From the NCBI RefSeq assembly GCF_024979255.1, contig NZ_JANLCN010000001.1:62001-126000 (forward strand): a stretch of DNA of 64,000 nucleotides, written 5' to 3'. Shown here piece after piece: positions 1 to 64,000 of this stretch. Every line of letters begins with the position of its first letter. Positions within the stretch are counted from its first letter, which is position 1. Source of the DNA: Herbiconiux moechotypicola. Its GTDB lineage: Bacteria > Actinomycetota > Actinomycetes > Actinomycetales > Microbacteriaceae. A program made the position numbers and the translations under genes. The notes beneath the pieces were generated by a model. That model saw nothing but the letters and a program-made list of their open reading frames with translations. It did not search any database and was not told the origin of the DNA.

Positions 1-2
1 GG

Positions 3-1400
3 GAGACGGTGGCCGGCTACGTGGCGCGCCGCACGGGTACGGCCGCAGCGACGGCCGAGATGGATGCGACGGCGGCAGCGCTCGGTGACGGCACCGACGC
101 GTCGGCCGACGCCTACTCGGCGGCCCTGGAACGCTGGCTGGCCAGCGGGGCCGCCGACCTCGACGAGCGGATGCCCGTGGTGCTCGCCGAGCTCGGGCTG
201 GAGGTGTCGGCCGACGCGCAGATGACCGCGCTCTCCGGCGGCCAGGCGGCTCGGGTGGGGCTCGCCGCGCTGCTGCTCTCGCGGTTCGACGTGGTGCTGC
301 TCGACGAACCCACCAACGACCTCGACCTGGACGGTCTCGATCGGCTGGAGGCGTTCATCCGGGGCCTGCGCGGGGGTGTGGTGCTGGTGAGTCACGATCG
401 GGAGTTCTTGGCGCGGAGCGTGAACCAGGTGCTCGAGCTCGATCTCGCGCAACACTCGCACCGGCTGTTCGGGGGCGGGTACGAGTCGTACCTCGAGGAG
501 AGGGCGGTGGCGCGGCGGCACGCGCGCGAGGACTACGAGGAGTTCGCGGCGAAGAAGGCCGATCTGGTGGCGCGGGCGCGCACGCAGCGCGAGTGGTCGA
601 GCCAGGGGGTGCGGAACGCGATGCGCAAGGCGCCCGACAACGACAAGATCCGGCGGCGGGCGGCGACCGAGTCGAGCGAGAAGCAGGCGCAGAAGGTGCG
701 GCAGATGGAGAGCCGCATCGCGCGGCTCGACGAGGTGGAGGAGCCGCGCAAGGAGTGGCAGCTGCAGTTCACCATCGGGGCGGCGCCGCGTTCGTCGGGC
801 GTGGTGGCGACGGTGTCGGAGGCGGTGGTGCGGCAGGGCGGTTTCACGCTCGGGCCGGTGACGCTGCAGGTGGATGCGGGCGACCGCATCGGGATCACGG
901 GGCCGAACGGGGCGGGCAAGTCGACGCTGTTGCGGCTGCTGCTCGGGCGGGTCCCGCCCGAATCGGTGTCGGGCTCGGCGTCGCTCGGGGCGTCGGTGGC
1001 GGTCGGCGAGATCGACCAGGCGCGGGCGGTGCTGGCGGGGTCGTCGTCGTTGCTCGACGCGCTCTCGGCGCAGCTGCCCGATCTGCCCGCGGCCGAGGTG
1101 CGCACTCTGCTCGCGAAGTTCGGTCTTAAGGCCGACCATGTCGGGCGCGCGGTTGACGAGCTGTCGCCGGGGGAGCGCACCCGCGCGGGACTCGCGCTGC
1201 TGCAGGCGCGTGGGGTGAACGTGCTCGTGCTCGACGAACCGACCAACCACCTCGACCTCCCGGCCATCGAGCAGCTCGAGCAGGCGCTCGACTCCTACAC
1301 CGGCACCCTGCTGCTCGTCACCCACGACCGGCGCATGCTCGAGACCGTGCACCTCACCCGCCGCTGGCACGTCGCCGGAGGCCGCGTCACCGAAGCCTGA
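3..1400 (+). CDS. ABC-F family ATPase, 5' end cut by window
   Basis: This is the C-terminal part of a duplicated ATP-binding protein with no membrane segments, as in the ABC-F family (Uup, EttA, antibiotic-resistance types), whose members act on ribosomes. The reading frame is open to the left edge, so the true start and the first Walker A lie outside. Counting from a GTG at 9, the first domain shows the signature LSGGQAARVGL near residue 75 and LDEPTNDLDLD near 98. A basic helical linker follows at about 165-245. The second domain has Walker A GPNGAGKST near 297, signature LSPGERTRAGL and LDEPTNHLDLP near 408, ending in the H-loop VTHDRRM. Family members are usually about 530-600 residues, so some 70-130 residues are missing. 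Family assignment is firm; whether it gives drug resistance or serves a housekeeping role cannot be told. Confidence 0.9.
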   Translation, partial: ETVAGYVARRTGTAAATAEMDATAAALGDGTDASADAYSAALERWLASGAADLDERMPVVLAELGLEVSADAQMTALSGGQAARVGLAALLLSRFDVVLLDEPTNDLDLDGLDRLEAFIRGLRGGVVLVSHDREFLARSVNQVLELDLAQHSHRLFGGGYESYLEERAVARRHAREDYEEFAAKKADLVARARTQREWSSQGVRNAMRKAPDNDKIRRRAATESSEKQAQKVRQMESRIARLDEVEEPRKEWQLQFTIGAAPRSSGVVATVSEAVVRQGGFTLGPVTLQVDAGDRIGITGPNGAGKSTLLRLLLGRVPPESVSGSASLGASVAVGEIDQARAVLAGSSSLLDALSAQLPDLPAAEVRTLLAKFGLKADHVGRAVDELSPGERTRAGLALLQARGVNVLVLDEPTNHLDLPAIEQLEQALDSYTGTLLLVTHDRRMLETVHLTRRWHVAGGRVTEA

Positions 1401-1419
1401 GGGGCGACGCGACACCGGG

Positions 1420-1806
1420 TCACGGCCGAGCGCTGTGAACGAGCTGGTGGGCGCGCTGGAAGGAGACGTTGAGCATGGAGCCGATGTCGCGCACGGGGAC
1501 TCGTTCGTCGGCCAGACGTCGGGCGAGGAGAGCCGTCTCGCGGCGCGCTTTTTCCTCGAGCTGGGCCGCTTCGGACCTCGTCGACCGGATTCCTTCGAGC
1601 GTGTGGGCCACGTCGACCTCACCGATGCTGTCGACCACCAGATCGACCTCGACCGAGTCGGCCGGTGCTTCGGTGACCAGCGCGATGTAGTCGGCCGCCA
1701 TGACCGAGGCCTCGGACAGTCTGCGTGCTTGGGTGAGACCGTCGATCTCGGGAACGCGGATCATCCACCACTTGCCCTCACGCGTCACGTGAGCCGTGTA
1801 TCTCAT
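1420..1806 (-). CDS. HicB-like antitoxin with C-terminal helix-turn-helix
   Basis: A 128-residue protein that starts with the beta-rich HicB fold (YTAHVTREGKWWMIRVPEI) and ends in a short helical segment, VRDIGSMLNVSFQRAHQLV, that looks like a helix-turn-helix. HicB-type antitoxins neutralise the HicA RNase and often repress their own operon through such a C-terminal DNA-binding part. Its ATG overlaps the stop of the upstream toxin-like gene by four bases (1803-1806), the usual translational coupling of these pairs. The charged stretch at about residues 75-100 (many E, R and A) is probably a helical linker. The HicB match is recognised by pattern only and is moderate, because the middle of the protein is divergent. 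Confidence 0.62.
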   Translation of the reverse strand: MRYTAHVTREGKWWMIRVPEIDGLTQARRLSEASVMAADYIALVTEAPADSVEVDLVVDSIGEVDVAHTLEGIRSTRSEAAQLEEKARRETALLARRLADERVPVRDIGSMLNVSFQRAHQLVHSARP

Positions 1807-2003
1807 CGGTGCTCGTCCTCCTCGATCGCCGCCAGGAGCCGTCGGTAGACGCCCGGACTGATGGTGCGGTGTCCGTCAGGGATGGTGAAACTCGTCCCGC
1901 CCGGCCCACGCCACTTCGTGTGGGAACCGGATGAGGTCACGATGATCCATCCGGAACGTCGCAGCAACGCCCGAACTCTCCGCGTCGGTTGTTCAGTGAC
2001 CAC
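1803..2003 (-). CDS. HicA-like mRNA interferase toxin
   Basis: A 66-residue basic protein fitting HicA toxins, which cleave mRNA during translation arrest. It keeps the short alpha-beta layout: a leading helix (RRVRALLRRSGW), then the strand holding the likely catalytic histidine in SSGSHTKWR, then TSFTIPDGHRTISPGVYRRLL. I chose the GTG at 2003 because it gives a normal HicA N-terminus; an in-frame start at 2039 would add 12 residues of no recognisable character. Neither start has a clear Shine-Dalgarno. The upstream DNA (about 2003-2075) is visibly AT-richer than its surroundings, a common sign of transferred toxin-antitoxin modules. It is followed with a 4-base overlap by the HicB-like gene. 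Confidence 0.62.
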   Translation of the reverse strand: MVTEQPTRRVRALLRRSGWIIVTSSGSHTKWRGPGGTSFTIPDGHRTISPGVYRRLLAAIEEDEHR

Positions 2004-2147
2004 GATAATAGTCCAGGGTGAATAGACAGAACAAGTCATTAAGGGCTAGACAATTTGAACACATCATGAACTCAGCTTCGTGGCGGACGAGCACGGGGCA
2101 ACCTGAGTAGTGGGTGCTTGTGGAGAGCGGGGAGTGGGGGTGGCGGG

Positions 2148-2153
2148 TAGCGT
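2148..2153 (+). promoter_or_regulatory. -10 box of a leaderless start
   Basis: TAGCGT lies seven bases before the ATG at 2161, matching the spacing seen at a dozen other starts in this window. It is the main reason for choosing 2161 over the upstream GTG at 2110. Confidence 0.45.
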
Positions 2154-2160
2154 CGAGGGT

Positions 2161-2796
2161 ATGGATGACGGGAGGACGGCGCGCGAGGAGGCCGAGAGGA
2201 GCGGGGTCGACCCGGTGCAGGAGCTGACGCCGCGGGACTCGTTGCGGCAGTTCAGGCTGTTGCCGCGCCGCAAGCTTCCGCAGTTGCCGCCGCGTGGTGA
2301 GAGGTGGAGTGGGCTGCTGCGGCCCGCGACTCTGGTCACGGTGGGGATCGTGGGCGTGCTGGTCGCCGTGGTGTGGATCGGAGTCGCGACGGTGCGGCCG
2401 AGCACGCCGACCACACTCGACGGCGTCACGGCCGAGGCCTCTGCGCTCGTCGATCAGGTCGTGCAGACGCTCGACCCCGCCCCCACCTCCGACGAGGAGA
2501 CCACCACCGTGCAGGAGTGCCCCGACGGCACCGCCGACGAGCAGGCTGTCGTCACGCGCGTGCTGACCCCGGCGACCGGGTTCGAGCCGCGCGAGTGGGC
2601 GGCATCCGTGCGCGAGCACTTCGAGGCCGAGGGGTGGAACGTGGGGGTGGAGACGGTCGGCGATCGCGGCGGGGTCGACATCAGCCTGCTGGGGCACGCG
2701 CTGGTGCCGGTGGCCGTCGAAGTCGACTCGGATGCGGACGGCGCGGTGACCGTGACCGTGACCAGCGAGTCGCGCTGCACCTCATCCGCGGCCTGA
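2161..2796 (+). CDS. membrane-anchored protein of unknown function
   Basis: A 211-residue protein I do not recognise. The first 55 residues are charged and probably cytoplasmic (TPRDSLRQFRLLPRRKL). A single membrane span follows (LVTVGIVGVLVAVVWIGVATV, with its flanks), then an extracytoplasmic domain of about 130 residues with one conserved-looking cysteine pair (VQECPDG and ESRCTSS) that could form a disulfide. The start is placed at the ATG at 2161 because a -10-like TAGCGT sits seven bases before it. The gene stands alone and converges on the epoxide hydrolase. The topology is clear; the role is unknown. Confidence 0.65.
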   Translation: MDDGRTAREEAERSGVDPVQELTPRDSLRQFRLLPRRKLPQLPPRGERWSGLLRPATLVTVGIVGVLVAVVWIGVATVRPSTPTTLDGVTAEASALVDQVVQTLDPAPTSDEETTTVQECPDGTADEQAVVTRVLTPATGFEPREWAASVREHFEAEGWNVGVETVGDRGGVDISLLGHALVPVAVEVDSDADGAVTVTVTSESRCTSSAA

Positions 2797-2831
2797 GCCG
2801 AGGCGGTCTGAGCCGAGGGCCTGAGCCGAGG
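2793..2831. repeat. three direct copies of an 11-base unit
   Basis: CTGAGCCGAGG occurs at 2793-2803, 2808-2818 and 2821-2831, starting inside the stop codon of the membrane protein gene and filling the gap before the convergent epoxide hydrolase. The inverse CCTCAG follows at once, so the last copy can fold into a small hairpin. It may be a weak terminator or simple slippage. Confidence 0.6.
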
Positions 2832-2835
2832 GGCC

Positions 2836-4008
2836 TCAGCGGAAGGGCCTGAAGAACTCCCGCAGCTCGGAGGCGTACAGCTCCGGCTGCTCGAACGCCG
2901 CGAAGTGCCCGCCCCGCGACGGCTCGGTCACCCACACCGTGTTCGCGCTGCGCTCGAGCCACGCCCGCGGGGGTCGCACGATGTCGCCCGCGAACAGCGA
3001 GAACCCCGACGGCACCTCCACCCGCCTCAGCAACTGCTCGGGCGGCAGCGCGGCGTTCGCCCGGTACATGCGCATCGACGACGCGATCGTGCCGGTGAGC
3101 CAGTAGATCGTGAGGTTCGTGAGGATCTCGTCGCGCGTGTACACCCCGTCGAGCGACCCTCCCGGCCGCAGGTCGCTCCACGCGTGCAGCTTCTCCACGA
3201 TCCACGCGGCGAGTCCGGCGGGGGAGTCGGTCAGCGCCACCCCCGTGGTCTGCGGCTTGGTGCGGTGCACTGCCGCGTACGCCCCCTCGGCGGCTCCCCA
3301 CGCCATCGCCTCGGAGACCCAGCGACGCTCCTCGTCGCTCAGCACCGTCGGGTCGAGCGCGGCCGGCGGCAGACCCGCATCCGTTCTGTGCACCGCCACG
3401 ACCCTCGACGGATGGTCGAGCGCGAGGTAGCGGCTCACATGGCTGCCGATGTCGCCTCCGGCGGCGGCGAAGCGTTCGTAGCCGAGAAGGGTCATGAGCT
3501 CGGCCCAGAGGTCGGCCACCTGCCGCGAGTCGAGCGGATGCGCGGGGCGGGCGGAGTAGCCGAAGCCCGGCACGTCGGGCACCACCACGTCGAAGGCGTC
3601 GGCCGGGTCACCGCCGTGCGCCCCCGGGTCGGTGAGCAGCGGGATGACCTTGAGGTAGCGCCAGAACGAGTCGGGCCAGCCGTGGGAGAGCACGAGCGGC
3701 AGCGGCGCGGGGGCGCCCTGGATGCGGGGGGCGCGCACGTGCACGAAGTGCACCCCGAGGGGATCGCCGTTGCCGAGGGCCGCGCGGAAGTGGGGCAGCT
3801 CGTTGAGCCGTGCCTCCACGGCCGGCCAGTCGAAGCCGTCCGCCCAGTACTCGACGAGCTGCCGCAGCCACTCGGTGTCGACACCCAGCTCCCACCCCGA
3901 GCCGGGCGGCGCGTCGACCCAGCGCGTGGCCCTCAGCCGGGCGCGCAGCTCGTCGAGCGCGGCCGGATCGGTGCGGAGCGTGAACGGAGTGAGGCTCGCG
4001 GTGGCCAT
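2836..4008 (-). CDS. epoxide hydrolase, alpha/beta-hydrolase fold
   Basis: A 390-residue member of the EHN-type epoxide hydrolases, which add water to epoxides through an aspartyl-ester intermediate. The N-terminal EHN region spans about residues 4-110 (FTLRTDPAALDELRARL, WELGVDTEWLRQLVEYW). The hydrolase core follows, with oxyanion motif HGWPDS at 109-114, nucleophile Asp186 in GGDIGS and the catalytic histidine His368 in GGHFAAFE. Ring-opening tyrosines are likely in IYWLTG and MRMYRAN. The ATG at 4008 is preferred over an upstream extension of arginine-rich shadow sequence, and a TACGCT box lies six bases ahead of it. It is monocistronic and divergent from a small membrane protein. The natural substrate is unknown; detoxification or terpene catabolism is usual for the family. 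Confidence 0.88.
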   Translation of the reverse strand: MATASLTPFTLRTDPAALDELRARLRATRWVDAPPGSGWELGVDTEWLRQLVEYWADGFDWPAVEARLNELPHFRAALGNGDPLGVHFVHVRAPRIQGAPAPLPLVLSHGWPDSFWRYLKVIPLLTDPGAHGGDPADAFDVVVPDVPGFGYSARPAHPLDSRQVADLWAELMTLLGYERFAAAGGDIGSHVSRYLALDHPSRVVAVHRTDAGLPPAALDPTVLSDEERRWVSEAMAWGAAEGAYAAVHRTKPQTTGVALTDSPAGLAAWIVEKLHAWSDLRPGGSLDGVYTRDEILTNLTIYWLTGTIASSMRMYRANAALPPEQLLRRVEVPSGFSLFAGDIVRPPRAWLERSANTVWVTEPSRGGHFAAFEQPELYASELREFFRPFR

Positions 4009-4014
4009 GCGCCC

Positions 4015-4020
4015 AGCGTA
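4015..4020 (-). promoter_or_regulatory. -10 box of a leaderless start
   Basis: On the minus strand TACGCT stands six bases before the ATG of the epoxide hydrolase (4008). Confidence 0.4.
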
Positions 4021-4103
4021 CGCGCGACGGCCGACACAGCCCGGGGCCTCTGCCAGACTGAGACCACGACCGCGCCGCCGGCGCCGCATTCGAGGGGGAT
4101 CCG

Positions 4104-4496
4104 ATGTCCACAGCCGCACCCGAGCCCGCAGCCGCCGCAGCCGCCGGATCCGCATCCGCATCCGCCGCCGCCCCCGCCCGCCGCCCGAAGCTCGCCGTCG
4201 CGGCGATCGTGCTGGCGGGGATCGTGATCGTCGTGCACGCGGTGTGCCTGCCGATCATCTTCGGTTACTCCGCGGGCGGACTCACGATGATCTGGATGTT
4301 CGGGCTCGCCCCGGTGCTCGGCGTGGTGGGCGTGGTCGCCTTCGTGCTCGGGCTGGTCTCGCTCATCACGGCGATCCGCACCCATGCATCCGTTCTGCTG
4401 CCCGTCATCGCGCTGGTGCTCGCCGTGCTCCCGGGCGTCGTCCTCTCCGTTCTCTGGAACTACCTCACGTCGAGTTCCTTCTCCTTCGGGCCCTGA
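4104..4496 (+). CDS. small membrane protein of unknown function
   Basis: A 130-residue protein with an alanine/proline-rich N-terminal 27 residues, then about three membrane spans (LAVAAIVLAGIVIVVHAV, MFGLAPVLGVVGVVAFVLG and LLPVIALVLAVLPGVVLSV). The layout resembles the DUF4190-like small integral membrane proteins common in Actinobacteria, but the match is not certain. A GAGGGGG Shine-Dalgarno lies just before the ATG. It is divergent from the epoxide hydrolase, and its 3' end is about 55 bases before the repeat array that controls the next operon. Confidence 0.65.
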   Translation: MSTAAPEPAAAAAAGSASASAAAPARRPKLAVAAIVLAGIVIVVHAVCLPIIFGYSAGGLTMIWMFGLAPVLGVVGVVAFVLGLVSLITAIRTHASVLLPVIALVLAVLPGVVLSVLWNYLTSSSFSFGP

Positions 4497-4551
4497 GCGC
4501 CAGACCGGCGGCGACGGCCCGATCTCGGGCGCGCGTGTTACGAGTGTGTGA

Positions 4552-4591
4552 ACGTCTGTGGACGTCTATGTACCTCTATGAACGTCTTGGG
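4552..4591 (+). promoter_or_regulatory. four tandem 10-base repeats, likely GntR operator
   Basis: Four head-to-tail units of exactly ten bases run ACGTCTGTGG, ACGTCTATGT, ACCTCTATGA, ACGTCTTGGG. They end one base before the -10 box (TAGCGT, 4593-4598) of the GntR gene. A ten-base period puts each ACGTCT on the same face of the helix. The position covers the -35 region, as expected for a repressor array, and the first gene of the operon is the natural ligand-responsive regulator. GntR operators are usually inverted repeats, so this direct-repeat layout is unusual. Confidence 0.55.
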
Positions 4592-4592
4592 G

Positions 4593-4598
4593 TAGCGT
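4593..4598 (+). promoter_or_regulatory. -10 box of the GntR operon, leaderless start
   Basis: TAGCGT lies six bases before the ATG at 4605 and directly abuts the 10-base repeat array. It is the only promoter signal I see for the eight overlapping genes that follow. Confidence 0.45.
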
Positions 4599-4604
4599 CG
4601 TGGC

Positions 4605-5336
4605 ATGCTCACCCTCCAGACCGTTCCCGACGGCGACACAGCCCTATGGGAGCGCATCGCCGACGAGATGCGCCGCCGCATCGACTCGGGCTTCTGGGCC
4701 ACCGGCCAGCAGCTGCTCGGTGAAGCCGATCTCGCGGCCGAGCTCGGCGTCGCCCGCGGCACCCTCCGCCGCGCCATCAAGGAGCTCAGCGCCAGCGGCC
4801 ACCTCGTGCAGCGCCACGGCCGCGGCACCTTCGTCGCCAAGCGCGCCGCCGACCAGCCGCTGGCCAACCGGATGGAATCGCTCGGCGAGCGCATGACCCG
4901 CGCCGGCCTCGACTTCACCACCCGAGAGCTCGACCGCCGCGTCGCGGCCGACGGCGCCGAGGCCGGCCTCGACGGCGAACCCGCCCTCGTCGTGCGGCGC
5001 TTGCGCTCGATCGGCGGCAACGCCGTCGCCGTGCTGAGCAACGCCGTGCCCACCGCGCTCTTCCCCGGCATCGACACGAGAGACCTCGAGTCGCGCCCGC
5101 TCTACACCGTGCTCGAAGAGGACTACGGATGCGTGCTCACCCGCGCCGAGCGCACCTTCAGCGCCCTGCCGGCCGACGCCGAACTCGCCACCCTGCTCGA
5201 CGTGGAGCCCGGGCATCCGGTGCTCTCCTTCGTTCAGGTGGCGTGGGACGCCCAGGACCGCGTCGTCGACGTGGCCGAGACCTGGATCCGCTCCGACCGC
5301 CACCAGCCCTCAGTATCCATGTGGAGGACCGTATGA
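4605..5336 (+). CDS. GntR family regulator, HutC/UTRA subfamily
   Basis: A 243-residue regulator. Residues 8-75 form the winged helix typical of GntR proteins (LWERIADEMRRRIDSGFW, then LAAELGVARGTLRRAIKELSASG and the wing RHGRGTFV). Residues of about 95-235 fit a UTRA ligand domain, which in the HutC subfamily binds small sugar or acid effectors. It is the first gene of an eight-gene unit and its TGA overlaps the aldolase ATG by four bases, so it is made together with the enzymes it probably controls. The tandem repeats just upstream are the likely site of autoregulation. The effector is unknown but should be a substrate or intermediate of the pathway. Confidence 0.88.
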   Translation: MLTLQTVPDGDTALWERIADEMRRRIDSGFWATGQQLLGEADLAAELGVARGTLRRAIKELSASGHLVQRHGRGTFVAKRAADQPLANRMESLGERMTRAGLDFTTRELDRRVAADGAEAGLDGEPALVVRRLRSIGGNAVAVLSNAVPTALFPGIDTRDLESRPLYTVLEEDYGCVLTRAERTFSALPADAELATLLDVEPGHPVLSFVQVAWDAQDRVVDVAETWIRSDRHQPSVSMWRTV

Positions 5337-6193
5337 ACGGGTGCGCCATTCGCACTCAGCAGCTGCTCGACCCGGCGACCGGACGGAGCGTGATGCTCGC
5401 GTTCGACCACGGTGGGGGCGGGATGCCCCGGGGCGGCGAAGACCTGCCCGCCGTGCTCGACATCGTCACCGGCAGCGCCGCCCAGGGCGTACTGCTCGGC
5501 CCGGGCGTCTCGCGCCTGGCTGCGGCGCGCTTCGCCCGCGCGGGCGCCCCCGCCATGATCACGGCGCTCGACGCCCCCGTGTTCGACGACATCCCCGGCG
5601 GGCACGGCGCCATCCTCGGCCACCGCCGGGTGCTCTCGGCGAAGGCCGCCCTCGCGAACGGTGCGACGGCCGCGAAGGTCGTGGTGCCGATCGGCCCGGG
5701 CTCGAGGTACGACTTCTCCGACAGCTTCGAGCTCGTCGCCCGCGCGGCGGAGGAGTCGCACGAGGTGGGCCTGCCGCTCATGGTCGAACCAGCCCTGTGG
5801 GGTGAGCGCGTGGTCGGGGCGAACGCCACGGCCGACGACGCCGCCTACGACCGGGTGATCGCCCACTCGGCGCGCCAGGCCTGGGAGCTCGGCGCCGACA
5901 TGGTGAAGATCCACGCACCCCGCGACCCCGAGGTGCTTCGCGAGATCGTGCAGCACAGCGAGGGCCCCGTGTTCGTGCTGGGCGGCGACCCGGCCACCGC
6001 CGAGGAGTTCGTGAGCTCGGTCGACGCGTGGATCGGCGCCGGCGCGCTCGGCGTCGTGGTGGGCCGCAACGTCTGGGCGCGGCCGAACCCCGCCCTCATG
6101 GTGGCGGCGCTCCGGGCGATCGTGCTCGACCGCGATCCGGATGCGGCCCTGGCGCTCCTGGAGGTCGAGCAGCGGGTCGAGGCCGGGGTATGA
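5333..6193 (+). CDS. class I aldolase, DhnA/LsrF (DeoC/LacD) family
   Basis: A 286-residue TIM-barrel enzyme of the DeoC/LacD superfamily, close in pattern to DhnA-type aldolases and LsrF thiolase. These cleave phosphorylated ketoses, usually to dihydroxyacetone phosphate and an aldehyde, through a lysine Schiff base. Visible marks are MLAFDHGG near residue 20, the strand AAKVVVPIG, the likely Schiff-base lysine in GADMVKIHAP, and the phosphate-binding end FVLGGDP plus GVVVGRNVWA. The ATG at 5333 overlaps the regulator stop by four bases. In this operon it should act after the FGGY kinase on a phosphorylated ketose. Substrate is inferred only, and the LsrF-like thiolase reaction is an alternative. 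Confidence 0.8.
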   Translation: MNGCAIRTQQLLDPATGRSVMLAFDHGGGGMPRGGEDLPAVLDIVTGSAAQGVLLGPGVSRLAAARFARAGAPAMITALDAPVFDDIPGGHGAILGHRRVLSAKAALANGATAAKVVVPIGPGSRYDFSDSFELVARAAEESHEVGLPLMVEPALWGERVVGANATADDAAYDRVIAHSARQAWELGADMVKIHAPRDPEVLREIVQHSEGPVFVLGGDPATAEEFVSSVDAWIGAGALGVVVGRNVWARPNPALMVAALRAIVLDRDPDAALALLEVEQRVEAGV

Positions 6194-7323
6194 GCTACCT
6201 CTCGATGGAGCTCGTGGGGCACCGGATGGTCGCACCGGTGCAGCGCGACGACGCCCCGCTCGCGGTGGGCGAGGTGCGCATCCGGGTGGAGGCCGCGAGC
6301 CTGTGCCCCACCGACGTAAAGAAATGGGACGACGCCGCGCTGCCCGCTCGTCTGGCGGCGCTCGCCGAGGCCGAGGCCGAGGCCTCCGTCAAGGCCCGGG
6401 GACTCGTGCTCGGCCACGAGTTCGCCGGCGTCGTGATCGAGACGCACGAGAGCGTGACCGACGTGCTCGTCGGTGATCGCGTGACGGTCGACCCGGTGCT
6501 GCGCTGCGGCGCGTGCCGCTGGTGCGCCGACGGCCATCCGGAGTACTGCGTCGAGCTGCTCGGTATCGGCGCGGCGGCCGGCGACCCCGTCGCCTGCGTC
6601 GTGGCCGGCCTCGGCGGCGGGTTCGCCGAGCACGTGGTCGTGCCCGCCCGCAACGTCATCCCGCTGCCCGACGAGCTCTCCTTCGCCGACGGCGCCCTCG
6701 TCGAGCCGCTCGCCGACGTGGTGCACGCCCTCGAGGCGGCACGGCTCCGCCCGGGCGACGTGACGGCGGTCGTCGGCCTCGGCCCGATGGGCGTGCTGCA
6801 CGTGGAGGCGCTGCTCTTCGCCGGGCACCGGGTGATCGGTGTCGACCCGCGGGAGGACCGCCGCGCCGTCGTGGAGGCGCTCGGCGCCACCGCGGTCGTG
6901 CCCCATGAGCTGCCCGCGGTCGACGCGGTGTTCATCACCGCGGGCGGGGGAGCGCACGTGCCCGCCACGGAGCACGCTCTCGAACGGCTGGCGCCGGGCG
7001 GCCGAGTCGTGCTCTTCTCCTCGGGTGCGAAGGGCGTCGCCCTCACCGTCGACAGCAACCGGATGCACTACCGCCGCCAGACCCTCACCGGTGTCGTCGG
7101 CTTCGACCGCCGTCACGCGGTGGAGGCGATGCGCATCCTCGCCTCCGGGGGCATCAGCGTGGAGCTGGTGCGGCAGCCGTCGCTGCCGCTCGCACGACTG
7201 GGCGAGGCCTTCGCGGGCGTACTCGACCCGGGCGTGCTGAAGACCGCGATCCTCTTCGGCGACTCCGCACTCGAAGAGAGCGCCACCGCCCCCGTCGCCG
7301 CCGAGAAGGCCGAGGCGGCGTGA
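6190..7323 (+). CDS. zinc-dependent alcohol (polyol) dehydrogenase
   Basis: A 377-residue medium-chain dehydrogenase. The catalytic zinc ligands are in ASLCPTDVKKW and GHEFAG, and the structural zinc loop is a four-cysteine lobe (CGACRWC followed by HPEYC). The NAD(P)-binding fold starts at VVGLGPMGVL, followed by an acidic end of the next strand (VIGVDPRED) that favours NAD. Overall it resembles sorbitol, xylitol or threonine dehydrogenases. The ATG overlaps the aldolase stop by four bases. In the pathway it would oxidise a secondary alcohol of a polyol side chain to a ketone before phosphorylation. The loop after the first cysteine carries an unusual alanine/glutamate-rich insert (about residues 50-70). 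Confidence 0.85.
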   Translation: MSYLSMELVGHRMVAPVQRDDAPLAVGEVRIRVEAASLCPTDVKKWDDAALPARLAALAEAEAEASVKARGLVLGHEFAGVVIETHESVTDVLVGDRVTVDPVLRCGACRWCADGHPEYCVELLGIGAAAGDPVACVVAGLGGGFAEHVVVPARNVIPLPDELSFADGALVEPLADVVHALEAARLRPGDVTAVVGLGPMGVLHVEALLFAGHRVIGVDPREDRRAVVEALGATAVVPHELPAVDAVFITAGGGAHVPATEHALERLAPGGRVVLFSSGAKGVALTVDSNRMHYRRQTLTGVVGFDRRHAVEAMRILASGGISVELVRQPSLPLARLGEAFAGVLDPGVLKTAILFGDSALEESATAPVAAEKAEAA

Positions 7324-8690
7324 TGACCGGCGCCGGCGGCGACGCCTCCCCGTTCGCGCACGACGGCTTCGCGCTGGGGCTCGATGTGGGCTCGCACGGC
7401 GTGCGTGCCGTGGTGATCGACGCCGGTGCCCGCACGATCGCGAGTTCGAGCGCCGACTACGCCGGTGCCTTGCCACCGGCCAGGCGACCGCTCGGATCGA
7501 TCGCCGACGCCCTGGAGTCGGCGATGGCTGCTCTGCCCATCGGAGTGCGCACGCGCATCCGCACCATCGGGGTCACCGGCGTGCGCGGCTCGGTCGTCGG
7601 CCTCGAACGCCAGGGCACCGGCCGCTGGCACGCGGTCACCGAGGTGCTGCCCGACTTCGAACCCGCCGTGCAGGCGGAGGCCGAGGCGCTGCGCGACCGA
7701 TACGGCGACGCGCTGGCCGAGCGCACCGGCTGCCCCGCTTTCCCGCTCTCCGGCCTGCCGAAGATCCTGGCCGGCACCGGGTATCTGCCGGGTGCGACCT
7801 GGGTGAGCGTTCAGGATGCGGTGGGCTGGCTGCTGACGGGTGCTCTCGTGTGCTCGACGGGCTCGGCTCTGCGGCTCGGAGTGCTCACCCGCGACGGCGG
7901 CGAGTACGATCGCGCGCTGCTCGCCGAGCTCGGACTGGCCGACCACGTGGTGGCGCCGCTGGTCGCGATCGGCGACCAGGTCGGCACGATCGAGCCGCGC
8001 GTGGCGGCCCGGCACCGGCTGTCTTCCGAGGTGCGGGTCGTCGCCGCTCCGGGCGACGGCCCGGCCGCGCTGCGAGCCCTCGACTCGCTGCCGGATGCGC
8101 GCGCCGGGTCGGCCCTGGTGACCTTGGGTACCTCGACGGTGGTGCTGGCGCCGCGCGCCGACGACGGCACCCAGGCGGTGCCCTACGGCTTCACACTCGA
8201 GGTCCTCGGCGACGGCCGCCGCAGCATCGAGACGGGTGACGGGAGCGGGATGGCCAACGTGGACTGGGCAGCGAACCTTCTGGGCGTGCGTCCGCACGAG
8301 CTCGACGCGCTCGGCCAGGAGGCGGTGCCGGGCGACGGGCTGCGGATGGAGCTGCCGTCGATGGATGTGTGGGGCGTGCGCCGCGAGGGATCGATCGTGG
8401 GCTTCGGCCGCGACTTCGGCCGCGCAGAACTGGCGCGCTCGGTGCTCGACTTCGTCGCCGACGGTGCGGTCGGGGCCATCGAACGGGTCGGCGCGATCGC
8501 CCCGTTCGAGGCGGTCGCGCTCACCGGAGGCGGAGCGAGGTCGACCACGATCGTGGAGCGCATCCGCCGCCGCATCGATGTGCCGGTCACTCTGGTCGCC
8601 GAGCCCGAGCTCGCGGCGCGCGGGGCGGCGCTCGTCGCCCTGCCCGGCCGGTCGTCCGCACCCGCTCGCCGGATGGAGGTGCCCGCGTGA
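7323..8690 (+). CDS. FGGY family carbohydrate kinase
   Basis: A 455-residue kinase with the two actin-like domains of the FGGY family (xylulokinase, glycerol kinase, LsrK). The N-terminal phosphate loop is LGLDVGSHGVRAVV. The catalytic aspartate is expected in AAPGDGPAALRAL. The second domain begins near VTLGTSTVV and the adenosine loop is LTGGGARSTTI. The sequence is rather divergent, so the sugar cannot be named. The ATG at 7323 shares one base with the upstream TGA (TGATG); a GTG at 7320 is a weak alternative. It would phosphorylate the keto product of the dehydrogenase, giving the aldolase its phosphate handle. Confidence 0.8.
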   Translation: MTGAGGDASPFAHDGFALGLDVGSHGVRAVVIDAGARTIASSSADYAGALPPARRPLGSIADALESAMAALPIGVRTRIRTIGVTGVRGSVVGLERQGTGRWHAVTEVLPDFEPAVQAEAEALRDRYGDALAERTGCPAFPLSGLPKILAGTGYLPGATWVSVQDAVGWLLTGALVCSTGSALRLGVLTRDGGEYDRALLAELGLADHVVAPLVAIGDQVGTIEPRVAARHRLSSEVRVVAAPGDGPAALRALDSLPDARAGSALVTLGTSTVVLAPRADDGTQAVPYGFTLEVLGDGRRSIETGDGSGMANVDWAANLLGVRPHELDALGQEAVPGDGLRMELPSMDVWGVRREGSIVGFGRDFGRAELARSVLDFVADGAVGAIERVGAIAPFEAVALTGGGARSTTIVERIRRRIDVPVTLVAEPELAARGAALVALPGRSSAPARRMEVPA

Positions 8691-10183
8691 GCAACCGCAC
8701 CCGGGCCCTGGAGCTGGCCCGCAGCACCGTCGCCCCCTTGTTCATCGACGGCGAGTGGCGGCAGCCCTCCCACGACGCCCTCGGCGGAGCCGACGAGATC
8801 GAGACGATCGATCCGGCCACGGGAGCCGTCATCACCACCCTGGCGGCCGGCTCGGCCACCGACGTGCACGACGCCGTCGCGGCCGCACGGCGCGCGGCGA
8901 CGAGTTGGTCGCGCGCCACCCCGGCCGCCCGCGCGCGCCTGCTTCGTGCCCTGGCCGCGCTCGTGGAGGCCGACGCCGCAGAGCTCGCGGCCGTGGACAC
9001 GCTCGACAACGGCAAGCCACTGGCGCTCACCACCGCCGTCGACCTGCCGCAGGCGGTGGCGCACCTGCGCCACCAGGCCACGGTGGCCGAGACGCGCACC
9101 GCCGAACGCATCGTCGACGCCGGGGGAGCCGCCGCGGCGGAGGTGTACCGGGAGCCCGTCGGCGTGGTGGGGCTCATCACGCCCTGGAACTACCCGTTGC
9201 TCATGGTGGTGCGGGCGCTCGCCCCCGCCCTGGCCGCGGGCAACACCGTCGTGGTGAAGCCCTCCGAGCTCACGCCGATCAGTGCGCTTCTGCTCGCCGG
9301 CCTGGCTGCCCGCGCGGGGTTCCCGCCCGGCGTGGTCAACGTCGTCACCGGCACGGGGGAGCAGGCGGGTCAGGCGCTCGCCTCCGATCCCCGGGTCGAC
9401 CTGATCACCTTCACCGGCGGTCGCGCGACCGCACGCCGCATCGCCGCGGTCACCGAGGCGCGCACCCTGTTCGAGCTCGGAGGGAAGGCTCCGTTCGTCG
9501 TGTTCGACGACGCCGACCTCGACGCCGCGGCGCTAGCGGCCACCGCCGGCGCCTTCGGCAACCAGGGCCAGAACTGCATGGCCGCCACGCGCATCCTCGT
9601 GCACGACGCCGTCGCCGACGAGTTCGCCAAGCGTTTCGCCGAGGCCACGGCCGCGTTCACCGTGGGCGACGGCTTCGACCGGGGCACGCGCTGCGGCCCG
9701 CTCGTGTCGGAGGCGCACCGCAGCACGGTCGCCGGCTACGTCGACCGTGCCGTGGCGGCCGGTGCCTCGGTGCTCACCGGTGGTGAGTCGACGGGATACT
9801 CGCGCTTCAGCCCCACCGTGCTGGCGGGTGTCGACCGCGGTGCGGAGGCCTGGAACGAGGAGATCTTCGGCCCGGTGGCGGTTCTCGACCGCTTCGTCAC
9901 CGACGCCGAGGGACTCGCGCTGGCCAACAGCACCCGTTACGGTCTGGCGGCCTCGGTGTGGACGGCCGACGCCGACCGCGGGCGCGAGGCGGCGGCTGCG
10001 CTGCAGGCGGGAGTGGTGTGGGTGAACTGCTACTCGAAGTTCGACGCGGCCATCCCGTTCTCGCCGCGCGGCGCGAGCGGATCGGGCACCGTGGGCGGCC
10101 ACTGGGGCTACGAGGGCTACACGGCGCTGAAGAGCGTGTGGACGCCCCGCCCCGCCGACGGACTCCGGGCAGGTGCCGCGTGA
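8687..10183 (+). CDS. NAD(P)-dependent aldehyde dehydrogenase
   Basis: A 498-residue member of the ALDH superfamily, which oxidises aldehydes to acids. The fold marks are present in order: TPWNYPLLM with the catalytic asparagine, the cofactor lysine in VVKPSE, FTGG, the general base in FELGGK near residue 263, the nucleophile in GNQGQNC near 296, and EEIFGPV. Length is normal. The GTG at 8687 overlaps the kinase stop by four bases; longer in-frame extensions upstream lie inside the kinase gene. In the operon it is the obvious link between the aldehyde released by the aldolase and the carboxylate that UbiD would need. Confidence 0.9.
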   Translation: MSNRTRALELARSTVAPLFIDGEWRQPSHDALGGADEIETIDPATGAVITTLAAGSATDVHDAVAAARRAATSWSRATPAARARLLRALAALVEADAAELAAVDTLDNGKPLALTTAVDLPQAVAHLRHQATVAETRTAERIVDAGGAAAAEVYREPVGVVGLITPWNYPLLMVVRALAPALAAGNTVVVKPSELTPISALLLAGLAARAGFPPGVVNVVTGTGEQAGQALASDPRVDLITFTGGRATARRIAAVTEARTLFELGGKAPFVVFDDADLDAAALAATAGAFGNQGQNCMAATRILVHDAVADEFAKRFAEATAAFTVGDGFDRGTRCGPLVSEAHRSTVAGYVDRAVAAGASVLTGGESTGYSRFSPTVLAGVDRGAEAWNEEIFGPVAVLDRFVTDAEGLALANSTRYGLAASVWTADADRGREAAAALQAGVVWVNCYSKFDAAIPFSPRGASGSGTVGGHWGYEGYTALKSVWTPRPADGLRAGAA

Positions 10184-10749
10184 CCGGCCGCCTGGTGATC
10201 GGCGTCACCGGTGCCAGTGCACCGCACTACGCCCACCGCCTGCTCGAGGTGCTTGCCGAGCGGCCCGAGGTCGAGACTCATCTCGTGGTCTCGCGCGGGG
10301 CCCGGCGCACGCTCACCGAGGAGATCGGCCTGTCGATCGCCGAGTTCGGCCGCGCCGCCGACGTGGTGCACAACCCCGACGACCTCGGCGCCTCCATCGC
10401 CTCCGGCTCGTTCGCCACCCTCGGCATGGCCGTGGTGCCCTGCTCGGTGAAGAGCCTCGGCCAGATAGCGGCCGGCATCGGCAGCGACCTGCTCTCACGG
10501 GCGGCCGACGTCACGCTCAAGGAGCGCAGGAGGCTCGTGCTCGCGGTGCGCGAGACCCCGCTGTCGCTCATCCACCTCCGCAACATGACCACGGTCACCG
10601 AGGCCGGCGCGATCGTCATGCCGCCGGTGCCGGCCTTCTACCACCACCCCCGTTCGCTGCAGGACGTGATCGACCACACAGTGGGCCGCATCCTGGAGCA
10701 GTTCGGGATCGACCACGACCTGTACACCCGCTGGGGGGAGACCACGTGA
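10180..10749 (+). CDS. ubiX: UbiX-type flavin prenyltransferase
   Basis: A 189-residue UbiX homologue. UbiX joins dimethylallyl phosphate to reduced FMN, making the prenyl-FMN cofactor that UbiD decarboxylases require. The N-terminal FMN loop reads VIGVTGASAPHYAHRLLEVL. The conserved VPCSVKSLGQIAAGIGSDLL and ADVTLKERRRLVLAVRETP follow, and the C-terminal end has AGAIVMPPVPAFYHHP. Length is normal and all blocks are intact. It overlaps the genes on both sides by four bases and sits directly before ubiD, the usual arrangement for dedicated UbiX/UbiD pairs. Confidence 0.9.
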   Translation: MTGRLVIGVTGASAPHYAHRLLEVLAERPEVETHLVVSRGARRTLTEEIGLSIAEFGRAADVVHNPDDLGASIASGSFATLGMAVVPCSVKSLGQIAAGIGSDLLSRAADVTLKERRRLVLAVRETPLSLIHLRNMTTVTEAGAIVMPPVPAFYHHPRSLQDVIDHTVGRILEQFGIDHDLYTRWGETT

Positions 10750-12173
10750 CCGAGCAGCAACCGCTCTCGCAAGACCTGCGCGTGTGGCTCGACGAGTACC
10801 GCCGCGCGCATCCCGACGACGTGCTCGAGCTGCCCGCGCCGATCGACGCGCGCGAAGACCTCACCGCGGTGGTCGACGCCCTCAGCACCGAGGACCGGTA
10901 CCCGCTCGTGGTCGCTCCCGGCGTCACCGGCACGGGCGCCGACGTGCCCGTGCTCGCCAACCTGTTCGCCTCGCGCGAGCGACTGGCGAGGATGCTCGGG
11001 GTGCCGCTCGAGTCGCTGCACCGCGAGTACGCGGCCCGCAGCGCGAGGCCGCGGCCGATGCATGCGGTCGCGTCGAGCGACCACATGATCGTGCGGGGCG
11101 ACGACGTCGACCTCGGGGCGCTCCCGATCCTCACCCACTTCGCCTCCGACAAGGGGCCCTACATCACGAGCGGGGTGGTTGTGGCCGTCGACCCCGACAC
11201 GGGGGTGGGCAACCTCAGCTACCACCGCGCCACGCCCGCGTCGCGCACCGGCCTGGCGCTCAGCCTGCACTCGCGGGGCGATCTGTGGCGCCTGCTCGCG
11301 AAGTACGCCGAGCGGGGCGAACGGATGCCCGTGGCGATGGTCATCGGCGCGCATCCTCTCTTTCTGCTCGCGGCCTCGGCGCGCGTGCCGCAGTCGGTCG
11401 ACGAGCGCGAGATCGCGGGCGGCCTCTTCGGCGCAGGCCTCGACGTGGTGCGCACGCCGGTGCACGGCATCGAGGTGCCGGCCACGGCCGAGTACGTGCT
11501 CGAGGGCTACATCGACCCCGCCGAGCACGAGGCGGAGGGGCCGTTCGGCGAGTTCTCGGGCTACAGCTCGAACCGCTCCACGAACAACCTCATGACGGTC
11601 GAGGCCGTCATGACCCGGCCCGACCCGGTGCTGCTCAGCGTGACGGGCGGCCGATCGGCCGAGCACCTCACCCTGGCGCGGCTGCCGCGGGAGGCCGAGA
11701 TGGTCGACAAGCTCATGGCGCGCTTTCCCCAGGTGGTGCGGGTGCACTACCCGAACTCGGGCACGCACTTCCACGCCTATCTCGCCGTCGACCAGAAGCG
11801 GCCGGGGGAGGCGCGGCAGATCATGCTGGGCCTGCTCGGCTGGGATCCCTACCTCAAGACGGTGATCGCGGTCGATCCGGATGTGGACATCACCGACGAC
11901 TCCGCGGTGCTCTGGGCCGCCGCCGTGCACGTGCAGCCCGCCGCCGACGTGTTCGTGGTGGACGGACTGCCGGGCAGCCCGCTCGACCCGTCGTCATCCG
12001 CCGACGGCACCACCTCGCGCATGGGCATCGACGCCACGCGGCGGCAGCCCTTCGAGGGCATCCCGATCGTCACCTCCGACGCGGCGCGCGAGCGAGCGGC
12101 AGCGCTGCTGGACTCGGCCGCCGCGGCCCCCGCATCCTCTTCACCCCACGACCCCAGGAGCAGCCCCCGATGA
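10746..12173 (+). CDS. ubiD: UbiD family prenyl-FMN-dependent decarboxylase
   Basis: A 475-residue UbiD-family enzyme. The family reversibly decarboxylates aromatic, heteroaromatic or alpha,beta-unsaturated acids with prenyl-FMN. The active-site pair of glutamates appears in EGPFGEFSGY at about residues 263-268, with the five-residue spacing seen in Fdc1, and an arginine of the expected block is in SYHRATPASR. The conserved metal and cofactor region DHMIVRGDDVDLGALPIL is also intact. Its GTG overlaps ubiX by four bases and its TGA overlaps the monooxygenase ATG by four. No separate UbiD-type partner subunit is present. The acid it acts on should come from the aldehyde dehydrogenase two genes upstream; this is inference. 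Confidence 0.9.
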   Translation: MTEQQPLSQDLRVWLDEYRRAHPDDVLELPAPIDAREDLTAVVDALSTEDRYPLVVAPGVTGTGADVPVLANLFASRERLARMLGVPLESLHREYAARSARPRPMHAVASSDHMIVRGDDVDLGALPILTHFASDKGPYITSGVVVAVDPDTGVGNLSYHRATPASRTGLALSLHSRGDLWRLLAKYAERGERMPVAMVIGAHPLFLLAASARVPQSVDEREIAGGLFGAGLDVVRTPVHGIEVPATAEYVLEGYIDPAEHEAEGPFGEFSGYSSNRSTNNLMTVEAVMTRPDPVLLSVTGGRSAEHLTLARLPREAEMVDKLMARFPQVVRVHYPNSGTHFHAYLAVDQKRPGEARQIMLGLLGWDPYLKTVIAVDPDVDITDDSAVLWAAAVHVQPAADVFVVDGLPGSPLDPSSSADGTTSRMGIDATRRQPFEGIPIVTSDAARERAAALLDSAAAAPASSSPHDPRSSPR

Positions 12174-13564
12174 AACCGTACGTGCTCGCCGGCTTCCAGA
12201 TGATCGGCCTCAACGGCATGATCGGCGCCTCGTGGCTCGACCCCGACGACACCTCGGTGGCCTTCACCGACCTCGACTACTGGATCGGCATCGCGCGACA
12301 GCTCGACGACGCGGGCTTCGACTTCCTCTTCTTCGCCGACAGCTACGGCTTCCCGGGCCTCGACGGAGAGCCTCTCGCGGCCACCGTGCGCGAGGGCCGC
12401 TCCATTCCGCAGGCCGACCCCGTGACCGTGGTGTCGGCGCTCGCCGCCGCCACGCGCGACCTCGGCTACGTGGTCACCGCCTCCACGACCGTGGAGAAGC
12501 CGGCCGCGCTCGCCCGGCGCTTCGCCACCCTCGATCACTTCACCAAGGGCCGCATCGGCTGGAACATCGTCACCGGCTCGCAGGGGGCCACGGCCGCCTC
12601 GCTCATGGGCGAGGAGGTCACCCCGCACGACCTGCGCTACGACAAGGCCGACGACTACCTCGAGCTGTGCCTGAAGCTCTGGGAGTCGAGCTGGCGAACG
12701 GATGCGGTGGTCGCCGACCGTGCATCCGGCGTGTGGGCAGACCCCGAGGGCGTGCGGTCGATCAGCCACGACGGGCCGTTCCACCAGGCCAAGGGCATCC
12801 TCAACGTGCCGCCGTCGCCGCAGCGCACACCGCTGCTCGTGCAGGCGGGCACGTCGGGGCGAGGGTGCGAGTACGCAGGGCGCAACGCCGAGGTGGTGTT
12901 CGTGGCGGGCGGCCCGCACGAGGTGGTGGCGCGGCGGGTGCAGAACATCCGCGACGCGGCGGTGGCCGCCGGGCGGCCCGCCGACAGCATCACGATCGTG
13001 GCGGGCGTGATGTTCCTCGTGGCGCCGACCGAGGAGGAGGCCATCGCCAAGCACGAGCGCATGCTCTCGCTCTCGTCGTACGACGGCGCAGCGGCCATCT
13101 TCGCCGGCAACACCGGTGTCGACCTGCTGCAGTTCGACCAGGACGCACCGCTGCCGCACGACCTCTCCACCGAGCTCGGACTCAGCAACCTGCAGCGCTA
13201 CCTCGGCACCGCCGAGCAGCCCGGGCCGCTGGTGCGCGAGATCGTCGACGACTTCCGCCGCACGGGCCTGAACGGCAGCGTGTTCGTGGGCACGCCCGAG
13301 CAGGTGGCCGACGAGACCGAGGCGTTCGTGGCGGCCACCGGGGTCGACGGGTTCCTCGTGCAGCCCAACGTGGTGCCCGCCACCTACGACGACTTCATCG
13401 GGCTGCTGCTGCCCGAGCTCCGCGCCCGCGGGCTTGTGCGCGAGTCGCGCGCGGACTCAGCCGACCCCGGCGCGCCGGCGACCACCCTGCGGGAGCGGCT
13501 CTTCCCGGGTGCGGGTGCCCACCTCCCCGACACCCACTACGGCGCGGCGCTGCGCTGGTCGTGA
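12170..13564 (+). CDS. FMNH2-dependent monooxygenase, NtaA/SnaA/DszA family
   Basis: A 464-residue bacterial luciferase-like monooxygenase of the NtaA/SnaA/DszA group, whose members oxidise small amines, sulfones and heterocycles with FMNH2 and oxygen. The N-terminus is typical (AGFQMIGLNGMIGASWLDP), followed by DAGFDFLFFADSY, the block RFATLDHFTKGRIGWNIVTG, and LLVQAGTSGRGCEYAGRNAEVVF. AGGAG lies nine bases before the ATG, which overlaps the ubiD stop by four bases. Enzymes of this group need a separate flavin reductase, and none is in the operon. As last gene it would hydroxylate the decarboxylated product. Confidence 0.87.
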   Translation: MKPYVLAGFQMIGLNGMIGASWLDPDDTSVAFTDLDYWIGIARQLDDAGFDFLFFADSYGFPGLDGEPLAATVREGRSIPQADPVTVVSALAAATRDLGYVVTASTTVEKPAALARRFATLDHFTKGRIGWNIVTGSQGATAASLMGEEVTPHDLRYDKADDYLELCLKLWESSWRTDAVVADRASGVWADPEGVRSISHDGPFHQAKGILNVPPSPQRTPLLVQAGTSGRGCEYAGRNAEVVFVAGGPHEVVARRVQNIRDAAVAAGRPADSITIVAGVMFLVAPTEEEAIAKHERMLSLSSYDGAAAIFAGNTGVDLLQFDQDAPLPHDLSTELGLSNLQRYLGTAEQPGPLVREIVDDFRRTGLNGSVFVGTPEQVADETEAFVAATGVDGFLVQPNVVPATYDDFIGLLLPELRARGLVRESRADSADPGAPATTLRERLFPGAGAHLPDTHYGAALRWS

Positions 13565-13587
13565 CCCCGCGCATCCCACCACCCCCT

Positions 13588-13644
13588 CGAGTGGACCGAA
13601 TCGGTCGCTTCACCCACGGCGAAGCGACCGATCGCGCCCACTCG
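13588..13644. repeat. 23-9-23 palindrome, copy 1
   Basis: Two 23-base arms (13589-13611 and 13621-13643) pair at 19 of 23 positions around a 9-base loop. The inner part TCGGTCGCTTC / GAAGCGACCGA is perfect. A second copy with the same arm and loop lengths lies at 14719-14773. It sits 24 bases after the last gene of the UbiD operon and before the LacI gene, so it can act as a terminator for the operon. The shared sequence in two places argues for a dispersed REP-like element rather than a plain terminator. Confidence 0.7.
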
Positions 13645-13651
13645 GTGGCTC

Positions 13652-13657
13652 TAAGCT
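13652..13657 (+). promoter_or_regulatory. -10 box of a leaderless start
   Basis: TAAGCT lies six bases before the GTG at 13664 of the LacI gene, immediately after the first palindrome copy. Confidence 0.4.
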
Positions 13658-13663
13658 GAGCGG

Positions 13664-14677
13664 GTGATGGATGCTGCGCCCAAGCGGCCGACGATCCGCG
13701 ACGTGGCGACCGCCGCGAACGTGTCGAGCGGCACGGTGTCGCGGGTGCTCAACGGTCGCAACTGGGTGAGCCCCGAGGCGCGCACCGCCGTCGAGGCCGC
13801 CATCAAGAAGACCGGCTACCGGGTGAACCCGCACGCCAGGAACCTCGCGATGAGCCGCTCGAACACGATCGCCTTCCTGCTCGTCGAGAGCCAGCAGGTG
13901 CTCTTCGAAGACCCCAACTTCGCGCGCCTCGTTCGGGGCACCAGCGAAGCGCTCGCCGCTCGGGACATGTACTCGGTGCTCATCATGGCCGGCGACCAGG
14001 CCGAGCGGGAGCGCGCGCTGTCGTACATCACCGCCGGTCACGTCGACGGCGTGCTGCTCGGCTTCTCGACCTCGGGCGGCGAAGACCTCATCGAGGCGCT
14101 GCTTGCGGCTCACGTGCCGATCGTCGCGTGCGGCCAGCCCGCCGGCTTCGAGGGCCGGCTCGGCAGCGTCTCGGCCGACGACCGCATCGGGGCCGTCGCG
14201 ATGGTGCGGCACCTCGTCGACTCGGGCCGCACCCGCATCGCCACCGTCACGGGTCCGCTCGACATGAACGGCGGTATCAGCCGGCTCGACGGCTACCGCA
14301 GGGTGCTCGGCGACGCGGTCGACGAGCGGCTCGTGGTGAACGGCGACTACACGCGGGCGGGTGGCGCGGCCGGCGCGCGCGAGCTTCTCGCGCGAGGAGT
14401 GCCGTTCGACGCCGTGTTCGCGGCGAACGACGCGATGGCCGCCGGTGTGATCGACGTGCTCACGGAGGCCGGGATGCGCGTACCCGACGACGTGGCGGTC
14501 GCCGGATTCGACGACAACGTCATCGCCCAGTCCACCACGCCGCCGCTCAGCACCGTGCACCAGCCGTTCGAGCGCATCAGCGCGGAGATGGTGCGTCTGC
14601 TCACCGAGATCATCGCGGGGGAGTCGCCCGCGAGCATCACGCTGCCCACCACGATCGTGCTCCGCGAGAGCGCCTGA
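13664..14677 (+). CDS. LacI family regulator (paralogue 1)
   Basis: A 337-residue LacI-type repressor. The DNA-binding head is PTIRDVATAANVSSGTVSRVLNG, interrupted here only for reading as PTIRDVATAAN + VSSGTVSRVLNG, followed by the hinge SPEARTAVEAAI. The sugar-binding domain covers the rest and ends in the usual SITLPTTIVLRES. It is strikingly similar to the LacI protein at 21172-22221, sharing long identical blocks such as QQVLFEDPNFARLVRGT and HVDGVLL, and the recognition helix SSGTVSR is identical. GTG 13664 is taken as start because a TAAGCT box lies six bases ahead; ATG 13667 is equally possible. It probably acts on the nearby galactoside cluster, alone or with its paralogue. Confidence 0.87.
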   Translation: MMDAAPKRPTIRDVATAANVSSGTVSRVLNGRNWVSPEARTAVEAAIKKTGYRVNPHARNLAMSRSNTIAFLLVESQQVLFEDPNFARLVRGTSEALAARDMYSVLIMAGDQAERERALSYITAGHVDGVLLGFSTSGGEDLIEALLAAHVPIVACGQPAGFEGRLGSVSADDRIGAVAMVRHLVDSGRTRIATVTGPLDMNGGISRLDGYRRVLGDAVDERLVVNGDYTRAGGAAGARELLARGVPFDAVFAANDAMAAGVIDVLTEAGMRVPDDVAVAGFDDNVIAQSTTPPLSTVHQPFERISAEMVRLLTEIIAGESPASITLPTTIVLRESA

Positions 14678-14718
14678 CTTCCGCGCATCCCCGTTCGCGC
14701 CTTAGCCTCACGCTCACC

Positions 14719-14773
14719 GAGTGGGCGAATTCGGTCGCTTCGGGATGCGGGAAGCGACCGATTGCGCCTACTC
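14719..14773. repeat. 23-9-23 palindrome, copy 2
   Basis: Arms at 14719-14741 and 14751-14773 pair at 20 of 23 positions around a 9-base loop, repeating the sequence and geometry of the copy at 13588. It lies between the stop of LacI paralogue 1 and the convergent aldo/keto reductase, a place where a bidirectional terminator would serve. Confidence 0.7.
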
Positions 14774-14792
14774 GAGGACGAGGGGAGGGGGA

Positions 14793-15734
14793 TCAAGGGA
14801 GGAGTTCGTCCCAGAGGGCGGCGGGGGCCGTGGCGGCGGCGAGGGCGTCGGTGGTGGCGCGGTTCCAGCTCGAGAGCGAGGAGGCGCCGACGACGGTGGT
14901 GTGGATGCGCGGCTCACGCAGGCTGAATCCGAGGGCCAGGGCGCTGATCGGCACACCGAAGCGCTCGGCGACGGCGGCCAGCCGGCGCAGCTCGGCGGAC
15001 TGCGCCTCGGTGATGGGCCGGTAGCCGTAGCTGCCGGCGAACTCGGGCCGCCCCGTGAGCACGCCGCCGCCGTAGGGCGCGGCGTTGGCCACGCCGACGT
15101 CGCGGGCGGCCGCCGCGTCGAGCAGCTCGTCGGCCGAGCGGTCGAGCAGCGTGAAGCGGTTGTGCGTGATGAGCGCGTCGAAGAGATCGGTCTCCACGAA
15201 CCGCTGCAGCATGTCGACCGGGCCTCCCGAGATGCCGATCGACGCCGTCACGCCCTGCCGCTTCATCTCCACCAGAGCCTCGACCGCACCGCCGGGAGTC
15301 ATCACGCTCTCGAACCCCACCACCTCGGGGTCGTGCAGATAGAGCACGTCGACCCGCTCCACGCCGAGGCGGGTGAGCGACTCCTCGAGCGAGCGCCACA
15401 TGCGGTCGGCGCCGAAGTCGTCGGTGGCGAGATCGCGGTCGAGCTTGGTCTGCAGCACCAGGCCAGAGGCCGCTCCCGAGCCGGCACGGGCGGCCGCCGC
15501 CCCGAGCAGCAGCTCGGCGAGGGGGCCCTCGGGCGCCGGCCCGTAGATGTTGGAGGTATCGACGAGGTTGGTGGCGAGCCGGCCCGCGAAGAAGGCGTCG
15601 CCCACCTCGCCCACCCGGCGGTCGCGGTCGAGGTCCGACTCCCCGTCGCGCGGTGCACCCCACGAGGAGGTGCCGAGCGCGAGCGGGGTCACGGCGAAGC
15701 CGGTGCGACCGAAGCGCCGCCGCTCGCCGATCAC
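14793..15734 (-). CDS. aldo/keto reductase
   Basis: A 313-residue NAD(P)H-dependent aldo/keto reductase, resembling the L-fucose or D-galactose 1-dehydrogenase-like group. The catalytic tetrad is readable: Asp59 and Tyr64 in DTSNIYG, Lys97 in QTKL and His134 in YLHD. The barrel continues with IGISGGPVDML and a C-terminal cofactor segment PRIHTTVVGASS. It overlaps the beta-galactosidase stop by four bases (15731-15734), so the two are translated as a unit. In that context it likely oxidises or reduces the galactose (or related sugar) released by the GH42 enzyme, giving a non-phosphorylated route; this is inference. Confidence 0.85.
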   Translation of the reverse strand: MIGERRRFGRTGFAVTPLALGTSSWGAPRDGESDLDRDRRVGEVGDAFFAGRLATNLVDTSNIYGPAPEGPLAELLLGAAAARAGSGAASGLVLQTKLDRDLATDDFGADRMWRSLEESLTRLGVERVDVLYLHDPEVVGFESVMTPGGAVEALVEMKRQGVTASIGISGGPVDMLQRFVETDLFDALITHNRFTLLDRSADELLDAAAARDVGVANAAPYGGGVLTGRPEFAGSYGYRPITEAQSAELRRLAAVAERFGVPISALALGFSLREPRIHTTVVGASSLSSWNRATTDALAAATAPAALWDELLP

Positions 15735-17767
15735 GCCGTCGCCGGAGCGGAGGACCGCTCCACCAGCACCCCGCCGGCCGCGACGGTCGCGCCCGACGGC
15801 AGCGTCGCATCCTGGGCCGTGTGGTTGATCCAGGTGGTGAAGGTGCGGCCGTCGTCGCCGCGGCGCACCACCCCCTCGACGCCGTCGAGCGAGGCCGGGG
15901 TGGGAACTATTCCCGCATCGGCATATGCTCCCGCGAGCACGGTGCGCAGCTCATCGACGGAGACGTCGGTGGAGACGTACCAGGCGGAGCCGAGCCCCAC
16001 CCGGTGCCGGGTGACCGCGGCCCCGCCGGCCACCGGGCCGGTCTCGTACACGGCCACCGCATCCGCACCCTCGAGCCGGAGGTCGTCGGTCCAGCGCGAG
16101 CCCGAGACTCCGGTGGACAGCCTGACGACCTCGCCGTCGCGCAGCGGCGCGAACTCCTGCACCGACGCCCCGAGCAGCGAGCGCAGGGCCCCGGGCATCG
16201 GTCCCTCGTGCACCCTGCCGGTGCCGTCGACGATGCCCGAGAAATAGCCGGCGACGAACACGCCGCCGTTCTCCACGTAGACCCGCAGCGCCTCGGCATC
16301 GTCGAGGCTCAGTACGTAGAGCATCGGGGCGATGACGAGGTCGTAGCCGGAGAGGTCGTGCGACGGGTGCCTGAAGTCGACCGTCACCCCGTCGTGCCAG
16401 AGCCGCGAGTAGTAGGTCTCCACCTGGCGCCGGTGGTCGAGCTCCACGCTCGGGCGCATCTCGGCGTCCTGCGCCCAGAACGACTCCCAGTCCCAGAGGA
16501 TCGCCACGCGCGCCGTGACCCGGCTGCAGAGAGCATCGGCGAGCGAGTCGAGCTCGGCCCCGAGCGCGGTCAGCTCGCGGAACTGCCGCGAGTCGGTGCC
16601 GGCGTGCGGGATCATCGCCGAGTGGAACTTCTCGGCACCGAACCGCGAGGCCCGCCACTGGAAGAACAGGATGCCGTCGGCGCCGCGCGCGAAGTGCTGC
16701 ATGCTGTTGCGCACGAGCTCCCCGGGCTGCTTGCGGAGGTTCCGCGGCTGCCAGTTCACGGCCGACGTGGAGTGCTCCATGAGGAGCCACGGGTCACCGC
16801 CGGCGAGCGAGCGGGTGAGGTCGGCGTCGAGCGCGAGCAGGATGTGGTTGTCGGGCCGTTCCGCCACGAGGTAGTGGTCGTTGGAGACGATGTCGACCTC
16901 GCGGGCCCAGCTCCAGTAGTCCATCGCCAGGCAGTTGGTGGCCATGAAGTTGGTGGTGACGGGCACGCCCGGGGAGAGCCGGTGCAGGATGTCGCGCTCG
17001 CGCACGAAGCACTGCAGGATGGCGTGGTTCGAGAACCGCGCCCAGTCGAGCTTCTGCGCCGGGTTCACCACGGCGGCGGTGGTGCGGGGTGCGTCGATCT
17101 GGGCCCAGTCGTAGTAGTACTGGCCCCAGAACGTGGTTCCCCAGGCCGTGTTGAGCGCCTCGAGGCTGCCGTACCGCTCTTCGAGCCACACGCGGAAGGC
17201 CCGCACCGACGACTCGTCGAAGCTCTCGGAGATGGGCGCACCGTACTCGTTGTGCACGTGCCAGAGCTTCACCGCCGGATGCGCGCCGTAGCGCTCGCCC
17301 AGCGCGCTGGTGATGCGCGCCGCGGCCTCGTGGTACTCGGGCGAGCTCGGGCTGGCCATGCCGCGCGACCCGAAGCCGAGCAGCACGCCGTCACGGGTGA
17401 CGGGGCGGGCCTCGGGATGCGCGCTCCAGAACCACGCGGGCGGTGAGGCCGTGGGGGTGCCGAGATCGACGCCGATGCCGTTCTCGTGCAGCAGCCCGAT
17501 CACCTCGTCGAGCCAGCCGAAGTCGAACTCTCCCGGGCGGGGCTCGAGCAGGGCCCACGAGAAGATGCCGATGGAGACCAGGTCGACGCCGATCTCGCGC
17601 ATGAGCGCCACGTCGTCGAGCCACACCGCACGGGGCCACTGCTCGGGGTTGTAGTCGCCGCCGAAGGCGATGCGCGTGGTGCCGGGGATCCACCCGCTCC
17701 GGGGGAGCACCGAGGTCTCCGCGTCGGGGGTCGTGTCGTCGTCGACGCGAGCGGGGAGGGACGTCAT
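15731..17767 (-). CDS. beta-galactosidase, glycoside hydrolase family 42
   Basis: A 678-residue GH42 enzyme without a signal peptide, so it works in the cytoplasm on imported galactosides. The start of the barrel is FGGDYNPEQWP (residues 35-45). The acid/base is Glu174 in WHVHNEYG and the nucleophile Glu331 in LLMEHSTSAVNWQ, both at the expected places. The trimerisation domain follows from about residue 410 and a small beta domain ends the protein. GH42 enzymes prefer plant or oligosaccharide galactosides over lactose. Shine-Dalgarno AGGAG lies seven bases before the ATG. It is divergent from an ABC sugar importer across a 175-base control region. Confidence 0.92.
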   Translation of the reverse strand: MTSLPARVDDDTTPDAETSVLPRSGWIPGTTRIAFGGDYNPEQWPRAVWLDDVALMREIGVDLVSIGIFSWALLEPRPGEFDFGWLDEVIGLLHENGIGVDLGTPTASPPAWFWSAHPEARPVTRDGVLLGFGSRGMASPSSPEYHEAAARITSALGERYGAHPAVKLWHVHNEYGAPISESFDESSVRAFRVWLEERYGSLEALNTAWGTTFWGQYYYDWAQIDAPRTTAAVVNPAQKLDWARFSNHAILQCFVRERDILHRLSPGVPVTTNFMATNCLAMDYWSWAREVDIVSNDHYLVAERPDNHILLALDADLTRSLAGGDPWLLMEHSTSAVNWQPRNLRKQPGELVRNSMQHFARGADGILFFQWRASRFGAEKFHSAMIPHAGTDSRQFRELTALGAELDSLADALCSRVTARVAILWDWESFWAQDAEMRPSVELDHRRQVETYYSRLWHDGVTVDFRHPSHDLSGYDLVIAPMLYVLSLDDAEALRVYVENGGVFVAGYFSGIVDGTGRVHEGPMPGALRSLLGASVQEFAPLRDGEVVRLSTGVSGSRWTDDLRLEGADAVAVYETGPVAGGAAVTRHRVGLGSAWYVSTDVSVDELRTVLAGAYADAGIVPTPASLDGVEGVVRRGDDGRTFTTWINHTAQDATLPSGATVAAGGVLVERSSAPATA

Positions 17768-17789
17768 GGGCTACTCCTGGGGATGTGAC

Positions 17790-17803
17790 TGTTTGCGGTT
17801 ACA
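17790..17803. promoter_or_regulatory. LacI-type operator candidate, GH42 side
   Basis: TGTTTGCGGTTACA has the CG-centred 14-base form of LacI-family operators and shares the half CGGTTACA with the second site at 17878. It lies 23 bases before the GH42 start. Confidence 0.5.
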
Positions 17804-17877
17804 GCACATGATGAAGCCAAGACTGGCGGATTGGCAAGTCGAGTAGGCACCTGCTGTGTCGCAATTGCGTTCTGAAC

Positions 17878-17891
17878 TAAAACCGGTTACA
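17878..17891. promoter_or_regulatory. LacI-type operator candidate, importer side
   Basis: TAAAACCGGTTACA contains the perfect 8-base palindrome AACCGGTT and shares CGGTTACA with the site at 17790. It lies about 50 bases before the substrate-binding protein start. Two similar sites in one divergent region fit joint control of both operons by a LacI protein; the paralogues at 13664 and 21172 are the candidates. Confidence 0.5.
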
Positions 17892-17942
17892 TTCGCCGTG
17901 CCGCATCACTCACAGCGGCCCCCGCACTCAACGAGGAGGACC

Positions 17943-19241
17943 ATGCGCAGCACACTCCGCGCCGGAATCGGCGCCGCGATCGCCATCACGGCGCTCGCAC
18001 TCACCGGATGCTCCGGTTCATCGGGCGGCTCAGACGGCCCGGTCGAGCTCACCTACTGGGGCTGGGCGCCCAACATGGAGCAGATCGTCGACGCCTACAA
18101 CGAGAGCCAGGACGGCATCCACGTCACCTACGTCAAGACCGACGCGGGCGACCCGGCCGTCACGAAGTTCCTCACCGCCATCCAGGCCGGCAGCGGAGCC
18201 CCCGACCTCATGCAGGCCGAGTACCAGAAGATCCCGACGCTGCTGGCCTCCGACGCCATCATCGACATCGCCGACAAAGTCGACTCCGAGACGGAGGGCA
18301 AGTTCAGCGAGGGCGTGTGGTCGTCGGTGACCCTCGGCACCGACGGCGTCTACGCCCTGCCGCAGGACTCCGGGCCGATGATGTTCTACTACCGCGAGGA
18401 CATCTTCGACCAGATGGGTCTCACCGTGCCCACCACCTGGGACGAGTACGCCGAGGTGGCCAAGACCGTGCACGAGGCCGACCCGAGCAAGTACCTCGGC
18501 ACCTTCTCCTCGATCGATCCCGGTCAGTTCGCCGGGCTCACCCAGCAGGCCGGGGCCTCGTGGTGGTCGTCCGACGACGGCGCCTGGGGCGTCGACATCG
18601 ACTCCGAGCCGGTGCAGGAGGTGGCCTCGTTCTGGGGCGGCCTGGTGGAGTCGGGCGTGATCGACAACAAGCCGCAGTACACCCCTGAGTGGAACGCCGC
18701 CCTCAACGACGGCAGCCAGATCGGCTGGGTCTCCTCGGTGTGGGCTCCCGGCGTGCTCGCCGGCAACGCGCCCGACACCGCGGGCCTGTGGCGCATGGCG
18801 CCCCTGCCGCAGTGGGACGCCTCCGACCCCGCCACCGGCAACTGGGGCGGCTCGGCCGTCGCGGTCTCGTCGCAGTCGCAGAACGTCGACGCCGCCGTGG
18901 AGTTCGCCACCTGGCTGAACACCTCTCCCGAGGCCGTGGCGCAGCTGGTGAGCGTGAGCGGGCTCTACCCCGCCGACACCGCCGACTCGGCCGAGGCGCT
19001 CACCGAGCCGTTCGAGTTCTTCAGCAACCAGCCCGACTTCTACGAGCTGGCCGCCGAGATCGCCGACACCGTGCAGCCCTTCACCTACGGGCCCAACGTC
19101 AACGTCGCCTACAGCGCGTTCAACGACGAATTCGGCAAGGCGGCGGCCTCGAAGTCGCAGGCCGACTTCCTCACCGCGGTGACGCAGATGCAGGAGATCA
19201 CGCTGACCGACCTCGAAGACACCGGGTTCACCACGAAGTAG
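17943..19241 (+). CDS. sugar ABC importer, substrate-binding lipoprotein
   Basis: A 432-residue solute-binding protein of the CUT1 (maltose/oligosaccharide) type. It has a lipoprotein signal with the cleavage box LTGC at about residues 21-24, then a serine/glycine linker and the two-lobe domain beginning VELTYWGWAPNMEQIVDAYN. The repeated block PQDSGPMMFYYREDIF is typical of the family. GAGGAGGA lies just before the ATG, so the longer in-frame extension from 17856 is rejected. It stands first in an operon with two permeases and a LacI gene. No ATPase is encoded, so it must borrow a shared MsiK-like ATPase, as is common in Actinobacteria. Cargo is probably a galactoside, judged from the divergent GH42. 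Confidence 0.9.
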   Translation: MRSTLRAGIGAAIAITALALTGCSGSSGGSDGPVELTYWGWAPNMEQIVDAYNESQDGIHVTYVKTDAGDPAVTKFLTAIQAGSGAPDLMQAEYQKIPTLLASDAIIDIADKVDSETEGKFSEGVWSSVTLGTDGVYALPQDSGPMMFYYREDIFDQMGLTVPTTWDEYAEVAKTVHEADPSKYLGTFSSIDPGQFAGLTQQAGASWWSSDDGAWGVDIDSEPVQEVASFWGGLVESGVIDNKPQYTPEWNAALNDGSQIGWVSSVWAPGVLAGNAPDTAGLWRMAPLPQWDASDPATGNWGGSAVAVSSQSQNVDAAVEFATWLNTSPEAVAQLVSVSGLYPADTADSAEALTEPFEFFSNQPDFYELAAEIADTVQPFTYGPNVNVAYSAFNDEFGKAAASKSQADFLTAVTQMQEITLTDLEDTGFTTK

Positions 19242-19247
19242 TGCCCA

Positions 19248-19276
19248 GGCGGGGTCGGGCGATGCCCGGCCCCGCC
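19248..19276 (+). terminator. strong intercistronic hairpin
   Basis: Arms 19248-19259 and 19265-19276 pair at 11 of 12 positions around a 5-base loop. The hairpin begins six bases after the stop of the binding-protein gene and has no T-run. In maltose-type operons such structures protect or attenuate message so that binding protein exceeds permease. That role is inferred here. Confidence 0.6.
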
Positions 19277-19347
19277 GCATCCCGCGCCCCCTCCCGCGCC
19301 CCCATCCCCTCGCACGCCCCCACCCTCACAGGAGAGACCGAGACCCC

Positions 19348-20277
19348 ATGACCACCGTGACCGCCCGCCGGCCGGGAGCCCGCCGCGGACTCGCCACCCC
19401 GTGGCTGATGCTCATCCCCGCGATCGTGCTGTTCGTGCTCTTCTTCGCCGCGCCGATCGCCTACACGCTCGTGCTGAGCTTCCAGAAGTCGCAGGTGAAC
19501 GGGCTCGGCCTCGGCTCCGGGGGCCGTGAGACCGTGTTCGCGGGCTTCGCGAACTACGTCTCCTCGCTCTCCGACCCCGACTTCATCGCCAGCGTCGTGC
19601 GGGTGGGCGTCTACGGCCTCATCCTGGTGCCCACCATGCTCGGCCTCGCGCTGCTGTTCGCCCTGCTGCTCGACTCGAAGCGCACCAGGGCCAAGGGCTT
19701 CTCGCGCGTCACCATCTTCCTGCCCTACGCTGTGCCGGCCGTCATCTCGTCGCTGCTCTGGGGCTTCCTCTACCTGCCCGCGGTGAGCCCGTTCTTCGAC
19801 ATCGCCGACGCCCTCGGTGTGATGCTGCCCGACCTGCTCTCGGGAGACGCCGTCATCATCGCGATCGCCAACATCGCCCTCTGGGGCGGTGTCGGCTTCA
19901 ACATGGTGGTGATGTACACCTCGCTCAAGGCGATCCCCAGCGACATCTACGAGGCGGCGACGCTCGACGGGGCCACCGAGGTGCAGATCGCCCTGCGCAT
20001 CAAGATCCCCATCATCATGCCGTCGCTCATCATGACCGCGATCTTCTCGATCATCGCCACCCTGCAGGTGTTCGCCGAGCCGGTCACGCTGAAGCCGCTC
20101 AGCAACTCCATCTCGTCGACCTTCACCCCGCTCATGACCGTCTACCGCGACGCCTTCACCCGCAACGACGTCTACGCGGCCTCGGCGACGAGCATCATCA
20201 TCGCCGTCGCCACCTTCGCCCTGTCCTTCCTGTTCCTACGCGTCGTGCAGCGGCGCGCCTTCGGAGGTGAGAACTGA
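19348..20277 (+). CDS. sugar ABC permease, MalF type
   Basis: A 309-residue inner-membrane permease of the CUT1 family with six predicted membrane segments; the first is LMLIPAIVLFVLFFAAPIAY. The cytoplasmic EAA loop that docks the ATPase is YEAATLDGATEVQIALRIKIP. It starts at an ATG preceded by AGGAGAG and its TGA shares one base with the next permease ATG (TGATG at 20275-20279). It forms the channel with the following gene and receives sugar from the upstream binding protein. Confidence 0.92.
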   Translation: MTTVTARRPGARRGLATPWLMLIPAIVLFVLFFAAPIAYTLVLSFQKSQVNGLGLGSGGRETVFAGFANYVSSLSDPDFIASVVRVGVYGLILVPTMLGLALLFALLLDSKRTRAKGFSRVTIFLPYAVPAVISSLLWGFLYLPAVSPFFDIADALGVMLPDLLSGDAVIIAIANIALWGGVGFNMVVMYTSLKAIPSDIYEAATLDGATEVQIALRIKIPIIMPSLIMTAIFSIIATLQVFAEPVTLKPLSNSISSTFTPLMTVYRDAFTRNDVYAASATSIIIAVATFALSFLFLRVVQRRAFGGEN

Positions 20278-21167
20278 TGGCGGCCACGCTCGTCAGCGCC
20301 CGACCCCGCGCATCCCGCGCCCTCGCCCTGCCCCGAGGGCAGCGCACCAGCATCACCTCGACGGCCGTGCTGCTCATCGGCGCCCTCTACTGCCTGCTGC
20401 CCATCGCCTGGGTGCTCGTGGCGAGCACCAAGAGCGGCGGCGAGCTGTTCTCGACCAACACCTTCGTGCCGAGCACGCACCTGTGGGAGAACATCGTCGA
20501 GCTCACCCAGTACCGCGGCGGGCTCTACTGGCGGTGGATGCTCAACACGGCCCTCTACGCCGGTGTGGGCGCCCTGCTCTCCACCGTGGTGTCGTCGCTG
20601 GCGGGCTTCGCGCTGGCGAAGTACGAGTTCAAGGGCAAGAGCGCCGTGTTCACCGTGCTGCTCGCCGGGGTGCTCGTGCCGGGGGTCATCCTGGCCATTC
20701 CGCAATACTTCATGCTCGCGCAGATCGGGCTCACCAATACCTACTGGGCGGTGCTGCTGCCGCAGATCGTGAGCCCGTACGGCATCTACCTGGCGCGCAT
20801 CTACACCTCGGCCTCGGTGCCCACCGACGTGATCGAGGCCGCCCGCACCGATGGCGCCGGCGACTTCAGGATCTTCTGGCGGATCGCGATCCCCATGATG
20901 TCGCCCGCGCTCGTGACCATCTTCCTGTTCCAGTTCGTGGGCATCTGGAACAACTTCATGCTGCCCTACATCATGCTCGGCAACGACGCGCTGTACCCCA
21001 TCACGGTGGGCCTGAACGGTCTGCTCAACCAGGGATCGAGCGTGCCCGCGCTCTACTCGCTGGTGGTCACCGGGGCGCTGCTGTCGATCATCCCGCTCGT
21101 CGCCCTCTTCCTCGTGCTGCAGCGGTTCTGGAAGGTCGACCTCGGGGCCGGAGCCGTGAAGGCGTGA
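20277..21167 (+). CDS. sugar ABC permease, MalG type
   Basis: A 296-residue permease, the second channel subunit. Six membrane spans are visible and the EAA loop reads IEAARTDGAGDFRIFWRIAIP near residue 195, with the characteristic PTDV before it. It overlaps the upstream permease by one base and ends only four bases before the next gene, so the importer and the LacI regulator are one transcript. The C-terminus ends in basic residues facing the cytoplasm as usual for MalG-type proteins. Confidence 0.92.
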   Translation: MAATLVSARPRASRALALPRGQRTSITSTAVLLIGALYCLLPIAWVLVASTKSGGELFSTNTFVPSTHLWENIVELTQYRGGLYWRWMLNTALYAGVGALLSTVVSSLAGFALAKYEFKGKSAVFTVLLAGVLVPGVILAIPQYFMLAQIGLTNTYWAVLLPQIVSPYGIYLARIYTSASVPTDVIEAARTDGAGDFRIFWRIAIPMMSPALVTIFLFQFVGIWNNFMLPYIMLGNDALYPITVGLNGLLNQGSSVPALYSLVVTGALLSIIPLVALFLVLQRFWKVDLGAGAVKA

Positions 21168-21171
21168 ACCG

Positions 21172-22221
21172 GTGACGAGCCCGCGCGGCGGCGGCCGGCC
21201 CCGTGCCGCCCGCCCCACGATCCGTGACGTCGCGGCGATGGCCGGGGTGTCGAGCGGCACCGTGTCGCGGGTTCTCAACGGCAAGAACTGGGTGAGTCCG
21301 GATGCGCGCAGCGCGGTGGAGGCGGCGATCGCCACGACCGGCTACCGGGTGAATCCGCACGCGCGCAACCTCGCGCTCAGCCGCGCGAACTCTGTCGCCT
21401 TCCTGCTCACCGAGACGCAGCAGGTGCTGTTCGAAGACCCGAACTTCGCCCGCCTGGTGCGCGGCACCACCGAAGCGCTCGCCGCGCGCGACGTGTCGAG
21501 CGTGCTCATCATGGCGGGCGACCTGCCCGAGCAGTCGCGGGCGATGGCCTACATCGCGGCCGGGCACGTCGACGGTGTGCTGCTGGCCTTCACCTCGGCG
21601 GGCGGCACCCCGCTCATGCGGCGACTGGTGGAGGCGGGCGTGCCGCTGGTGGCCTGCGGGATGCCCGTGGGCGGCTTCGACGGCGCGATCGGCAGTGTGT
21701 CGGCCGACGACAGGCACGGCGCGGTGGAGATGGTGCGGTACCTGGTGTCGCGGGGGCATCGGCGCATCGCGACGATCGCCGGGCCCGCCGACACCCCTGG
21801 GGGCATCGCCCGGCTCGAGGGGTATCGGCAGGTGATCTCGGAGCAGGGCGGCCTTGTCGACGCCGATGACGCTCTCGTGGAGGTCTCCGACTACACGGTC
21901 GGCGGAGGAGCGGCGGCGATGCGCGCCCTGCTCGCGCGTCGGCCCGACCTCGACGCGGTCTTCGCCGCGAACGACGCGATGGCGGTGGGTGCCCTCGACG
22001 CCCTGCGGTCGGCCGGGCGGCGGGTGCCCGACGACGTGGCGGTGGCGGGCTTCGACGACAACGACTTCGCCGCCCGCTCGACCCCGGCGCTCACGACCGT
22101 GCGGCAGCCCTTCCCGCGAATCGCCGCCGAGATGGTGCGTGTGCTGCTCGAGACCATCGGGGGCGAGCAGCCCGCATCCGTCACGCTGCCCACCTCGCTC
22201 GTGCTGCGCGAGACCGCCTGA
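21172..22221 (+). CDS. LacI family regulator (paralogue 2)
   Basis: A 349-residue LacI-type repressor at the end of the importer operon. The DNA-binding head reads PTIRDVAAMAGVSSGTVSR and continues VLNGKNWVSPDARSAVE. It is a close paralogue of the protein at 13664-14677; the recognition helix is the same, so both should read the same operator, most likely the CGGTTACA sites at 17790 and 17878. GTG at 21172 follows the MalG stop by four bases. The effector domain is complete and ends in SVTLPTSLVLRET. Having two near-equal repressors around one sugar locus suggests response to two related ligands or a recent duplication. Confidence 0.88.
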   Translation: MTSPRGGGRPRAARPTIRDVAAMAGVSSGTVSRVLNGKNWVSPDARSAVEAAIATTGYRVNPHARNLALSRANSVAFLLTETQQVLFEDPNFARLVRGTTEALAARDVSSVLIMAGDLPEQSRAMAYIAAGHVDGVLLAFTSAGGTPLMRRLVEAGVPLVACGMPVGGFDGAIGSVSADDRHGAVEMVRYLVSRGHRRIATIAGPADTPGGIARLEGYRQVISEQGGLVDADDALVEVSDYTVGGGAAAMRALLARRPDLDAVFAANDAMAVGALDALRSAGRRVPDDVAVAGFDDNDFAARSTPALTTVRQPFPRIAAEMVRVLLETIGGEQPASVTLPTSLVLRETA

Positions 22222-22252
22222 GGCAAGACCGCCCGATGGCGGCCCCTCAGGC
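22216..22252. terminator. bidirectional terminator hairpin
   Basis: GCCTGAGG (22216-22223) pairs perfectly with CCTCAGGC (22245-22252), and inside it CCGCC (22229-22233) pairs with GGCGG (22238-22242) around CGAT. The stop codons of the convergent LacI and kinase genes lie in the outer arms. There is no T-run, as usual in high-GC genomes. Confidence 0.55.
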
Positions 22253-23932
22253 GATGTCGGCGAGGGGGAGGGCGAGCGTGGCCACCGTTCCCTTGCCCGG
22301 GCGGGAGGTGAGGTCGAGGTGCGCGCCGTGCGCCTCGGCGAGGGTACGGGCGATGGAGAGGCCGAGCCCCAGGCCGGGAACGGCGTTCCGCCTGGTCGAC
22401 GCGGTGCGGTAGAAGCGTTCGAACGCCTGCCTGAGCTCGACGTCGCTCATGCCGACGCCCGAGTCGGAGATCTCGACGAGCACGGCGTCGGAGTCGGTGT
22501 CGCGCCGCACGCCCACCACGACGGTGCCCCCGCTCGGGGTGAACAGCACCGCGTTCGACGCGAGGGCGTCGACGACGGTCTCGAGGTCTCGCGCGGGGAA
22601 CCTCACCGGGGTTCCCGCGCCGGCGGCCGACGCCAGGTCGTCGACCAGCGCGAACGAGACGCCCTTCGCCTCGGCGGCCGAACGCGCCTGGTGCACGCCC
22701 TGCTCGACCACGGGGGAGACGGCGGTGCGCGGTTCGACCTCGGCGAGCACGGCCCGCCCGGCGGTGATGAGCTGGTTCACGATGGCGAGCTGACGCTCGG
22801 CGGCCCGTGAGATGGTCTCGCCCTGGGCGGCCACCTGCTCGTCGGGCGAGAGCGCGAGCAGTTCGGCGTGACCGAGGATGGTGGTGAGCGGGGTCTTCAG
22901 CTCGTGGCCCACGTCGTCGAGGAACCGGTCGCGCACCTCCACCGCCTGCACCAGCTCGGTGATGTCGTGCCCCACGAGCACCACGCCGGTGACCTCCCCG
23001 TCGGGGCCCGACACCGCCCGCGCCGTGATCGAGAGCACGAGCTGGTCGCCGGGCGGGCCCACCAGCAGACGGTTCTTGCCCCTCAGCTCGCCCGCCACGA
23101 TGCGTCGCACGATGTCGAGGTCCACCTCGATGCGCTCGCCGCCGGAGAGCTCGTACACCTCGGCGGGTGGCCCGTCGAGGGTGAGTTCTGGCCGGCCCAC
23201 GCGCATCCCGATGGCCAGCGCCGCGTCGTTGGCCACGATGGCCCGGCCGTCGAGCCCGAACACCGCGAGGGCGTCGGAGGTGGTCTCGGCCAGCGCTCGG
23301 ATGGTGAGTTCGGCTCCCTCGGACTGCCGCTGGGCGGCGCGGGCGCGCTCCGCCTCGCGCTCGGCGTCGCGCTGCCGCCGGGTGAGGTCGCGGCCGATGG
23401 AGGAGGTGGTGACCGCGAAGAACGAGATCATCACGGGGAGGGCGAGCACTTGCGCCCAGGCTGCGGGAGACTGCACGTCGAAACCCGTGCGCAGCAGCGG
23501 GTAGCTCGTGACGAAGCAGGTGGCGAGCACTCCGGCCACCGCGAGGGGAGCGGGGAAGGCGAACGCCAGCCAGCCCAGGGGGAACACGACGAGCAGGCCC
23601 ACGGCGGGCAGGATGTCGATCACGTCGGCGCGGATGAACGTGCACGCCACGATGTCGAGCAGGGGCACGATCGCGAGCCACGCGCCCGGTGTGCTCCCGG
23701 CATCGAACCGCCGCGAGAGCGAGATAGCCACCTGCACCGCGGTGAGCACCACGACCGTCGCCACCCCGGCGAGGAACTCCGCGGTGAAGTGGGCGGGGTC
23801 GATGATCGCCACCGCGACGACCGTGACCGTCACCGCGAACAGCAGCATCACCTGCGCGAACGGCTGACGGCGCGCCTGCGATGCGATCGACGGCCGAGCC
23901 GCCGGCGGCTGCGGAGCCCCGGCATCCCCCAT
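22247..23932 (-). CDS. orphan membrane sensor histidine kinase
   Basis: A 561-residue kinase. Residues of about 28-175 hold six hydrophobic membrane segments. A coiled segment follows (RRQRDAEREAERARAAQRQ, 185-203), then a PAS domain (about 208-330). The HisKA helix carries phospho-acceptor His343 in DVGHELKTPLT. The ATPase domain has the N box around Asn460 (ASNAVLF), EISDSGVGM and GLGLGLSIA. No response regulator gene is adjacent, so its partner is elsewhere. A TACGCT box lies six bases before the ATG. The PAS domain and multi-span sensor suggest redox, membrane or small-ligand sensing; the signal is unknown. Confidence 0.9.
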   Translation of the reverse strand: MGDAGAPQPPAARPSIASQARRQPFAQVMLLFAVTVTVVAVAIIDPAHFTAEFLAGVATVVVLTAVQVAISLSRRFDAGSTPGAWLAIVPLLDIVACTFIRADVIDILPAVGLLVVFPLGWLAFAFPAPLAVAGVLATCFVTSYPLLRTGFDVQSPAAWAQVLALPVMISFFAVTTSSIGRDLTRRQRDAEREAERARAAQRQSEGAELTIRALAETTSDALAVFGLDGRAIVANDAALAIGMRVGRPELTLDGPPAEVYELSGGERIEVDLDIVRRIVAGELRGKNRLLVGPPGDQLVLSITARAVSGPDGEVTGVVLVGHDITELVQAVEVRDRFLDDVGHELKTPLTTILGHAELLALSPDEQVAAQGETISRAAERQLAIVNQLITAGRAVLAEVEPRTAVSPVVEQGVHQARSAAEAKGVSFALVDDLASAAGAGTPVRFPARDLETVVDALASNAVLFTPSGGTVVVGVRRDTDSDAVLVEISDSGVGMSDVELRQAFERFYRTASTRRNAVPGLGLGLSIARTLAEAHGAHLDLTSRPGKGTVATLALPLADIA

Positions 23933-23938
23933 CGCTGA

Positions 23939-23944
23939 AGCGTA
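23939..23944 (-). promoter_or_regulatory. -10 box of a leaderless start
   Basis: TACGCT on the minus strand is six bases before the ATG of the histidine kinase at 23932. Confidence 0.4.
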
Positions 23945-23952
23945 CCGCGCGA

Positions 23953-24765
23953 TCAGCCCGCCGCGCGATCCTCCGCGGGCTCGGCGAGCACCACCGAGGT
24001 GCCGAGATCACGGATGCTCGCCGCGGCGGCCTCGCCGAGTCCGGCATCCGAGATGACCAGGTCGACCTCGTCGATGCCGAAGATGCGGTAGCGGCCGAAG
24101 CTGCCGTACTTCGACGAACCGGCCACCAGCACCGCCTCCGACGACATGGCCAGCGCCGCCTTCTTGAGGTCGACCTTCGACTCGGCGGGAGTGGTCACCC
24201 CGCGCTGCAGGTCCCACGAGCTCGACGAGAGGAACGCCACGTCGACGGAGAGCTCCCGCAGGGTCATCGCGGCCAGCCGGCCGACCGTGGACTGGTTGCC
24301 CTTCTCGACCCGGCCGCCCAGGGCGATGAGGTCGACCGTGGGGTGGTCGAGGAAGGACCCGATGACGGCGAGGTCGTTGGACACCACCGTGAGATCGGCG
24401 ATCGAGTCGAGGTAGGGGCGCATGGCCTGGATGGTGGTGCCGGCGTCGAGGAAGACCGTCATCCCGTCTCGCACCAGGCGCGAGGCCTCGCGGGCCATGG
24501 CGTCCTTCTCGATCAGGTCGAGGGTGGCCTTCTCCAGCCGGCTGGGCTCCACCGACAGGCGCGAGGAGATCTTCGCGCCCCCCGGTGTGGCGAGCACCCG
24601 GCCCGCCGCCTCGAGCGCGGCGATGTCGCGCCGGATGGTCATCTGACTGACCCCCAGCAGGGCGGTGAGCTGGTGGTAGCTCATCACCGATTCACGCCGC
24701 AGGTGCTTCACGATGAGCTCGCGGCGCTGCTCGGGGATCAGCGGCGTCTCGTCTGCGTCGGACAC
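23953..24765 (-). CDS. DeoR family regulator
   Basis: A 270-residue DeoR-type repressor. The N-terminal helix-turn-helix is QRRELIVKHLRRESVMSYHQ then LTALLGVSQMTIRRDIAALE. The C-terminal DeoR sensor domain, related to phosphosugar isomerases, has FLDAGTTIQAM, VVSNDLAV and LGGRVEKGNQSTVG. Such regulators usually respond to a phosphorylated sugar intermediate. The GTG at 24765 has an AGGAGGAG Shine-Dalgarno five bases upstream, and longer upstream extensions run into the aldolase gene. It lies 25 bases after the class II aldolase gene and ends the otnK-like operon, which it probably controls together with the divergent genes. Confidence 0.9.
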   Translation of the reverse strand: MSDADETPLIPEQRRELIVKHLRRESVMSYHQLTALLGVSQMTIRRDIAALEAAGRVLATPGGAKISSRLSVEPSRLEKATLDLIEKDAMAREASRLVRDGMTVFLDAGTTIQAMRPYLDSIADLTVVSNDLAVIGSFLDHPTVDLIALGGRVEKGNQSTVGRLAAMTLRELSVDVAFLSSSSWDLQRGVTTPAESKVDLKKAALAMSSEAVLVAGSSKYGSFGRYRIFGIDEVDLVISDAGLGEAAAASIRDLGTSVVLAEPAEDRAAG

Positions 24766-24790
24766 GGCACTCCTCCTCGATCCATCCAGC

Positions 24791-25534
24791 CTAGGGGGTG
24801 GTGAGGGCGTCCTCGGCGGAGCCGGCGGTCCACGGCGTGCCCCATTTCTCGCTGAGCGCGGCGATCTCGGCGTGGGGGAGCGTGCGCCGGGCGCGGCCGT
24901 CGGTGAGCAGCGCGATCCGGCACGCCTCCTCGAGCTCGATCGCCGCCTCGACGGCGCGATCGGCGTCGACGGCGCTCGCGATCTGGCCGTGATTGGCCAG
25001 CAGGGCGGCGTGGAACGGCTCGTCGAGTTCGAGCACGAGCTCACCGAGCTCGGGGCTGCCCGGCACCCGGAACGGGATGAGCGGGGTCTGGCCCACGCGC
25101 ATGACGAAGTAGGGCGTGAGCGGCGGCACCGCGCTCAGCGCGCTCCAGGGCTCGAGGCACGACAGGGCGACCGCGTGCGGCGAGTGCACGTGCACGACGG
25201 CCGTGTGCCCGGGGTTCTTGCGGTAGAACGCGAGGTGGAGCGAGGTCTCCTTCGAGGCGCGCGGCCCGTCGAGGTGCGTGCCGTCGGCGCTGAGCACCGC
25301 GATGTCGGCACGCGTGAGCCGGCCCAGATCGGTGCCGGTGCCGGTGGCGTAGACGTGCCCGCCCTGGAGAAGGCTCACGTTGCCGCTCGAGCCCGGGCTG
25401 ATGCCGGCGGCGGCCACGCGCGCGCCCATGCCGATCACCACGTCGACCGGGTCGGCGAAGCCGGGGGCGGGAGGCGCGGATGCGGCGCCGGCGGTCGCGG
25501 TGCTGACGGATGCGGTGACGTCGACGTCGGTCAC
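24791..25534 (-). CDS. class II aldolase/adducin family, OtnC-like decarboxylase
   Basis: A 247-residue zinc enzyme of the class II aldolase/adducin fold. Zinc ligands are expected in VVHVHSPHA and LANHGQIAS, and the phosphate loop in SPGSSGNVSLL with GPRASKETSLHL. Next to a DUF1537 kinase, members of this family (OtnC) decarboxylate 3-oxo-tetronate 4-phosphate to dihydroxyacetone phosphate. The GTG at 25534 overlaps the kinase stop by four bases, so the pair is translationally coupled. A fuculose-phosphate-type aldolase is an alternative, but the kinase neighbour favours the decarboxylase. Confidence 0.8.
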   Translation of the reverse strand: MTDVDVTASVSTATAGAASAPPAPGFADPVDVVIGMGARVAAAGISPGSSGNVSLLQGGHVYATGTGTDLGRLTRADIAVLSADGTHLDGPRASKETSLHLAFYRKNPGHTAVVHVHSPHAVALSCLEPWSALSAVPPLTPYFVMRVGQTPLIPFRVPGSPELGELVLELDEPFHAALLANHGQIASAVDADRAVEAAIELEEACRIALLTDGRARRTLPHAEIAALSEKWGTPWTAGSAEDALTTP

Positions 25535-26784
25535 GAGAGGGCCTCCCAGGCGGTGCTGAACATGTCGGTGGAGCCGAAGTTGCCCGACTTCAACGCGAGC
25601 GCGACCGGCGTGCCCGGCGATCCGGACGCGGCGCCGGTCGTGGAGAGCGACCAGCACACCCCGGGTGCGATCTGCGGCCCGATGAGGAGGCGCGTGCAGC
25701 CGAGCGCGGTCGTGACGGCCCCCGAGGTCTCGCCCCCGGCGACGATGACGCGGCGCACGCCGAGCCGGGCGACGGCGTCGACGACGACACGCGAGAGCAC
25801 CCCCTCCACCGCGGGGGCGGCGTCATGCGAGGCGTCGCGGATGTCGTCGAGCGTGGCGACCGAGTACACCACGGGCACGACCTCGGGATCGAGGCCGGCG
25901 AGCCAGGCCGAGACCTCGGCGACGACCGCGCCGGGATCGGCGAGCAGGCGTTGGACGTCGAGCTTGAACCCCGCCGCGCCCGCCGCGAGCGCAGCGGCGA
26001 TCTGCTCGCGGGTCTTCGCAGAGGCGCTGCCGCACACCACCAGCCGGCGACCCTCAGGGGCGTCGAAGCGCTGGTTCGCCGGGTCGTGGTCTCCGCGCAT
26101 CCCGAACGCCAGCCCCGCACTGCCCGAGAGCACGCGCCAGCTCGTGGTGGCGGCCTGGATGGTCTCGAGGTCGGCGTTCGTGGTGGCGTCGACCACCACG
26201 TAAGAGTCGGGCAGCGCGTCGAGGGTGTCGCGGAGCGCGTCGGCGCCCGCCCAGACCGAGTCGACCGAGACCTCGGTGACGGGGTGCGAGGTCTGGGGCG
26301 TGAGCAGCGCGGAGACCCGCGACTCGGTCATCGGCGTGAGCGGGTGGTGGCGCATGGGGGAGTCGCTCAGCAGTTCACCACCCACGAAGAGGTGGCCCTG
26401 GAAGACGGTGCGCGCGTTGTCGGGGAAGGCGGGCACGACGACGGTGCGGCGCTCGCCCAGCTCGCCGAGCACGGCGTCGAGCACAGGACCGATGTTGCCG
26501 GCCGAGGTGGAGTCGAAGGTCGAGCAGTACTTGACGAAGTACTGCCCGGGCTCGAGCTCCCGCAGGGCGCGCACCGAGTCGAGGGAGACCGACACGGCCT
26601 CGGCCACGGGTGCGGTGCGCGACTTGAGCGCCACGATCACCGCGTCGAGCCCCTTGGCCTCTGCGGAGGAGGGCACGGCCTCGGCGCCCAGCACCACGGC
26701 CACCCGCAGCCCGCGTTCACGGAGCGAGGTCGCGAGGTCGGTGGCGCCGGTGAAGTCGTCGGCGATCGCAGCGAGACGGATCAC
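25531..26784 (-). CDS. four-carbon acid sugar kinase, DUF1537/OtnK family
   Basis: A 417-residue kinase of the DUF1537 family. The N-terminal substrate domain starts AAIADDFTGATDLATSL with the family aspartate pair, and has YCSTFDST and TVVVPAFPDNARTVFQGHLF. The C-terminal nucleotide domain ends in VIVAGGETSGAVTTALG. Known members phosphorylate 3-oxo-tetronates, threonates or related acids (OtnK, DtnK, LtnK). The GTG at 26784 has AAGGGGAG upstream. It heads the minus-strand operon with the OtnC-like and DeoR genes. Together they fit conversion of a 3-oxo acid sugar to dihydroxyacetone phosphate. Confidence 0.88.
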   Translation of the reverse strand: MIRLAAIADDFTGATDLATSLRERGLRVAVVLGAEAVPSSAEAKGLDAVIVALKSRTAPVAEAVSVSLDSVRALRELEPGQYFVKYCSTFDSTSAGNIGPVLDAVLGELGERRTVVVPAFPDNARTVFQGHLFVGGELLSDSPMRHHPLTPMTESRVSALLTPQTSHPVTEVSVDSVWAGADALRDTLDALPDSYVVVDATTNADLETIQAATTSWRVLSGSAGLAFGMRGDHDPANQRFDAPEGRRLVVCGSASAKTREQIAAALAAGAAGFKLDVQRLLADPGAVVAEVSAWLAGLDPEVVPVVYSVATLDDIRDASHDAAPAVEGVLSRVVVDAVARLGVRRVIVAGGETSGAVTTALGCTRLLIGPQIAPGVCWSLSTTGAASGSPGTPVALALKSGNFGSTDMFSTAWEALS

Positions 26785-26822
26785 GAGGACTCCCCTTCGA
26801 GGTGACGGAACAAGACCTCGAC

Positions 26823-26851
26823 ATTCCACCACATGTGAATCCGTGTTGCAA
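26823..26851 (-). promoter_or_regulatory. promoter candidate for the otnK-like operon
   Basis: On the minus strand TTGCAA (26851-26846), a 17-base spacer and TGGAAT (26828-26823) form a plausible promoter. It shares an AT-rich patch with the divergent promoter, where CAAAGTTTG (26849-26857) is an inverted repeat that could be a DeoR site. Confidence 0.35.
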
Positions 26852-26854
26852 AGT

Positions 26855-26884
26855 TTGAAAATTTGATTCGATCGTGTGTATGGT
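26855..26884 (+). promoter_or_regulatory. promoter candidate for the SAF-dehydrogenase operon
   Basis: TTGAAA (26855-26860), an 18-base spacer and TATGGT (26879-26884) make a good -35/-10 pair. It places transcription start near 26891 and therefore rules against translation from the in-frame GTG at 26876. Confidence 0.45.
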
Positions 26885-26968
26885 GGCCCAATCGTCGCCA
26901 GCACCTCGCTGCCGACCGACGCCCTGCACATCGACCGCGCGGAACGAGCCGCGCAGACGGGACCAACG

Positions 26969-28327
26969 GTGACTTCCCTCGAGCATCCCATGCCGGCCGC
27001 TGCCGACGTCCGTGTCGCCCTCACCGGCGCACGAGGCGGATTCGGCCGCACCTTCCTGGCCCAGGTGCGCGCCGTGCCCCGTCTGGTGGCGAGCCAGCTG
27101 ATCGACCCCGACACCGTGGGGGTGCGCACCATGCTCGACGAGCTCGGCTTCGGCCCTGAGGGTTCAGAGGGCGTGCCCACCCTCGTCGCGAGCGCCGCCG
27201 ACATCGACTGGGACTCCATCGACGTGCTCGTCGAGGCGACCGGCCGCATCGACGCGGGGTACGACTACGCCGCCACCGCCCTCGCGCACGGCGTGCACGT
27301 GGTGATGGTGAGCAAAGAGGTCGAGTCGCTCGCCGGGGTCTCCCTCGCCGCCGACGCCCGGGCCGCGGGTGTGTTCTATCTTCCCGGCGACGGCGACCAG
27401 CCCGCGAACCTCGTGCGCCTGCTCGCCTGGGTCGAGCGCACCGGTCTCGAGGTGGTGGCGCTCGGCAAGTCGGGGGAGTACGACCTGGTCTTCGACCCCG
27501 AGGCCGAGACGGTCACCCAGCTCGACCAGACCATCCTCGCTCCGGGTCTCGGCGACCTGCTCACCCTGGGTGACGACGTTCCCGCGACCCTCGCCGCGCG
27601 CGCGGCCGCGGTCGCCGGTCTCAAGCGCGCCGCCGCCGCCGACTCCTGCGAGATGGCGGTGGTCTCGCTGCACACCGGGGCGCTCTCCGACGTGGAGCGC
27701 ATGCACTACCCGGTCGCCCGGCCCGACGAGCTCGCCGACATCTACGCCGCCGTGGCCGAGGGCGGCATCCGCGAGCGCGACCGCGTGGTCGACGTGTTCT
27801 CGGCGCTGCGGCTGCCCGGCGAGGCCAGCTTCGCGGGCGGCGTCTTCGCCGTGGTGCGCACGAACGACTCCGAGACCTGGGAGATGCTGCGCGGCAAGGG
27901 CCACGTCGTCTCACGCTCGGGCGACTACGCCACCATCTACTGGCCCTACCACTTCATGGGAGTGGAGACCGTGCTCACGGTGCTCGACGCCTTCGACGGT
28001 GTGGCGCCGACAGCCCCGGTCGCCGCGCGCATCCCGCAGCAGCACACCGTGCTCGCCGCCCGTGCCGCGCGCGACCTCCCCGCCGGAACCCGGTTCCGGG
28101 TCGAGGGGCACCACCACGAGATCGCCGGTGTGGCACCCGTGATCGTCGACCGTGCGGTCGCCGCGGCCCCGGATGCGCCCGGTGAGGTCGCGATCTCGGC
28201 CTACTACCTCTTGAGCGGCGCCGTGCTCACGCGCGACGTGGTCGAGGGGGAACTGATCGCCCTCGCCGACCTCGACGAGGTGCCGGCGCAGGCGCTGGCC
28301 GCGTTTCGGGCGGGGTTCGCACTGTGA
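26969..28327 (+). CDS. homoserine dehydrogenase-like oxidoreductase with SAF domain
   Basis: A protein of about 452 residues with an N-terminal NAD(P)-binding fold (VALTGARGGFGRTFLAQV) like homoserine dehydrogenases, a middle catalytic domain, and a C-terminal SAF domain (HTVLAARAARDLPAGTRFR onward). The invariant lysines of this group may be in VSKEVESLAG and ALGKSGEYD. The family (COG4091 type) is poorly studied. Beside an OtnK-like kinase and a lactonase-like enzyme it probably oxidises an acid sugar to a 3-oxo acid. The start is uncertain: GTG 26969 is preferred, ATG 26990 is possible, and GTG 26876 overlaps the likely promoter. Its stop overlaps the next gene by four bases. Confidence 0.75.
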   Translation: MTSLEHPMPAAADVRVALTGARGGFGRTFLAQVRAVPRLVASQLIDPDTVGVRTMLDELGFGPEGSEGVPTLVASAADIDWDSIDVLVEATGRIDAGYDYAATALAHGVHVVMVSKEVESLAGVSLAADARAAGVFYLPGDGDQPANLVRLLAWVERTGLEVVALGKSGEYDLVFDPEAETVTQLDQTILAPGLGDLLTLGDDVPATLAARAAAVAGLKRAAAADSCEMAVVSLHTGALSDVERMHYPVARPDELADIYAAVAEGGIRERDRVVDVFSALRLPGEASFAGGVFAVVRTNDSETWEMLRGKGHVVSRSGDYATIYWPYHFMGVETVLTVLDAFDGVAPTAPVAARIPQQHTVLAARAARDLPAGTRFRVEGHHHEIAGVAPVIVDRAVAAAPDAPGEVAISAYYLLSGAVLTRDVVEGELIALADLDEVPAQALAAFRAGFAL

Positions 28328-29313
28328 CCGGCGACACCTCCTCGACCGCCGCCGAGCGCATCCGCGCGGCGCGCCTCCCTGAGGGCTACGACCTGCGCAT
28401 CCTCGACGCCCACCACCACTTCTGGGATCTCGAGGGCGAGGGTCACTGGCCCTGGATCCAAGACGAGTACAACCCCGACTTCTTCCTCGGCGACTACAAC
28501 GCCATGCGGCGCACCTTCCTCGCGGAGCAGTACCTCGCGGCCACCGCCGGCTGGACCGTGCTGGGCACGGTGCACTGCGAGGCCGAGCGCAGCCGCTCCG
28601 AGGAGGTGGCCGAAGACGAGTTCCTCGACGGACTGCACGCCCTCGACCCCCGGTTCCCCGCCGCGGTGGTGGCGCACGCCACCTTCCTTCGCGACGACCT
28701 CGCCCAGGTGCTCGCGGGCCACGCCGCGCATCCGCTGGTCAAGGGCATCCGTTCGAAGCCCGTCATCGCGACAGATGCCGCGGGTGCCGCCGCCGGCGCG
28801 GTGGCGGGGGCCCCGGGCTCGCTGCAGGACGAGCGCTGGCTGGCCGGCCTCCGAACCCTCGCCGACCACGGATTCTCGTGGGACCTCCGGGTGCCCTACT
28901 ACCACCTGGCCGAGGCGGCCGAGGTGGTCGCCACGATCCCCGGCACGAGCGTCGTCGTGAACCACTGCGGCCTGCCGCTGGATCGCAGCGCCGACGGGCT
29001 CGCGATCTGGCGCGACGGGATGCACCGGCTGGCCGCGCTGCCGAACACGGCGGTCAAGGTGTCGGAGCTCGGCCTCTACCGCAATGTGTGGAACCGCGAC
29101 TCCAACATCGAGATCGTGCGCGAGACCCTCGAGATCTTCGGGCACTCCCGGGCGATGTTCGCCTCGAACCTCCCGGTGGCCACCCTCACCGCCCCGAGCT
29201 TCGACGAGGTCATGGACGTGATCCTCGCCGGAGCCCAGGGCGCCACCCCCGACCAGCTCGACGACCTGTTCCACGGCACCGCGTCACGCGTGTACCGGGT
29301 CGAGCTCCCGTAA
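28324..29313 (+). CDS. amidohydrolase family 2 protein, probable sugar lactonase
   Basis: A 329-residue TIM-barrel hydrolase of the amidohydrolase-2 family, close in pattern to L-fucono- and L-rhamnono-lactonases. The metal-binding strand-1 motif is DAHHHFW at residues 28-34. Further blocks are VKGIRSKPV, VVNHCGLPLDRS and VKVSELGLY. At the strand-8 position where an aspartate is common, this protein has MFASNLPV; an asparagine here is frequent in lactonase-like members. GTG 28324 overlaps the upstream TGA by four bases. It would open a sugar lactone to the acid used by the dehydrogenase and kinase. Confidence 0.82.
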   Translation: MTGDTSSTAAERIRAARLPEGYDLRILDAHHHFWDLEGEGHWPWIQDEYNPDFFLGDYNAMRRTFLAEQYLAATAGWTVLGTVHCEAERSRSEEVAEDEFLDGLHALDPRFPAAVVAHATFLRDDLAQVLAGHAAHPLVKGIRSKPVIATDAAGAAAGAVAGAPGSLQDERWLAGLRTLADHGFSWDLRVPYYHLAEAAEVVATIPGTSVVVNHCGLPLDRSADGLAIWRDGMHRLAALPNTAVKVSELGLYRNVWNRDSNIEIVRETLEIFGHSRAMFASNLPVATLTAPSFDEVMDVILAGAQGATPDQLDDLFHGTASRVYRVELP

Positions 29314-29369
29314 CTCCCCGCATCACTCCCTCCTCCCGAAACCCCTCCCCGACACAGAAAGCTGACCCC

Positions 29370-30701
29370 ATGACCACCGTCAACGACGACAAGCTGTTCC
29401 GGAAGGTGATGCTCCGCGTCCTTCCGCTCGCCATGCTCGGGTTCTTCCTCTCCTACCTCGACCGTGTGAACGTGGGCTACGCCCAGGAGACCATGAGCGC
29501 CGACCTCGGCTTCTCCTACGCCGTCTACGGCCTCGGCGCCGGCCTGTTCTTCGTGGGGTACTTCATCTTCGAGATCCCCTCGAACCTCATCCTCGCCAAG
29601 GTGGGTGCGCGCAAGTGGATCGCGCGCATCATGATCACCTGGGGCATCATCTCGGGCCTGATGTTCTTCGTGAACAGCGAGTGGATGTTCTACGGACTGC
29701 GCTTCCTGCTCGGCGTCGCGGAGGCGGGCTTCATTCCCGGCATCCTCTTCTACATGGCGTCGTGGTTCCCGCCGAGCCGCCGTGGCCGCGCCTGGGGCAT
29801 CTTCTACATCGCGCTGGCCTCCTCCGGCCTCATCGGCGGTCCTGTCTCGGGCATCATCCTCGCCGGCATGGACGGCGTGGGCGGCCACGCCGGCTGGCAG
29901 TGGCTGTTCTTCATCGAGGCCATCCCGACCGTGCTGCTCGGTGTCGTCATCCTGTTCTTCCTGCAGGAGGACTTCCGCACCGTGAAGTGGCTGAACACCA
30001 CCGAGAAGGAGCGCCTCGGTGCCCTGCTCGCGGCCGAGGCTCCGGCCGGCGGCCACACCCCGCTCCGTGACGTGTTCAGGAGCAAGCTCATCTGGATGCT
30101 CACCGCGGTCTACTTCTCGTACAACTTCGCGCTCTACGGCATCAGCTTCTGGCTGCCCAACCTGGTGGGTGAGCTCGGCTTCGCGGGACCGGTGGCCATC
30201 GGCTTCATCTCGGCCATCCCCTCGCTCGCCGCCATCGTGTCCATGGTCACCTTCGGGTTCCTCTCCGACCGCGCGGGCGAGCGCAAGAAGTTCATCGCGG
30301 CCGCCTTCGTGCTCTCGGCCATCGGCTTCGCGCTCTGCATCATCGCGGGCACCGAGAACCCGATCCTCGGCGTGGTGGGCCTCAGCCTCGCCAACGCGGG
30401 CGCCCTCTCCATCCCGGCCATATTCTGGAGCTTCCAGACCTCGATGCTCGCGGGCACCGCCCTCGCCGGCGGGATCGCGCTCATCAACTCGACGGGCAAC
30501 CTCGCCGGGTTCGCGGCCCCCTACCTCATCGGCGCGGTGAAGGACTCCCTGGGCTCGGCCACCGTGGCGCTCTACATCACGGGGGCGATCATGCTGGTGG
30601 GTGCCGTGCTGGTGCTCACCATCAAGCGCAGCGGCCGCGTGCCGCGCGAGAGCGACGTGACAGATCAGCCGGCGAGCAGCCCCGCGAACCACTCCGCCTG
30701 A
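29370..30701 (+). CDS. MFS transporter, anion:cation symporter (ACS) type
   Basis: A 443-residue, 12-span transporter resembling the ACS family (galactonate, glucarate, tartrate and phthalate permeases). The first span ends in FFLSYLDRVNVGYA, the family signature, followed by LGFSYAVYGLGAGLFFVGYF and EIPSNLILAKVGARKWIARI. The central loop carries FRTVKWLNTTEKERLG. It is the third gene of the operon and is the evident importer for an acid sugar or its anion. Its last 37 bases (30665-30701) overlap the 3' end of the convergent acetyl esterase gene. Confidence 0.9.
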   Translation: MTTVNDDKLFRKVMLRVLPLAMLGFFLSYLDRVNVGYAQETMSADLGFSYAVYGLGAGLFFVGYFIFEIPSNLILAKVGARKWIARIMITWGIISGLMFFVNSEWMFYGLRFLLGVAEAGFIPGILFYMASWFPPSRRGRAWGIFYIALASSGLIGGPVSGIILAGMDGVGGHAGWQWLFFIEAIPTVLLGVVILFFLQEDFRTVKWLNTTEKERLGALLAAEAPAGGHTPLRDVFRSKLIWMLTAVYFSYNFALYGISFWLPNLVGELGFAGPVAIGFISAIPSLAAIVSMVTFGFLSDRAGERKKFIAAAFVLSAIGFALCIIAGTENPILGVVGLSLANAGALSIPAIFWSFQTSMLAGTALAGGIALINSTGNLAGFAAPYLIGAVKDSLGSATVALYITGAIMLVGAVLVLTIKRSGRVPRESDVTDQPASSPANHSA

Positions 30702-31663
30702 CGCCACCACTGCAGCGGCCCGCCGCCGACGTGCTCGTCGAACGGGTACACCTCGATCTGCTTCGGGCCGCTGTAGTGGTTGTACGAGGCGAACACGGTC
30801 GACGGCGGGCAGATCGGGTCGAGCAGCGCCACGCTGAAGTAGGCGGGCGCCGTGGCCCGGGCGGCGAAGTTCATGCCGTCGAAGTAGGCGAGGGTCTCGA
30901 ACACCCGCTCGGTGCGGGTGCGGTGCACCGAGAGGTAGCGCACCACCTCGTTGTACGGGTCGGTGGAGGTCATGCCCACGGCGCGCTCGAAGTGACTGAG
31001 GAACGGCACGTCGGCCATCACGGCGGTGAGCGGATGCGCGGCGAGGCCCGCGCCCGAGAGCCCGGCCACGGCGAGGGCGATTCCGCCGCCCTGGCTGCCG
31101 CCCTGCACGGCCACGCGGGCGGCATCGACACCCGGCAGCTCACGGGCCACCGCCACGGCCCGCACCGCGTCGGTGAACACGCGACGGTAGTAGTAGGTCG
31201 AGGGGTCGTCGATGCCGCGCGTGACGAATCCCGGCGCCGCCGGCCCACTCGGCGCATCGTCGGGCGTGTCGCCGCCGGTGCCCCACACGCTGCCCTGACC
31301 GCGGGTGTCCATCACCAGCAGCGCGTGGCCGGCCGCCGCCCACGCGATGTTCTCCACCGGCAGGCCGCGCCCGCCGCCGTACCCGATGAACTGCACCACG
31401 CAGGGCCGCTGCACCTCGTCGCGCGAGGGCGATGCCGGCGTGATGAACCAGGCCTTCACGGGTTGCCCCGCGAAGCCCGAGAACGTGACGTCGCTCACCT
31501 CGAAACCGGCGAGCGGCCCGTCGGCGCGGGTGAGCACGGTGGGCGTGGCCCGCGCGGCCGCCTCGTCGAGCGTGGTCGCCCAGAATCCGTCGAAGTCGGC
31601 CGGTGCGGTGAGGGCCGGGCGGTATTCGCGCAGCTCCTCCAGGGGGAGATCGAATCGGGGCAC
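30665..31663 (-). CDS. acetyl xylan esterase / cephalosporin deacetylase, CE7
   Basis: A 332-residue cytoplasmic esterase of carbohydrate esterase family 7, which removes acetyl groups from imported xylo-oligosaccharides. The start FDLPLEELREYRP is characteristic. The catalytic triad is Ser190 in GGSQGGG, Asp282 in LLDPICPP and His311 in FDEHVGG, and RGQG near residue 122 completes the family pattern. GTG 31663 gives the usual CE7 N-terminus; a GTG at 31681 would add six residues. It is last in the xylo-oligosaccharide operon, 30 bases after the GH1 gene, and may also have its own weak promoter (CAGTCT six bases before the start). Confidence 0.9.
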   Translation of the reverse strand: MPRFDLPLEELREYRPALTAPADFDGFWATTLDEAAARATPTVLTRADGPLAGFEVSDVTFSGFAGQPVKAWFITPASPSRDEVQRPCVVQFIGYGGGRGLPVENIAWAAAGHALLVMDTRGQGSVWGTGGDTPDDAPSGPAAPGFVTRGIDDPSTYYYRRVFTDAVRAVAVARELPGVDAARVAVQGGSQGGGIALAVAGLSGAGLAAHPLTAVMADVPFLSHFERAVGMTSTDPYNEVVRYLSVHRTRTERVFETLAYFDGMNFAARATAPAYFSVALLDPICPPSTVFASYNHYSGPKQIEVYPFDEHVGGGPLQWWRQAEWFAGLLAG

Positions 31664-31669
31664 GGAGTC

Positions 31670-31675
31670 AGACTG
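31670..31675 (-). promoter_or_regulatory. weak -10-like box before the CE7 gene
   Basis: CAGTCT on the minus strand lies six bases before GTG 31663, the same spacing as the leaderless starts elsewhere, but with C in place of the first T. Confidence 0.2.
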
Positions 31676-31693
31676 CCACACCCGCGAGGGCGG

Positions 31694-33154
31694 TCACAGC
31701 CCCTCGGTCGAGGGGATGCTCCGTGTGGTGATGAGCCGGGCCAGCCACAGCGAGCTGTCTTTAGGGATGCGCTCCTGCGTGTCGTAGTCGACCCGCACGA
31801 TGCCGAACCGCTTCGAATACCCGTAGCCCCACTCGAAGTTGTCGAGGAGGCTCCACACCTGATAGCCGCGCAGGTCGACGCCCCGCTCGAGCGCCCGATG
31901 CGCCGCGGTGAAGTGGCGACGGAGGTAGTCGACTCGGAGGGGGTCGTGCACCCGTGGCGTGCCGTCATCGAGCACGACCTCGTCGGCGAAGGCGGCTCCG
32001 TTCTCGGTGATCATGAGCGGTTGCGCGGGGAACTCCTCGTGCAACGCCATCAGCAGCTCCTCGAGTCCCGACGGGTCGATGTTCCAGCCCATCTCGGTGT
32101 ACGGCCCGGCCTGCGGCAGGAACTCCACATCGTCGGCTCCTGGCCAGGGCGATCCGCCGACGTCCTTGTGTCCGTCGTTCATCGAGCGGGGAGAGCTGCC
32201 GTCCCAACGGCGCACGAGCGTGGTGGAGTAGTAGTTGACCCCCAGAACGTGCAGCGGCTGACGGATGCGCGCGAGGTCGCCCTCCTGCACGAAGCCCCAG
32301 TCGGTGATCGACGCGGTGTCGGCGAACAGGTCGGCGGGATAGGCGCCGTGCAGCAAGGGCCCCGTGAAGGCGCGGTTCGCGATCGCGTCGATCTGCCGCA
32401 CCGCGTCGGCGCCCGACTCGCCCGAGCCCTCCTCCGCCCGCAGCACGTGCAGGTTGAGCGTGACCGAGTACTGCGGGTCGTTGGTCACCACCTCGCGCAG
32501 CGCCTCGATGGCGAGCCCGTGCGCGAGGTTCAGGTGGTGCACGGCGCGCAGAGCGGCCTCGGGGGAGGTGCGCCCGGGCGCGTGCGCCCCCGACCCGTAG
32601 CCGAGATAGGCCGAGCACCACGGTTCGTTCAGCGTCGTCCACACGGCCACTCGGTCGCCGAGCGCCTCGCCCACGAGGCGCGCGTAGTCGGCGAAGGCGA
32701 GCGCGGTCGACCGGACGGTCCACCCGCCCTCGTCCTCGAGGGCCTGTGGCAGGTCCCAGTGGTAGAGGGTGGCGATGGGGGTGATGCCCCGCGCCAGCAG
32801 CCCGTCGACGAGCCGCGAGTAGAACGCCAGCCCCGCCTCGAGAGCGGGGCCGCGACCGGTGGGCTGGATGCGCGGCCACGCGATCGAGAACCGGTACGAC
32901 TCGAGCCCCAGCCGCTGCATGAGGTCGAGGTCGGCCTCCCAGCGGTGGTAATGGTCGTCGGCCACGTCTCCCGTGTCGCCGTTCCAGACCTTGCCCGGGG
33001 TGTGGCTGAAAGTGTCCCAGATGGAGGCTCCGCGACCGTCCTCGTCGTAGGCGCCCTCGATCTGGTAGGACGCCGTGGCCGAGCCGATGAGGAAGCCGTC
33101 GGGGAATCGCAGACCCACGTCGCGATAGTCGGGGGAACCGGTCACGTCGCTCAT
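31694..33154 (-). CDS. beta-glucosidase, glycoside hydrolase family 1
   Basis: A 486-residue GH1 enzyme without signal peptide. The N-terminal signature is [20 protein letters not shown] (residues 21-40). The acid/base is Glu177 in TTLNEPW and the nucleophile Glu384 in MITENGAAF. It hydrolyses beta-glucosides or related beta-glycosides such as cello- or xyloglucan-derived fragments. Its ATG overlaps the GH31 stop by four bases. Paired with an alpha-xylosidase, it fits stepwise dismantling of xyloglucan oligosaccharides in the cytoplasm. Confidence 0.93.
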
Positions 33155-35472
33155 GCTCCCTCCACCCGCACGCTCACCGCAACCCCGTCGGCCGTCGTCT
33201 CGGCGGTCCAGGTGCCGTCGTCGGCCCGCCTCAGAGTGAACTCCACCTCGCGGCCGTCGACCGGCGAGGTGACCGTCACCGATCGCGCCCGCCCCGCATC
33301 CGGAGCACCCGCATCCGGTGCCCCCGCCGCCCCCGGGTACACCACGAGCTCGAGCGAGTCGAGGTACTCGTGATCGGGCCGGTCGAGCCGCGTCGTGGTG
33401 GCCAGCACGGCACCGCCGCGCACCCACACCGGCAGGCTGAACGCGTCGTGCGTCTCGCGGCGCCACTCGCCGGCCGCGAGCGTGACGCTCTCACCCGTGA
33501 GCAGCTGGGTCCAGGTGCCGGCCGGCAGGTAGTACTCCACCTCGCCCGAGGCGCTGAACACGGGTGCCACGAGCAGCGACGGCCCCAGCAGGTACTGCCG
33601 GTCGAGGTGTCGCACCGCGGGGTCGTGCGGGAACTCCAGCAGCATGGGCCGCATGAACGGGATGCCCGTGCGGTGCGCCTCGAGGCCCACCTGGTAGAGG
33701 TACGGCATGAGTGAGAGCTTCAGGCGGGCGAAGCGCCTCGTCACCTCGACCGCCTCCTCGTCGAACGCCCACGGCACCCGGTAGCTGGTGGAGCCGTGCA
33801 GACGGGAGTGCGACGAGAGCAGCCCGAACGCCACCCAGCGCTTGAACACTTCGGGGTCGGGTGTGCCCTCGAAGCCGCCGATGTCGTGACTCCAGTAACC
33901 GAACCCGCTGAAGGCGAGCGAGAGCCCGCCGCGCAGCGTCTCGGCCATCGACACGAACGACGAGGAGTTGTCGCCGCCCCAGTGCACGGGCATCCGCTGC
34001 CCCCCGGCGGTGGCCGAGCGCGCGAACAGCACCGCCTCACCGGCGCCGCGCTCCTGCTCCAGCACCTCGAACACCGCCTCGTTGTAGAGCTGCGTGTAGA
34101 GGTTGTGCATCACCTCGGGTGAACTGCCGTCGTGCCACACCACTTCGAGCGGGATGCGCTCGCCGAAGTCGGTCTTGACGGCGTCGACCCCCTGGCGCAC
34201 CAGTGCCCGCACCTTCTCCTGGAACCAGCTCCGCGCATCCGGGTTGGTGAAGTCGACCAGCCCCATGCCGGCCTGCCACATGTCCCACTGCCACACCGAA
34301 CCGTCGGGCCGCTTCACCAGGTAGCCGGATGCGCGGCCCTCGTCGAAGAGCGGGGAGCGCTGGGCGATGTAGGGGTTGAGCCACGCCGACACGTGCAGGT
34401 TCTTGTCGTGCAGACGGGCGAGCATGCCCTCGGGGTCGGGGAAGGTGCGGGCGTCCCAGTCGAAGTCGGTCCAGTTGAACTCGCGCATCCAGAAGCAGTC
34501 GAAGTGGAACACCGACAGCGGCAGCTCGCGCTCGCGCATGCCCTCGATGAACGAGTTCACGGTGTGCTCGTCGTACTCGGTGGTGAACGAGGTCGACAGC
34601 CACAGGCCGTACGACCAGGCGGGAACCCGTGCGGCACGGCCGGTGAGCTCGGTGTAGCGCGCCAGCACGTCTTTCGGGGTGGGGCCGTCGATGACGAGGT
34701 ACTCCAGCGCCTCGCCGGCCACCGAGAACTGCACGCGCTCGACCGCCTCGGAGCCGACCTCGAACGACACGTGCTCGGGGTGATTGACGAGGATCCCGTA
34801 GCCGCGGCTGGAGAGGTAGAACGGCACGTTCTTGTAGGCCTGCTCGCTCGAGGTGCCGCCGTCGGCGTTCCAGGAGTCGATCGACTGGCCGTTCTTCACG
34901 AGCGGCCCGAAGCGCTCGCCGAGGCCGTAGATCGTCTCGCCCACCCCGAGCTCGAGCTGCTCGTGGAGGTAGTGGCGTGCCGGGGCCAGGCCGGTGGTCG
35001 TGACCCCGGCGATGCCCGTGGGTTCGGCGGTGATCGGCGCATCGGCGGCGAGGGTGAGGTAGCCGACCGACTTGTGGCCCGAGGCGGTGAGCGGCCGGCC
35101 GGCTGAGACGAACTCCAGCGACCAAGGCGCACCCGCGGAGACGCGGGCGGAGAGCGAGCCCGAGGTGAGCGTGCCGCCGTGCTCGTCGACCGAAGCACGG
35201 CCGTGGCCGGGCCGGGCGCCCACCAGGTCGAACCCCGGCGACGGCACCGCGCCGCGGTGGTGCTCGATGCGCACCCGCACCACACCCTCCAGCGGGGAGG
35301 AGAGCGTCACGGTGAGCAGCGGGCGGTTGAGGGTGTCGCCCCTCAGCACGATCGGCTTCGTGGGTGCGGAGACGACGAGCGCGTCGCCGCGGTCGTCGAT
35401 GTCGTACGCCTCCTGCGCGTAGACGGCGTCGACTCCGGGGCGGACGTGCCAGAACCCGTCGGTGAACTTCAT
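33151..35472 (-). CDS. alpha-xylosidase, glycoside hydrolase family 31 (YicI-like)
   Basis: A 773-residue cytoplasmic GH31 enzyme. The nucleophile block [13 protein letters not shown], near residue 434, matches the alpha-xylosidase YicI rather than alpha-glucosidases. The N-terminal beta-sandwich (1-245), the barrel (from about [11 protein letters not shown]) and the C-terminal sandwich ([15 protein letters not shown]) are in the usual order. It removes alpha-xylose from the non-reducing end of xyloglucan oligosaccharides. Shine-Dalgarno AAGGATC precedes the ATG. The gene lies 58 bases after the second permease gene and overlaps GH1 by four bases. Confidence 0.9.
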
Positions 35473-35530
35473 GCGAGATCCTTCGTGGTGCGTGGGGTCG
35501 GGCGCTGGGGCGAGTGCGGGTGCCGGTGCA

Positions 35531-36361
35531 TCACTTCACGGCTCCCGCGGTGATGCCTCGGGTGAGTGTGCGCTGGAAGATGAGGAAGAACACCAGGGTC
35601 GGGATGAGCCCGAGCAGCGCGGAGGCGCTCGTGGTGGTCACATCCATCAGGCGGTCGCCCTGCAGCACGCTGATCGCCACCGGAACGGTCTGGTTGGCGT
35701 TGGAGACGAGGAAGGTGAGCGGGATGAGGAACTCGTTCCAGGTCCAGATGAAGAAGAAGATGAGCAGCACGGCGAGCGTGGGCCGCGAGATCGGCACGAT
35801 CACCCGCCACAGCGTGCGCCAGCGCCCCGCCCCGTCGAGGGCGGCGGCCTCGAGCACCTCCTTCGGGAAGGTGCCGAACACGCTCGAGAGCAGATAGGTG
35901 CCGAACGCGCTCTGGATGACGGTGAAGACGATGATGACGCTCCAGACGTTGTCGTAGAGCCCCACCTGCTTGAACATGTAGTACAGCGGATACAGCAGCG
36001 CCTCCTGCGGCAGCAGGTTCGCCAGCAGGAAGAGCACGATGATCGAGGTGCGCGCCTTCACCCGGCCGATGCCGATGGCGAAGGCGTTGAGCACCGAGAT
36101 GAGCACGGCGAGGATCGCCACGACGCCCGAGATGAACACCGAGTTCCAGAGCTTCTGCGGAAAGTCGACCCGCTCCCAGAACCTCACGATGCCGTCGAGG
36201 TAGATCTGGGTGGGCAGCTGCAGCGGGCCGCCGGTGGCATAGTCCTGCGGCGACTTGAAGGAGTTCAGCAGGATGAGGATGAACGGGAAGGCGATGACGA
36301 CGGCCACGACGATCGCGGCGACGAGGAGCACCCAGTCGGTGACGGTGCGGCGGCGGGTCAC
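35531..36361 (-). CDS. sugar ABC permease, MalG type
   Basis: A 276-residue permease with six membrane spans; the first is DWVLLVAAIVVAVVIAFPF. The EAA loop is LEAAALDGAGRWRTLWRVIVP. GTG 36361 overlaps the upstream permease stop by four bases, and long in-frame extensions beyond it are shadow sequence of that permease. It completes the importer that brings in the oligosaccharides used by the downstream GH31, GH1 and CE7 enzymes. Confidence 0.92.
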   Translation of the reverse strand: MTRRRTVTDWVLLVAAIVVAVVIAFPFILILLNSFKSPQDYATGGPLQLPTQIYLDGIVRFWERVDFPQKLWNSVFISGVVAILAVLISVLNAFAIGIGRVKARTSIIVLFLLANLLPQEALLYPLYYMFKQVGLYDNVWSVIIVFTVIQSAFGTYLLSSVFGTFPKEVLEAAALDGAGRWRTLWRVIVPISRPTLAVLLIFFFIWTWNEFLIPLTFLVSNANQTVPVAISVLQGDRLMDVTTTSASALLGLIPTLVFFLIFQRTLTRGITAGAVK

Positions 36362-37350
36362 AGGCCGGCCCTCTCCTTCTCTTCGCCGCGCAGCTGGGCG
36401 CGGATGAACGCGATCGCGACGATCGCGATGATGACGGTCAGGGCGGTGGCGATGGTGGCTCCGTAGCCCACCTGTTGCGACTGGAAGAACTCGCTGTACG
36501 CGTAGTAGGCGGGCACCAGGGTCGAGGTGCCGGGGCCGCCGCCGGTGAGCACGTAGATGGGCCCGAACACCTTCAGCGCGGCGATGGTGCAGGTCAGCGC
36601 CACCACGTAGACCTCGGGCCGGATGATGCTGATGGTGATCGACCGGAAGCGCTGCAGCCAGTTGGCGCCGTCGAGCTCGGCCGCCTCGTACAGCTCCGGG
36701 TCGACCCGTTGCAGCGCGGCCATGAAGATGACGATGGGGTAGCCGATCTGCACCCAGACCATCACCACCATGATGCTGGCCAGGGCGGTGTCGGGACTGC
36801 CGAGCCAGTTGTGGGCGAGGGCGCCCAGGCCCACGGACTCGAGCATCTGGTTGAGCGCGCCGTCGTCGCCCGGGCGGAGGATCCACCCGATCACGATGCC
36901 GGCCACCGCGACCGGGAGGATCTGCGGCAGGTAATAGGTGGCCCTCAGGAAACTGGCCAGGCGCCCGCCGAACTTGCGCCCGATGAGGTCGAACAGCAGG
37001 GCGGCGAGCAGCAGCCCGAGCAGCGTCGGCACGATCACCATCGCGACGATCATCGCGATCGAGTTGCGGAACGACGCCCAGAAGGCGGAGTCGCCGAAGA
37101 GCTCGATCCAGTTCTCCAGGCCGATGAACTCGGGCGGTTTGATGCCGCGCCACTCGGTGAAACTGAGGTAGACGTTCCATCCCAGCGGGATGAGCACGAT
37201 CACCGTCAGCAGCACGAAGCCGGGGAGCAGGTAGAGCCAGTAGGCGCCGCGGCCGCGGCCGCCCCGACTCGGGATGAGTGGCTCATCCGGAGTCGGAGCG
37301 GCCTTGGCCGGGCGCTTCGTCGCGCGGACGAAGGGCACGGTGGTGGCCAT
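36358..37350 (-). CDS. sugar ABC permease, MalF type
   Basis: A 330-residue permease. A proline-rich cytoplasmic N-terminus of about 37 residues precedes six membrane spans (first: YLLPGFVLLTVIVLIPLGW). The EAA loop is YEAAELDGANWLQRFRSITI. The ATG at 37350 lies 14 bases after the binding-protein stop. As in the first importer of this window, no ATPase gene is in the operon, so a shared ATPase is expected. Confidence 0.92.
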   Translation of the reverse strand: MATTVPFVRATKRPAKAAPTPDEPLIPSRGGRGRGAYWLYLLPGFVLLTVIVLIPLGWNVYLSFTEWRGIKPPEFIGLENWIELFGDSAFWASFRNSIAMIVAMVIVPTLLGLLLAALLFDLIGRKFGGRLASFLRATYYLPQILPVAVAGIVIGWILRPGDDGALNQMLESVGLGALAHNWLGSPDTALASIMVVMVWVQIGYPIVIFMAALQRVDPELYEAAELDGANWLQRFRSITISIIRPEVYVVALTCTIAALKVFGPIYVLTGGGPGTSTLVPAYYAYSEFFQSQQVGYGATIATALTVIIAIVAIAFIRAQLRGEEKERAGL

Positions 37351-37364
37351 GTGGTGACTTTCCG

Positions 37365-38660
37365 TTACTCGCGGAAGTCGGCGACGTAGGAGTCGTAGTA
37401 CTCGCCGAGGTTGGTCAGCACGGTCGTGCTGTCGGAGGTGCCGTTGATGAGGTTCTGCAGCTCGCCGTTCAGTTCGTCGTAGAACGTGGGGGTGGGCCAG
37501 TCGGGGTAGAAGGCCAGACCGTCGCGCTCGTTGATCGTGTTGAACTGCTCGATGAGCTCCTTGCTCTTCTCGTCGGTGATGTCGGCGATGTCGGCTGCGA
37601 CCGGAAGACCTCCACTGTTGCCGAGGATCGCCTGGATCTCCGGGCGCATCGTGATGTCGATGAACTTGTAGGCCAGTTCGGGGTTCTTGGCGCTGGTCGG
37701 CACCACCCACATGTTGCCGGCCGAGCCGAGGTTCAGCTCGGCCTCCGGGAACTCGAAGATGCCCCAGTCGAAGCCGCTGATGTCGCTGATGAACCGGCCG
37801 TACCACCAGCTGCCCGACACGAAGATCGGCGCCTCGCCGTTGATGAACTCCAGACCGGCGTCCTCGGCCTTGAGCCCGGAGGCGTCCGGCGAGATGTAGC
37901 CCTTGTCGACGTAGTCCTTCACGGTGTCGGTGGCGTAGGTGAGCGGCTCGCCCTGCCAGTCGACGGGGCCCGCGTAGAGCTGGTAGTCGTCGACCCAGGA
38001 CCGGTCGGCCTGGCTCAGCGCCAGCTGGTACCACAGCTGGCCGAGCGGGTACTCCTGGGCCGACTCGGCGAGGGGCGTCACGCCCGCGTCGGTGAACGTC
38101 TGCAGCGCCGCCTCGAACTCGGCGTAGGTGGTGGGCACCTCGATGCCCTGCTCGGCGAAGGCGTCCTTGTTGTAGTAGACGGTGACGAACTCGCCGTAGT
38201 TCGGGATGCCGTACCACGGGCCGTCGCCCATCACGCCCTGGTCGTTGTAGCGCGCCGTGGTCTGCAGCGCGGGAGCGAGCTTGTCGTCCCAGCCGTACTC
38301 CTCCACGGCGTCGGTGATGTCGGTGAGCAGGCCCTGGCTGGCCAGCAGGCCCGCGGTGCCGTTGCCCTTGGCGTACTCGAGGATGTCGGGGGCCTCGTTG
38401 GAGTTGAGCACCTGGCTGGCCGTGGAGCGGATCTGCTCGAAGCCCTTCTCCTCGAACTCGACCGTGGCACCGGTCTCCTCCTCGAAGATGCGGATGGCCT
38501 CGTCCCAGGCCTTGCCCATGGCGCTGTCGGCGCCCTCGTAGTGCCAGAGCGTGAGGGTGTCGGCGTCGCCCTCGCCCGATCCGGCCGAGCAGCCGGAGAG
38601 GGCAGCGGTGCCGGCGGCCACCGCGGCCAGGCCCGCGATGAGTCTGATGCGTCGTTTCAC
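37365..38660 (-). CDS. sugar ABC importer, substrate-binding lipoprotein
   Basis: A 431-residue CUT1-type binding protein with a lipoprotein signal (basic KRRIR start and box LSGC at residues 21-24). The mature domain begins TLTLWHYEGADSAMGKAW and keeps YGIPNYGEFVTVYYNKDAF. GTG 38660 has an AAGGAGGT Shine-Dalgarno. It heads the operon of two permeases, GH31, GH1 and CE7, and a perfect palindromic operator lies 68 bases before its start. Cargo is inferred to be xyloglucan or xylan oligosaccharides from the enzymes. Confidence 0.92.
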   Translation of the reverse strand: MKRRIRLIAGLAAVAAGTAALSGCSAGSGEGDADTLTLWHYEGADSAMGKAWDEAIRIFEEETGATVEFEEKGFEQIRSTASQVLNSNEAPDILEYAKGNGTAGLLASQGLLTDITDAVEEYGWDDKLAPALQTTARYNDQGVMGDGPWYGIPNYGEFVTVYYNKDAFAEQGIEVPTTYAEFEAALQTFTDAGVTPLAESAQEYPLGQLWYQLALSQADRSWVDDYQLYAGPVDWQGEPLTYATDTVKDYVDKGYISPDASGLKAEDAGLEFINGEAPIFVSGSWWYGRFISDISGFDWGIFEFPEAELNLGSAGNMWVVPTSAKNPELAYKFIDITMRPEIQAILGNSGGLPVAADIADITDEKSKELIEQFNTINERDGLAFYPDWPTPTFYDELNGELQNLINGTSDSTTVLTNLGEYYDSYVADFRE

Positions 38661-38728
38661 TGTGTCTACCTCCTTGTAGTGAGCGGGGTGCTCGTGATGC
38701 GTGTCGTGGTGAAGAGTGCGTCTCGATC

Positions 38729-38744
38729 GTCGAAGCGCTTCGAC
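38729..38744. promoter_or_regulatory. LacI operator, perfect 16-base palindrome
   Basis: GTCGAAGCGCTTCGAC is fully symmetric. Its 12-base core CGAAGCGCTTCG recurs exactly at 39854-39865 in front of the LacI gene. It lies between the LacI gene and the importer operon. Confidence 0.8.
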
Positions 38745-38801
38745 AGTTGCTGCCGCGACGAGTGGTGGGCGGATGGTGGTCCGGCGGGGCCGGACGCCGT
38801 C

Positions 38802-39812
38802 TCAGGTAGTGACCGGAGCGGTCGAGCCTTTGCCGACGTATGAGGGGGCCACCAGCTCGACGACCGGGGTGGTGTACCCGGCGAGCTGGCTCAGGGTGAG
38901 CTCGACCCCGCGCCGGCCCGTGATCTGGGCCGGCAGGGGGATGACGTCGAGCGGGGGATCGAGCTGGTCGGTGGGGAAGCTGGAGCAGGCCGAGACGATC
39001 GACAGATCCGACGGCACCCCCAGCCCTTTCTCTCTCAGCAGTTCGAGGAGCATGGTGTGCACGGGCTCGTTGCAGTTGAGCACGATCGCACTGAGGCCGG
39101 GCAGTTCGGAGCGCAACCGCTCGAAGGCCGCCCGCACCGCGGCGGGCTCCTGATCGGGCGTCACGACGAGGGAATCGACGCCGAGCGCGGTGGCCTCGGC
39201 CTCGAAGGAGTCGCGGAAGCGGATCGGGAAGTTCGACCCGCGCTCATACAGCTCGTCGGGGTGGCCGATCAGGCCCACGGAGCGGTGCCCCAGGGCCACG
39301 AGACGCTCCAGGCTCAGCCGGGCGGCCGCCTCGAAGTCGAGGTCGACGCAGGTGAGCCCCGAGGTGTCGCCCGGGATGCCCACGAGGGTCGCTGGGATGT
39401 CGAGCTCGCGCAGCAGCGGCACCCGGGCGTCGTCGTGATCGATGTCGAGCGCCACGATGCCGTCGACGAGCTTGCTCGACACCATCCGGCGCAGACCGTT
39501 CACCGCCTCGTCCTGCACGAGCAGCACCGTGTCGTAGTCGAAGTCGCGGGCGGCCTCGGCGATCGCCAGCACGAAGGTCATGTGAGCGGGGGCGTAGGTG
39601 TCGGCGTGCAGCGGTGCGCTGAGGGCGAGGATGTTCGTGCGGGTGCCCGCGAGCATCCGGGCGCCGGCGTTCGGGCGGTAGCCCAGTTCGGCCACTGCGG
39701 CGTCGATGCGGTCGCGGGTCGCCGCGCCGATCGTGCGCTTGCCGCTGAGGGCGTAGGACACCGTGGAGATCGAGACCCCGGCCACGCGGGCCACGTCGTG
39801 GATGGTCGCCAT
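38802..39812 (-). CDS. LacI family regulator of the xylo-oligosaccharide operon
   Basis: A 336-residue LacI-type repressor. The DNA-binding head is MATIHDVARVAGVSISTVSY followed by ALSGKRTIGAATRDRI, clearly different in its recognition helix from the other two LacI proteins here. The sugar domain begins at NILALSAPLHADTYAP. GAGGAGG precedes the ATG. It lies upstream of, and in the same direction as, the importer and enzyme operon. Matching palindromes occur in front of both, so it most likely represses itself and that operon until an oligosaccharide binds. Confidence 0.9.
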   Translation of the reverse strand: MATIHDVARVAGVSISTVSYALSGKRTIGAATRDRIDAAVAELGYRPNAGARMLAGTRTNILALSAPLHADTYAPAHMTFVLAIAEAARDFDYDTVLLVQDEAVNGLRRMVSSKLVDGIVALDIDHDDARVPLLRELDIPATLVGIPGDTSGLTCVDLDFEAAARLSLERLVALGHRSVGLIGHPDELYERGSNFPIRFRDSFEAEATALGVDSLVVTPDQEPAAVRAAFERLRSELPGLSAIVLNCNEPVHTMLLELLREKGLGVPSDLSIVSACSSFPTDQLDPPLDVIPLPAQITGRRGVELTLSQLAGYTTPVVELVAPSYVGKGSTAPVTT

Positions 39813-39853
39813 CGTGCCTCCTCGCCGGCTCCGTCGTCAGGTGATGTGGGTGT

Positions 39854-39922
39854 CGAAGCGCTTCGCCGAAACGCTTCGACGGCTACGATAGACAAGCGTT
39901 TCGGCGCGAGTCAACCGTTTCG
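39854..39922. promoter_or_regulatory. array of four LacI operator-like sites
   Basis: Four 12-base sites with a CG centre occur in 69 bases: CGAAGCGCTTCG (39854), CGAAACGCTTCG (39867), ACAAGCGTTTCG (39892) and TCAACCGTTTCG (39911). The first is a perfect palindrome, the second nearly so, and the others keep one good half, GTTTCG. They surround the LacI promoter and point to strong autoregulation. Confidence 0.7.
39885..39914 (-). promoter_or_regulatory. promoter of the LacI gene
   Basis: On the minus strand TTGACT (39914-39909), an 18-base spacer and TATCGT (39890-39885) form the promoter. One operator-like site lies in the spacer, one over the -35 and two just downstream of the -10. Confidence 0.5.
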
Positions 39923-40032
39923 GCGAAATATGTTGATTCCCACACCAAATCTTCTCCGCCGCTCGGAAGGCTCAGCCCATCAGCGCTCCCGCCGCCACCC
40001 CCACGACCACGCTCGGCGCGCTGCGCTCACCG

Positions 40033-41466
40033 GTGCTGCTCAGCCGTGAGGTGCTCGCCGGCATCGTCACCACTCTCGCCCTCGTGCCCGAGGTCATCTC
40101 GTTCTCGGTGATCGCCGGCGTCGACCCCAAGGTGAGTCTCATCGCCTCGGTCGTGCTGGCCCTCAGCATGTCGGTGCTCGGCGGCCGCCCCGCCATGGTC
40201 ACCGCCGCCGCGGGCTCGGTCGCGCTCGTGGTGGCACCGCTGGTGAAGGAGCACGGCGTCGAGTACCTCCTGCCGACCGTGCTGCTGGCGGGGATCGTGC
40301 AGATCGCGTTCGGCGCGCTCGGCCTGGCGAGGCTCGCCCGCTTCATCCCGCGCAGCGTCATGCTCGGGTTCGTGAACGGGCTCGGCGTCCTGATCTTCGT
40401 TGCGCAGGTGCCGCACCTCATCGACGTGCCGTGGGCGGTGTACCCGCTGTTCGCGCTCACCGTCGTGATCGTGCTCGTGCTGCCCCGGTTCACCCGGGCG
40501 GTGCCGGCGCCCCTGGTGGCGATCGTGGTGGTCACGGCGATCGTGATGATCGCCGGCATCGGCGTGCCGAACGTGGGCGACGAGGGAGAGATCGGGGGAG
40601 CGCTGCCCGGTCTCACGCCCTTCCTCGCGCCGCTCACCCTCGACACGCTGGCGCTGATCTGGCCCACCGCGCTGAGTGTCGCCTTCGTCGGTCTACTCGA
40701 GACACTCCTCACCGCCAAGCTGGTCGACGACATCACCGACACCCGGTCGCACAAGAACCGCGAGTCGTGGGCGCTCGGCGTGGCGAACATCCTGGCCGGG
40801 TTCTACGGCGGCATCGCCGGGTGCGCCATGATCGGCCAGACCGTCGTGAACGTGAAGATGGGGCGTGCCCGCACCCGCATCTCCACCTTCGTCGCCGGCC
40901 TCGTGCTGCTGCTGTTCGTCACGCTGCTGAGCGACGTGATGGCGCAGATCCCCATGGCTGCCCTCGCCGCCGTGATGATGGTGGTGGCCGTCACCACGGT
41001 CGACTGGCACAGCGTTCGGCCGAAGACGCTTCGGCGCATGCCGGTTCCCGAGACGCTCGTGATGGCGGTGACCATCGCCGTCGTGGTCGCCACGGGCAAC
41101 CTCGCGGTGGGCATCGTGGTGGGCGTGGTGCTCGCGATGGTGCTCTTCGCGAGGCGGGTGGCGCACGTCATCACCGTCGACCGGGTCGTGGCGGGTGAGG
41201 GGCAGGAGGCGCAGGTCACCTACGCGGTGCACGGACCGCTCTTCTTCGGCAGCAGCAACGACCTGGTGGAGCGCTTCTCCTACGCCGACGACCCGCCGCG
41301 CGCGCTGATCGACTTCTCCGACTCGCAGATCTGGGACGCCTCGAGCGTCGCCGCCCTCGACGCCGTGGTGACGAAGTTCGCCCAGCACGGCGTGGAGGCG
41401 AGCATCGTCGGCCTCGACGCACGCTCCACCGCCTTCCACGGCCGGCTCTCCGGCCACCTGGGCTGA
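40033..41466 (+). CDS. SulP/SLC26 family anion transporter with STAS domain
   Basis: A membrane transporter of at least 477 residues. The SulP core begins REVLAGIVTTLALVPEVISF and continues with about 12 spans, including FIPRSVMLGFVNGLGVLIF and the conserved GVANILAGFYGGIAGCAMIG. A cytoplasmic STAS domain occupies about residues 395-475 (ALIDFSDSQIWDASSVAALD). Members carry sulfate, bicarbonate or dicarboxylates; the cargo is open. The first ordinary start is GTG 40033, which has no Shine-Dalgarno. In frame upstream, an ATC at 39979 is preceded by GGAAGG with ideal 8-base spacing and would add SAPAATPTTTLGALRSPVLL, so the natural start may be non-canonical or mutated. Confidence 0.88.
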   Translation: MLLSREVLAGIVTTLALVPEVISFSVIAGVDPKVSLIASVVLALSMSVLGGRPAMVTAAAGSVALVVAPLVKEHGVEYLLPTVLLAGIVQIAFGALGLARLARFIPRSVMLGFVNGLGVLIFVAQVPHLIDVPWAVYPLFALTVVIVLVLPRFTRAVPAPLVAIVVVTAIVMIAGIGVPNVGDEGEIGGALPGLTPFLAPLTLDTLALIWPTALSVAFVGLLETLLTAKLVDDITDTRSHKNRESWALGVANILAGFYGGIAGCAMIGQTVVNVKMGRARTRISTFVAGLVLLLFVTLLSDVMAQIPMAALAAVMMVVAVTTVDWHSVRPKTLRRMPVPETLVMAVTIAVVVATGNLAVGIVVGVVLAMVLFARRVAHVITVDRVVAGEGQEAQVTYAVHGPLFFGSSNDLVERFSYADDPPRALIDFSDSQIWDASSVAALDAVVTKFAQHGVEASIVGLDARSTAFHGRLSGHLG

Positions 41467-41503
41467 ACGGAGGGTGTCTCCCCGAGTTCACGGCGGGGTC
41501 GTC

Positions 41504-41509
41504 TAGCCT
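41504..41509 (+). promoter_or_regulatory. -10 box of a leaderless start
   Basis: TAGCCT lies seven bases before GTG 41517 of the permease gene. No AT-rich Zur-like box is visible in the 50 bases upstream. Confidence 0.4.
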
Positions 41510-41516
41510 GGCTGGT

Positions 41517-42554
41517 GTGACGATCGAGCTCCGCCGCCGCACCCCCACGGCGGCGAGGCGATCGCGCGTGCTGGTGGGGGTGCTCGCGGGAGCCGCGCTG
41601 GTGGGGCTGCTCCTGGTGCTGAGGACGGTGACGGCCGGGCCCGGCGGAGCAGGGCTGCCCGACCGCGTGAGCGACTTCGTCACGCTCTCGGTGAGCGTGG
41701 TGATCGAGTCGCTGCCGTTCGTGTTCCTCGGCATCCTCATCTCGGCCGTGGTGCGGTTCTGGGTGCCCGACCGGTGGTTGCAGCGGGTGATGCCGCGCAC
41801 GCCGTGGCTGCGACGAGTGACCATCTCGCTGGTCGGAGTGCTGCTGCCCGTGTGCGAGTGCGGCAACGTGCCGCTCGCGCGTGGTTTCCTGATGAAGGGC
41901 TTCAGCGTGCCCGAGGCCATGACGTTCATCCTGGCCGCCCCCATCCTCAACCCCGTCACCATCGTCACGACCTACCAGGCGTTCGGGTGGGACGACGGCA
42001 TCCTGGCGGGCCGCATCATCGGCGGGTTCGTCATCGCGAACCTCGTCGGCTGGCTGTTCAGCCGGCACCCGCAGCCGTGGTCGCTGCTCACACCGTCGTT
42101 CGAGGCCGCCTGCCGGGCCGAGGCGGGGCACGACGCGCCCGCCGGCCAGCGCGTGCGCCTGCGGCGGGCCGTCGTGGCCTTCGCCGAGGAGACCTCCACC
42201 ATGCTGCCCGCCCTCGTGGTGGGCTCGGCGATCGCCGGGGCCATCCAGGTGGGCATCTCGCGCGACGTGCTGGTGGCGCTCGGCGGCAACCCGGTCTGGT
42301 CGGTGCTGGCGCTCATGGCGCTGGCCTTCGTGATCGCCATCTGCTCCAACGTCGACGCCTTCTTCGTGCTCGCCTTCGGGTCGACGTTCCTCCCCGGCGG
42401 GGTGGTCGCCTTCCTCGTGTTCGGGGCGATGATCGACATCAAGATGCTCACGCTGCTGCGCACCACCTTCACCACGAAGGCCCTGGCGCTGCTCGTGACC
42501 GTGGTGGCCCTGGCGAGCATCGCACTCGGATTCGGGGTGAACCTCCTTGCCTGA
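41517..42554 (+). CDS. YraQ/UPF0718-type permease
   Basis: A 345-residue membrane protein of the UPF0718 (DUF318) permease family, with about eight to nine spans. The family hallmark cysteine motif is in GVLLPVCECGNVPLARGF, and the repeat of the fold shows AAPILNPVTIVTTYQAF and CSNVDAFFVLAF. Members are tied to metal or arsenical handling (ArsP-like), but the substrate is unproven for most. It is followed with an 8-base overlap by a TIGR03943-type protein, its usual partner in Gram-positives. The start is GTG 41517 on leaderless spacing. Confidence 0.85.
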   Translation: MTIELRRRTPTAARRSRVLVGVLAGAALVGLLLVLRTVTAGPGGAGLPDRVSDFVTLSVSVVIESLPFVFLGILISAVVRFWVPDRWLQRVMPRTPWLRRVTISLVGVLLPVCECGNVPLARGFLMKGFSVPEAMTFILAAPILNPVTIVTTYQAFGWDDGILAGRIIGGFVIANLVGWLFSRHPQPWSLLTPSFEAACRAEAGHDAPAGQRVRLRRAVVAFAEETSTMLPALVVGSAIAGAIQVGISRDVLVALGGNPVWSVLALMALAFVIAICSNVDAFFVLAFGSTFLPGGVVAFLVFGAMIDIKMLTLLRTTFTTKALALLVTVVALASIALGFGVNLLA

Positions 42555-43380
42555 ACGTTCCCGATGGCGCACGGCCCTGGCCGCGCTGCAGAACCGGTGG
42601 CGCGGGGTGCTGCTCTCGCTCGTGGGCGTCGTGGCCATCGTGTGGCTGGCGCTCACCGGGCAACTCGGTCTCTACATCCACCCCCGCTACTTCGAGTTCA
42701 CGATCGTGATGGCGGTGATCGCCGGGATGGCGGTGGTCGCCGCGTTCGCCGTGGTGCCCGGCGCGGAGCCGGATCACGACCACGACCACGTTCACGGTCA
42801 TGCTCACGACGATCACGTCGGCGACCCCGGGATCCAGGATGCGCGGGGCGGCGGCTCCGGCACGCGCGCCGTGTGGGCCGTGCTCAGCGTGGTGGTGGTG
42901 GCAGCGACCGCGGTGGCCCTGCTCGTCATCCCTCCCGCCACGCTCACGAGCGCCACGGTCGCCCAGCGCGACCTCAACGCCTCCGCCGCCGTCGCCGAGG
43001 AGGCCCCGGAGCTCGTGGGCACCGACACCGCCGGTTTCACCGTGAAGGACTGGGCGTCGCTCCTGCGGCAGGGCGCCGGCGAGGAGTACTTCGCCGGCAA
43101 GACGGCCGACATCACCGGTTTCGTCACCCCCGACGCCGACGACCCCGAGAACGTGTTCTACATCGCGCGTTTCGTCGTGACCTGCTGCGCGGTCGACGCC
43201 CAGCCCGTGGGGGTGCCCGTCTACCTCCCCGGGTGGCAGCACGACTACGCGATCGACAGCTGGGTGTCGGCGACGGGTGGATTCGGCCCCAACCCGAGCG
43301 GCACCAGCGCCCAGGCGATCGTGTTCGAGCCCGCGGAGTTGACCGCGGTCGACCAGCCGGCGGAGCCCTATGTCTACTGA
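42547..43380 (+). CDS. TIGR03943 family membrane protein with His-rich loop
   Basis: A 277-residue protein. Two membrane spans (GVLLSLVGVVAIVWLALTG and FTIVMAVIAGMAVVAAFAV) are followed by a loop with HDHDHVHGHAHDDH at about residues 77-90, then a third span and an extracytoplasmic domain carrying VVTCCAVDAQPVGVPVY. Histidine-rich loops bind zinc, nickel or similar metals. It is the standard partner of the UPF0718 permease. The start is a TTG at 42547 overlapping the permease stop by eight bases, with GGGGTGA upstream. It overlaps the next gene by 11 bases. Confidence 0.82.
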   Translation: MPERSRWRTALAALQNRWRGVLLSLVGVVAIVWLALTGQLGLYIHPRYFEFTIVMAVIAGMAVVAAFAVVPGAEPDHDHDHVHGHAHDDHVGDPGIQDARGGGSGTRAVWAVLSVVVVAATAVALLVIPPATLTSATVAQRDLNASAAVAEEAPELVGTDTAGFTVKDWASLLRQGAGEEYFAGKTADITGFVTPDADDPENVFYIARFVVTCCAVDAQPVGVPVYLPGWQHDYAIDSWVSATGGFGPNPSGTSAQAIVFEPAELTAVDQPAEPYVY

Positions 43381-44782
43381 GCACACCTTCCGTCGCGCGA
43401 GCGTCGTGACGATCATCGTGCTGGTCGTGCTCTCGATCGGGCTGGGAGCCGCCGCCGTGCTGCGCGGCCCGGTGCTCTCCTCCGCCTCGGTCAATCTCGG
43501 CGCCACCGTCTCGCGTGACGGCTCGCGGCTCGTGCTGCACGCCGACCAGGCCCTTGCCGCCCTCGACCCCGGCCAGGTCGCGCTCACTCCGGACGCTCCG
43601 TTCACGGTCACCGCGGCGGGCACCGACATCACGCTCGCCTTCGACGGCATGCTCGACTACGACACCGACTACCGCGTGGTCGTGCGAGACGCCGAGGGGG
43701 AGGGGACCGGCATCTCGTCGACGCTCACCCACGACTTCCGCACCCCCGACGTGCCGGTCTACACCCTCCTGCGCGGCGGCGGGCTGGGCGACGGCAGCAC
43801 GCCTCTCGTGCGCGACGACGACCGCATCATCCGCTCGACGCTGGCCGGCGGAGCGGAGGCGACCTCGACCGTCGCCTTCCAGGCCCCGCGCATCCAGCAG
43901 TTCGCCGTGGTCGACGGGGCGCTCGCCGTGGTGGAGCTGGGCGAGGACGGATCGGACTCGCTCACGCTCGCCCTCGACGGAGGCACGCCCTACACGGTGC
44001 ACACCCCCTCGGGCGGGCGGCTGCAGAACCTGCGCTCCTCCGCGTCGGCGAGACTGTTCGGCTTCACCGTGAGCGGGGGCACGGATGCGGAGGGCCGCGA
44101 CTACCAGAACGCCCTGTTCGTGCTCGATCCGCTCGGCACCTCGGGGCGGGCCGAAGAGGTGACCGGGTTCGGCGGCGAGTCGCTGCGGGTGGTCGACTGG
44201 GAGTTCGTGCCCGGAACGTCGTCGCTCGTGGCGCAGGGCGTCGACCAGCAGCTCTACCTCATCGACCCCCTCTCGGGCGGCGAGCCCACACCGCTCGGCC
44301 GTCACGCCGAACTGCGCGGGTTCCTGCCCGGAGGAGCAGCACTGGTCGTGGCCGACGGGGAGACGGTGTCGCAGATCGACCTCACCACGGGCGCCGTGTC
44401 GCCCCTCGCGCAACCGGCCCCCGACGTCGACCCGGCGCTGTACCCCAAGACGATCGTCACGGCGGCCGACGGGGTGGTGCTGCGGCAGTACGACGAGGTC
44501 GACTATGCCTCCGACGTGCCGGTGACGGGGTCGCGGATCGTCGTCGCCGACGCCGCGGGCACCCGGGAGCTCTACACCACGGCGACACCTGGGTCGCGGG
44601 TGCGCGACTTCTGCCTCTCGCCCAACGGGCAGTACATCGCGGTGGAGACCGTCGGTGCGGGGGCGCTCACCGACGGATATCCCCTGCCGGGGTACTCCGA
44701 GGTGAGCACCTCGTTCGTCGACGTGTCCACCGGGCTCAGCACGCGGAGCGTTCCCGGGTTCCTGCCCGACTGGTGCAGCTGA
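43370..44782 (+). CDS. membrane-anchored beta-propeller-like protein
   Basis: A 470-residue protein I cannot name. An N-terminal membrane anchor (VVTIIVLVVLSIGLGAAAVL) leads to an Ig-like Big_5-type domain (about 35-125: DGSRLVLHADQALAALDPGQ). The rest is a series of short beta blades ending in DWEFVPGTSSLVAQG, DFCLSPNGQYIAVET and similar WD/TolB-like turns, so a beta-propeller is likely. Two cysteines (RDFCLS and PDWCS at the very end) could pair. It overlaps the TIGR03943-type gene by 11 bases and must be its functional partner, perhaps as an extracellular binding or scaffold protein. Confidence 0.65.
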   Translation: MSTEHTFRRASVVTIIVLVVLSIGLGAAAVLRGPVLSSASVNLGATVSRDGSRLVLHADQALAALDPGQVALTPDAPFTVTAAGTDITLAFDGMLDYDTDYRVVVRDAEGEGTGISSTLTHDFRTPDVPVYTLLRGGGLGDGSTPLVRDDDRIIRSTLAGGAEATSTVAFQAPRIQQFAVVDGALAVVELGEDGSDSLTLALDGGTPYTVHTPSGGRLQNLRSSASARLFGFTVSGGTDAEGRDYQNALFVLDPLGTSGRAEEVTGFGGESLRVVDWEFVPGTSSLVAQGVDQQLYLIDPLSGGEPTPLGRHAELRGFLPGGAALVVADGETVSQIDLTTGAVSPLAQPAPDVDPALYPKTIVTAADGVVLRQYDEVDYASDVPVTGSRIVVADAAGTRELYTTATPGSRVRDFCLSPNGQYIAVETVGAGALTDGYPLPGYSEVSTSFVDVSTGLSTRSVPGFLPDWCS

Positions 44783-44810
44783 GGCCGCGGGTCGCGGGCA
44801 CCGCTCAGCT
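44777..44810 (+). terminator. hairpin after the metal-module operon
   Basis: AGCTGAG (44777-44783) pairs with CTCAGCT (44804-44810) with a further CGCG/CGCG stem inside. The stop codon lies in the left arm. No T-run follows. The next gene's -10 box begins nine bases later. Confidence 0.4.
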
Positions 44811-44818
44811 TGGGTGCC

Positions 44819-44824
44819 TAGGGT
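44819..44824 (+). promoter_or_regulatory. -10 box of a leaderless start
   Basis: TAGGGT lies seven bases before the ATG at 44832. Confidence 0.4.
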
Positions 44825-44831
44825 GGGCGGC

Positions 44832-45230
44832 ATGAGCGAGGAGAAGACCGGAGCCGGGCAGCAGCCGACGGTCGGGGCCGCCGCCAAAGACCTGGGCCTC
44901 GCGCTCGGTCGTGCCGCCGGCCGCACCGCGGGCCGGGCCGCGCGGGGAACCAGGGAGAGCATTCGCAGGAACCCCACCGCAGACCGCGTCTACCGCGCGG
45001 GGGTCGGGGTCGTGGGCACGGGGACGGTTGCGCTCGGCGTCGTCATGATCCCGCTGCCCGGGCCGGGAGCGCTCGTGGCGCTCGGTGGGCTCGGCATCCT
45101 CTCCAGCGAGTTCGAGGGGGCGAAACGCGCCCGGGTGAAGGCGGAGGGTGTGGCGAAGTCGGCCCTCGCGAAGGCCGGCGAGGTGCGGGATCGGCGACGG
45201 GCCGCTCGCGCCGCGCGTCCTGCATCCTGA
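44832..45230 (+). CDS. PGPGW-type (TIGR02611-like) membrane protein
   Basis: A 132-residue protein. The first 65 residues are hydrophilic and basic (GRAAGRTAGRAARGTRESIR). Then comes a hydrophobic re-entrant hairpin with the family motif VMIPLPGPGALVALGGLGIL, followed by SSEFEGAKR, where related proteins have EFEWA. The C-terminus is a basic helix. Such proteins are common in Actinobacteria and their role is not known. The start at ATG 44832 rests on the -10 box at seven bases. Confidence 0.75.
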   Translation: MSEEKTGAGQQPTVGAAAKDLGLALGRAAGRTAGRAARGTRESIRRNPTADRVYRAGVGVVGTGTVALGVVMIPLPGPGALVALGGLGILSSEFEGAKRARVKAEGVAKSALAKAGEVRDRRRAARAARPAS

Positions 45231-45251
45231 ACTTCGGGCTGTGCCTGAGGC

Positions 45252-45572
45252 TCAGCTCTGCGAGTCGTTCGGGGGCCCTTCGTCCGGCTGCAGGTCGTCC
45301 GGGCGCGGCTCGGCCGGGAGCACGTGCTCGAGGTAGCCGCCGTCGGAGGCGTGCACCCGCCAACCGCTCGAGCTCAGCCGCGGGTTGAGGCCGCGGCGGC
45401 GCCAGTGCACGTCGAAGAGCACCGCCCCCGTCACCATCCGCGTGACCGACTCGTCGTCGGCGTCGGAGAGCGCCATCGCGCGCGGGTCCATGTCCACGAT
45501 CTGGGCGTCTTTGAAGGCGTCCTCGTCGTCGACGTCGATCTCCAGTTCGATCACGATCCGGTGCACGGTCAT
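45252..45572 (-). CDS. hypothetical protein, 106 residues
   Basis: An acidic soluble protein without recognised domain. The N-terminal half alternates strands and acidic turns (VIELEIDVDDEDAFKDA), followed by a probable helix and WRRRGLNPRLSSSGW. The C-terminal 25 residues are proline- and acid-rich. It is convergent with the PGPGW gene. A TAGCCT box lies six bases before its ATG, which supports the start and that it is a real gene. Confidence 0.6.
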   Translation of the reverse strand: MTVHRIVIELEIDVDDEDAFKDAQIVDMDPRAMALSDADDESVTRMVTGAVLFDVHWRRRGLNPRLSSSGWRVHASDGGYLEHVLPAEPRPDDLQPDEGPPNDSQS

Positions 45573-45578
45573 GCAGCG

Positions 45579-45584
45579 AGGCTA
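45579..45584 (-). promoter_or_regulatory. -10 box of a leaderless start
   Basis: TAGCCT on the minus strand lies six bases before the ATG at 45572. Confidence 0.4.
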
Positions 45585-45658
45585 CCGCGACCGCTCCGCC
45601 GCGGCGTACAGTCGGGCCAGGCAGCCGCGCGCGCCGCGGCCCGGACGAAGGAGTCGCC

Positions 45659-46498
45659 ATGTGCCGCTGGATCGCCTACGCCGGTGAACCCCTGCATCCC
45701 TCCACCCTGGTCGTCGACACCCCGCACTCGCTGGTGGCCCAGTCGCTCGCCTCGGAGCTCGGCAAGGAGACCGTGAACGGCGACGGGTTCGGTCTCGGCT
45801 GGTATCCGGCGGGGGCCGTGCCCGGGTCGGCGCCCGTGCTGTTCCGGAGCGTCGAGCCCGCCTGGCACGACGAGAACCTGCGCGAGATCGCCCGCGCCGT
45901 GGAGAGCCCGCTGTTCTTCGCACACGTGCGTGCGGCCAGTGGGCCGCCGATCCAGCAGAGCAACTGCCATCCGTTCCGGCACGACAACTGGCTGTTCATG
46001 CACAACGGCTCGCTGAGGGGCTTCACGGCGATGCGGCGCGAGATCATGCTCGCGATCGAACCGTCCCTGTTCCCGTCGGTGCGGGGCACGACCGACTCGG
46101 AGGCGCTGTTCCACCTCGCGCTCTCGCGAGGCCTGGCGCACGACCCGGTGGCGGCGATGGCGGCGGCGCTCGGCGAGGTGGAGGCGATCGGTGCGCGGTG
46201 CGGAGTCGCGCATCCCGTGCAGGGCACCTTCGCCGTGAGCGACGGCAGCACGCTGTGGGCGTTCCGGTACTCGAGCGAGCACCACTCGCGCACGCTGTTC
46301 CACTCGGCCGACATCGAGGTGCTGCAGTCGCTCTATCCCGACGTGTCGCGGTTGCGGGTGTTCGGGCGTGGGGCGCGGGTGGTGGTGTCGGAGCCGCTGA
46401 GCGATCTGCCCGGCGCGTTCGTGGAGGTGCCGGAGTCGAGCGTCGTCATCGTGGACGGGACGGAGTGCCGGCAGGAGGTCTTCGTGCCGACGGCGTGA
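45659..46498 (+). CDS. class II glutamine amidotransferase
   Basis: A 279-residue N-terminal-nucleophile amidohydrolase. Cys2 after the initiator methionine (MCRWIAYAGEP) is the nucleophile that frees ammonia from an amide. The fold marks NGDGFGLGWYP, FFAHVRAASG, NCHPFRHDNWLFMHNGS and GTTDSEALFHLAL follow. It resembles YafJ and the EgtC-like gamma-glutamyl hydrolases, but no ergothioneine genes are nearby, so the substrate is open. GAAGGAG precedes the ATG. Confidence 0.88.
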   Translation: MCRWIAYAGEPLHPSTLVVDTPHSLVAQSLASELGKETVNGDGFGLGWYPAGAVPGSAPVLFRSVEPAWHDENLREIARAVESPLFFAHVRAASGPPIQQSNCHPFRHDNWLFMHNGSLRGFTAMRREIMLAIEPSLFPSVRGTTDSEALFHLALSRGLAHDPVAAMAAALGEVEAIGARCGVAHPVQGTFAVSDGSTLWAFRYSSEHHSRTLFHSADIEVLQSLYPDVSRLRVFGRGARVVVSEPLSDLPGAFVEVPESSVVIVDGTECRQEVFVPTA

Positions 46499-46514
46499 GC
46501 GGCCGGATGCAGGC

Positions 46515-46685
46515 TCAGGCGCCCGGGGCCGGCCCGTCGGTGGGGGTGGCCGAGGCGATGTACTTGTGGATCTTCGCCTCGAGGTCGCGGTCGAAGGAGT
46601 CGACCTCCTCGCCGCCGATCGTGTCGCCGTCCGCGTCGCGGTCGGGAGCGTCGTCCGAGGGCCGGGGCTGGTGCGGAGCGTTCAT
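46515..46685 (-). CDS. small acidic protein, 56 residues
   Basis: A short hydrophilic protein, strongly acidic in the middle (DRDADGDTIGGEEVDSFDRD) and ending with a helix that includes LEAKIHKYIASA. No family recognised. The ATG is preceded at six bases by TATCCT, a good -10 box, and the frame has normal high-GC codon use, so I take it as real. It converges on the glutamine amidotransferase and lies just downstream of the esterase gene on the same strand. Confidence 0.5.
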   Translation of the reverse strand: MNAPHQPRPSDDAPDRDADGDTIGGEEVDSFDRDLEAKIHKYIASATPTDGPAPGA

Positions 46686-46691
46686 GCCACC

Positions 46692-46697
46692 AGGATA
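46692..46697 (-). promoter_or_regulatory. -10 box of a leaderless start
   Basis: TATCCT on the minus strand lies six bases before the ATG at 46685. Confidence 0.45.
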
Positions 46698-46717
46698 GCG
46701 GGAGGCGGCGGGTCGGC

Positions 46718-47350
46718 TCAGCCGGGCAGCTGCTGCAGGAACGCGACCACGTCGGCGAGCTCGTCGGGGTTGATGCCGTGACCGAGGCCCGGGTAGCGGC
46801 GTTCGGTGAGGGTGCTGTGGCCGGGGAGCCACGCCTCGGTGCGCGCCACGGCATCGGGGGCGATGACGGTGTCGGCGGTTCCGCGCCCGCTGAACACGGG
46901 CGGGCGCTCCGCAGCCAGGGCGGCATCGCCCGGCAGTTCGGCGTCGAGCACGAACCCGCCCAGCACCACGGCGGCTTCCACCCGGCGGGGTGCGGCCCTG
47001 AGCAGCTGCGAGGCCATCAGCCCGCCCTGCGAGAAGCCGAGCGCGACCACGCGGGAGGTCGCGGGCAGCGACGCGGCGATCCAGTCCGAGACGGCGTCGG
47101 TCGCGTCGATCACGGTCTGGGGGTCGGGCCGGCCGGGGGTGGTGATCGGGAACCACGCGAAGGCGGGGCCGCCCATCGGCAGGGGGGCGCGGAGGCTCGC
47201 CCAGGCCCAGCCCGCGGGGAGTGCGGGCGCGAGGCCGGCGAGATCGGCCTCGTTCGAACCGAAGCCGTGCATCATGACCACCACCGGAGCGTCTCCTGGG
47301 GTCCCTTCGCCCCACGAGGTGAGCGCGTGCGAGACGGCGAGTGCGGCCAT
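46718..47350 (-). CDS. alpha/beta-hydrolase, phospholipase/carboxylesterase family
   Basis: A 210-residue esterase of the phospholipase/carboxylesterase type (MhqD/YpfH-like). The oxyanion motif is MMHGFGSNEAD, the nucleophile serine is in GFSQGGLMASQLL, and the catalytic histidine is in LGHGINPDEL near the end. An aspartate in GRGTADTVI completes the triad. ATG 47350 has GGAGG seven bases upstream, so the 10-residue extension to 47380 is rejected. A palindrome with an overlapping -10 box lies just upstream, indicating control by a MarR- or TetR-type repressor encoded elsewhere. Confidence 0.87.
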   Translation of the reverse strand: MAALAVSHALTSWGEGTPGDAPVVVMMHGFGSNEADLAGLAPALPAGWAWASLRAPLPMGGPAFAWFPITTPGRPDPQTVIDATDAVSDWIAASLPATSRVVALGFSQGGLMASQLLRAAPRRVEAAVVLGGFVLDAELPGDAALAAERPPVFSGRGTADTVIAPDAVARTEAWLPGHSTLTERRYPGLGHGINPDELADVVAFLQQLPG

Positions 47351-47363
47351 GGGTCCTCCGATT

Positions 47364-47385
47364 GTTGTACCGACAACCAATACTA
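47364..47385 (-). promoter_or_regulatory. operator palindrome and -10 box of the esterase
   Basis: GTTGT and ACAAC (47364-47377) form a palindrome with a 4-base centre. On the minus strand TAGTAT (47385-47380) stands just before it as a -10 box, so a bound repressor would cover the transcription start. Confidence 0.5.
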
Positions 47386-47422
47386 GTGGTCGGTCACGGA
47401 CGCATCGACGCTTCGACCCGGC

Positions 47423-49087
47423 TCAGCCGCGGGAGGTGGTGGTGTGCGGGGAGGGGAGGGTGCCGCCGAGGAGCTGTTGCACGGTGACGAGGGTGAAGCC
47501 GCGGCCCTGGAGGCCGTCGACGATGGCCGGCGTCATGCGGGCGGTGTTCTCGTGCACGTCGTGGAGCAGAACGATCGCGCCGGGCGACGCCTGGCCGACG
47601 GCGCGATCGAGCAGGGTGGCGTCGTCGGGCAGCTGCCAGTCGTTGGTGTCGACCGTCCAGAGGATCGCCGGGAGCGGGGTGAGGTCGAGCACGCGCTGGT
47701 CGACCGCGCCGTAGGGCGGCCGGAACGTCGTCGCCGGGCTGCCGACGGCGGCCGCGATGGCCGCGTTCGTGCGCCCGAGCTGGTCGCGCACCTCGTCGTC
47801 GGTGAGCTTGGTGAGGTCGGGGTGGTTCCAGGAGTGGTTGCCGATCTCATGGCCCTCGTCGCGCATCCGCTGCAGCGTGCCGGCGCGGCCGCCGACCCGG
47901 TATCCCTGCACGAAGAAGGTGGCGGCGGCGCGGCGCGCGTCGAGGGTGTCGAGCACGCCGTCGGTGTACTCGCCCGGCCCGTCGTCGAAGGTGACGGCCA
48001 CGCACGCGAAGAAGTCGCAGTCCACCTGCTCCCGCCCACGGAACGGCGCCGCGGGCAGGGCGACCGCGGCACCAGAACCGAGGGCCGCCTGCACCTGGAG
48101 ACCCTGGTCGCCGAGCAGCTGTGCGGTCTCGGCGGCCGGCACGGTCACGACGAAGGGCGACGGATGCGCGACGCCCGCGAGTGCATCCACCTCCGGGGTG
48201 CTGAACCCCTCGGGCAGGGTCACGACGAGTGAGCCGTCCGACTGGAAGGCCAGGTGAGAGAAGGAGGCGCGCAGCGCGGCGACATCCAGCGCGGTCGGGT
48301 CTTCGGTCGGCTCGGGCCGGAGCGCGCCGGCGGAGATCTTGAGAGCCTGCACCACCCAGCCGTGGAGGACGCGCAGGCCGTCGTCGGTGAGGAAGCCGTC
48401 GGAGGTGGTGACGAAGGCGCCGCCGGGTGCATCCGCATCCGTCTGCACGTAGTAGACGGTCGTGTCGTCGGAGGTCGCCTGGCCGTCGACGGCCGTCACG
48501 GTGCGGAGCGCCTGTACCACCAGTCCGCCCGCGGCGGCGAGTACCTCGCAGCTGACGGAGAGCACCTGGCTTCCGGGCGCGGCCCCCTGGGGAGTGAGAC
48601 CGGGGTCGGCCAGCAGTTCGGCGACGGGGCGGGTCGAGCTTCCCGGCAGGCAGCCGCGCTGGTCGGGCGTGATGGCGGGGGCGTCGGCTGAGGGCGTCCA
48701 CGGCGTTCCGGTCGCGGCGGCATGGGAGGCGATCGCGTCGGCGATCCGGCCCCGCAGCAGGGCCGTGAACGAGGCGTCGCCCGGGATCTCGCCCCACCTC
48801 GCCGCCACCGGCGACGCGGGGTCGGCGCTGTAGATCATCCGCACGTCGAAGCCGGCGACCGCGCCGGCGGTGCCCCAGGCCGGGCCGACGGCGGGAGCGG
48901 GGGTGTCAGGTGGGGTGGTTCCGTCCGGTTGCGCGGCGGTGTCTCCCACCTGCACCGCGGGCACGGCGGCCGGCGGCGGCGCCCAGTCGGGCGCGGGCGG
49001 GATGCTCGCGCACCCGGCGAGCAGTCCGAGCAGCGGCCCGACGGCGGCGAGTGCGAGCGCGCTCCGCCCGGCGCGCCGGCGCCTCAC
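47423..49087 (-). CDS. polysaccharide deacetylase lipoprotein (NodB domain)
   Basis: A 554-residue envelope enzyme. The N-terminus is a lipoprotein signal (RRRRAGRS, then LALAAVGPLLGLLAGC). A proline-rich linker leads to a DUF3298-like domain (FDVRMIYSADP onward). The C-terminal 200 residues are a NodB deacetylase with CVAVTFDDGPGEYTDG, HEIGNHSWNHPDL holding the metal histidines, FRPPYGAVD and LLHDVHENT. The layout recalls PdaC-type enzymes that remove N-acetyl groups from peptidoglycan or other polymers. GTG 49087 overlaps the upstream membrane protein stop by four bases. Confidence 0.85.
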   Translation of the reverse strand: MRRRRAGRSALALAAVGPLLGLLAGCASIPPAPDWAPPPAAVPAVQVGDTAAQPDGTTPPDTPAPAVGPAWGTAGAVAGFDVRMIYSADPASPVAARWGEIPGDASFTALLRGRIADAIASHAAATGTPWTPSADAPAITPDQRGCLPGSSTRPVAELLADPGLTPQGAAPGSQVLSVSCEVLAAAGGLVVQALRTVTAVDGQATSDDTTVYYVQTDADAPGGAFVTTSDGFLTDDGLRVLHGWVVQALKISAGALRPEPTEDPTALDVAALRASFSHLAFQSDGSLVVTLPEGFSTPEVDALAGVAHPSPFVVTVPAAETAQLLGDQGLQVQAALGSGAAVALPAAPFRGREQVDCDFFACVAVTFDDGPGEYTDGVLDTLDARRAAATFFVQGYRVGGRAGTLQRMRDEGHEIGNHSWNHPDLTKLTDDEVRDQLGRTNAAIAAAVGSPATTFRPPYGAVDQRVLDLTPLPAILWTVDTNDWQLPDDATLLDRAVGQASPGAIVLLHDVHENTARMTPAIVDGLQGRGFTLVTVQQLLGGTLPSPHTTTSRG

Positions 49088-49746
49088 GACGCATCTCCGG
49101 GCGCGGCGGCGGGGGAACTCTGCACCGTGGCGAGCAGCGCGGCGGTGACCGTGCGATAGTCGTCGGCGACGTCGGTCGGAACGCGGGCGGTGAGCAGGAG
49201 GGCCGGAGCGCTCCCGGTCGTGCCTTCCGCGGGGTCGGCGGCGGCCGGAGTGGCCCACGCCACGACGAGCGTCTCGGTACCCCGCGTCAGCTCCGCGTGA
49301 TGCACGAGCACGCCGTCCGGGAGCGTCTCGGTGCTCCACCCCGCGGTCTCCCACCTCGCTTGCTCGTCCTCATCCCCGAGTCCGAGTGCCTGCAGCGTGG
49401 TGGCCGCGTCGAACGCTCCCGCGGGCGCGAGGCTCAGCTCGGCGCGGTAGGCGCCGTCGGGGGAGACGACGGTGGCGCGGTCGTGGGGGAGGAACGGGCC
49501 CACCCCGATCGCCAGCCAGCCGGCGTCGAACTCGAGTGATGCCGAGGCGCCGGTCGTGCCGTCGGTGACCACCACCGTGGTGGTGGCGGTGAACCGCTCG
49601 CGCGGCTGCTCGGCGAGTCGGGGTGGCAGCAGCCAGAGTGCGACCGCGGCGGCGGCCCCGAGCATCACCACCACGGCGGCGGCGACGATCACCAGCACGC
49701 GCCCACGTCGCCGGGGGCGGGAGAGGCGCTCTCGGGTGCTGGTCAT
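49084..49746 (-). CDS. membrane-anchored protein coupled to the deacetylase
   Basis: A 220-residue protein with a basic N-terminus (RERLSRPRRRGR), one membrane span (VLVIVAAAVVVMLGAAAAVA) and an extracytoplasmic domain of about 170 residues rich in beta strands. No family recognised. It is first in a two-gene unit and overlaps the deacetylase start by four bases, so it likely helps that enzyme at the cell surface. No clear Shine-Dalgarno or -10 box stands before the ATG at 49746. Confidence 0.65.
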   Translation of the reverse strand: MTSTRERLSRPRRRGRVLVIVAAAVVVMLGAAAAVALWLLPPRLAEQPRERFTATTTVVVTDGTTGASASLEFDAGWLAIGVGPFLPHDRATVVSPDGAYRAELSLAPAGAFDAATTLQALGLGDEDEQARWETAGWSTETLPDGVLVHHAELTRGTETLVVAWATPAAADPAEGTTGSAPALLLTARVPTDVADDYRTVTAALLATVQSSPAAAPGDAS

Positions 49747-49983
49747 CGGATGCTCGCTCGGCTGGTCGGAGCCCGGCGGCCCGGTCGGGTCGGGGCGGTC
49801 AGCGATCAGGATAGGCGACGCGTGTAGAGATCGGGCCGCGCATCGCCCCGCACCCCGGCATCGCCCCGAACTGGGGGTGCGGGCCGTGGGCCGCCGGGCC
49901 CGCGCGCCTGCCAGCATTGCAGCGGGCCATGACGCCGGCCCGCCACCCGCACGGCCACCGGCCGAGGAACGACGAGGTCCTTC

Positions 49984-50538
49984 ATGCCCGCCCAGCGCAC
50001 CGTCCGCATCCGTCTCGCCGGCCTCGCGATCGCAGCCCTCGTGCTCGCCGCCACCGGATGCGCGGCCGACCCGGGCGTGATCACCGCGTCGCCCACGATC
50101 GCCGCCTCGCCCACGCCGACGACGTCGCACACCGCCGCAGCTCCGGCCACCGCCGCCGCCACCGCGAGCCCGGCCCCGGTGACCGTCGAGGAGCTCGGGC
50201 GCGGCGAGCAGGAGGCCGCCGTCGACGTGGAGGTCACAGGCCCCGCCCAGGTGGCCTTCCGCCGCATCACGATCGCGCCCGGTGCGGGCACCGGGCAGCA
50301 CTGCCATGACGGCCAGCTCATCGCCGTGGTGGAGCAGGGCGTGTTCACGCACTACGCGCCGATCTACCCGGGTGGCGTGCACGAGTACCAGGCGGGCGAC
50401 TCGATCGTGGAGGGCGCCCACTACGTGCACGAGGGGCGGAACGAGGGAACCGAAGACGTGGTGCTGCTCGTGAGCTACGTCATCGAGGCCGGCCAGCCGC
50501 TCGCGGAGACCGACCTCACGAAGTGCGACGCGCCGTAA
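49984..50538 (+). CDS. cupin-domain lipoprotein
   Basis: A 184-residue secreted protein. The lipoprotein box is AATGC near residue 23-27, followed by a threonine/alanine/proline linker of about 45 residues. The rest is a cupin fold with the metal motif GTGQHCHDGQLIAVVEQG and the second half HEYQAGDSIVEGAHYVHEG. A final cysteine (LTKCDAP) may pair with CHDG. Function unknown; surface cupins may bind small ligands or metal. GACGAGG precedes the ATG. The 237-base gap upstream (49747-49983) shows no promoter I can call. Confidence 0.78.
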   Translation: MPAQRTVRIRLAGLAIAALVLAATGCAADPGVITASPTIAASPTPTTSHTAAAPATAAATASPAPVTVEELGRGEQEAAVDVEVTGPAQVAFRRITIAPGAGTGQHCHDGQLIAVVEQGVFTHYAPIYPGGVHEYQAGDSIVEGAHYVHEGRNEGTEDVVLLVSYVIEAGQPLAETDLTKCDAP

Positions 50539-50581
50539 GCAGAGAATTGCTCGAAAGCATGAGGTAGAAACGCCACATGCC

Positions 50582-50589
50582 TATAGGCT
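50582..50589 (+). promoter_or_regulatory. -10 region of the secreted-protein operon
   Basis: TATAGGCT contains both TATAGG and TAGGCT hexamers about 45 bases before the ATG at 50635. No good -35 is seen. A leader with GAGGAAAGG Shine-Dalgarno follows, unlike the leaderless genes. Confidence 0.35.
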
Positions 50590-50634
50590 GTGTGACGACG
50601 GCATCGCGGGGGCGATTCACGAGGAAAGGTCCCC

Positions 50635-51861
50635 ATGCCCCTGCCCAGAAGTCCGTTCGTCACGTCTCCCAGACGTCCTCGCCGCGCTCGTTCGGGCGTG
50701 CTCGCCGCCTCGACCGTGGTGGTCGCGGTCGCGATCGCCGCCGCGGCTCCGGCCGCCGCCACCGCCGCGCCTCTGCCGGCCTCCGCGCCCGCCGTGTCCG
50801 CCGGCTCCCTCGCCGACCCTCTCGCCGTGCTCGGCGCCATCGCCCCCGAGCTCCTCGACGACACGCGCATCCCCGCCGGTGCAGGCACCCGGGCCGACCT
50901 GCGGGCGGCGGGTGCGGGCACCGCGTTCGACGTCGAGATCCCCGCCGACCCGTCCTCAGCGCTCTCGCTCACGCCCACCGAGACCGAGGGCTCCGGTCTG
51001 CCGGTGGCCATCACGATCGGCGGCGCCGAAGGGCAGGCCAAGAATCACGGCGGCATCACCGCGTACTCCGGCGGGCACGACTCGGCGGCCTACGTGCAAC
51101 CGGTCGAGAACGGCGTGCGCCTGCTCACCGCGCTCGCGAGCCCCGCCGCCGGTTCCGACTTCTCGTACGACTTCGCCCTCCCCGACGGTGCCTACCCCAC
51201 CGAGCTGCCCACGGGGGAGACCCTCCTCTCCGACGCCGCGCACCACTACATCGGCACCCTCGAGGCGCCCTGGGCGCGGGATGCCACCGGCCGCGAGCTC
51301 GCCACGAGCTACAGCTGGAGCGGGCACACCCTCATCCAGCACGTGGAACTCGCCGCCGACACCGCCTTCCCCGTGCTGCTCGACCCCCTGTGGCTCTACA
51401 GCTACGACTTCTCCACCACGAGCACCGGATGGGCGGTGAACCACCCGAAGGCCACCGAGGGCTCGGTGTCGCGCCTGCTGCACGGCTGCTTCAACTGCTG
51501 GTTCCCCATCTTCGGGGCGCCGCGCAGCTACCCCGCCGACGGGCAGATCCTGCCGCTCAGCATCACCCCGTTCACCTGGTCGCCCACGGCCGCGCCGGTG
51601 CGCTCGCAGACGGCGAACGGCGGGGCCCTGCAGTTCGTGGCGCTCGACGGCCATTTCGACGGCGCCGGATCGGTCATCACGTTCTCGTGGTACAACGATC
51701 CGAGCGGCTACCTCCACCTCTACGTGCACGCGATGGTGATGAAGGACAACGGCCCCTACCTCAACGTGCTCAACGCACGCGCGGCGGGCGCGAACTGGCT
51801 GCTGTACTGGAAGAAGGTCGCCGACAACGCGAACGGCACGAGCGGAGGCGGCGGGGTATGA
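50635..51861 (+). CDS. secreted protein of unknown function
   Basis: A 408-residue exported protein. A long twin-basic signal (RRPRRARSGVLAASTVVVAV, ending near ATAAP) directs secretion. The mature part is mostly beta with many Y, W and G residues, for example WLYSYDFSTTSTGWAVN and YNDPSGYLHLYVHAMVM, and has one close cysteine pair (LLHGCFNCWFP). There is no membrane anchor. I do not recognise a domain. Shine-Dalgarno GAGGAAAGG is strong. It overlaps the next membrane protein gene by four bases. Confidence 0.65.
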   Translation: MPLPRSPFVTSPRRPRRARSGVLAASTVVVAVAIAAAAPAAATAAPLPASAPAVSAGSLADPLAVLGAIAPELLDDTRIPAGAGTRADLRAAGAGTAFDVEIPADPSSALSLTPTETEGSGLPVAITIGGAEGQAKNHGGITAYSGGHDSAAYVQPVENGVRLLTALASPAAGSDFSYDFALPDGAYPTELPTGETLLSDAAHHYIGTLEAPWARDATGRELATSYSWSGHTLIQHVELAADTAFPVLLDPLWLYSYDFSTTSTGWAVNHPKATEGSVSRLLHGCFNCWFPIFGAPRSYPADGQILPLSITPFTWSPTAAPVRSQTANGGALQFVALDGHFDGAGSVITFSWYNDPSGYLHLYVHAMVMKDNGPYLNVLNARAAGANWLLYWKKVADNANGTSGGGGV

Positions 51862-52337
51862 CGAGTGGTCGTGAGCGGCGCGCGGCCCGCCCGCGCCCAC
51901 CGCTCACGACCGCCCTGCTCGCCCTGCCGGCGGGCGGGCTCGCCACCGCCCTTCTCGCCATCGCGTTCGCGATCGTCGTCTACGGCTCCGACGCCGTGCT
52001 CGACCCCGCTTCCGAGGGCGGCACGGGTTCCGCCGGCCTCGTGCTCTACGCCGCGTTCTGGGCCATGGTGCTCGGCTCGCTGATCGGAGTGGGGCTCGGG
52101 ATGGCCGTCGCGATCGTGGCCGTGGTGTCGTGGGGGCTGCGGGCGCCGCGGTGGGTGGTGGCTTCGGCCTGCGGCGTGGTCGTGACCGTGCTGGCCTTCG
52201 TGCTGGTGCCGGAGTCGCTCACCCACGCGCAGTCGTTCACCCTGGCCGCCCTGGGTTCGGCGCACGGGATCGCCGGCGCGATCCTGCTCGCCTGGGCCGG
52301 AGAGGCTCGTGCCGGGGCGCGGCTCCGACAGCTCTGA
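51858..52337 (+). CDS. four-span membrane protein of unknown function
   Basis: A 159-residue protein with a short basic N-terminus and four hydrophobic spans (TALLALPAGGLATALLAIAF, VLYAAFWAMVLGSLIGVGLG, WVVASACGVVVTVLAFVLV and AHGIAGAILLAWAG). Its ATG overlaps the secreted-protein stop by four bases, so the two are made together. No family recognised. Confidence 0.65.
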   Translation: MTSGRERRAARPRPPLTTALLALPAGGLATALLAIAFAIVVYGSDAVLDPASEGGTGSAGLVLYAAFWAMVLGSLIGVGLGMAVAIVAVVSWGLRAPRWVVASACGVVVTVLAFVLVPESLTHAQSFTLAALGSAHGIAGAILLAWAGEARAGARLRQL

Positions 52338-52406
52338 TGCGGTGCCGAAGCTGGAAGAACGGCGAACGAACGGCCACACGTAACACCGACGACATGTGAG
52401 GCCGGG

Positions 52407-52412
52407 TAACGT
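52407..52412 (+). promoter_or_regulatory. -10 box of a leaderless start
   Basis: TAACGT lies six bases before the ATG at 52419. Confidence 0.45.
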
Positions 52413-52418
52413 CACGGT

Positions 52419-52949
52419 ATGGAAGGGCGCGCCGACGACGACACGATCACCGCGGAGCTCGGGCGACTGCTCGAGTCGACGGTGCGGCGCCTCGAGGCCG
52501 ACGGCGCCCGTACCGAGGCGCTCGCGAGCTACCAGAGCCGGCGCCCCATCCTCGGCGTGCGGCGCTCGCCGGTGATGGTGCCGGTCGACCGGGTCTGGCG
52601 GCTGGGGGTGCTGCTGCTGGATGCACGGGGCCGGCTGTTCACCATCGGTTCGGTTACCCGCGCGGTCGAACCGGGCCGGGCCACTCACCAGAACCCGCGC
52701 GCCGAGGAGCGCCGCGACCATCGGCGGGCCGCCTATCAGGGCAAGTTCGCCGAGGGCGACACCGTGAACTGGGACGCCCAGGAGGTCGAGCTCGACGAGG
52801 CCGCGCTCCGCGCCGGCGACGGGGTCGTCGCCCTGCGTGACGGCGTGCTCTCCGTGCGCTGGAGTAAACAGGCGGGGCCCGACGGCTACACGGCCCTGGC
52901 GCCCTATCTCGACGAACGGGCCGCGCTGCTCACGGCGCCGCTGCCCTGA
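52419..52949 (+). CDS. hypothetical protein, 176 residues
   Basis: A soluble charged protein with a helical N-terminal 40 residues (AELGRLLESTVRRLEADGAR), then a mixed region with VWRLGVLLLDARGRLFTIG and a basic loop ERRDHRRAAYQ, then VNWDAQEVELDEAALRAGDG. No recognised domain. The TAACGT box six bases upstream supports ATG 52419. The 145 bases after its stop (52950-53094) hold nothing I can identify. Confidence 0.6.
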   Translation: MEGRADDDTITAELGRLLESTVRRLEADGARTEALASYQSRRPILGVRRSPVMVPVDRVWRLGVLLLDARGRLFTIGSVTRAVEPGRATHQNPRAEERRDHRRAAYQGKFAEGDTVNWDAQEVELDEAALRAGDGVVALRDGVLSVRWSKQAGPDGYTALAPYLDERAALLTAPLP

Positions 52950-53094
52950 GCGCGACGGGGGCGCCGCCGCTCGAGCCGGCCACCGACCGCATCGCCTCCC
53001 GCCTCGTCGACCGTCCGTCCTGACCTCCCGCACCGTCCGCATCCGGCCCCACCCCGCACCGCCCGACCGTCTCGACCCGAACCGAAGGAGCACC

Positions 53095-53238
53095 GTGAAC
53101 CACCCGCACGCCGCACCACCGCAGCCGTTCGCCGACCGGTCACCCGCCGTTCACACACCGGCCGCATCCGGAACCTACTCTCCGACGATGCCCCGCTCCC
53201 GCCGCTCGCCCCGCCTCACCCGCGGAGGGCGCTCATGA
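53095..53238 (+). CDS. small leader ORF, 47 residues, coupled to GH92
   Basis: A GTG at 53095, preceded four bases earlier by AAGGAG, opens a 47-residue frame rich in proline, histidine and arginine (start NHPHAAPPQPFADRS, end RRSPRLTRGGRS). Its TGA overlaps the GH92 ATG by four bases (53235-53238), the same coupling used by the true operons here. It has no membrane span or known motif. It may be a regulatory leader peptide, a real small protein or chance; the Shine-Dalgarno and overlap favour translation. Confidence 0.4.
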   Translation: MNHPHAAPPQPFADRSPAVHTPAASGTYSPTMPRSRRSPRLTRGGRS

Positions 53239-55838
53239 TCGAACGGGTCGACCCCTTCATCGGCACCGACGTCACCGAGCTCGCGCCGCAGACCGGGCTC
53301 GCCGCCACCTGGTGGTGGCCGAAACCGCAGATCGGCAACACGCATCCGGGTGCGGTGTACCCGCTCGGCATGGTGTCCGCCTGCGCCTACTCGGGCGCCT
53401 ACCCCACGGGGTACGGGCGCTATGACCTGAGCCTCGAGGGCATCCCCTCGCCGCTCTACGACACCAACCGCGCGAGCGGCTTCTCGCACTTCCAGCAGTC
53501 GGGCACCGGCGCCATCCGCAAGTACTACAACTACTTCAGGGTCACCCCCATGGTGGAGCCGCTCGACGTGCTCGGGCGCAGCTGGGACATCGTGGAGGAG
53601 GCGGCGGAGCCCGGGTACTACTCGGCCACCCTCGACTCGGGCGTGACCGCCGAGATCACCGTGGGCCCCAAGAGCGCCGTGCACCGCTACACCTTCCCCC
53701 GGCACGGCAACGCGCGCGTGGTGATCGACTTCTCGCTCGGCGGTCTCGCCATCCCCTACGGCTCCACCATCCCGCTGCGGGCGCACCTCGAGACGCTCTC
53801 GCCGGGAGTCGCCAACGGGACGGTCGTGGCCGAGGGGGCGCCCATCTCGGTGCACATCGAGGCCGACACCCCGCAGTGGCGGCAGATGCTCTGGTACGAT
53901 CGTCGGCTCATGCCGGGCGGGACGCGGCTCGACTTCGACCACATCCGCCCCACCACGCTGCGCAACTTCGGTCTGATGTGGGCAGGCCCGAGCGAGCCGG
54001 GGCAGACCATCGAGCTGCGCATCGGCTTCTCGTTCCGCGGCGTGGAGCAGGCCGAGAAGAACCTCAGGCACGACTGCGGCCCCGGCCCCGCCCGCTTCGA
54101 GGCGCGGCGTGAGCGCACCCAGAAGACCTGGCGCAAACAGCTCAAGACCATCGCGGTCGACACCCCGAGCCCGGCCCGTCGCACCGTGTTCTCGACCGCG
54201 CTCTACCACTCGCTCGTCAAGCCGAGCTTCGCGGCCGACGAGAGCCCGTTCTGGCCCGCCGACGGCCCCTTCGCCTTCGACATCTCGACCATGTGGGACA
54301 TCTACCGCACCCAGCTGCCGCTGCTCACCGCGCTCTTCCCCGAGAAGGCGGTCGAGCTGGCCAACGCGCTGCTCACCATCTGCGAGGAGGAGGGCAACTT
54401 CCCCATCGGGTACCGGCTCGCCCGCGGCGGCGACCGTTTCTCGCGGCAGGGCAGCGCGCTCGCACACACCTTCCTGGCCGACCTCTGCCAGCTCGGCGTG
54501 CCGGGCATCGACTGGGACTGGGCGCTCGTGCACATGAGCGACGACCTGCGCCGCACCTACGGCGAGGAGTACCTGCTGCGCGGCGAGGCGCATCCGATCA
54601 GCCACACCCTCGACCTCGCCTTCGGCTACTGGTGCACCGCGAAGGTCGCCCGGCACGTGGGCGACCGGGCGCTCGCCGCGCAGTTCGAGGAGCTCGCGGA
54701 GCGCTGGGTGAACGCCTACGACCCCGAGTCGGGCCTGCTCAAGGACAGCACCTACTACGAGGGCAGCCGCTACAACTACTCGTTCCGCCTGCAGCACGAC
54801 ATGGAGGGCCGCATCGCGGTGAGCGGTGGGCGCGAGCGCTTTCTCGAGCAGCTCGACGCCTTCTTCGGCTACGGGGCGGATGCGGTGGTGCAGCCTGGCA
54901 ACAAGCCGGGCGCCGCCGAGTTGCTGGCCGGGTACAAGCTCGGCCGCTTCGAGGGGCTCAACAACGAGCCCGACATGGATGCGCCGTGGGCCTACCACTA
55001 CGCCGGCCGGCCCGACCGCACGGCCGAGATCGTGCACAACGTGGTGCACCAGCAGTTCGGCACGGGGCGGGGCGGGCTGCCCGGCAACGACGACTCGGGC
55101 GGGCTGAGCTCGTGGTACGTGTGGGCGTCGCTCGGGCTGTTCCCGGTGGCGGGGCAGAACATCTACCTCGTGAACGCGCCGTCGTTCCGAGAGGCGACGA
55201 TCGCCGTGGCCGGGGGAGAGTTCTCGATCCGCACCGCCGGGTTCGTCGAGCCCGAGGCCGGCGGGCCCGTGCAGTACGTGCAGTCGGTCACGCTCGACGG
55301 GCGTCCTCTGTCGCGCACGTGGATCACGGGCGAGGAGTTCCACGAGGGCGGGTCGCTCGTGGTGACGCTGGGGCCCGCGCCGAGCGCGTGGGGAACCGAC
55401 GCCGCCGCAGTGCCGCCGTCGAGCCGGCCGACCATCGCGCCGGAGCCTACGACCGCGATCGTGCCCGAGGGGGCGGAGGGGACGGCCGGGATCGCACCGG
55501 CCGCGCACGACGCGGTGATCGACGCGGCCACCGGGCCGATCGACCTCGCGGCGGTCGCCGAACTGCGGGCGGCGGAGGTCGCCGCGGCCGACGCCGACGC
55601 CGACGCCCTCGCCGAAGAGGCGCTCGAGTCGGAACTCGACATCGAGCTCGACGTCGAGCCGGGCGACGACGCCGACCCCCACGAAGACCACCCGGCCATC
55701 GTCACCGACGTCGCGCATCCGCTGCGTGTCGTGCCCGACCCGGCGGACCCCTCAGACCAGAGCACCACCCGCACCACCCCCACCAACGCCCGCCCCGACG
55801 GAGGCGACCCGCCTCCCGCGAGAGGAGCCACCCCATGA
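53235..55838 (+). CDS. alpha-mannosidase, glycoside hydrolase family 92
   Basis: An 867-residue GH92 protein. This family of calcium-dependent exo-alpha-mannosidases mostly cleaves alpha-1,2-mannosyl bonds. The N-terminal signature is IGNTHPGAVYPLGM (residues 33-46). The helical barrel shows STMWDIYRTQLPLLTAL, QHDMEGRIAVSGG and GNDDSGGLSSWYVWASLGLF. Residues 1-719 are the enzyme. Residues 720-867 are an added alanine/acid-rich tail (for example ALAEEALESELDIELD) with no known domain. There is no signal peptide, unlike many secreted GH92 enzymes. GGAGGG precedes the ATG. It overlaps the next GT4 gene by four bases. Confidence 0.88.
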   Translation: MIERVDPFIGTDVTELAPQTGLAATWWWPKPQIGNTHPGAVYPLGMVSACAYSGAYPTGYGRYDLSLEGIPSPLYDTNRASGFSHFQQSGTGAIRKYYNYFRVTPMVEPLDVLGRSWDIVEEAAEPGYYSATLDSGVTAEITVGPKSAVHRYTFPRHGNARVVIDFSLGGLAIPYGSTIPLRAHLETLSPGVANGTVVAEGAPISVHIEADTPQWRQMLWYDRRLMPGGTRLDFDHIRPTTLRNFGLMWAGPSEPGQTIELRIGFSFRGVEQAEKNLRHDCGPGPARFEARRERTQKTWRKQLKTIAVDTPSPARRTVFSTALYHSLVKPSFAADESPFWPADGPFAFDISTMWDIYRTQLPLLTALFPEKAVELANALLTICEEEGNFPIGYRLARGGDRFSRQGSALAHTFLADLCQLGVPGIDWDWALVHMSDDLRRTYGEEYLLRGEAHPISHTLDLAFGYWCTAKVARHVGDRALAAQFEELAERWVNAYDPESGLLKDSTYYEGSRYNYSFRLQHDMEGRIAVSGGRERFLEQLDAFFGYGADAVVQPGNKPGAAELLAGYKLGRFEGLNNEPDMDAPWAYHYAGRPDRTAEIVHNVVHQQFGTGRGGLPGNDDSGGLSSWYVWASLGLFPVAGQNIYLVNAPSFREATIAVAGGEFSIRTAGFVEPEAGGPVQYVQSVTLDGRPLSRTWITGEEFHEGGSLVVTLGPAPSAWGTDAAAVPPSSRPTIAPEPTTAIVPEGAEGTAGIAPAAHDAVIDAATGPIDLAAVAELRAAEVAAADADADALAEEALESELDIELDVEPGDDADPHEDHPAIVTDVAHPLRVVPDPADPSDQSTTRTTPTNARPDGGDPPPARGATP

Positions 55839-57121
55839 CCGAGATCCGCAACCGCCTGGTCATCGTCGTCCGAGCCGATCCGGTGATCTGCGGCCACTCC
55901 GTGGAGGGCCGCAACCTCGCCGAGACCGCGCTCACCCGCGGCTTCGACGAGGTGCGCATCGTCACCTGGCCGATCGAGCGGCTCGAGGCCGCGGGTCTGC
56001 CGCTGAAGCCGCTCGACTCGGTGCTGCCGTACAGCCCCGGAATCATCGTCGAGCGGCCCGCCCCCGTGGGCGACTACAAGGTGCCCGACGGGCGCTACCT
56101 GGCCGGCATCACCGGCCGCCTCGTCGAGCTGTTCACCGACGGCGTGCCCACTGTGGCGCTCTCGCTCTACCTCAGCCCGCACACCATCGCGGTGGCCGAC
56201 GCCGTGCGTGCGGCGTGGGGCACGGGCCTGCCCGTGAACGTGACCACCATCGCCGAGGCGGTGGGCTCCGACGTCACGAACGTGGTGCGCACCGCGGTGG
56301 AGGAGGGGCGGCTGGGAGCCGCCGCGCACATCCTCTCGTCGTACCTCTCGCAAGACCACTGCGTGGCCGTGTCGGAGTACACCCGCGACCTCATCATCAG
56401 CGAGGCCGCGCGGGTCGACGAGCAGCACGGCACGCGGTTCGCCGACCAGTGCCGTGAGCGCATCGTGGTGTCGTACCCCGCGATCGACGCGGCGCAGTAC
56501 CTCGACCTCGACCCCGCCGCCAAGGCCGCCGAGCTGTCGTCGCGCGGGCTCGTCGACGACGGGTACCTGTTCTTCCTCTCGCGGCTCACGGATGCGAAGG
56601 GGGTCGACGACCTCATCGCCGGGTTCGAGCGCAGCGAGGTGGGGCGCAGCACCGAGCTGCCGCTCGTGATCGCGGGGCGCGGGCCGCAGGCGTCGCAGCT
56701 GAAGGAACTGGCGGCCGCTTCGCCGCTGGCGCACCGCATCCGTTTCCTCGAAGACGTGGGCGACGCTGAGAAGCCCTACTTGATGAACGGGTGCACGGCG
56801 TTCGTGCTGCCGTCGAAGCCGCGGCCGGAGTTCGTGGAGACCTTCGGCATCGCGCTCGCGGAGAAGATGCTCGCGGGCGGCGGGCCGGTGATCACCACGC
56901 TCACCGGCGGAATCGGCGAGGCGATCGGCGACCACGCGATCGTGGTGCCGGTGAACGACCCCGACGCGATCGCGGCGGCCATCGACCGCGCCGTGCTGCA
57001 CACCACGCCCGAGCAGCGGCTGGAGTGGGCCGACGAGGCGCGCGCGTTCGCGCTGCAGTTCGACCGGCACCACGTGTTCGACAAGCTGTTCGACCGCTTC
57101 CCCCGCTCCGTCGCCGTCTGA
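55835..57121 (+). CDS. glycosyltransferase, GT4 type
   Basis: A 428-residue glycosyltransferase with a GT-B fold. The C-terminal nucleotide-sugar domain is clear: LFFLSRLTDAKGVDDLIAGF, VIAGRGPQASQL, then VLPSKPRPEFVETFGIALAE with the conserved E-x7-E pair, and VPVNDPDAIAAAI. The N-terminal acceptor domain begins LVIVVRADPVICGHSVEGRN. AGAGGAG precedes the ATG, which overlaps the GH92 stop by four bases. The pairing of a mannosidase with a transferase suggests turnover of a mannose-containing glycan or glycoside; sugar and acceptor are unknown. Confidence 0.85.
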   Translation: MTEIRNRLVIVVRADPVICGHSVEGRNLAETALTRGFDEVRIVTWPIERLEAAGLPLKPLDSVLPYSPGIIVERPAPVGDYKVPDGRYLAGITGRLVELFTDGVPTVALSLYLSPHTIAVADAVRAAWGTGLPVNVTTIAEAVGSDVTNVVRTAVEEGRLGAAAHILSSYLSQDHCVAVSEYTRDLIISEAARVDEQHGTRFADQCRERIVVSYPAIDAAQYLDLDPAAKAAELSSRGLVDDGYLFFLSRLTDAKGVDDLIAGFERSEVGRSTELPLVIAGRGPQASQLKELAAASPLAHRIRFLEDVGDAEKPYLMNGCTAFVLPSKPRPEFVETFGIALAEKMLAGGGPVITTLTGGIGEAIGDHAIVVPVNDPDAIAAAIDRAVLHTTPEQRLEWADEARAFALQFDRHHVFDKLFDRFPRSVAV

Positions 57122-57151
57122 GGCGACGTGGGCACGGCGGACGGGCGTGGG

Positions 57152-57157
57152 TAGGGT
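57152..57157 (+). promoter_or_regulatory. -10 box of a leaderless start
   Basis: TAGGGT lies six bases before the ATG at 57164. Confidence 0.45.
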
Positions 57158-57163
57158 GAGGGC

Positions 57164-57745
57164 ATGATCCCGACGGAGGCGACAGAGCGGCACCGGGCGA
57201 TCGCGGGGCGGTTCGCCGAGCTGACGCGTGGCGTGGCCGACACCGGGTGGGACGCGCCCAGCCCGGTGGAGGAGTGGGCGGCGCGCGATGTCGTGCGGCA
57301 CCTAGTGACCTGGCTGCCCGGCTTGCTCGCGGGCGGGAGCGACGTGGTGCTGCTCGCGGGTCCGTCGGTCGACGACGACCCCGTCGAGGCCTGGCGGGTG
57401 CACGCCGAGGCGGTGCAGGCGGTGCTCGACGACCCGGTCGCCGCCTACGCCCCCTTCAGCAACCCGCACACGGGGGAGATGCCGGTCGCGCAGGCGATCG
57501 ACCGCTTCTACACGACCGACGTGTTCCTGCACAGTTGGGACTTCGCCACCGCCACCGGGCAGACCCCCGCGCTCGACGGGGACGAGTGCCGCCGCCTGTT
57601 CGAGGGCATGGAACCCCTCGACGCGATGCTGCGCGCCTCCGGCCAGTATGGTCCGCGCGTCGACGTGTCACCCGACGCGCCCCCGCAAGACCGCCTCATC
57701 GCCTTCATCGGCCGCAACCCCGCCTGGCAGCGCCCGATGGCTTGA
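57164..57745 (+). CDS. TIGR03086-like protein (mycothiol-dependent-type fold)
   Basis: A 193-residue protein of the DinB/maleylpyruvate-isomerase-like group, TIGR03086 type. A four-helix bundle is expected; marks are WDAPSPVEEWAARDVVRHLV with the first metal histidine, and the later block FYTTDVFLHSWDFATATGQ, whose His and Asp are the usual metal partners. Some relatives use mycothiol as a thiol cofactor, which fits an actinobacterium. The substrate is unknown. A leaderless -10 box supports ATG 57164. Confidence 0.8.
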   Translation: MIPTEATERHRAIAGRFAELTRGVADTGWDAPSPVEEWAARDVVRHLVTWLPGLLAGGSDVVLLAGPSVDDDPVEAWRVHAEAVQAVLDDPVAAYAPFSNPHTGEMPVAQAIDRFYTTDVFLHSWDFATATGQTPALDGDECRRLFEGMEPLDAMLRASGQYGPRVDVSPDAPPQDRLIAFIGRNPAWQRPMA

Positions 57746-57839
57746 CTAATACGGAGCCGTCCCCTCCTCCACAACGCCACGCCCAGCGTCGACTCTCCAC
57801 AATTCACTCACTCGCGAGAGCGGTTCGCGCGGATATTCC

Positions 57840-57845
57840 TAGCCT
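57840..57845 (+). promoter_or_regulatory. -10 box of a leaderless start
   Basis: TAGCCT lies six bases before the ATG at 57852. Confidence 0.45.
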
Positions 57846-57851
57846 CGGTGC

Positions 57852-58349
57852 ATGACGCATGACTCCTCCGAGCCGCCACCGCTCACCTTCGCCGAACCCG
57901 GATCGACCTGGGCGGCGCTCGCCGCGCGCTTTCCGGCGACGGGCAACTGGCCGATCCATGTCGGCGGCGGCCATCGAGAGAGACCGTGGGAGCTCGACGA
58001 CGACACGCGAAACCTGCCTCTGGCGCTGATCAAAGTCGACGACCCAGCGGATTGCCTGGCCGAACTCGGCTGGTCGGGTGCGATCAACGCCGGGATGCTC
58101 GGGGTCGACGCTCGTGTCGTGCTGAAGTCGTGGCAGTCGCGCTTCGGTGCGTACGTGCACTCCACCTCTGGTGGCTCGCTGTCGGTGAGGGTGACGCGAC
58201 CGCCTCGCACCATCGCCGAAGCCCGGCTCGTGGCGCGGGAGCATTTCCACTTCTGTCGCTACGACAGTCAGTTTCACGGCATGGGCGGGATCGCACCCTC
58301 TGTCGCGACGCTCGTGGCGAACCACCAGTGGGATTTCTGGTGGGACTAA
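57852..58349 (+). CDS. DUF4253-like protein
   Basis: A 165-residue soluble protein with the pattern of DUF4253: an N-terminal WPIHVGGGHRERPWE, a central VDARVVLKSWQSRFGAYVHS, and the C-terminal SLSVRVTRPPRTIAEARLVA followed by EHFHFCRYD. The tail VANHQWDFWWD is also typical. Proteins of this kind occur as single accessory genes and are sometimes found with toxin or immunity loci. It ends 26 bases before the toxin-antitoxin pair that follows. Function unknown. Confidence 0.7.
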   Translation: MTHDSSEPPPLTFAEPGSTWAALAARFPATGNWPIHVGGGHRERPWELDDDTRNLPLALIKVDDPADCLAELGWSGAINAGMLGVDARVVLKSWQSRFGAYVHSTSGGSLSVRVTRPPRTIAEARLVAREHFHFCRYDSQFHGMGGIAPSVATLVANHQWDFWWD

Positions 58350-58351
58350 TG

Positions 58352-58375
58352 GTTGACCAACTAAACTTGGTCAAC
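58352..58375. promoter_or_regulatory. toxin-antitoxin operator, perfect inverted repeat
   Basis: GTTGACCAA (58352-58360) and TTGGTCAAC (58367-58375) are perfect 9-base arms around CTAAAC. The right arm abuts the antitoxin ATG. TAAACT (58362-58367) is a likely -10 inside the repeat, eight bases before the ATG, so a bound antitoxin complex would block transcription directly. Confidence 0.75.
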
Positions 58376-58606
58376 ATGACCGAGATGGTGAATGTGCAGG
58401 ACGCCAAGACGAGGATGTCGGAACTGCTAGCTCGCGTGGAGCGTGGCGAAGACTTCATCATCGCGCGCAGTGGCAAGCCCGTCGCCACCCTGAGGGCTGT
58501 CGATCCGGCACCACGGCGCGAGCTCGGTTTCGCGCCGGGAGCCGAGCTCCCCGATTCGTTCTGGGAGCCTCTCGACGACGAAGCCCTCGCGGCCTGGAGC
58601 CTCTAG
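58376..58606 (+). CDS. Phd/YefM-type antitoxin
   Basis: A 76-residue antitoxin. The N-terminal DNA-binding part VNVQDAKTRMSELLARVERG followed by IARSGKPVATLRAV is the Phd/YefM pattern. The C-terminal 30 residues, ending FWEPLDDEALAAW, would wrap the toxin. ATG 58376 follows the operator at once; ATG 58385 is an alternative. Its TAG shares one base with the toxin GTG (TAGTG). Confidence 0.87.
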   Translation: MTEMVNVQDAKTRMSELLARVERGEDFIIARSGKPVATLRAVDPAPRRELGFAPGAELPDSFWEPLDDEALAAWSL

Positions 58607-58998
58607 TGCGCCTGCTGCTGGACACGCACACGCTCTTCTGGGCGGTGCGCGATCCGACCCGCATCCCCGCGACCGCCACTGCGCTCCTCACCGATCCCGG
58701 CAACGAGTTGCTCGTCTCGTCCGTCACTCCGTGGGAGATGGGCATCAAGGTGCGGTCGGGCCGGTTTCCCGAGGCTGCACCGTTCCTCGCCGCACTGCCC
58801 CGATACCTCGAGGCGCTGGGTGCCGCGGAGCTACCCATCTCCGTCGAGCACTCGCTGGTGGCGGGCCAGTTCGAGTGGGAGCATCGTGATCCTTTCGACC
58901 GGATGCTCGGTGCGCAGGCCATCATCGAGAACGCCGTGCTGGTGTCGGCCGACGCCGTGTTCGCCACCCTGGGTGGGGTGCGACTCGCCTGGCGGTGA
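58606..58998 (+). CDS. PIN-domain toxin, VapC type
   Basis: A 130-residue PIN-domain ribonuclease. The acidic active site is complete: Asp6 in LLLDTHT, Glu44 in TPWEMGIK, Asp95 and Asp98 in HRDPFDRML, and Asp116 in VSADAVF. Such toxins cut tRNA or rRNA when the antitoxin is degraded. GTG 58606 shares a base with the antitoxin stop. The sequence belongs to the group usually paired with Phd-like rather than VapB-like antitoxins, as seen here. Confidence 0.9.
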   Translation: MRLLLDTHTLFWAVRDPTRIPATATALLTDPGNELLVSSVTPWEMGIKVRSGRFPEAAPFLAALPRYLEALGAAELPISVEHSLVAGQFEWEHRDPFDRMLGAQAIIENAVLVSADAVFATLGGVRLAWR

Positions 58999-59031
58999 CC
59001 TCGACGCGAGTGGTGCGAGGTGGGCGGGCGG

Positions 59032-60633
<1,602 letters not shown>

Positions 60634-60679
60634 TCAGGGAGCGACGGGGACGAGGATGGAGGGTGCTGCGACGGTGGGC

Positions 60680-61345
60680 TCAGCCGGGTGACGCCACCCC
60701 GAGCAGCAGACGGTCGGCGTAGGAGATGTGCTCGGCCAGGGTGCGGTCGACGCCCGTGCTCGCCGACACGCTGCTCCAGGTGTGCATCGCCATGCGGAGG
60801 GTCGAGCCGATCGAGAACACGATCGCCCACGCCTGATCGCCCGGCACGATGTCGTCGGCGGTGAGGGGGCTCGGGCCGCCCCGCGCCTCCTCACCGAGCA
60901 GCCGCTCGACCTCGCGGGCGAACTCGGCCTCGATGGCGCCGAGCGACTGGAAGTCTTTGGCGAGCAGGTGCGGGTTGGCGCTGATGAGCAGGCGCTTCTT
61001 CTCGACGAAGGCGGGCGAGCCCATGTCGAACGACTCGAGGTGCCCCAGGATGGCGGCGAGCACCTGCGACCTCACCGAGGAGCCGGGCCGCCACGCGACC
61101 GAGGCGAGCGAGGGCGGGGGGAACGCCCGCGAATTGCCGAGCACCGCATCTTCTTTGCTGGCGTAGTAGTTGAAGAAGGTGCGGCTCGTGACATCGGCCG
61201 CCGCGCTGATGGCCTCGACCGTCACCTCGCCGAGCCCCTGCGCCAGCGCGAGCTCGACCGCGGCCACCTCGATGGCACGGGCGGTCTCGCGCTTCTTGCG
61301 CTCGCGAGCACCCGAGGGTGCGTCGGCTGGTTCGGTGAGGGTCAC
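60680..61345 (-). CDS. TetR family repressor
   Basis: A 221-residue TetR-type regulator. The helix-turn-helix head is KKRETARAIEVAAVELALAQ and continues with VTVEAISAAADVTSRTFFNY then YASKEDAVLG. The C-terminal ligand domain is divergent. GTG 61345 fits a leaderless start, seven bases after AAATAT. Palindromes overlap its promoter, and the efflux gene follows on the same strand, so it most likely represses itself and the exporter until an inducer binds. Confidence 0.92.
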   Translation of the reverse strand: MTLTEPADAPSGARERKKRETARAIEVAAVELALAQGLGEVTVEAISAAADVTSRTFFNYYASKEDAVLGNSRAFPPPSLASVAWRPGSSVRSQVLAAILGHLESFDMGSPAFVEKKRLLISANPHLLAKDFQSLGAIEAEFAREVERLLGEEARGGPSPLTADDIVPGDQAWAIVFSIGSTLRMAMHTWSSVSASTGVDRTLAEHISYADRLLLGVASPG

Positions 61346-61352
61346 ATCCGCA

Positions 61353-61388
61353 ATATTTTCACATCACGAAAGATTTCGCAATGCGAAA
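61353..61388 (-). promoter_or_regulatory. TetR promoter with two overlapping palindromes
   Basis: On the minus strand TTGCGA (61381-61376), a 17-base spacer and AAATAT (61358-61353) form a promoter whose start would coincide with the GTG. TTTCGC and GCGAAA (61374-61388, centre AAT) and CGAAA and TTTCG (61367-61378, centre GA) are perfect overlapping palindromes across the -35, the expected operator. Confidence 0.6.
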
Positions 61389-61412
61389 GTTTAGGCGAAG
61401 CCGGAAAGCCCG

Positions 61413-61733
61413 CTACAGCGACGATGCGGTCGGCGCGTTGGGCTCGTCGAGCGGCACCAGACCCGTCGTGCTGCCCGCGATGGTGGCCAGATGCTCGATC
61501 CACTCGCGGTTGAGCGAAGGCTCGCGCGACCCGCGGAAGCGGAACTGCAACGGGATCGACGGATCGAGCCAGAGCGAGATGCGGCCGCCCCCCGAGTCGC
61601 GGTGCATCTCCCACGAGAGGGTGAACGACTCGCGCCGGCGGAACTTCGTGACGATCACCACGCGCAGATGCGCGAGCAGCCGATCGTCGAACTCGAACTC
61701 CGACGCCTGCGGCCCGTAGACCAGTGTTCCCAC
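61413..61733 (-). CDS. DUF7882-like small protein
   Basis: A 106-residue protein with the pattern MGTLVYGPQASEFEFDDRLL, then HLRVVIVTKFRRRESFTLSW, RISLWLDPSIPLQFRF and SREPSLNREWIEHL. This matches a family I know from Microbacteriaceae, often mislabelled as DNA ligase fragments and now called DUF7882. Its role is unknown. GTG 61733 has AAGGAG eight bases upstream. It points away from the lipid kinase region and ends 24 bases before the TetR operator. Confidence 0.75.
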   Translation of the reverse strand: MGTLVYGPQASEFEFDDRLLAHLRVVIVTKFRRRESFTLSWEMHRDSGGGRISLWLDPSIPLQFRFRGSREPSLNREWIEHLATIAGSTTGLVPLDEPNAPTASSL

Positions 61734-61824
61734 CGAGTAACTCCTTACGCGATTTCCCTCATCGCCGATGGTAACGGAATCCCAGGCCCGAGCGGATTAT
61801 CCTGGAGGCGGAAGGAGGCGCACG

Positions 61825-62499
61825 ATGGCCCGCAACCGCTCACGCCTCCCCAAGTGGATCGCGACGGGCAAACCGATCGTCGCCCCGCCCCCGCTCCCGC
61901 CCGAGGAGCTCGAGGCCGCGGTCGACGACGGGCTGCTGATCGCACGGTTCTCGGCCGTGCTCGCGCTCAAGAACCGGCTCATCGTGTCCGCCCTGCGCGA
62001 CGACGAGCCGTTCGACCGCGACTCGGCGGCCCGGGCCTACGCCGCCGTCGTGGCCGACCTCGCGATCGAGCAGGACCAGAACGCCGACCACGCCGCCGAG
62101 CTGATCGACCAGGTCGAACTCGACCCCGGGGTGGCCAGGCACGAGCACGACTACAAGTCGCGCGACGTCGAGTTGCTCTCGGCGAGACGCGCCGTGTACC
62201 GCCGCGTGGCGAAGCGCCTGCGCGACGACGCGCGCGACCCCGAGGTCGTCGCCCGGGTGGTGGAGGAGGCGCGGGAGCGCGCCTGGGAGGAGATCGCGCG
62301 CGAGCTCTCCTCGCGGCTCGACGACGCCCGGGAGGTCGCCGGGGTCGTCGTCGACGACGAGTACCGCCGGCTGCGGGCCGAACGGATGCGCAGGGTGCGC
62401 GAGTTCGACCTGTGGGAGCTGGCGGAGAGCCGAGAGGCCGCCGCGGCCCGCGTCGCCAGAGCGGCGCGCCAGGCGCGGGCGGGGCACCGGCGCTCCTGA
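61825..62499 (+). CDS. hypothetical charged protein, 224 residues
   Basis: A hydrophilic, largely helical protein with about one third charged residues. Helices such as RAVYRRVAKRLRDDARDPEV and ARVVEEARERAWEEIARELS suggest coiled-coil packing. A short proline run (PIVAPPPLPPEEL) follows the basic N-terminus. No family recognised. ATG 61825 has GGAAGGAGG upstream. It ends just before the lipid kinase, which has its own -10 box. Confidence 0.65.
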   Translation: MARNRSRLPKWIATGKPIVAPPPLPPEELEAAVDDGLLIARFSAVLALKNRLIVSALRDDEPFDRDSAARAYAAVVADLAIEQDQNADHAAELIDQVELDPGVARHEHDYKSRDVELLSARRAVYRRVAKRLRDDARDPEVVARVVEEARERAWEEIARELSSRLDDAREVAGVVVDDEYRRLRAERMRRVREFDLWELAESREAAAARVARAARQARAGHRRS

Positions 62500-62505
62500 T
62501 ACGGT
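62500..62505 (+). promoter_or_regulatory. -10 box of a leaderless start
   Basis: TACGGT lies seven bases before the ATG at 62513. Confidence 0.4.
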
Positions 62506-62512
62506 CGGCGGC

Positions 62513-63481
62513 ATGACGACGCCCCGTGCCGCACTCGTGTACAACCCCGTGAAGGTCGACCTCGAGGCCCTGAAGGCCGCGGTCGCCGCCGAGGAGGAGG
62601 CCGCCGGCTGGGCGGAGACCCTCTGGATCGAGACCACGGAGGACGACCCGGGCCAGGGTCAGGCGCGCCAGGCTCTCGCCGAGGGTGCCGACCTCGTCAT
62701 CGCCGCCGGCGGCGACGGCACGGTGCGCGCGGTGGCCGAAGAGCTCCGCGATGCGGGGGTGCCGCTCGGTCTCCTCCCCTCGGGCACCGGCAACCTCCTC
62801 GCCCGCAACCTCGACCTCACGCTCGACGACACCGCGACGGCGCTCGAGACGGCGTTCCGCGGCGACGACCGCGCGATCGACCTCGGCCTCATCCGCATCC
62901 GTCACCCCGACGGCACCGTCGGTCAGCACGCCTACCTCGTGATGGCGGGGCTCGGCCTCGACGCCAAGATGCTCTCCGCCACCGACGACGAGCTCAAGGC
63001 GAAGGTGGGGTGGCTGGCCTACGTGAAGGCGATCGCGCAGGTGCTGCGCGACAAGAATCAGCTGCACATCCGGTACAGCCTCGACGGCGGGCCGAACCGC
63101 TCGGTGCGGGCGCACACGATCATGGTGGGCAACTGCGGGTCGCTGCCCGCGAACATCCTGCTGCTGCCCGAGGCGGCCGTCGATGACGGGGTGTTCGACA
63201 TCGTCGTGCTGCGGCCCGAGGGCTTCGTGGGCTGGGTGCAGATCATGGTGAAGGTGTTCTGGGAGAACGGCGTGCTGCGCCGCAACACGGTAGGGCGCAA
63301 GCTCATGGGCCTCACGAAGGAGGTGCGGGCGCTCAACTACCTCAAGGGACGGGAGCTCGTGCTCAAGCTGCAGCGCCCCGAAGAGATCGAGCTCGACGGC
63401 GACCCGTTCGGCGAGGCCGTCGCCGTGAAGACCTGGGTCGACCCCGGCGCGCTCACCGTGCGCGTGCCGCGCGAACAGTAA
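62513..63481 (+). CDS. diacylglycerol kinase-type lipid kinase
   Basis: A 322-residue member of the DAGK catalytic family (DgkB/YegS/BmrU-like). The nucleotide loop is VIAAGGDGTVRAVAEEL with GGDGT at residues 66-70, followed by LGLLPSGTGNLLARN. The C-terminal beta-sandwich includes MVGNCGSLPANILLLPEA and the acid pair in VDDGVFDIVVL. It phosphorylates diacylglycerol or a related lipid alcohol, recycling lipids for membrane synthesis. A leaderless -10 box supports the start. Confidence 0.9.
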   Translation: MTTPRAALVYNPVKVDLEALKAAVAAEEEAAGWAETLWIETTEDDPGQGQARQALAEGADLVIAAGGDGTVRAVAEELRDAGVPLGLLPSGTGNLLARNLDLTLDDTATALETAFRGDDRAIDLGLIRIRHPDGTVGQHAYLVMAGLGLDAKMLSATDDELKAKVGWLAYVKAIAQVLRDKNQLHIRYSLDGGPNRSVRAHTIMVGNCGSLPANILLLPEAAVDDGVFDIVVLRPEGFVGWVQIMVKVFWENGVLRRNTVGRKLMGLTKEVRALNYLKGRELVLKLQRPEEIELDGDPFGEAVAVKTWVDPGALTVRVPREQ

Positions 63482-63573
63482 TCAGATCGGACGCGACCGG
63501 CAAGCCCCTCTTTGCTCGCCTCTATAGTCACTAGTCTTTCTAACAATAAGAACGACTCAGGAGTGGAGGCGCA

Positions 63574-63897
63574 ATGTCACTCATCGCGATGCCCGTGGCG
63601 GGCACGACGGCCGTCGAGCCCATCCGCTGGTCGACGCCGGAGACCAAGCTCTGGGTGGGTACCCGGGCGGGGGAGTACGCGGGCATGATCGAGTACGTCG
63701 ACGGGCACTTCGTGGTGGTGGGGGCCACCGGCCGGTCGCTCGGCAGCTGGAGCGACCTCGCTCAGGCGATGACCGCGGCCGAGTCGGGTCGCGGCGGGCA
63801 TCGCGTCTCCGACGCCCTGCTCTCCAACGTCGCTCTCGCCTCCGCGGCCGTCGCGGTGTCGATCGCGGGCCTCGGCCTCACGATGCTCGCGGCGTGA
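63574..63897 (+). CDS. small protein with C-terminal membrane span
   Basis: A 107-residue protein. The soluble part (ETKLWVGTRAGEYAGMIEYV, DGHFVVVGATGRSLGSWSDL) looks like a small beta domain. The C-terminus is one membrane span (ALASAAVAVSIAGLGLTMLAA), so it is tail-anchored. AGGAGTGGAGG precedes the ATG. The 92-base gap upstream is AT-richer and contains TATAGT (63523-63528), a likely -10. No family is known to me. Confidence 0.65.
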   Translation: MSLIAMPVAGTTAVEPIRWSTPETKLWVGTRAGEYAGMIEYVDGHFVVVGATGRSLGSWSDLAQAMTAAESGRGGHRVSDALLSNVALASAAVAVSIAGLGLTMLAA

Positions 63898-64000
63898 CGA
63901 CCCGGCTCCTCCGGCGCCCCGGCTGGCGCGCGTAGTCGCGGGCGCGCGACGAGGAGAGTGCGATGAGGATGAGGATGTCGAGCGAGAGCCCGACGAGACT
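63878..64000 (-). CDS. C-terminal fragment of a membrane protein (cut by window)
   Basis: On the minus strand an open frame enters from the right edge and ends at TGA 63880-63878. The visible 40 residues read as a hydrophobic stretch (SLVGLSLDILILIAL) then a basic tail (SRARDYARQPGRRRSR), as at the end of an integral membrane protein. It overlaps the previous gene tail-to-tail by 20 bases. Other frames are also open here, so this is tentative. Confidence 0.4.
   Translation of the reverse strand, partial: SLVGLSLDILILIALSSSRARDYARQPGRRRSRVVTPRAS

Follow-up and report, generated by a model that had tools for sequence, protein, structure and literature searches.

An overlapping eight-gene operon of Herbiconiux moechotypicola, tentatively assigned to the catabolism of an N-heteroaromatic compound with a polyhydroxyalkyl side chain

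What substrate could call for a sugar-type kinase and aldolase together with a prenyl-FMN decarboxylase? The question is raised by a run of eight genes on the same strand, from 4605 to 13564 of the window (the whole stretch of 64,000 nucleotides analysed here), joined by seven stop/start overlaps:

4605..5336, + strand: GntR-family regulator with a UTRA ligand domain (Pfam PF00392, PF07702)
5333..6193, + strand: class I aldolase, DeoC/LacD, FbaB/LsrF-like (Pfam PF01791; start ATG 5333)
6190..7323, + strand: zinc-dependent medium-chain alcohol dehydrogenase (Pfam PF08240, PF00107; NCBIfam)
7320..8690, + strand: divergent FGGY carbohydrate kinase (Pfam PF00370, PF02782; start GTG 7320 or ATG 7323)
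8687..10183, + strand: aldehyde dehydrogenase, ALDH (Pfam PF00171, 2.9e-151)
10180..10749, + strand: UbiX flavin prenyltransferase, the maker of prenyl-FMN (NCBIfam NF004685 and TIGR00421, both above cut-off)
10746..12173, + strand: UbiD prenyl-FMN decarboxylase (Pfam PF20695, PF01977, PF20696; TIGR00148 above cut-off)
12170..13564, + strand: NtaA/DmoA-family FMN-dependent luciferase-like monooxygenase, LLM (TIGR03860, 429.9 bits, cut-off 279.7)

The eight families were already named in the initial annotation, and Pfam and NCBIfam recognize all of them, with the expected motifs present. The overlaps it counted also hold: six junctions share 4 bases, and the kinase junction, given as 1 base, shares 4 or 1 depending on the start chosen (GTG 7320 or ATG 7323). 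The first start lies at 4605; the region delimited initially begins at 4552. Such a density of overlaps exceeds the local habit, the other co-directional neighbours in the gene list of the window overlapping by 4 bases in 8 cases out of 36 and by 1 base in a single one. From this layout we infer that the genes are co-transcribed. The single promoter that had been proposed was not recovered by a sigma-70-type scan of 4400-13800 on both strands, a scan that may miss GC-rich actinobacterial promoters. No transporter gene lies within the operon.

Two elements flank the operon and could take part in its control:

4549..4587, + strand: a 10-bp unit (consensus TGAACGTCTA) in four direct copies, shortly upstream of the first gene
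13588..13644, + strand: long inverted repeat with 27-nt arms, 81% complementary, between the LLM gene and the next gene, of LacI type

The direct repeats (3.9 copies by TRF, score 50) are a candidate operator for the GntR regulator, which is HutC/PhnF-like, under the equivalog cut-offs (NCBIfam HutC 102.9 bits, cut-off 220), and would control the whole unit. Their pattern gives three overlapping matches in the window, all at this site, for an expected mean of 0.33; at least three matches arose in 1 of 100 shuffles, the pattern having been composed after the site was seen. The inverted repeat is a candidate operon end or LacI operator: the segment 13580-13655 folds at -42.1 kcal/mol (z -7.0), which none of 200 shuffles equalled, and the terminator/promoter scan did not list it among T-run terminators.

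Four of the enzymes are of carbohydrate type. The aldolase, whose solved relatives include an archaeal FBP aldolase (1w8s, 6.6e-19) and LsrF (1.1e-9), carries KIH at 192-194 and GRNV at 244, which presumably correspond to the Schiff-base lysine and to the phosphate-binding motif. The dehydrogenase resembles threonine, inosose and idonate dehydrogenases, under all NCBIfam equivalog cut-offs; for its cysteine motif at 106, as for ELGGK (263) and GQNC (294) of the ALDH, we assume the roles assigned from general knowledge. The FGGY kinase is distant from named members (NCBIfam XylB 75.5 bits against a cut-off of 380; best PDB match 2.1e-10). Kinase and aldolase show the motifs expected of an FGGY-kinase/DHAP-aldolase pathway. 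In ketose-1-phosphate pathways (rhamnulose, fuculose) and in LsrK/LsrF, an FGGY kinase, a DHAP-forming or LsrF-like aldolase and an aldehyde dehydrogenase follow the same logic, but here a dehydrogenase stands for the isomerase, and UbiX, UbiD and the LLM are added. Taken together, the dehydrogenase, the kinase, the aldolase and the ALDH make up a consistent set for shortening a chain, in partial support of the initial interpretation. At locus L019, a sugar-type operon of a congener combines the same four classes with a DeoR regulator and genes for an ABC transporter. Matches on a Rubrobacter plasmid are sugar clusters of looser build, and carbohydrate genes are abundant in the window.

More informative for the substrate is UbiD, the only one of the genome. 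It bears R161 (NLSYHR) and E264 and E269 (EGPFGE), presumably the places of the R-E-E triad; with its three domains and a UbiX partner, it has the make-up of a prenyl-FMN decarboxylase system, and is predicted to bind prenyl-FMN and to decarboxylate. Its best PDB matches are 6h6v (1.4e-64), E. coli UbiD (1.3e-49) and AnInD (1.6e-43). We take 6h6v to be the furan decarboxylase HmfF and AnInD an indole decarboxylase, so that two of the closest solved UbiDs would act on heteroaromatics; E. coli UbiD, the second-best solved relative, works on a benzenoid acid.

Its relatives matched at least 593 stretches, 555 of them confirmed, of which the best 80 were kept (56-62% identity) and reference proteins sought in all 80 loci; these differ in length, some being contig ends. 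Among these best 80 of at least 555, UbiD is accompanied by an Amidohydro_2 protein (76), CobW (74), UbiX (71), an NCS2 nucleobase permease (67), a 2Fe-2S subunit of xanthine-dehydrogenase (XDH) type (63), its MoCo subunit (42), and a deaminase at least 45% identical to that of Caballeronia (53). The Caballeronia deaminase, the one of the 53 compared with the PDB, is closest to 2paj (5.4e-136), which we take to be an isoxanthopterin/pterin-6-carboxylate deaminase; the one in the Georgenia cluster has 2paj as its ninth match (3.9e-35) and shows no specific likeness to it. The operon UbiD retains 127 of the 129 columns invariant in these best 80 relatives, against 71 in the outgroup, while relatives left out singly keep 129 of 129 to 133. 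In the tree it groups with the 11 actinobacterial members (12 rows, support 99/99), on a long branch (0.92) whose placement the tree marks as unsure. The order UbiX-UbiD is also the actinobacterial one (10 of 11 loci, one being cut off), unlike that of the other 69, where 56 have UbiD then UbiX adjacent. From the columns kept and the position within the clade, this UbiD belongs to the subfamily of nucleobase/pteridine-type clusters, with which the operon shares, besides, the UbiX partner. In place of their permease, XDH-type hydroxylase, amidohydrolases and CobW, none of which the Pfam scan finds among the operon genes, it has the polyol module and the LLM. No NCS2 permease is seen in the genome, where a large subunit of XDH type occurs once, on a different contig. 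Conversely, relatives of the operon GntR, aldolase, dehydrogenase, kinase, ALDH and LLM occur in none of these best 80 of at least 555 loci (E 1e-10); at locus L020 (genome G786), a UbiX and a 36% identical UbiD of a different group lie beside a 38% identical ALDH. We found no description of nucleobase/pteridine-type UbiX-UbiD clusters in the open-licence PMC literature; PMC4016543 concerns another purine route.

Since relatives of UbiD reside with permease, XDH-type and deaminase genes, an N-heteroaromatic acid is pointed to as its substrate, and by extension a polyhydroxyalkyl N-heterocycle as that of the operon. The substrate may nevertheless differ from that of the subfamily, because of the long branch and of an altered stretch after R161 (H165A; ATPASRT for AMIHSRN); M207L is a further change. 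The most likely function, which we put forward tentatively and at rather less than even confidence, is the catabolism of an N-heteroaromatic compound with a polyhydroxyalkyl (sugar-alcohol-like) side chain. The Zn-dehydrogenase would oxidize the penultimate hydroxyl of the chain to a ketone, and the kinase would phosphorylate the end carbon; the aldolase would then split this ketose-1-phosphate-like chain into dihydroxyacetone phosphate and a heteroaryl (or heteroarylmethyl) aldehyde, which the ALDH would turn into an acid. With prenyl-FMN from UbiX, UbiD would take CO2 off the ring carboxylate, and the monooxygenase might follow with ring oxidation or the removal of an N-linked remnant. The scheme builds on what the sequence shows, namely gene order, families, motifs and a UbiD subfamily whose clusters carry genes of nucleobase type; the substrate, the step order and the activities are conjectural. 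Against it weigh the absence from the operon of the partners usual in those clusters and of any transporter.

The LLM adds little to the choice of substrate. Its best PDB matches are riboflavin lyase (5w48, 1.6e-98) and dimethyl-sulfide monooxygenase (6ak1, 2.9e-88). RcaE, the riboflavin lyase of Microbacterium, is of the same NtaA/DmoA family, but its identity to the operon LLM (42%) lies within that to the other rows tested (38-47%); in a quick tree of 41 rows, using 434 of its 461 residues, its branch is long. RcaE being about equidistant from all the paralogues tested and not orthologous, we rejected the LLM as a riboflavin lyase. It belongs to a set of paralogues that several genera of the host's own family share. 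Relatives at 61-66% occupy ten places, with the same divergent neighbour gene in the eight inspected; this neighbour encodes an HTH-cupin or cupin protein in all four scanned, which is uninformative on the pathway. LLM matches are also present at L005, upstream of the window. As this group has no assigned substrate, the NtaA-type label says little. The heteroaromatic substrate initially proposed gains from the context of UbiD and from the recurrence of the module classes (in L019 and in the fin neighbourhood discussed below), and not from this label; the particular substrates then suggested (furan, pyrazine, C-glycoside remnant) are conjectural.

One may ask whether the eight genes do a single job. 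A polyol or deoxysugar operon could have recruited UbiX, UbiD and the LLM for an unrelated substrate on the same transcript, or UbiD could act on an unsaturated sugar-derived acid. In its favour, operons elsewhere (L019, L008) have the carbohydrate classes but no UbiD, many genes of the window are of this kind, and the relatives of UbiD and of the LLM each occupy other settings; as all eight genes overlap, a single pathway is argued for, and we consider this division of labour unlikely. More doubtful still is a polyhydroxyalkyl furan or benzenoid substrate (sugar condensation products, C-glycoside remnants), which would undergo the same cleavage before decarboxylation of a furoic or hydroxybenzoic acid, as in the HmfFG furan-dicarboxylate route. 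HMF degradation indeed combines aldehyde oxidation with UbiD/UbiX acting on a heteroaromatic acid, and the nearest solved UbiDs, 6h6v and then that of E. coli, fit such acids. But 6h6v is distant, the subfamily occurs in nucleobase-type clusters, and neither furan-specific genes nor any furoate or aromatic ring-cleavage family appear in the 30 genes scanned of 58 called in the window.

An N-ribityl heterocycle (riboflavin, ribityl-lumazine or similar), degraded aerobically along a C2'-C3' route, seems to us quite improbable. The dehydrogenase would act at 4', the kinase at 5' and the aldolase between C2' and C3', giving DHAP and an N-formylmethyl heterocycle; the ALDH would form the N-carboxymethyl derivative, from which the monooxygenase would free glyoxylate oxidatively, NtaA-type N-dealkylation being known chemistry, and UbiD would act on a ring carboxylate. 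Because UbiD, to our knowledge of its chemistry, should not act on N-CH2-COOH, a second ring acid is needed. The kinase, moreover, is FGGY and not RibF-like, and the riboflavin-lyase match of the LLM, which would favour this route, is unspecific. Further in its favour, PMC12746152 lists a riboflavin C2-C3 fragmentation route, absent from its screen, and in the fin neighbourhood of Clostridium scindens, according to PMC12934955, riboflavin induces homologues of glycine reductase along with a kinase, a class I aldolase, an alcohol dehydrogenase and an aldehyde dehydrogenase. The fin neighbourhood is, by analogy, a parallel in kind to the operon, with these four classes in one unit around a polyol-substituted heterocycle; the likeness is at class level only, and fin differs by its RibF-type kinase, its glycine-reductase homologues and its anaerobic host. 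The term UbiD has no occurrence in the main text of PMC12934955.

Coming back to the polyhydroxyalkyl N-heterocycle, comparison between genomes brings it no independent support, because across three overlapping samples, each drawn from a larger group, a single genome had the whole operon. Besides its own genome, the kinase was matched in 1 of 298 genomes of the family sample (E 1e-40; genome G068, 41%, partial, in an unrelated setting), in none of 395 of the phylum sample (E 1e-40) and in none of 346 of the order sample (E 1e-30); a search of genome contigs with it gave no match, and among 15 congeners the aldolase had one match, at 36%. The co-occurrence of the eight families in other Actinobacteria, suggested earlier as a check, was thus negative in the sampled genomes, and on these samples a conserved actinobacterial operon is rejected. 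The open-licence PMC literature searched gave no published pathway that combines these genes, in agreement with the initial annotation.

The operon is a plausible new variant of a known catabolic logic. If our reading is right, sugar-catabolic enzymes and a prenyl-FMN decarboxylase would be combined against cofactor-like or Maillard-type heterocycles, whose microbial fate is largely unassigned. A narrower proposal, which we regard as unlikely, is the aerobic breakdown of pteridine-like cofactors that bear a polyol (pteridines, lumazines or flavins with a ribityl or polyhydroxyalkyl chain), where the carbohydrate enzymes would shorten the chain to yield DHAP and a carboxylated heterocycle, whose ring would be decarboxylated by a UbiD recruited from a pteridine/purine-type cluster; were it true, the unassigned C2'-C3' chain cleavage of riboflavin-type compounds would receive its genes, and pteridine acids a prenyl-FMN decarboxylase. 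More widely, the reading of the operon as acting on N-heteroaromatic compounds would, if right, predict that N-heteroaromatic carboxylates are the substrates of a whole UbiD subfamily, one that many Proteobacteria and Actinobacteria carry.

The eight genes lie in a genome of 4.28 Mb (51 contigs), and the initial annotation, which had described them as fully overlapping, is borne out by inspection of starts and stops: every start overlaps the preceding stop. Pfam and NCBIfam confirm their families, namely GntR-UTRA, DeoC/LacD-type class I aldolase, zinc dehydrogenase, FGGY kinase, ALDH, UbiX, UbiD and an NtaA/DmoA-family luciferase-like monooxygenase (LLM). The arrangement in the window is:

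4549-4587: four direct repeats of 10 bp upstream of the operon, candidate operator
4605-13564, + strand: the eight genes
13588-13644: long, very stable hairpin (z -7) after the last operon gene and ahead of the next LacI gene
13664: start of the LacI gene, after the operon and beyond this strong hairpin

A sigma-70-type scan detected no sigma-70-like promoter for the operon, and no T run is reported after the hairpin. GC3 of the operon genes is inside the range of the neighbouring genes, and total GC in four of the eight is a little over that of the neighbours (0.743-0.747 against at most 0.739).

Conserved co-occurrence of the eight families in other Actinobacteria had been named as a check; the complete operon was seen only once in the genomes sampled. 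Its FGGY kinase is divergent, the best solved relative in the PDB reaching only 2.1e-10. Overlapping samples of genomes were drawn from the family (299), the phylum (396) and the order (347), each with the own genome in it; apart from that genome they gave a single partial match (41%, in genome G068), in an unrelated setting. The aldolase has one further match (36%) among 16 genomes of the genus, in the congener locus L019. There, as in our operon, aldolase, FGGY kinase, zinc dehydrogenase and ALDH stand together, with a solute-binding protein, a permease, a DeoR regulator and a 2-hydroxyacid dehydrogenase; the two kinases have no recognisable likeness. Since L019 also holds this set, the carbohydrate half of the operon is a module of an already known kind.

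The UbiD is the sole one detected in the genome, and the closest of its listed relatives, on plasmids and genome contigs, share a uniform setting. Among the best 80 of at least 555 confirmed loci, 76 have Amidohydro_2, 74 CobW, 71 UbiX and 67 a nucleobase permease; XDH-type subunits occur in 63 (2Fe-2S), 42 (MoCo) and 19 (FAD), and a deaminase at least 45% identical to that of Caballeronia in 53, counts that depend on a few reference proteins and on loci of which several are truncated by contig ends. For the Caballeronia deaminase the nearest PDB entry is 2PAJ, labelled there "putative cytosine/guanine deaminase", which we take to be the deaminase that Hall et al. described for isoxanthopterin and pterin-6-carboxylate; the Georgenia deaminase is, by PDB comparison, of a more general kind. 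We read this UbiD subfamily as decarboxylases of nucleobase- or pteridine-like carboxylates. The cluster of UbiD/UbiX with Amidohydro_2, CobW, nucleobase permease, XDH-type hydroxylase and deaminase is widespread and conserved in Proteobacteria and Actinobacteria, for example at:

L018:1999-20000
L013:10056-18604

It resembles a pathway for pteridine or purine carboxylates, and the papers searched gave no description of it.

In a tree built from the window, 33 of the 80 loci and a single, very distant outgroup, the window UbiD clusters with the 11 actinobacterial members (12 rows, support 99/99), its row being marked as a long branch of unsure placement. The UbiX-UbiD order is also the actinobacterial one (10 of 11 loci, the remaining one cut off). 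The protein retains 127 of the 129 residues invariant in the relatives, and 140 of 146 columns invariant across the non-actinobacterial loci (Georgenia and Nocardia acidivorans 143 each, Actinomadura 139); the stretch directly after R161, the arginine taken as catalytic, is altered. We infer that the UbiX-UbiD pair was recruited into a new operon, possibly with a shifted specificity of UbiD.

Dehydrogenase, kinase and class I aldolase would convert an R-(CHOH)n-CH2OH chain into an aldehyde and DHAP, and ALDH would oxidise the aldehyde to the acid. By its known chemistry UbiD requires an aromatic or unsaturated acid, which suggests that the remainder after chain cleavage is heteroaromatic. The monooxygenase might take the last step, or remove an N-linked remnant. 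Parallels in kind rather than tests of homology come from two papers: the riboflavin-induced fin neighbourhood of Clostridium scindens likewise holds a kinase, a class I aldolase and alcohol and aldehyde dehydrogenases (PMC12934955), and a riboflavin C2-C3 chain-cleavage route is listed as earlier reported, yet is absent from the screen described there (PMC12746152).

The LLM informs little on the substrate. Its relatives at E <=1e-100 occur in 28 of 249 family genomes and at six places of the own genome, the operon included; it groups with proteins 61-67% identical, one from the same genome, on a branch (0.55) longer than theirs. The best solved match is riboflavin lyase, an assignment we rejected, this enzyme being no closer to the LLM than to the other rows tested; no flavin reductase is among the operon genes. 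The eight loci of relatives (60-67%) that were examined all carry the same small divergent neighbour gene, an HTH-cupin protein in three of four scanned and the cupin part only in the other; four of the eight share another gene, which in the single case scanned encodes a DyP peroxidase. The own genome shows a monooxygenase expansion, as at L141:2745-13250 (contig 7), where four NtaA/DmoA-type genes surround an NMT1/THI5-like binding protein and an HTH-cupin regulator.

Two further clusters lie in the region. At window 23953-30701, a DeoR regulator, a class II aldolase, an SBD_N/NBD_C sugar-acid-kinase-type protein, a DRL-type oxidoreductase, Amidohydro_2 and an MFS transporter probably make up a cluster for the catabolism of acid sugars. 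Upstream of the window, L005:3205-18227 contains a nucleoside hydrolase, an adenosine-deaminase family protein, four luciferase-like monooxygenases, an amidohydrolase and, as ABC transporter parts, a sugar-type solute-binding protein and an NlpA-type lipoprotein. This N-heterocycle-like cluster lies between about 1.8 and 17 kb before the start of the window, with other genes between it and the operon, and weakly supports an N-heterocyclic substrate.

The proposal of a polyol chain on a heteroaromatic ring gains from the nucleobase-type setting of the UbiD relatives and little from the NtaA-type enzyme. As judged from sequence, it is partly supported, and the operon may be directed towards N-heterocycles.
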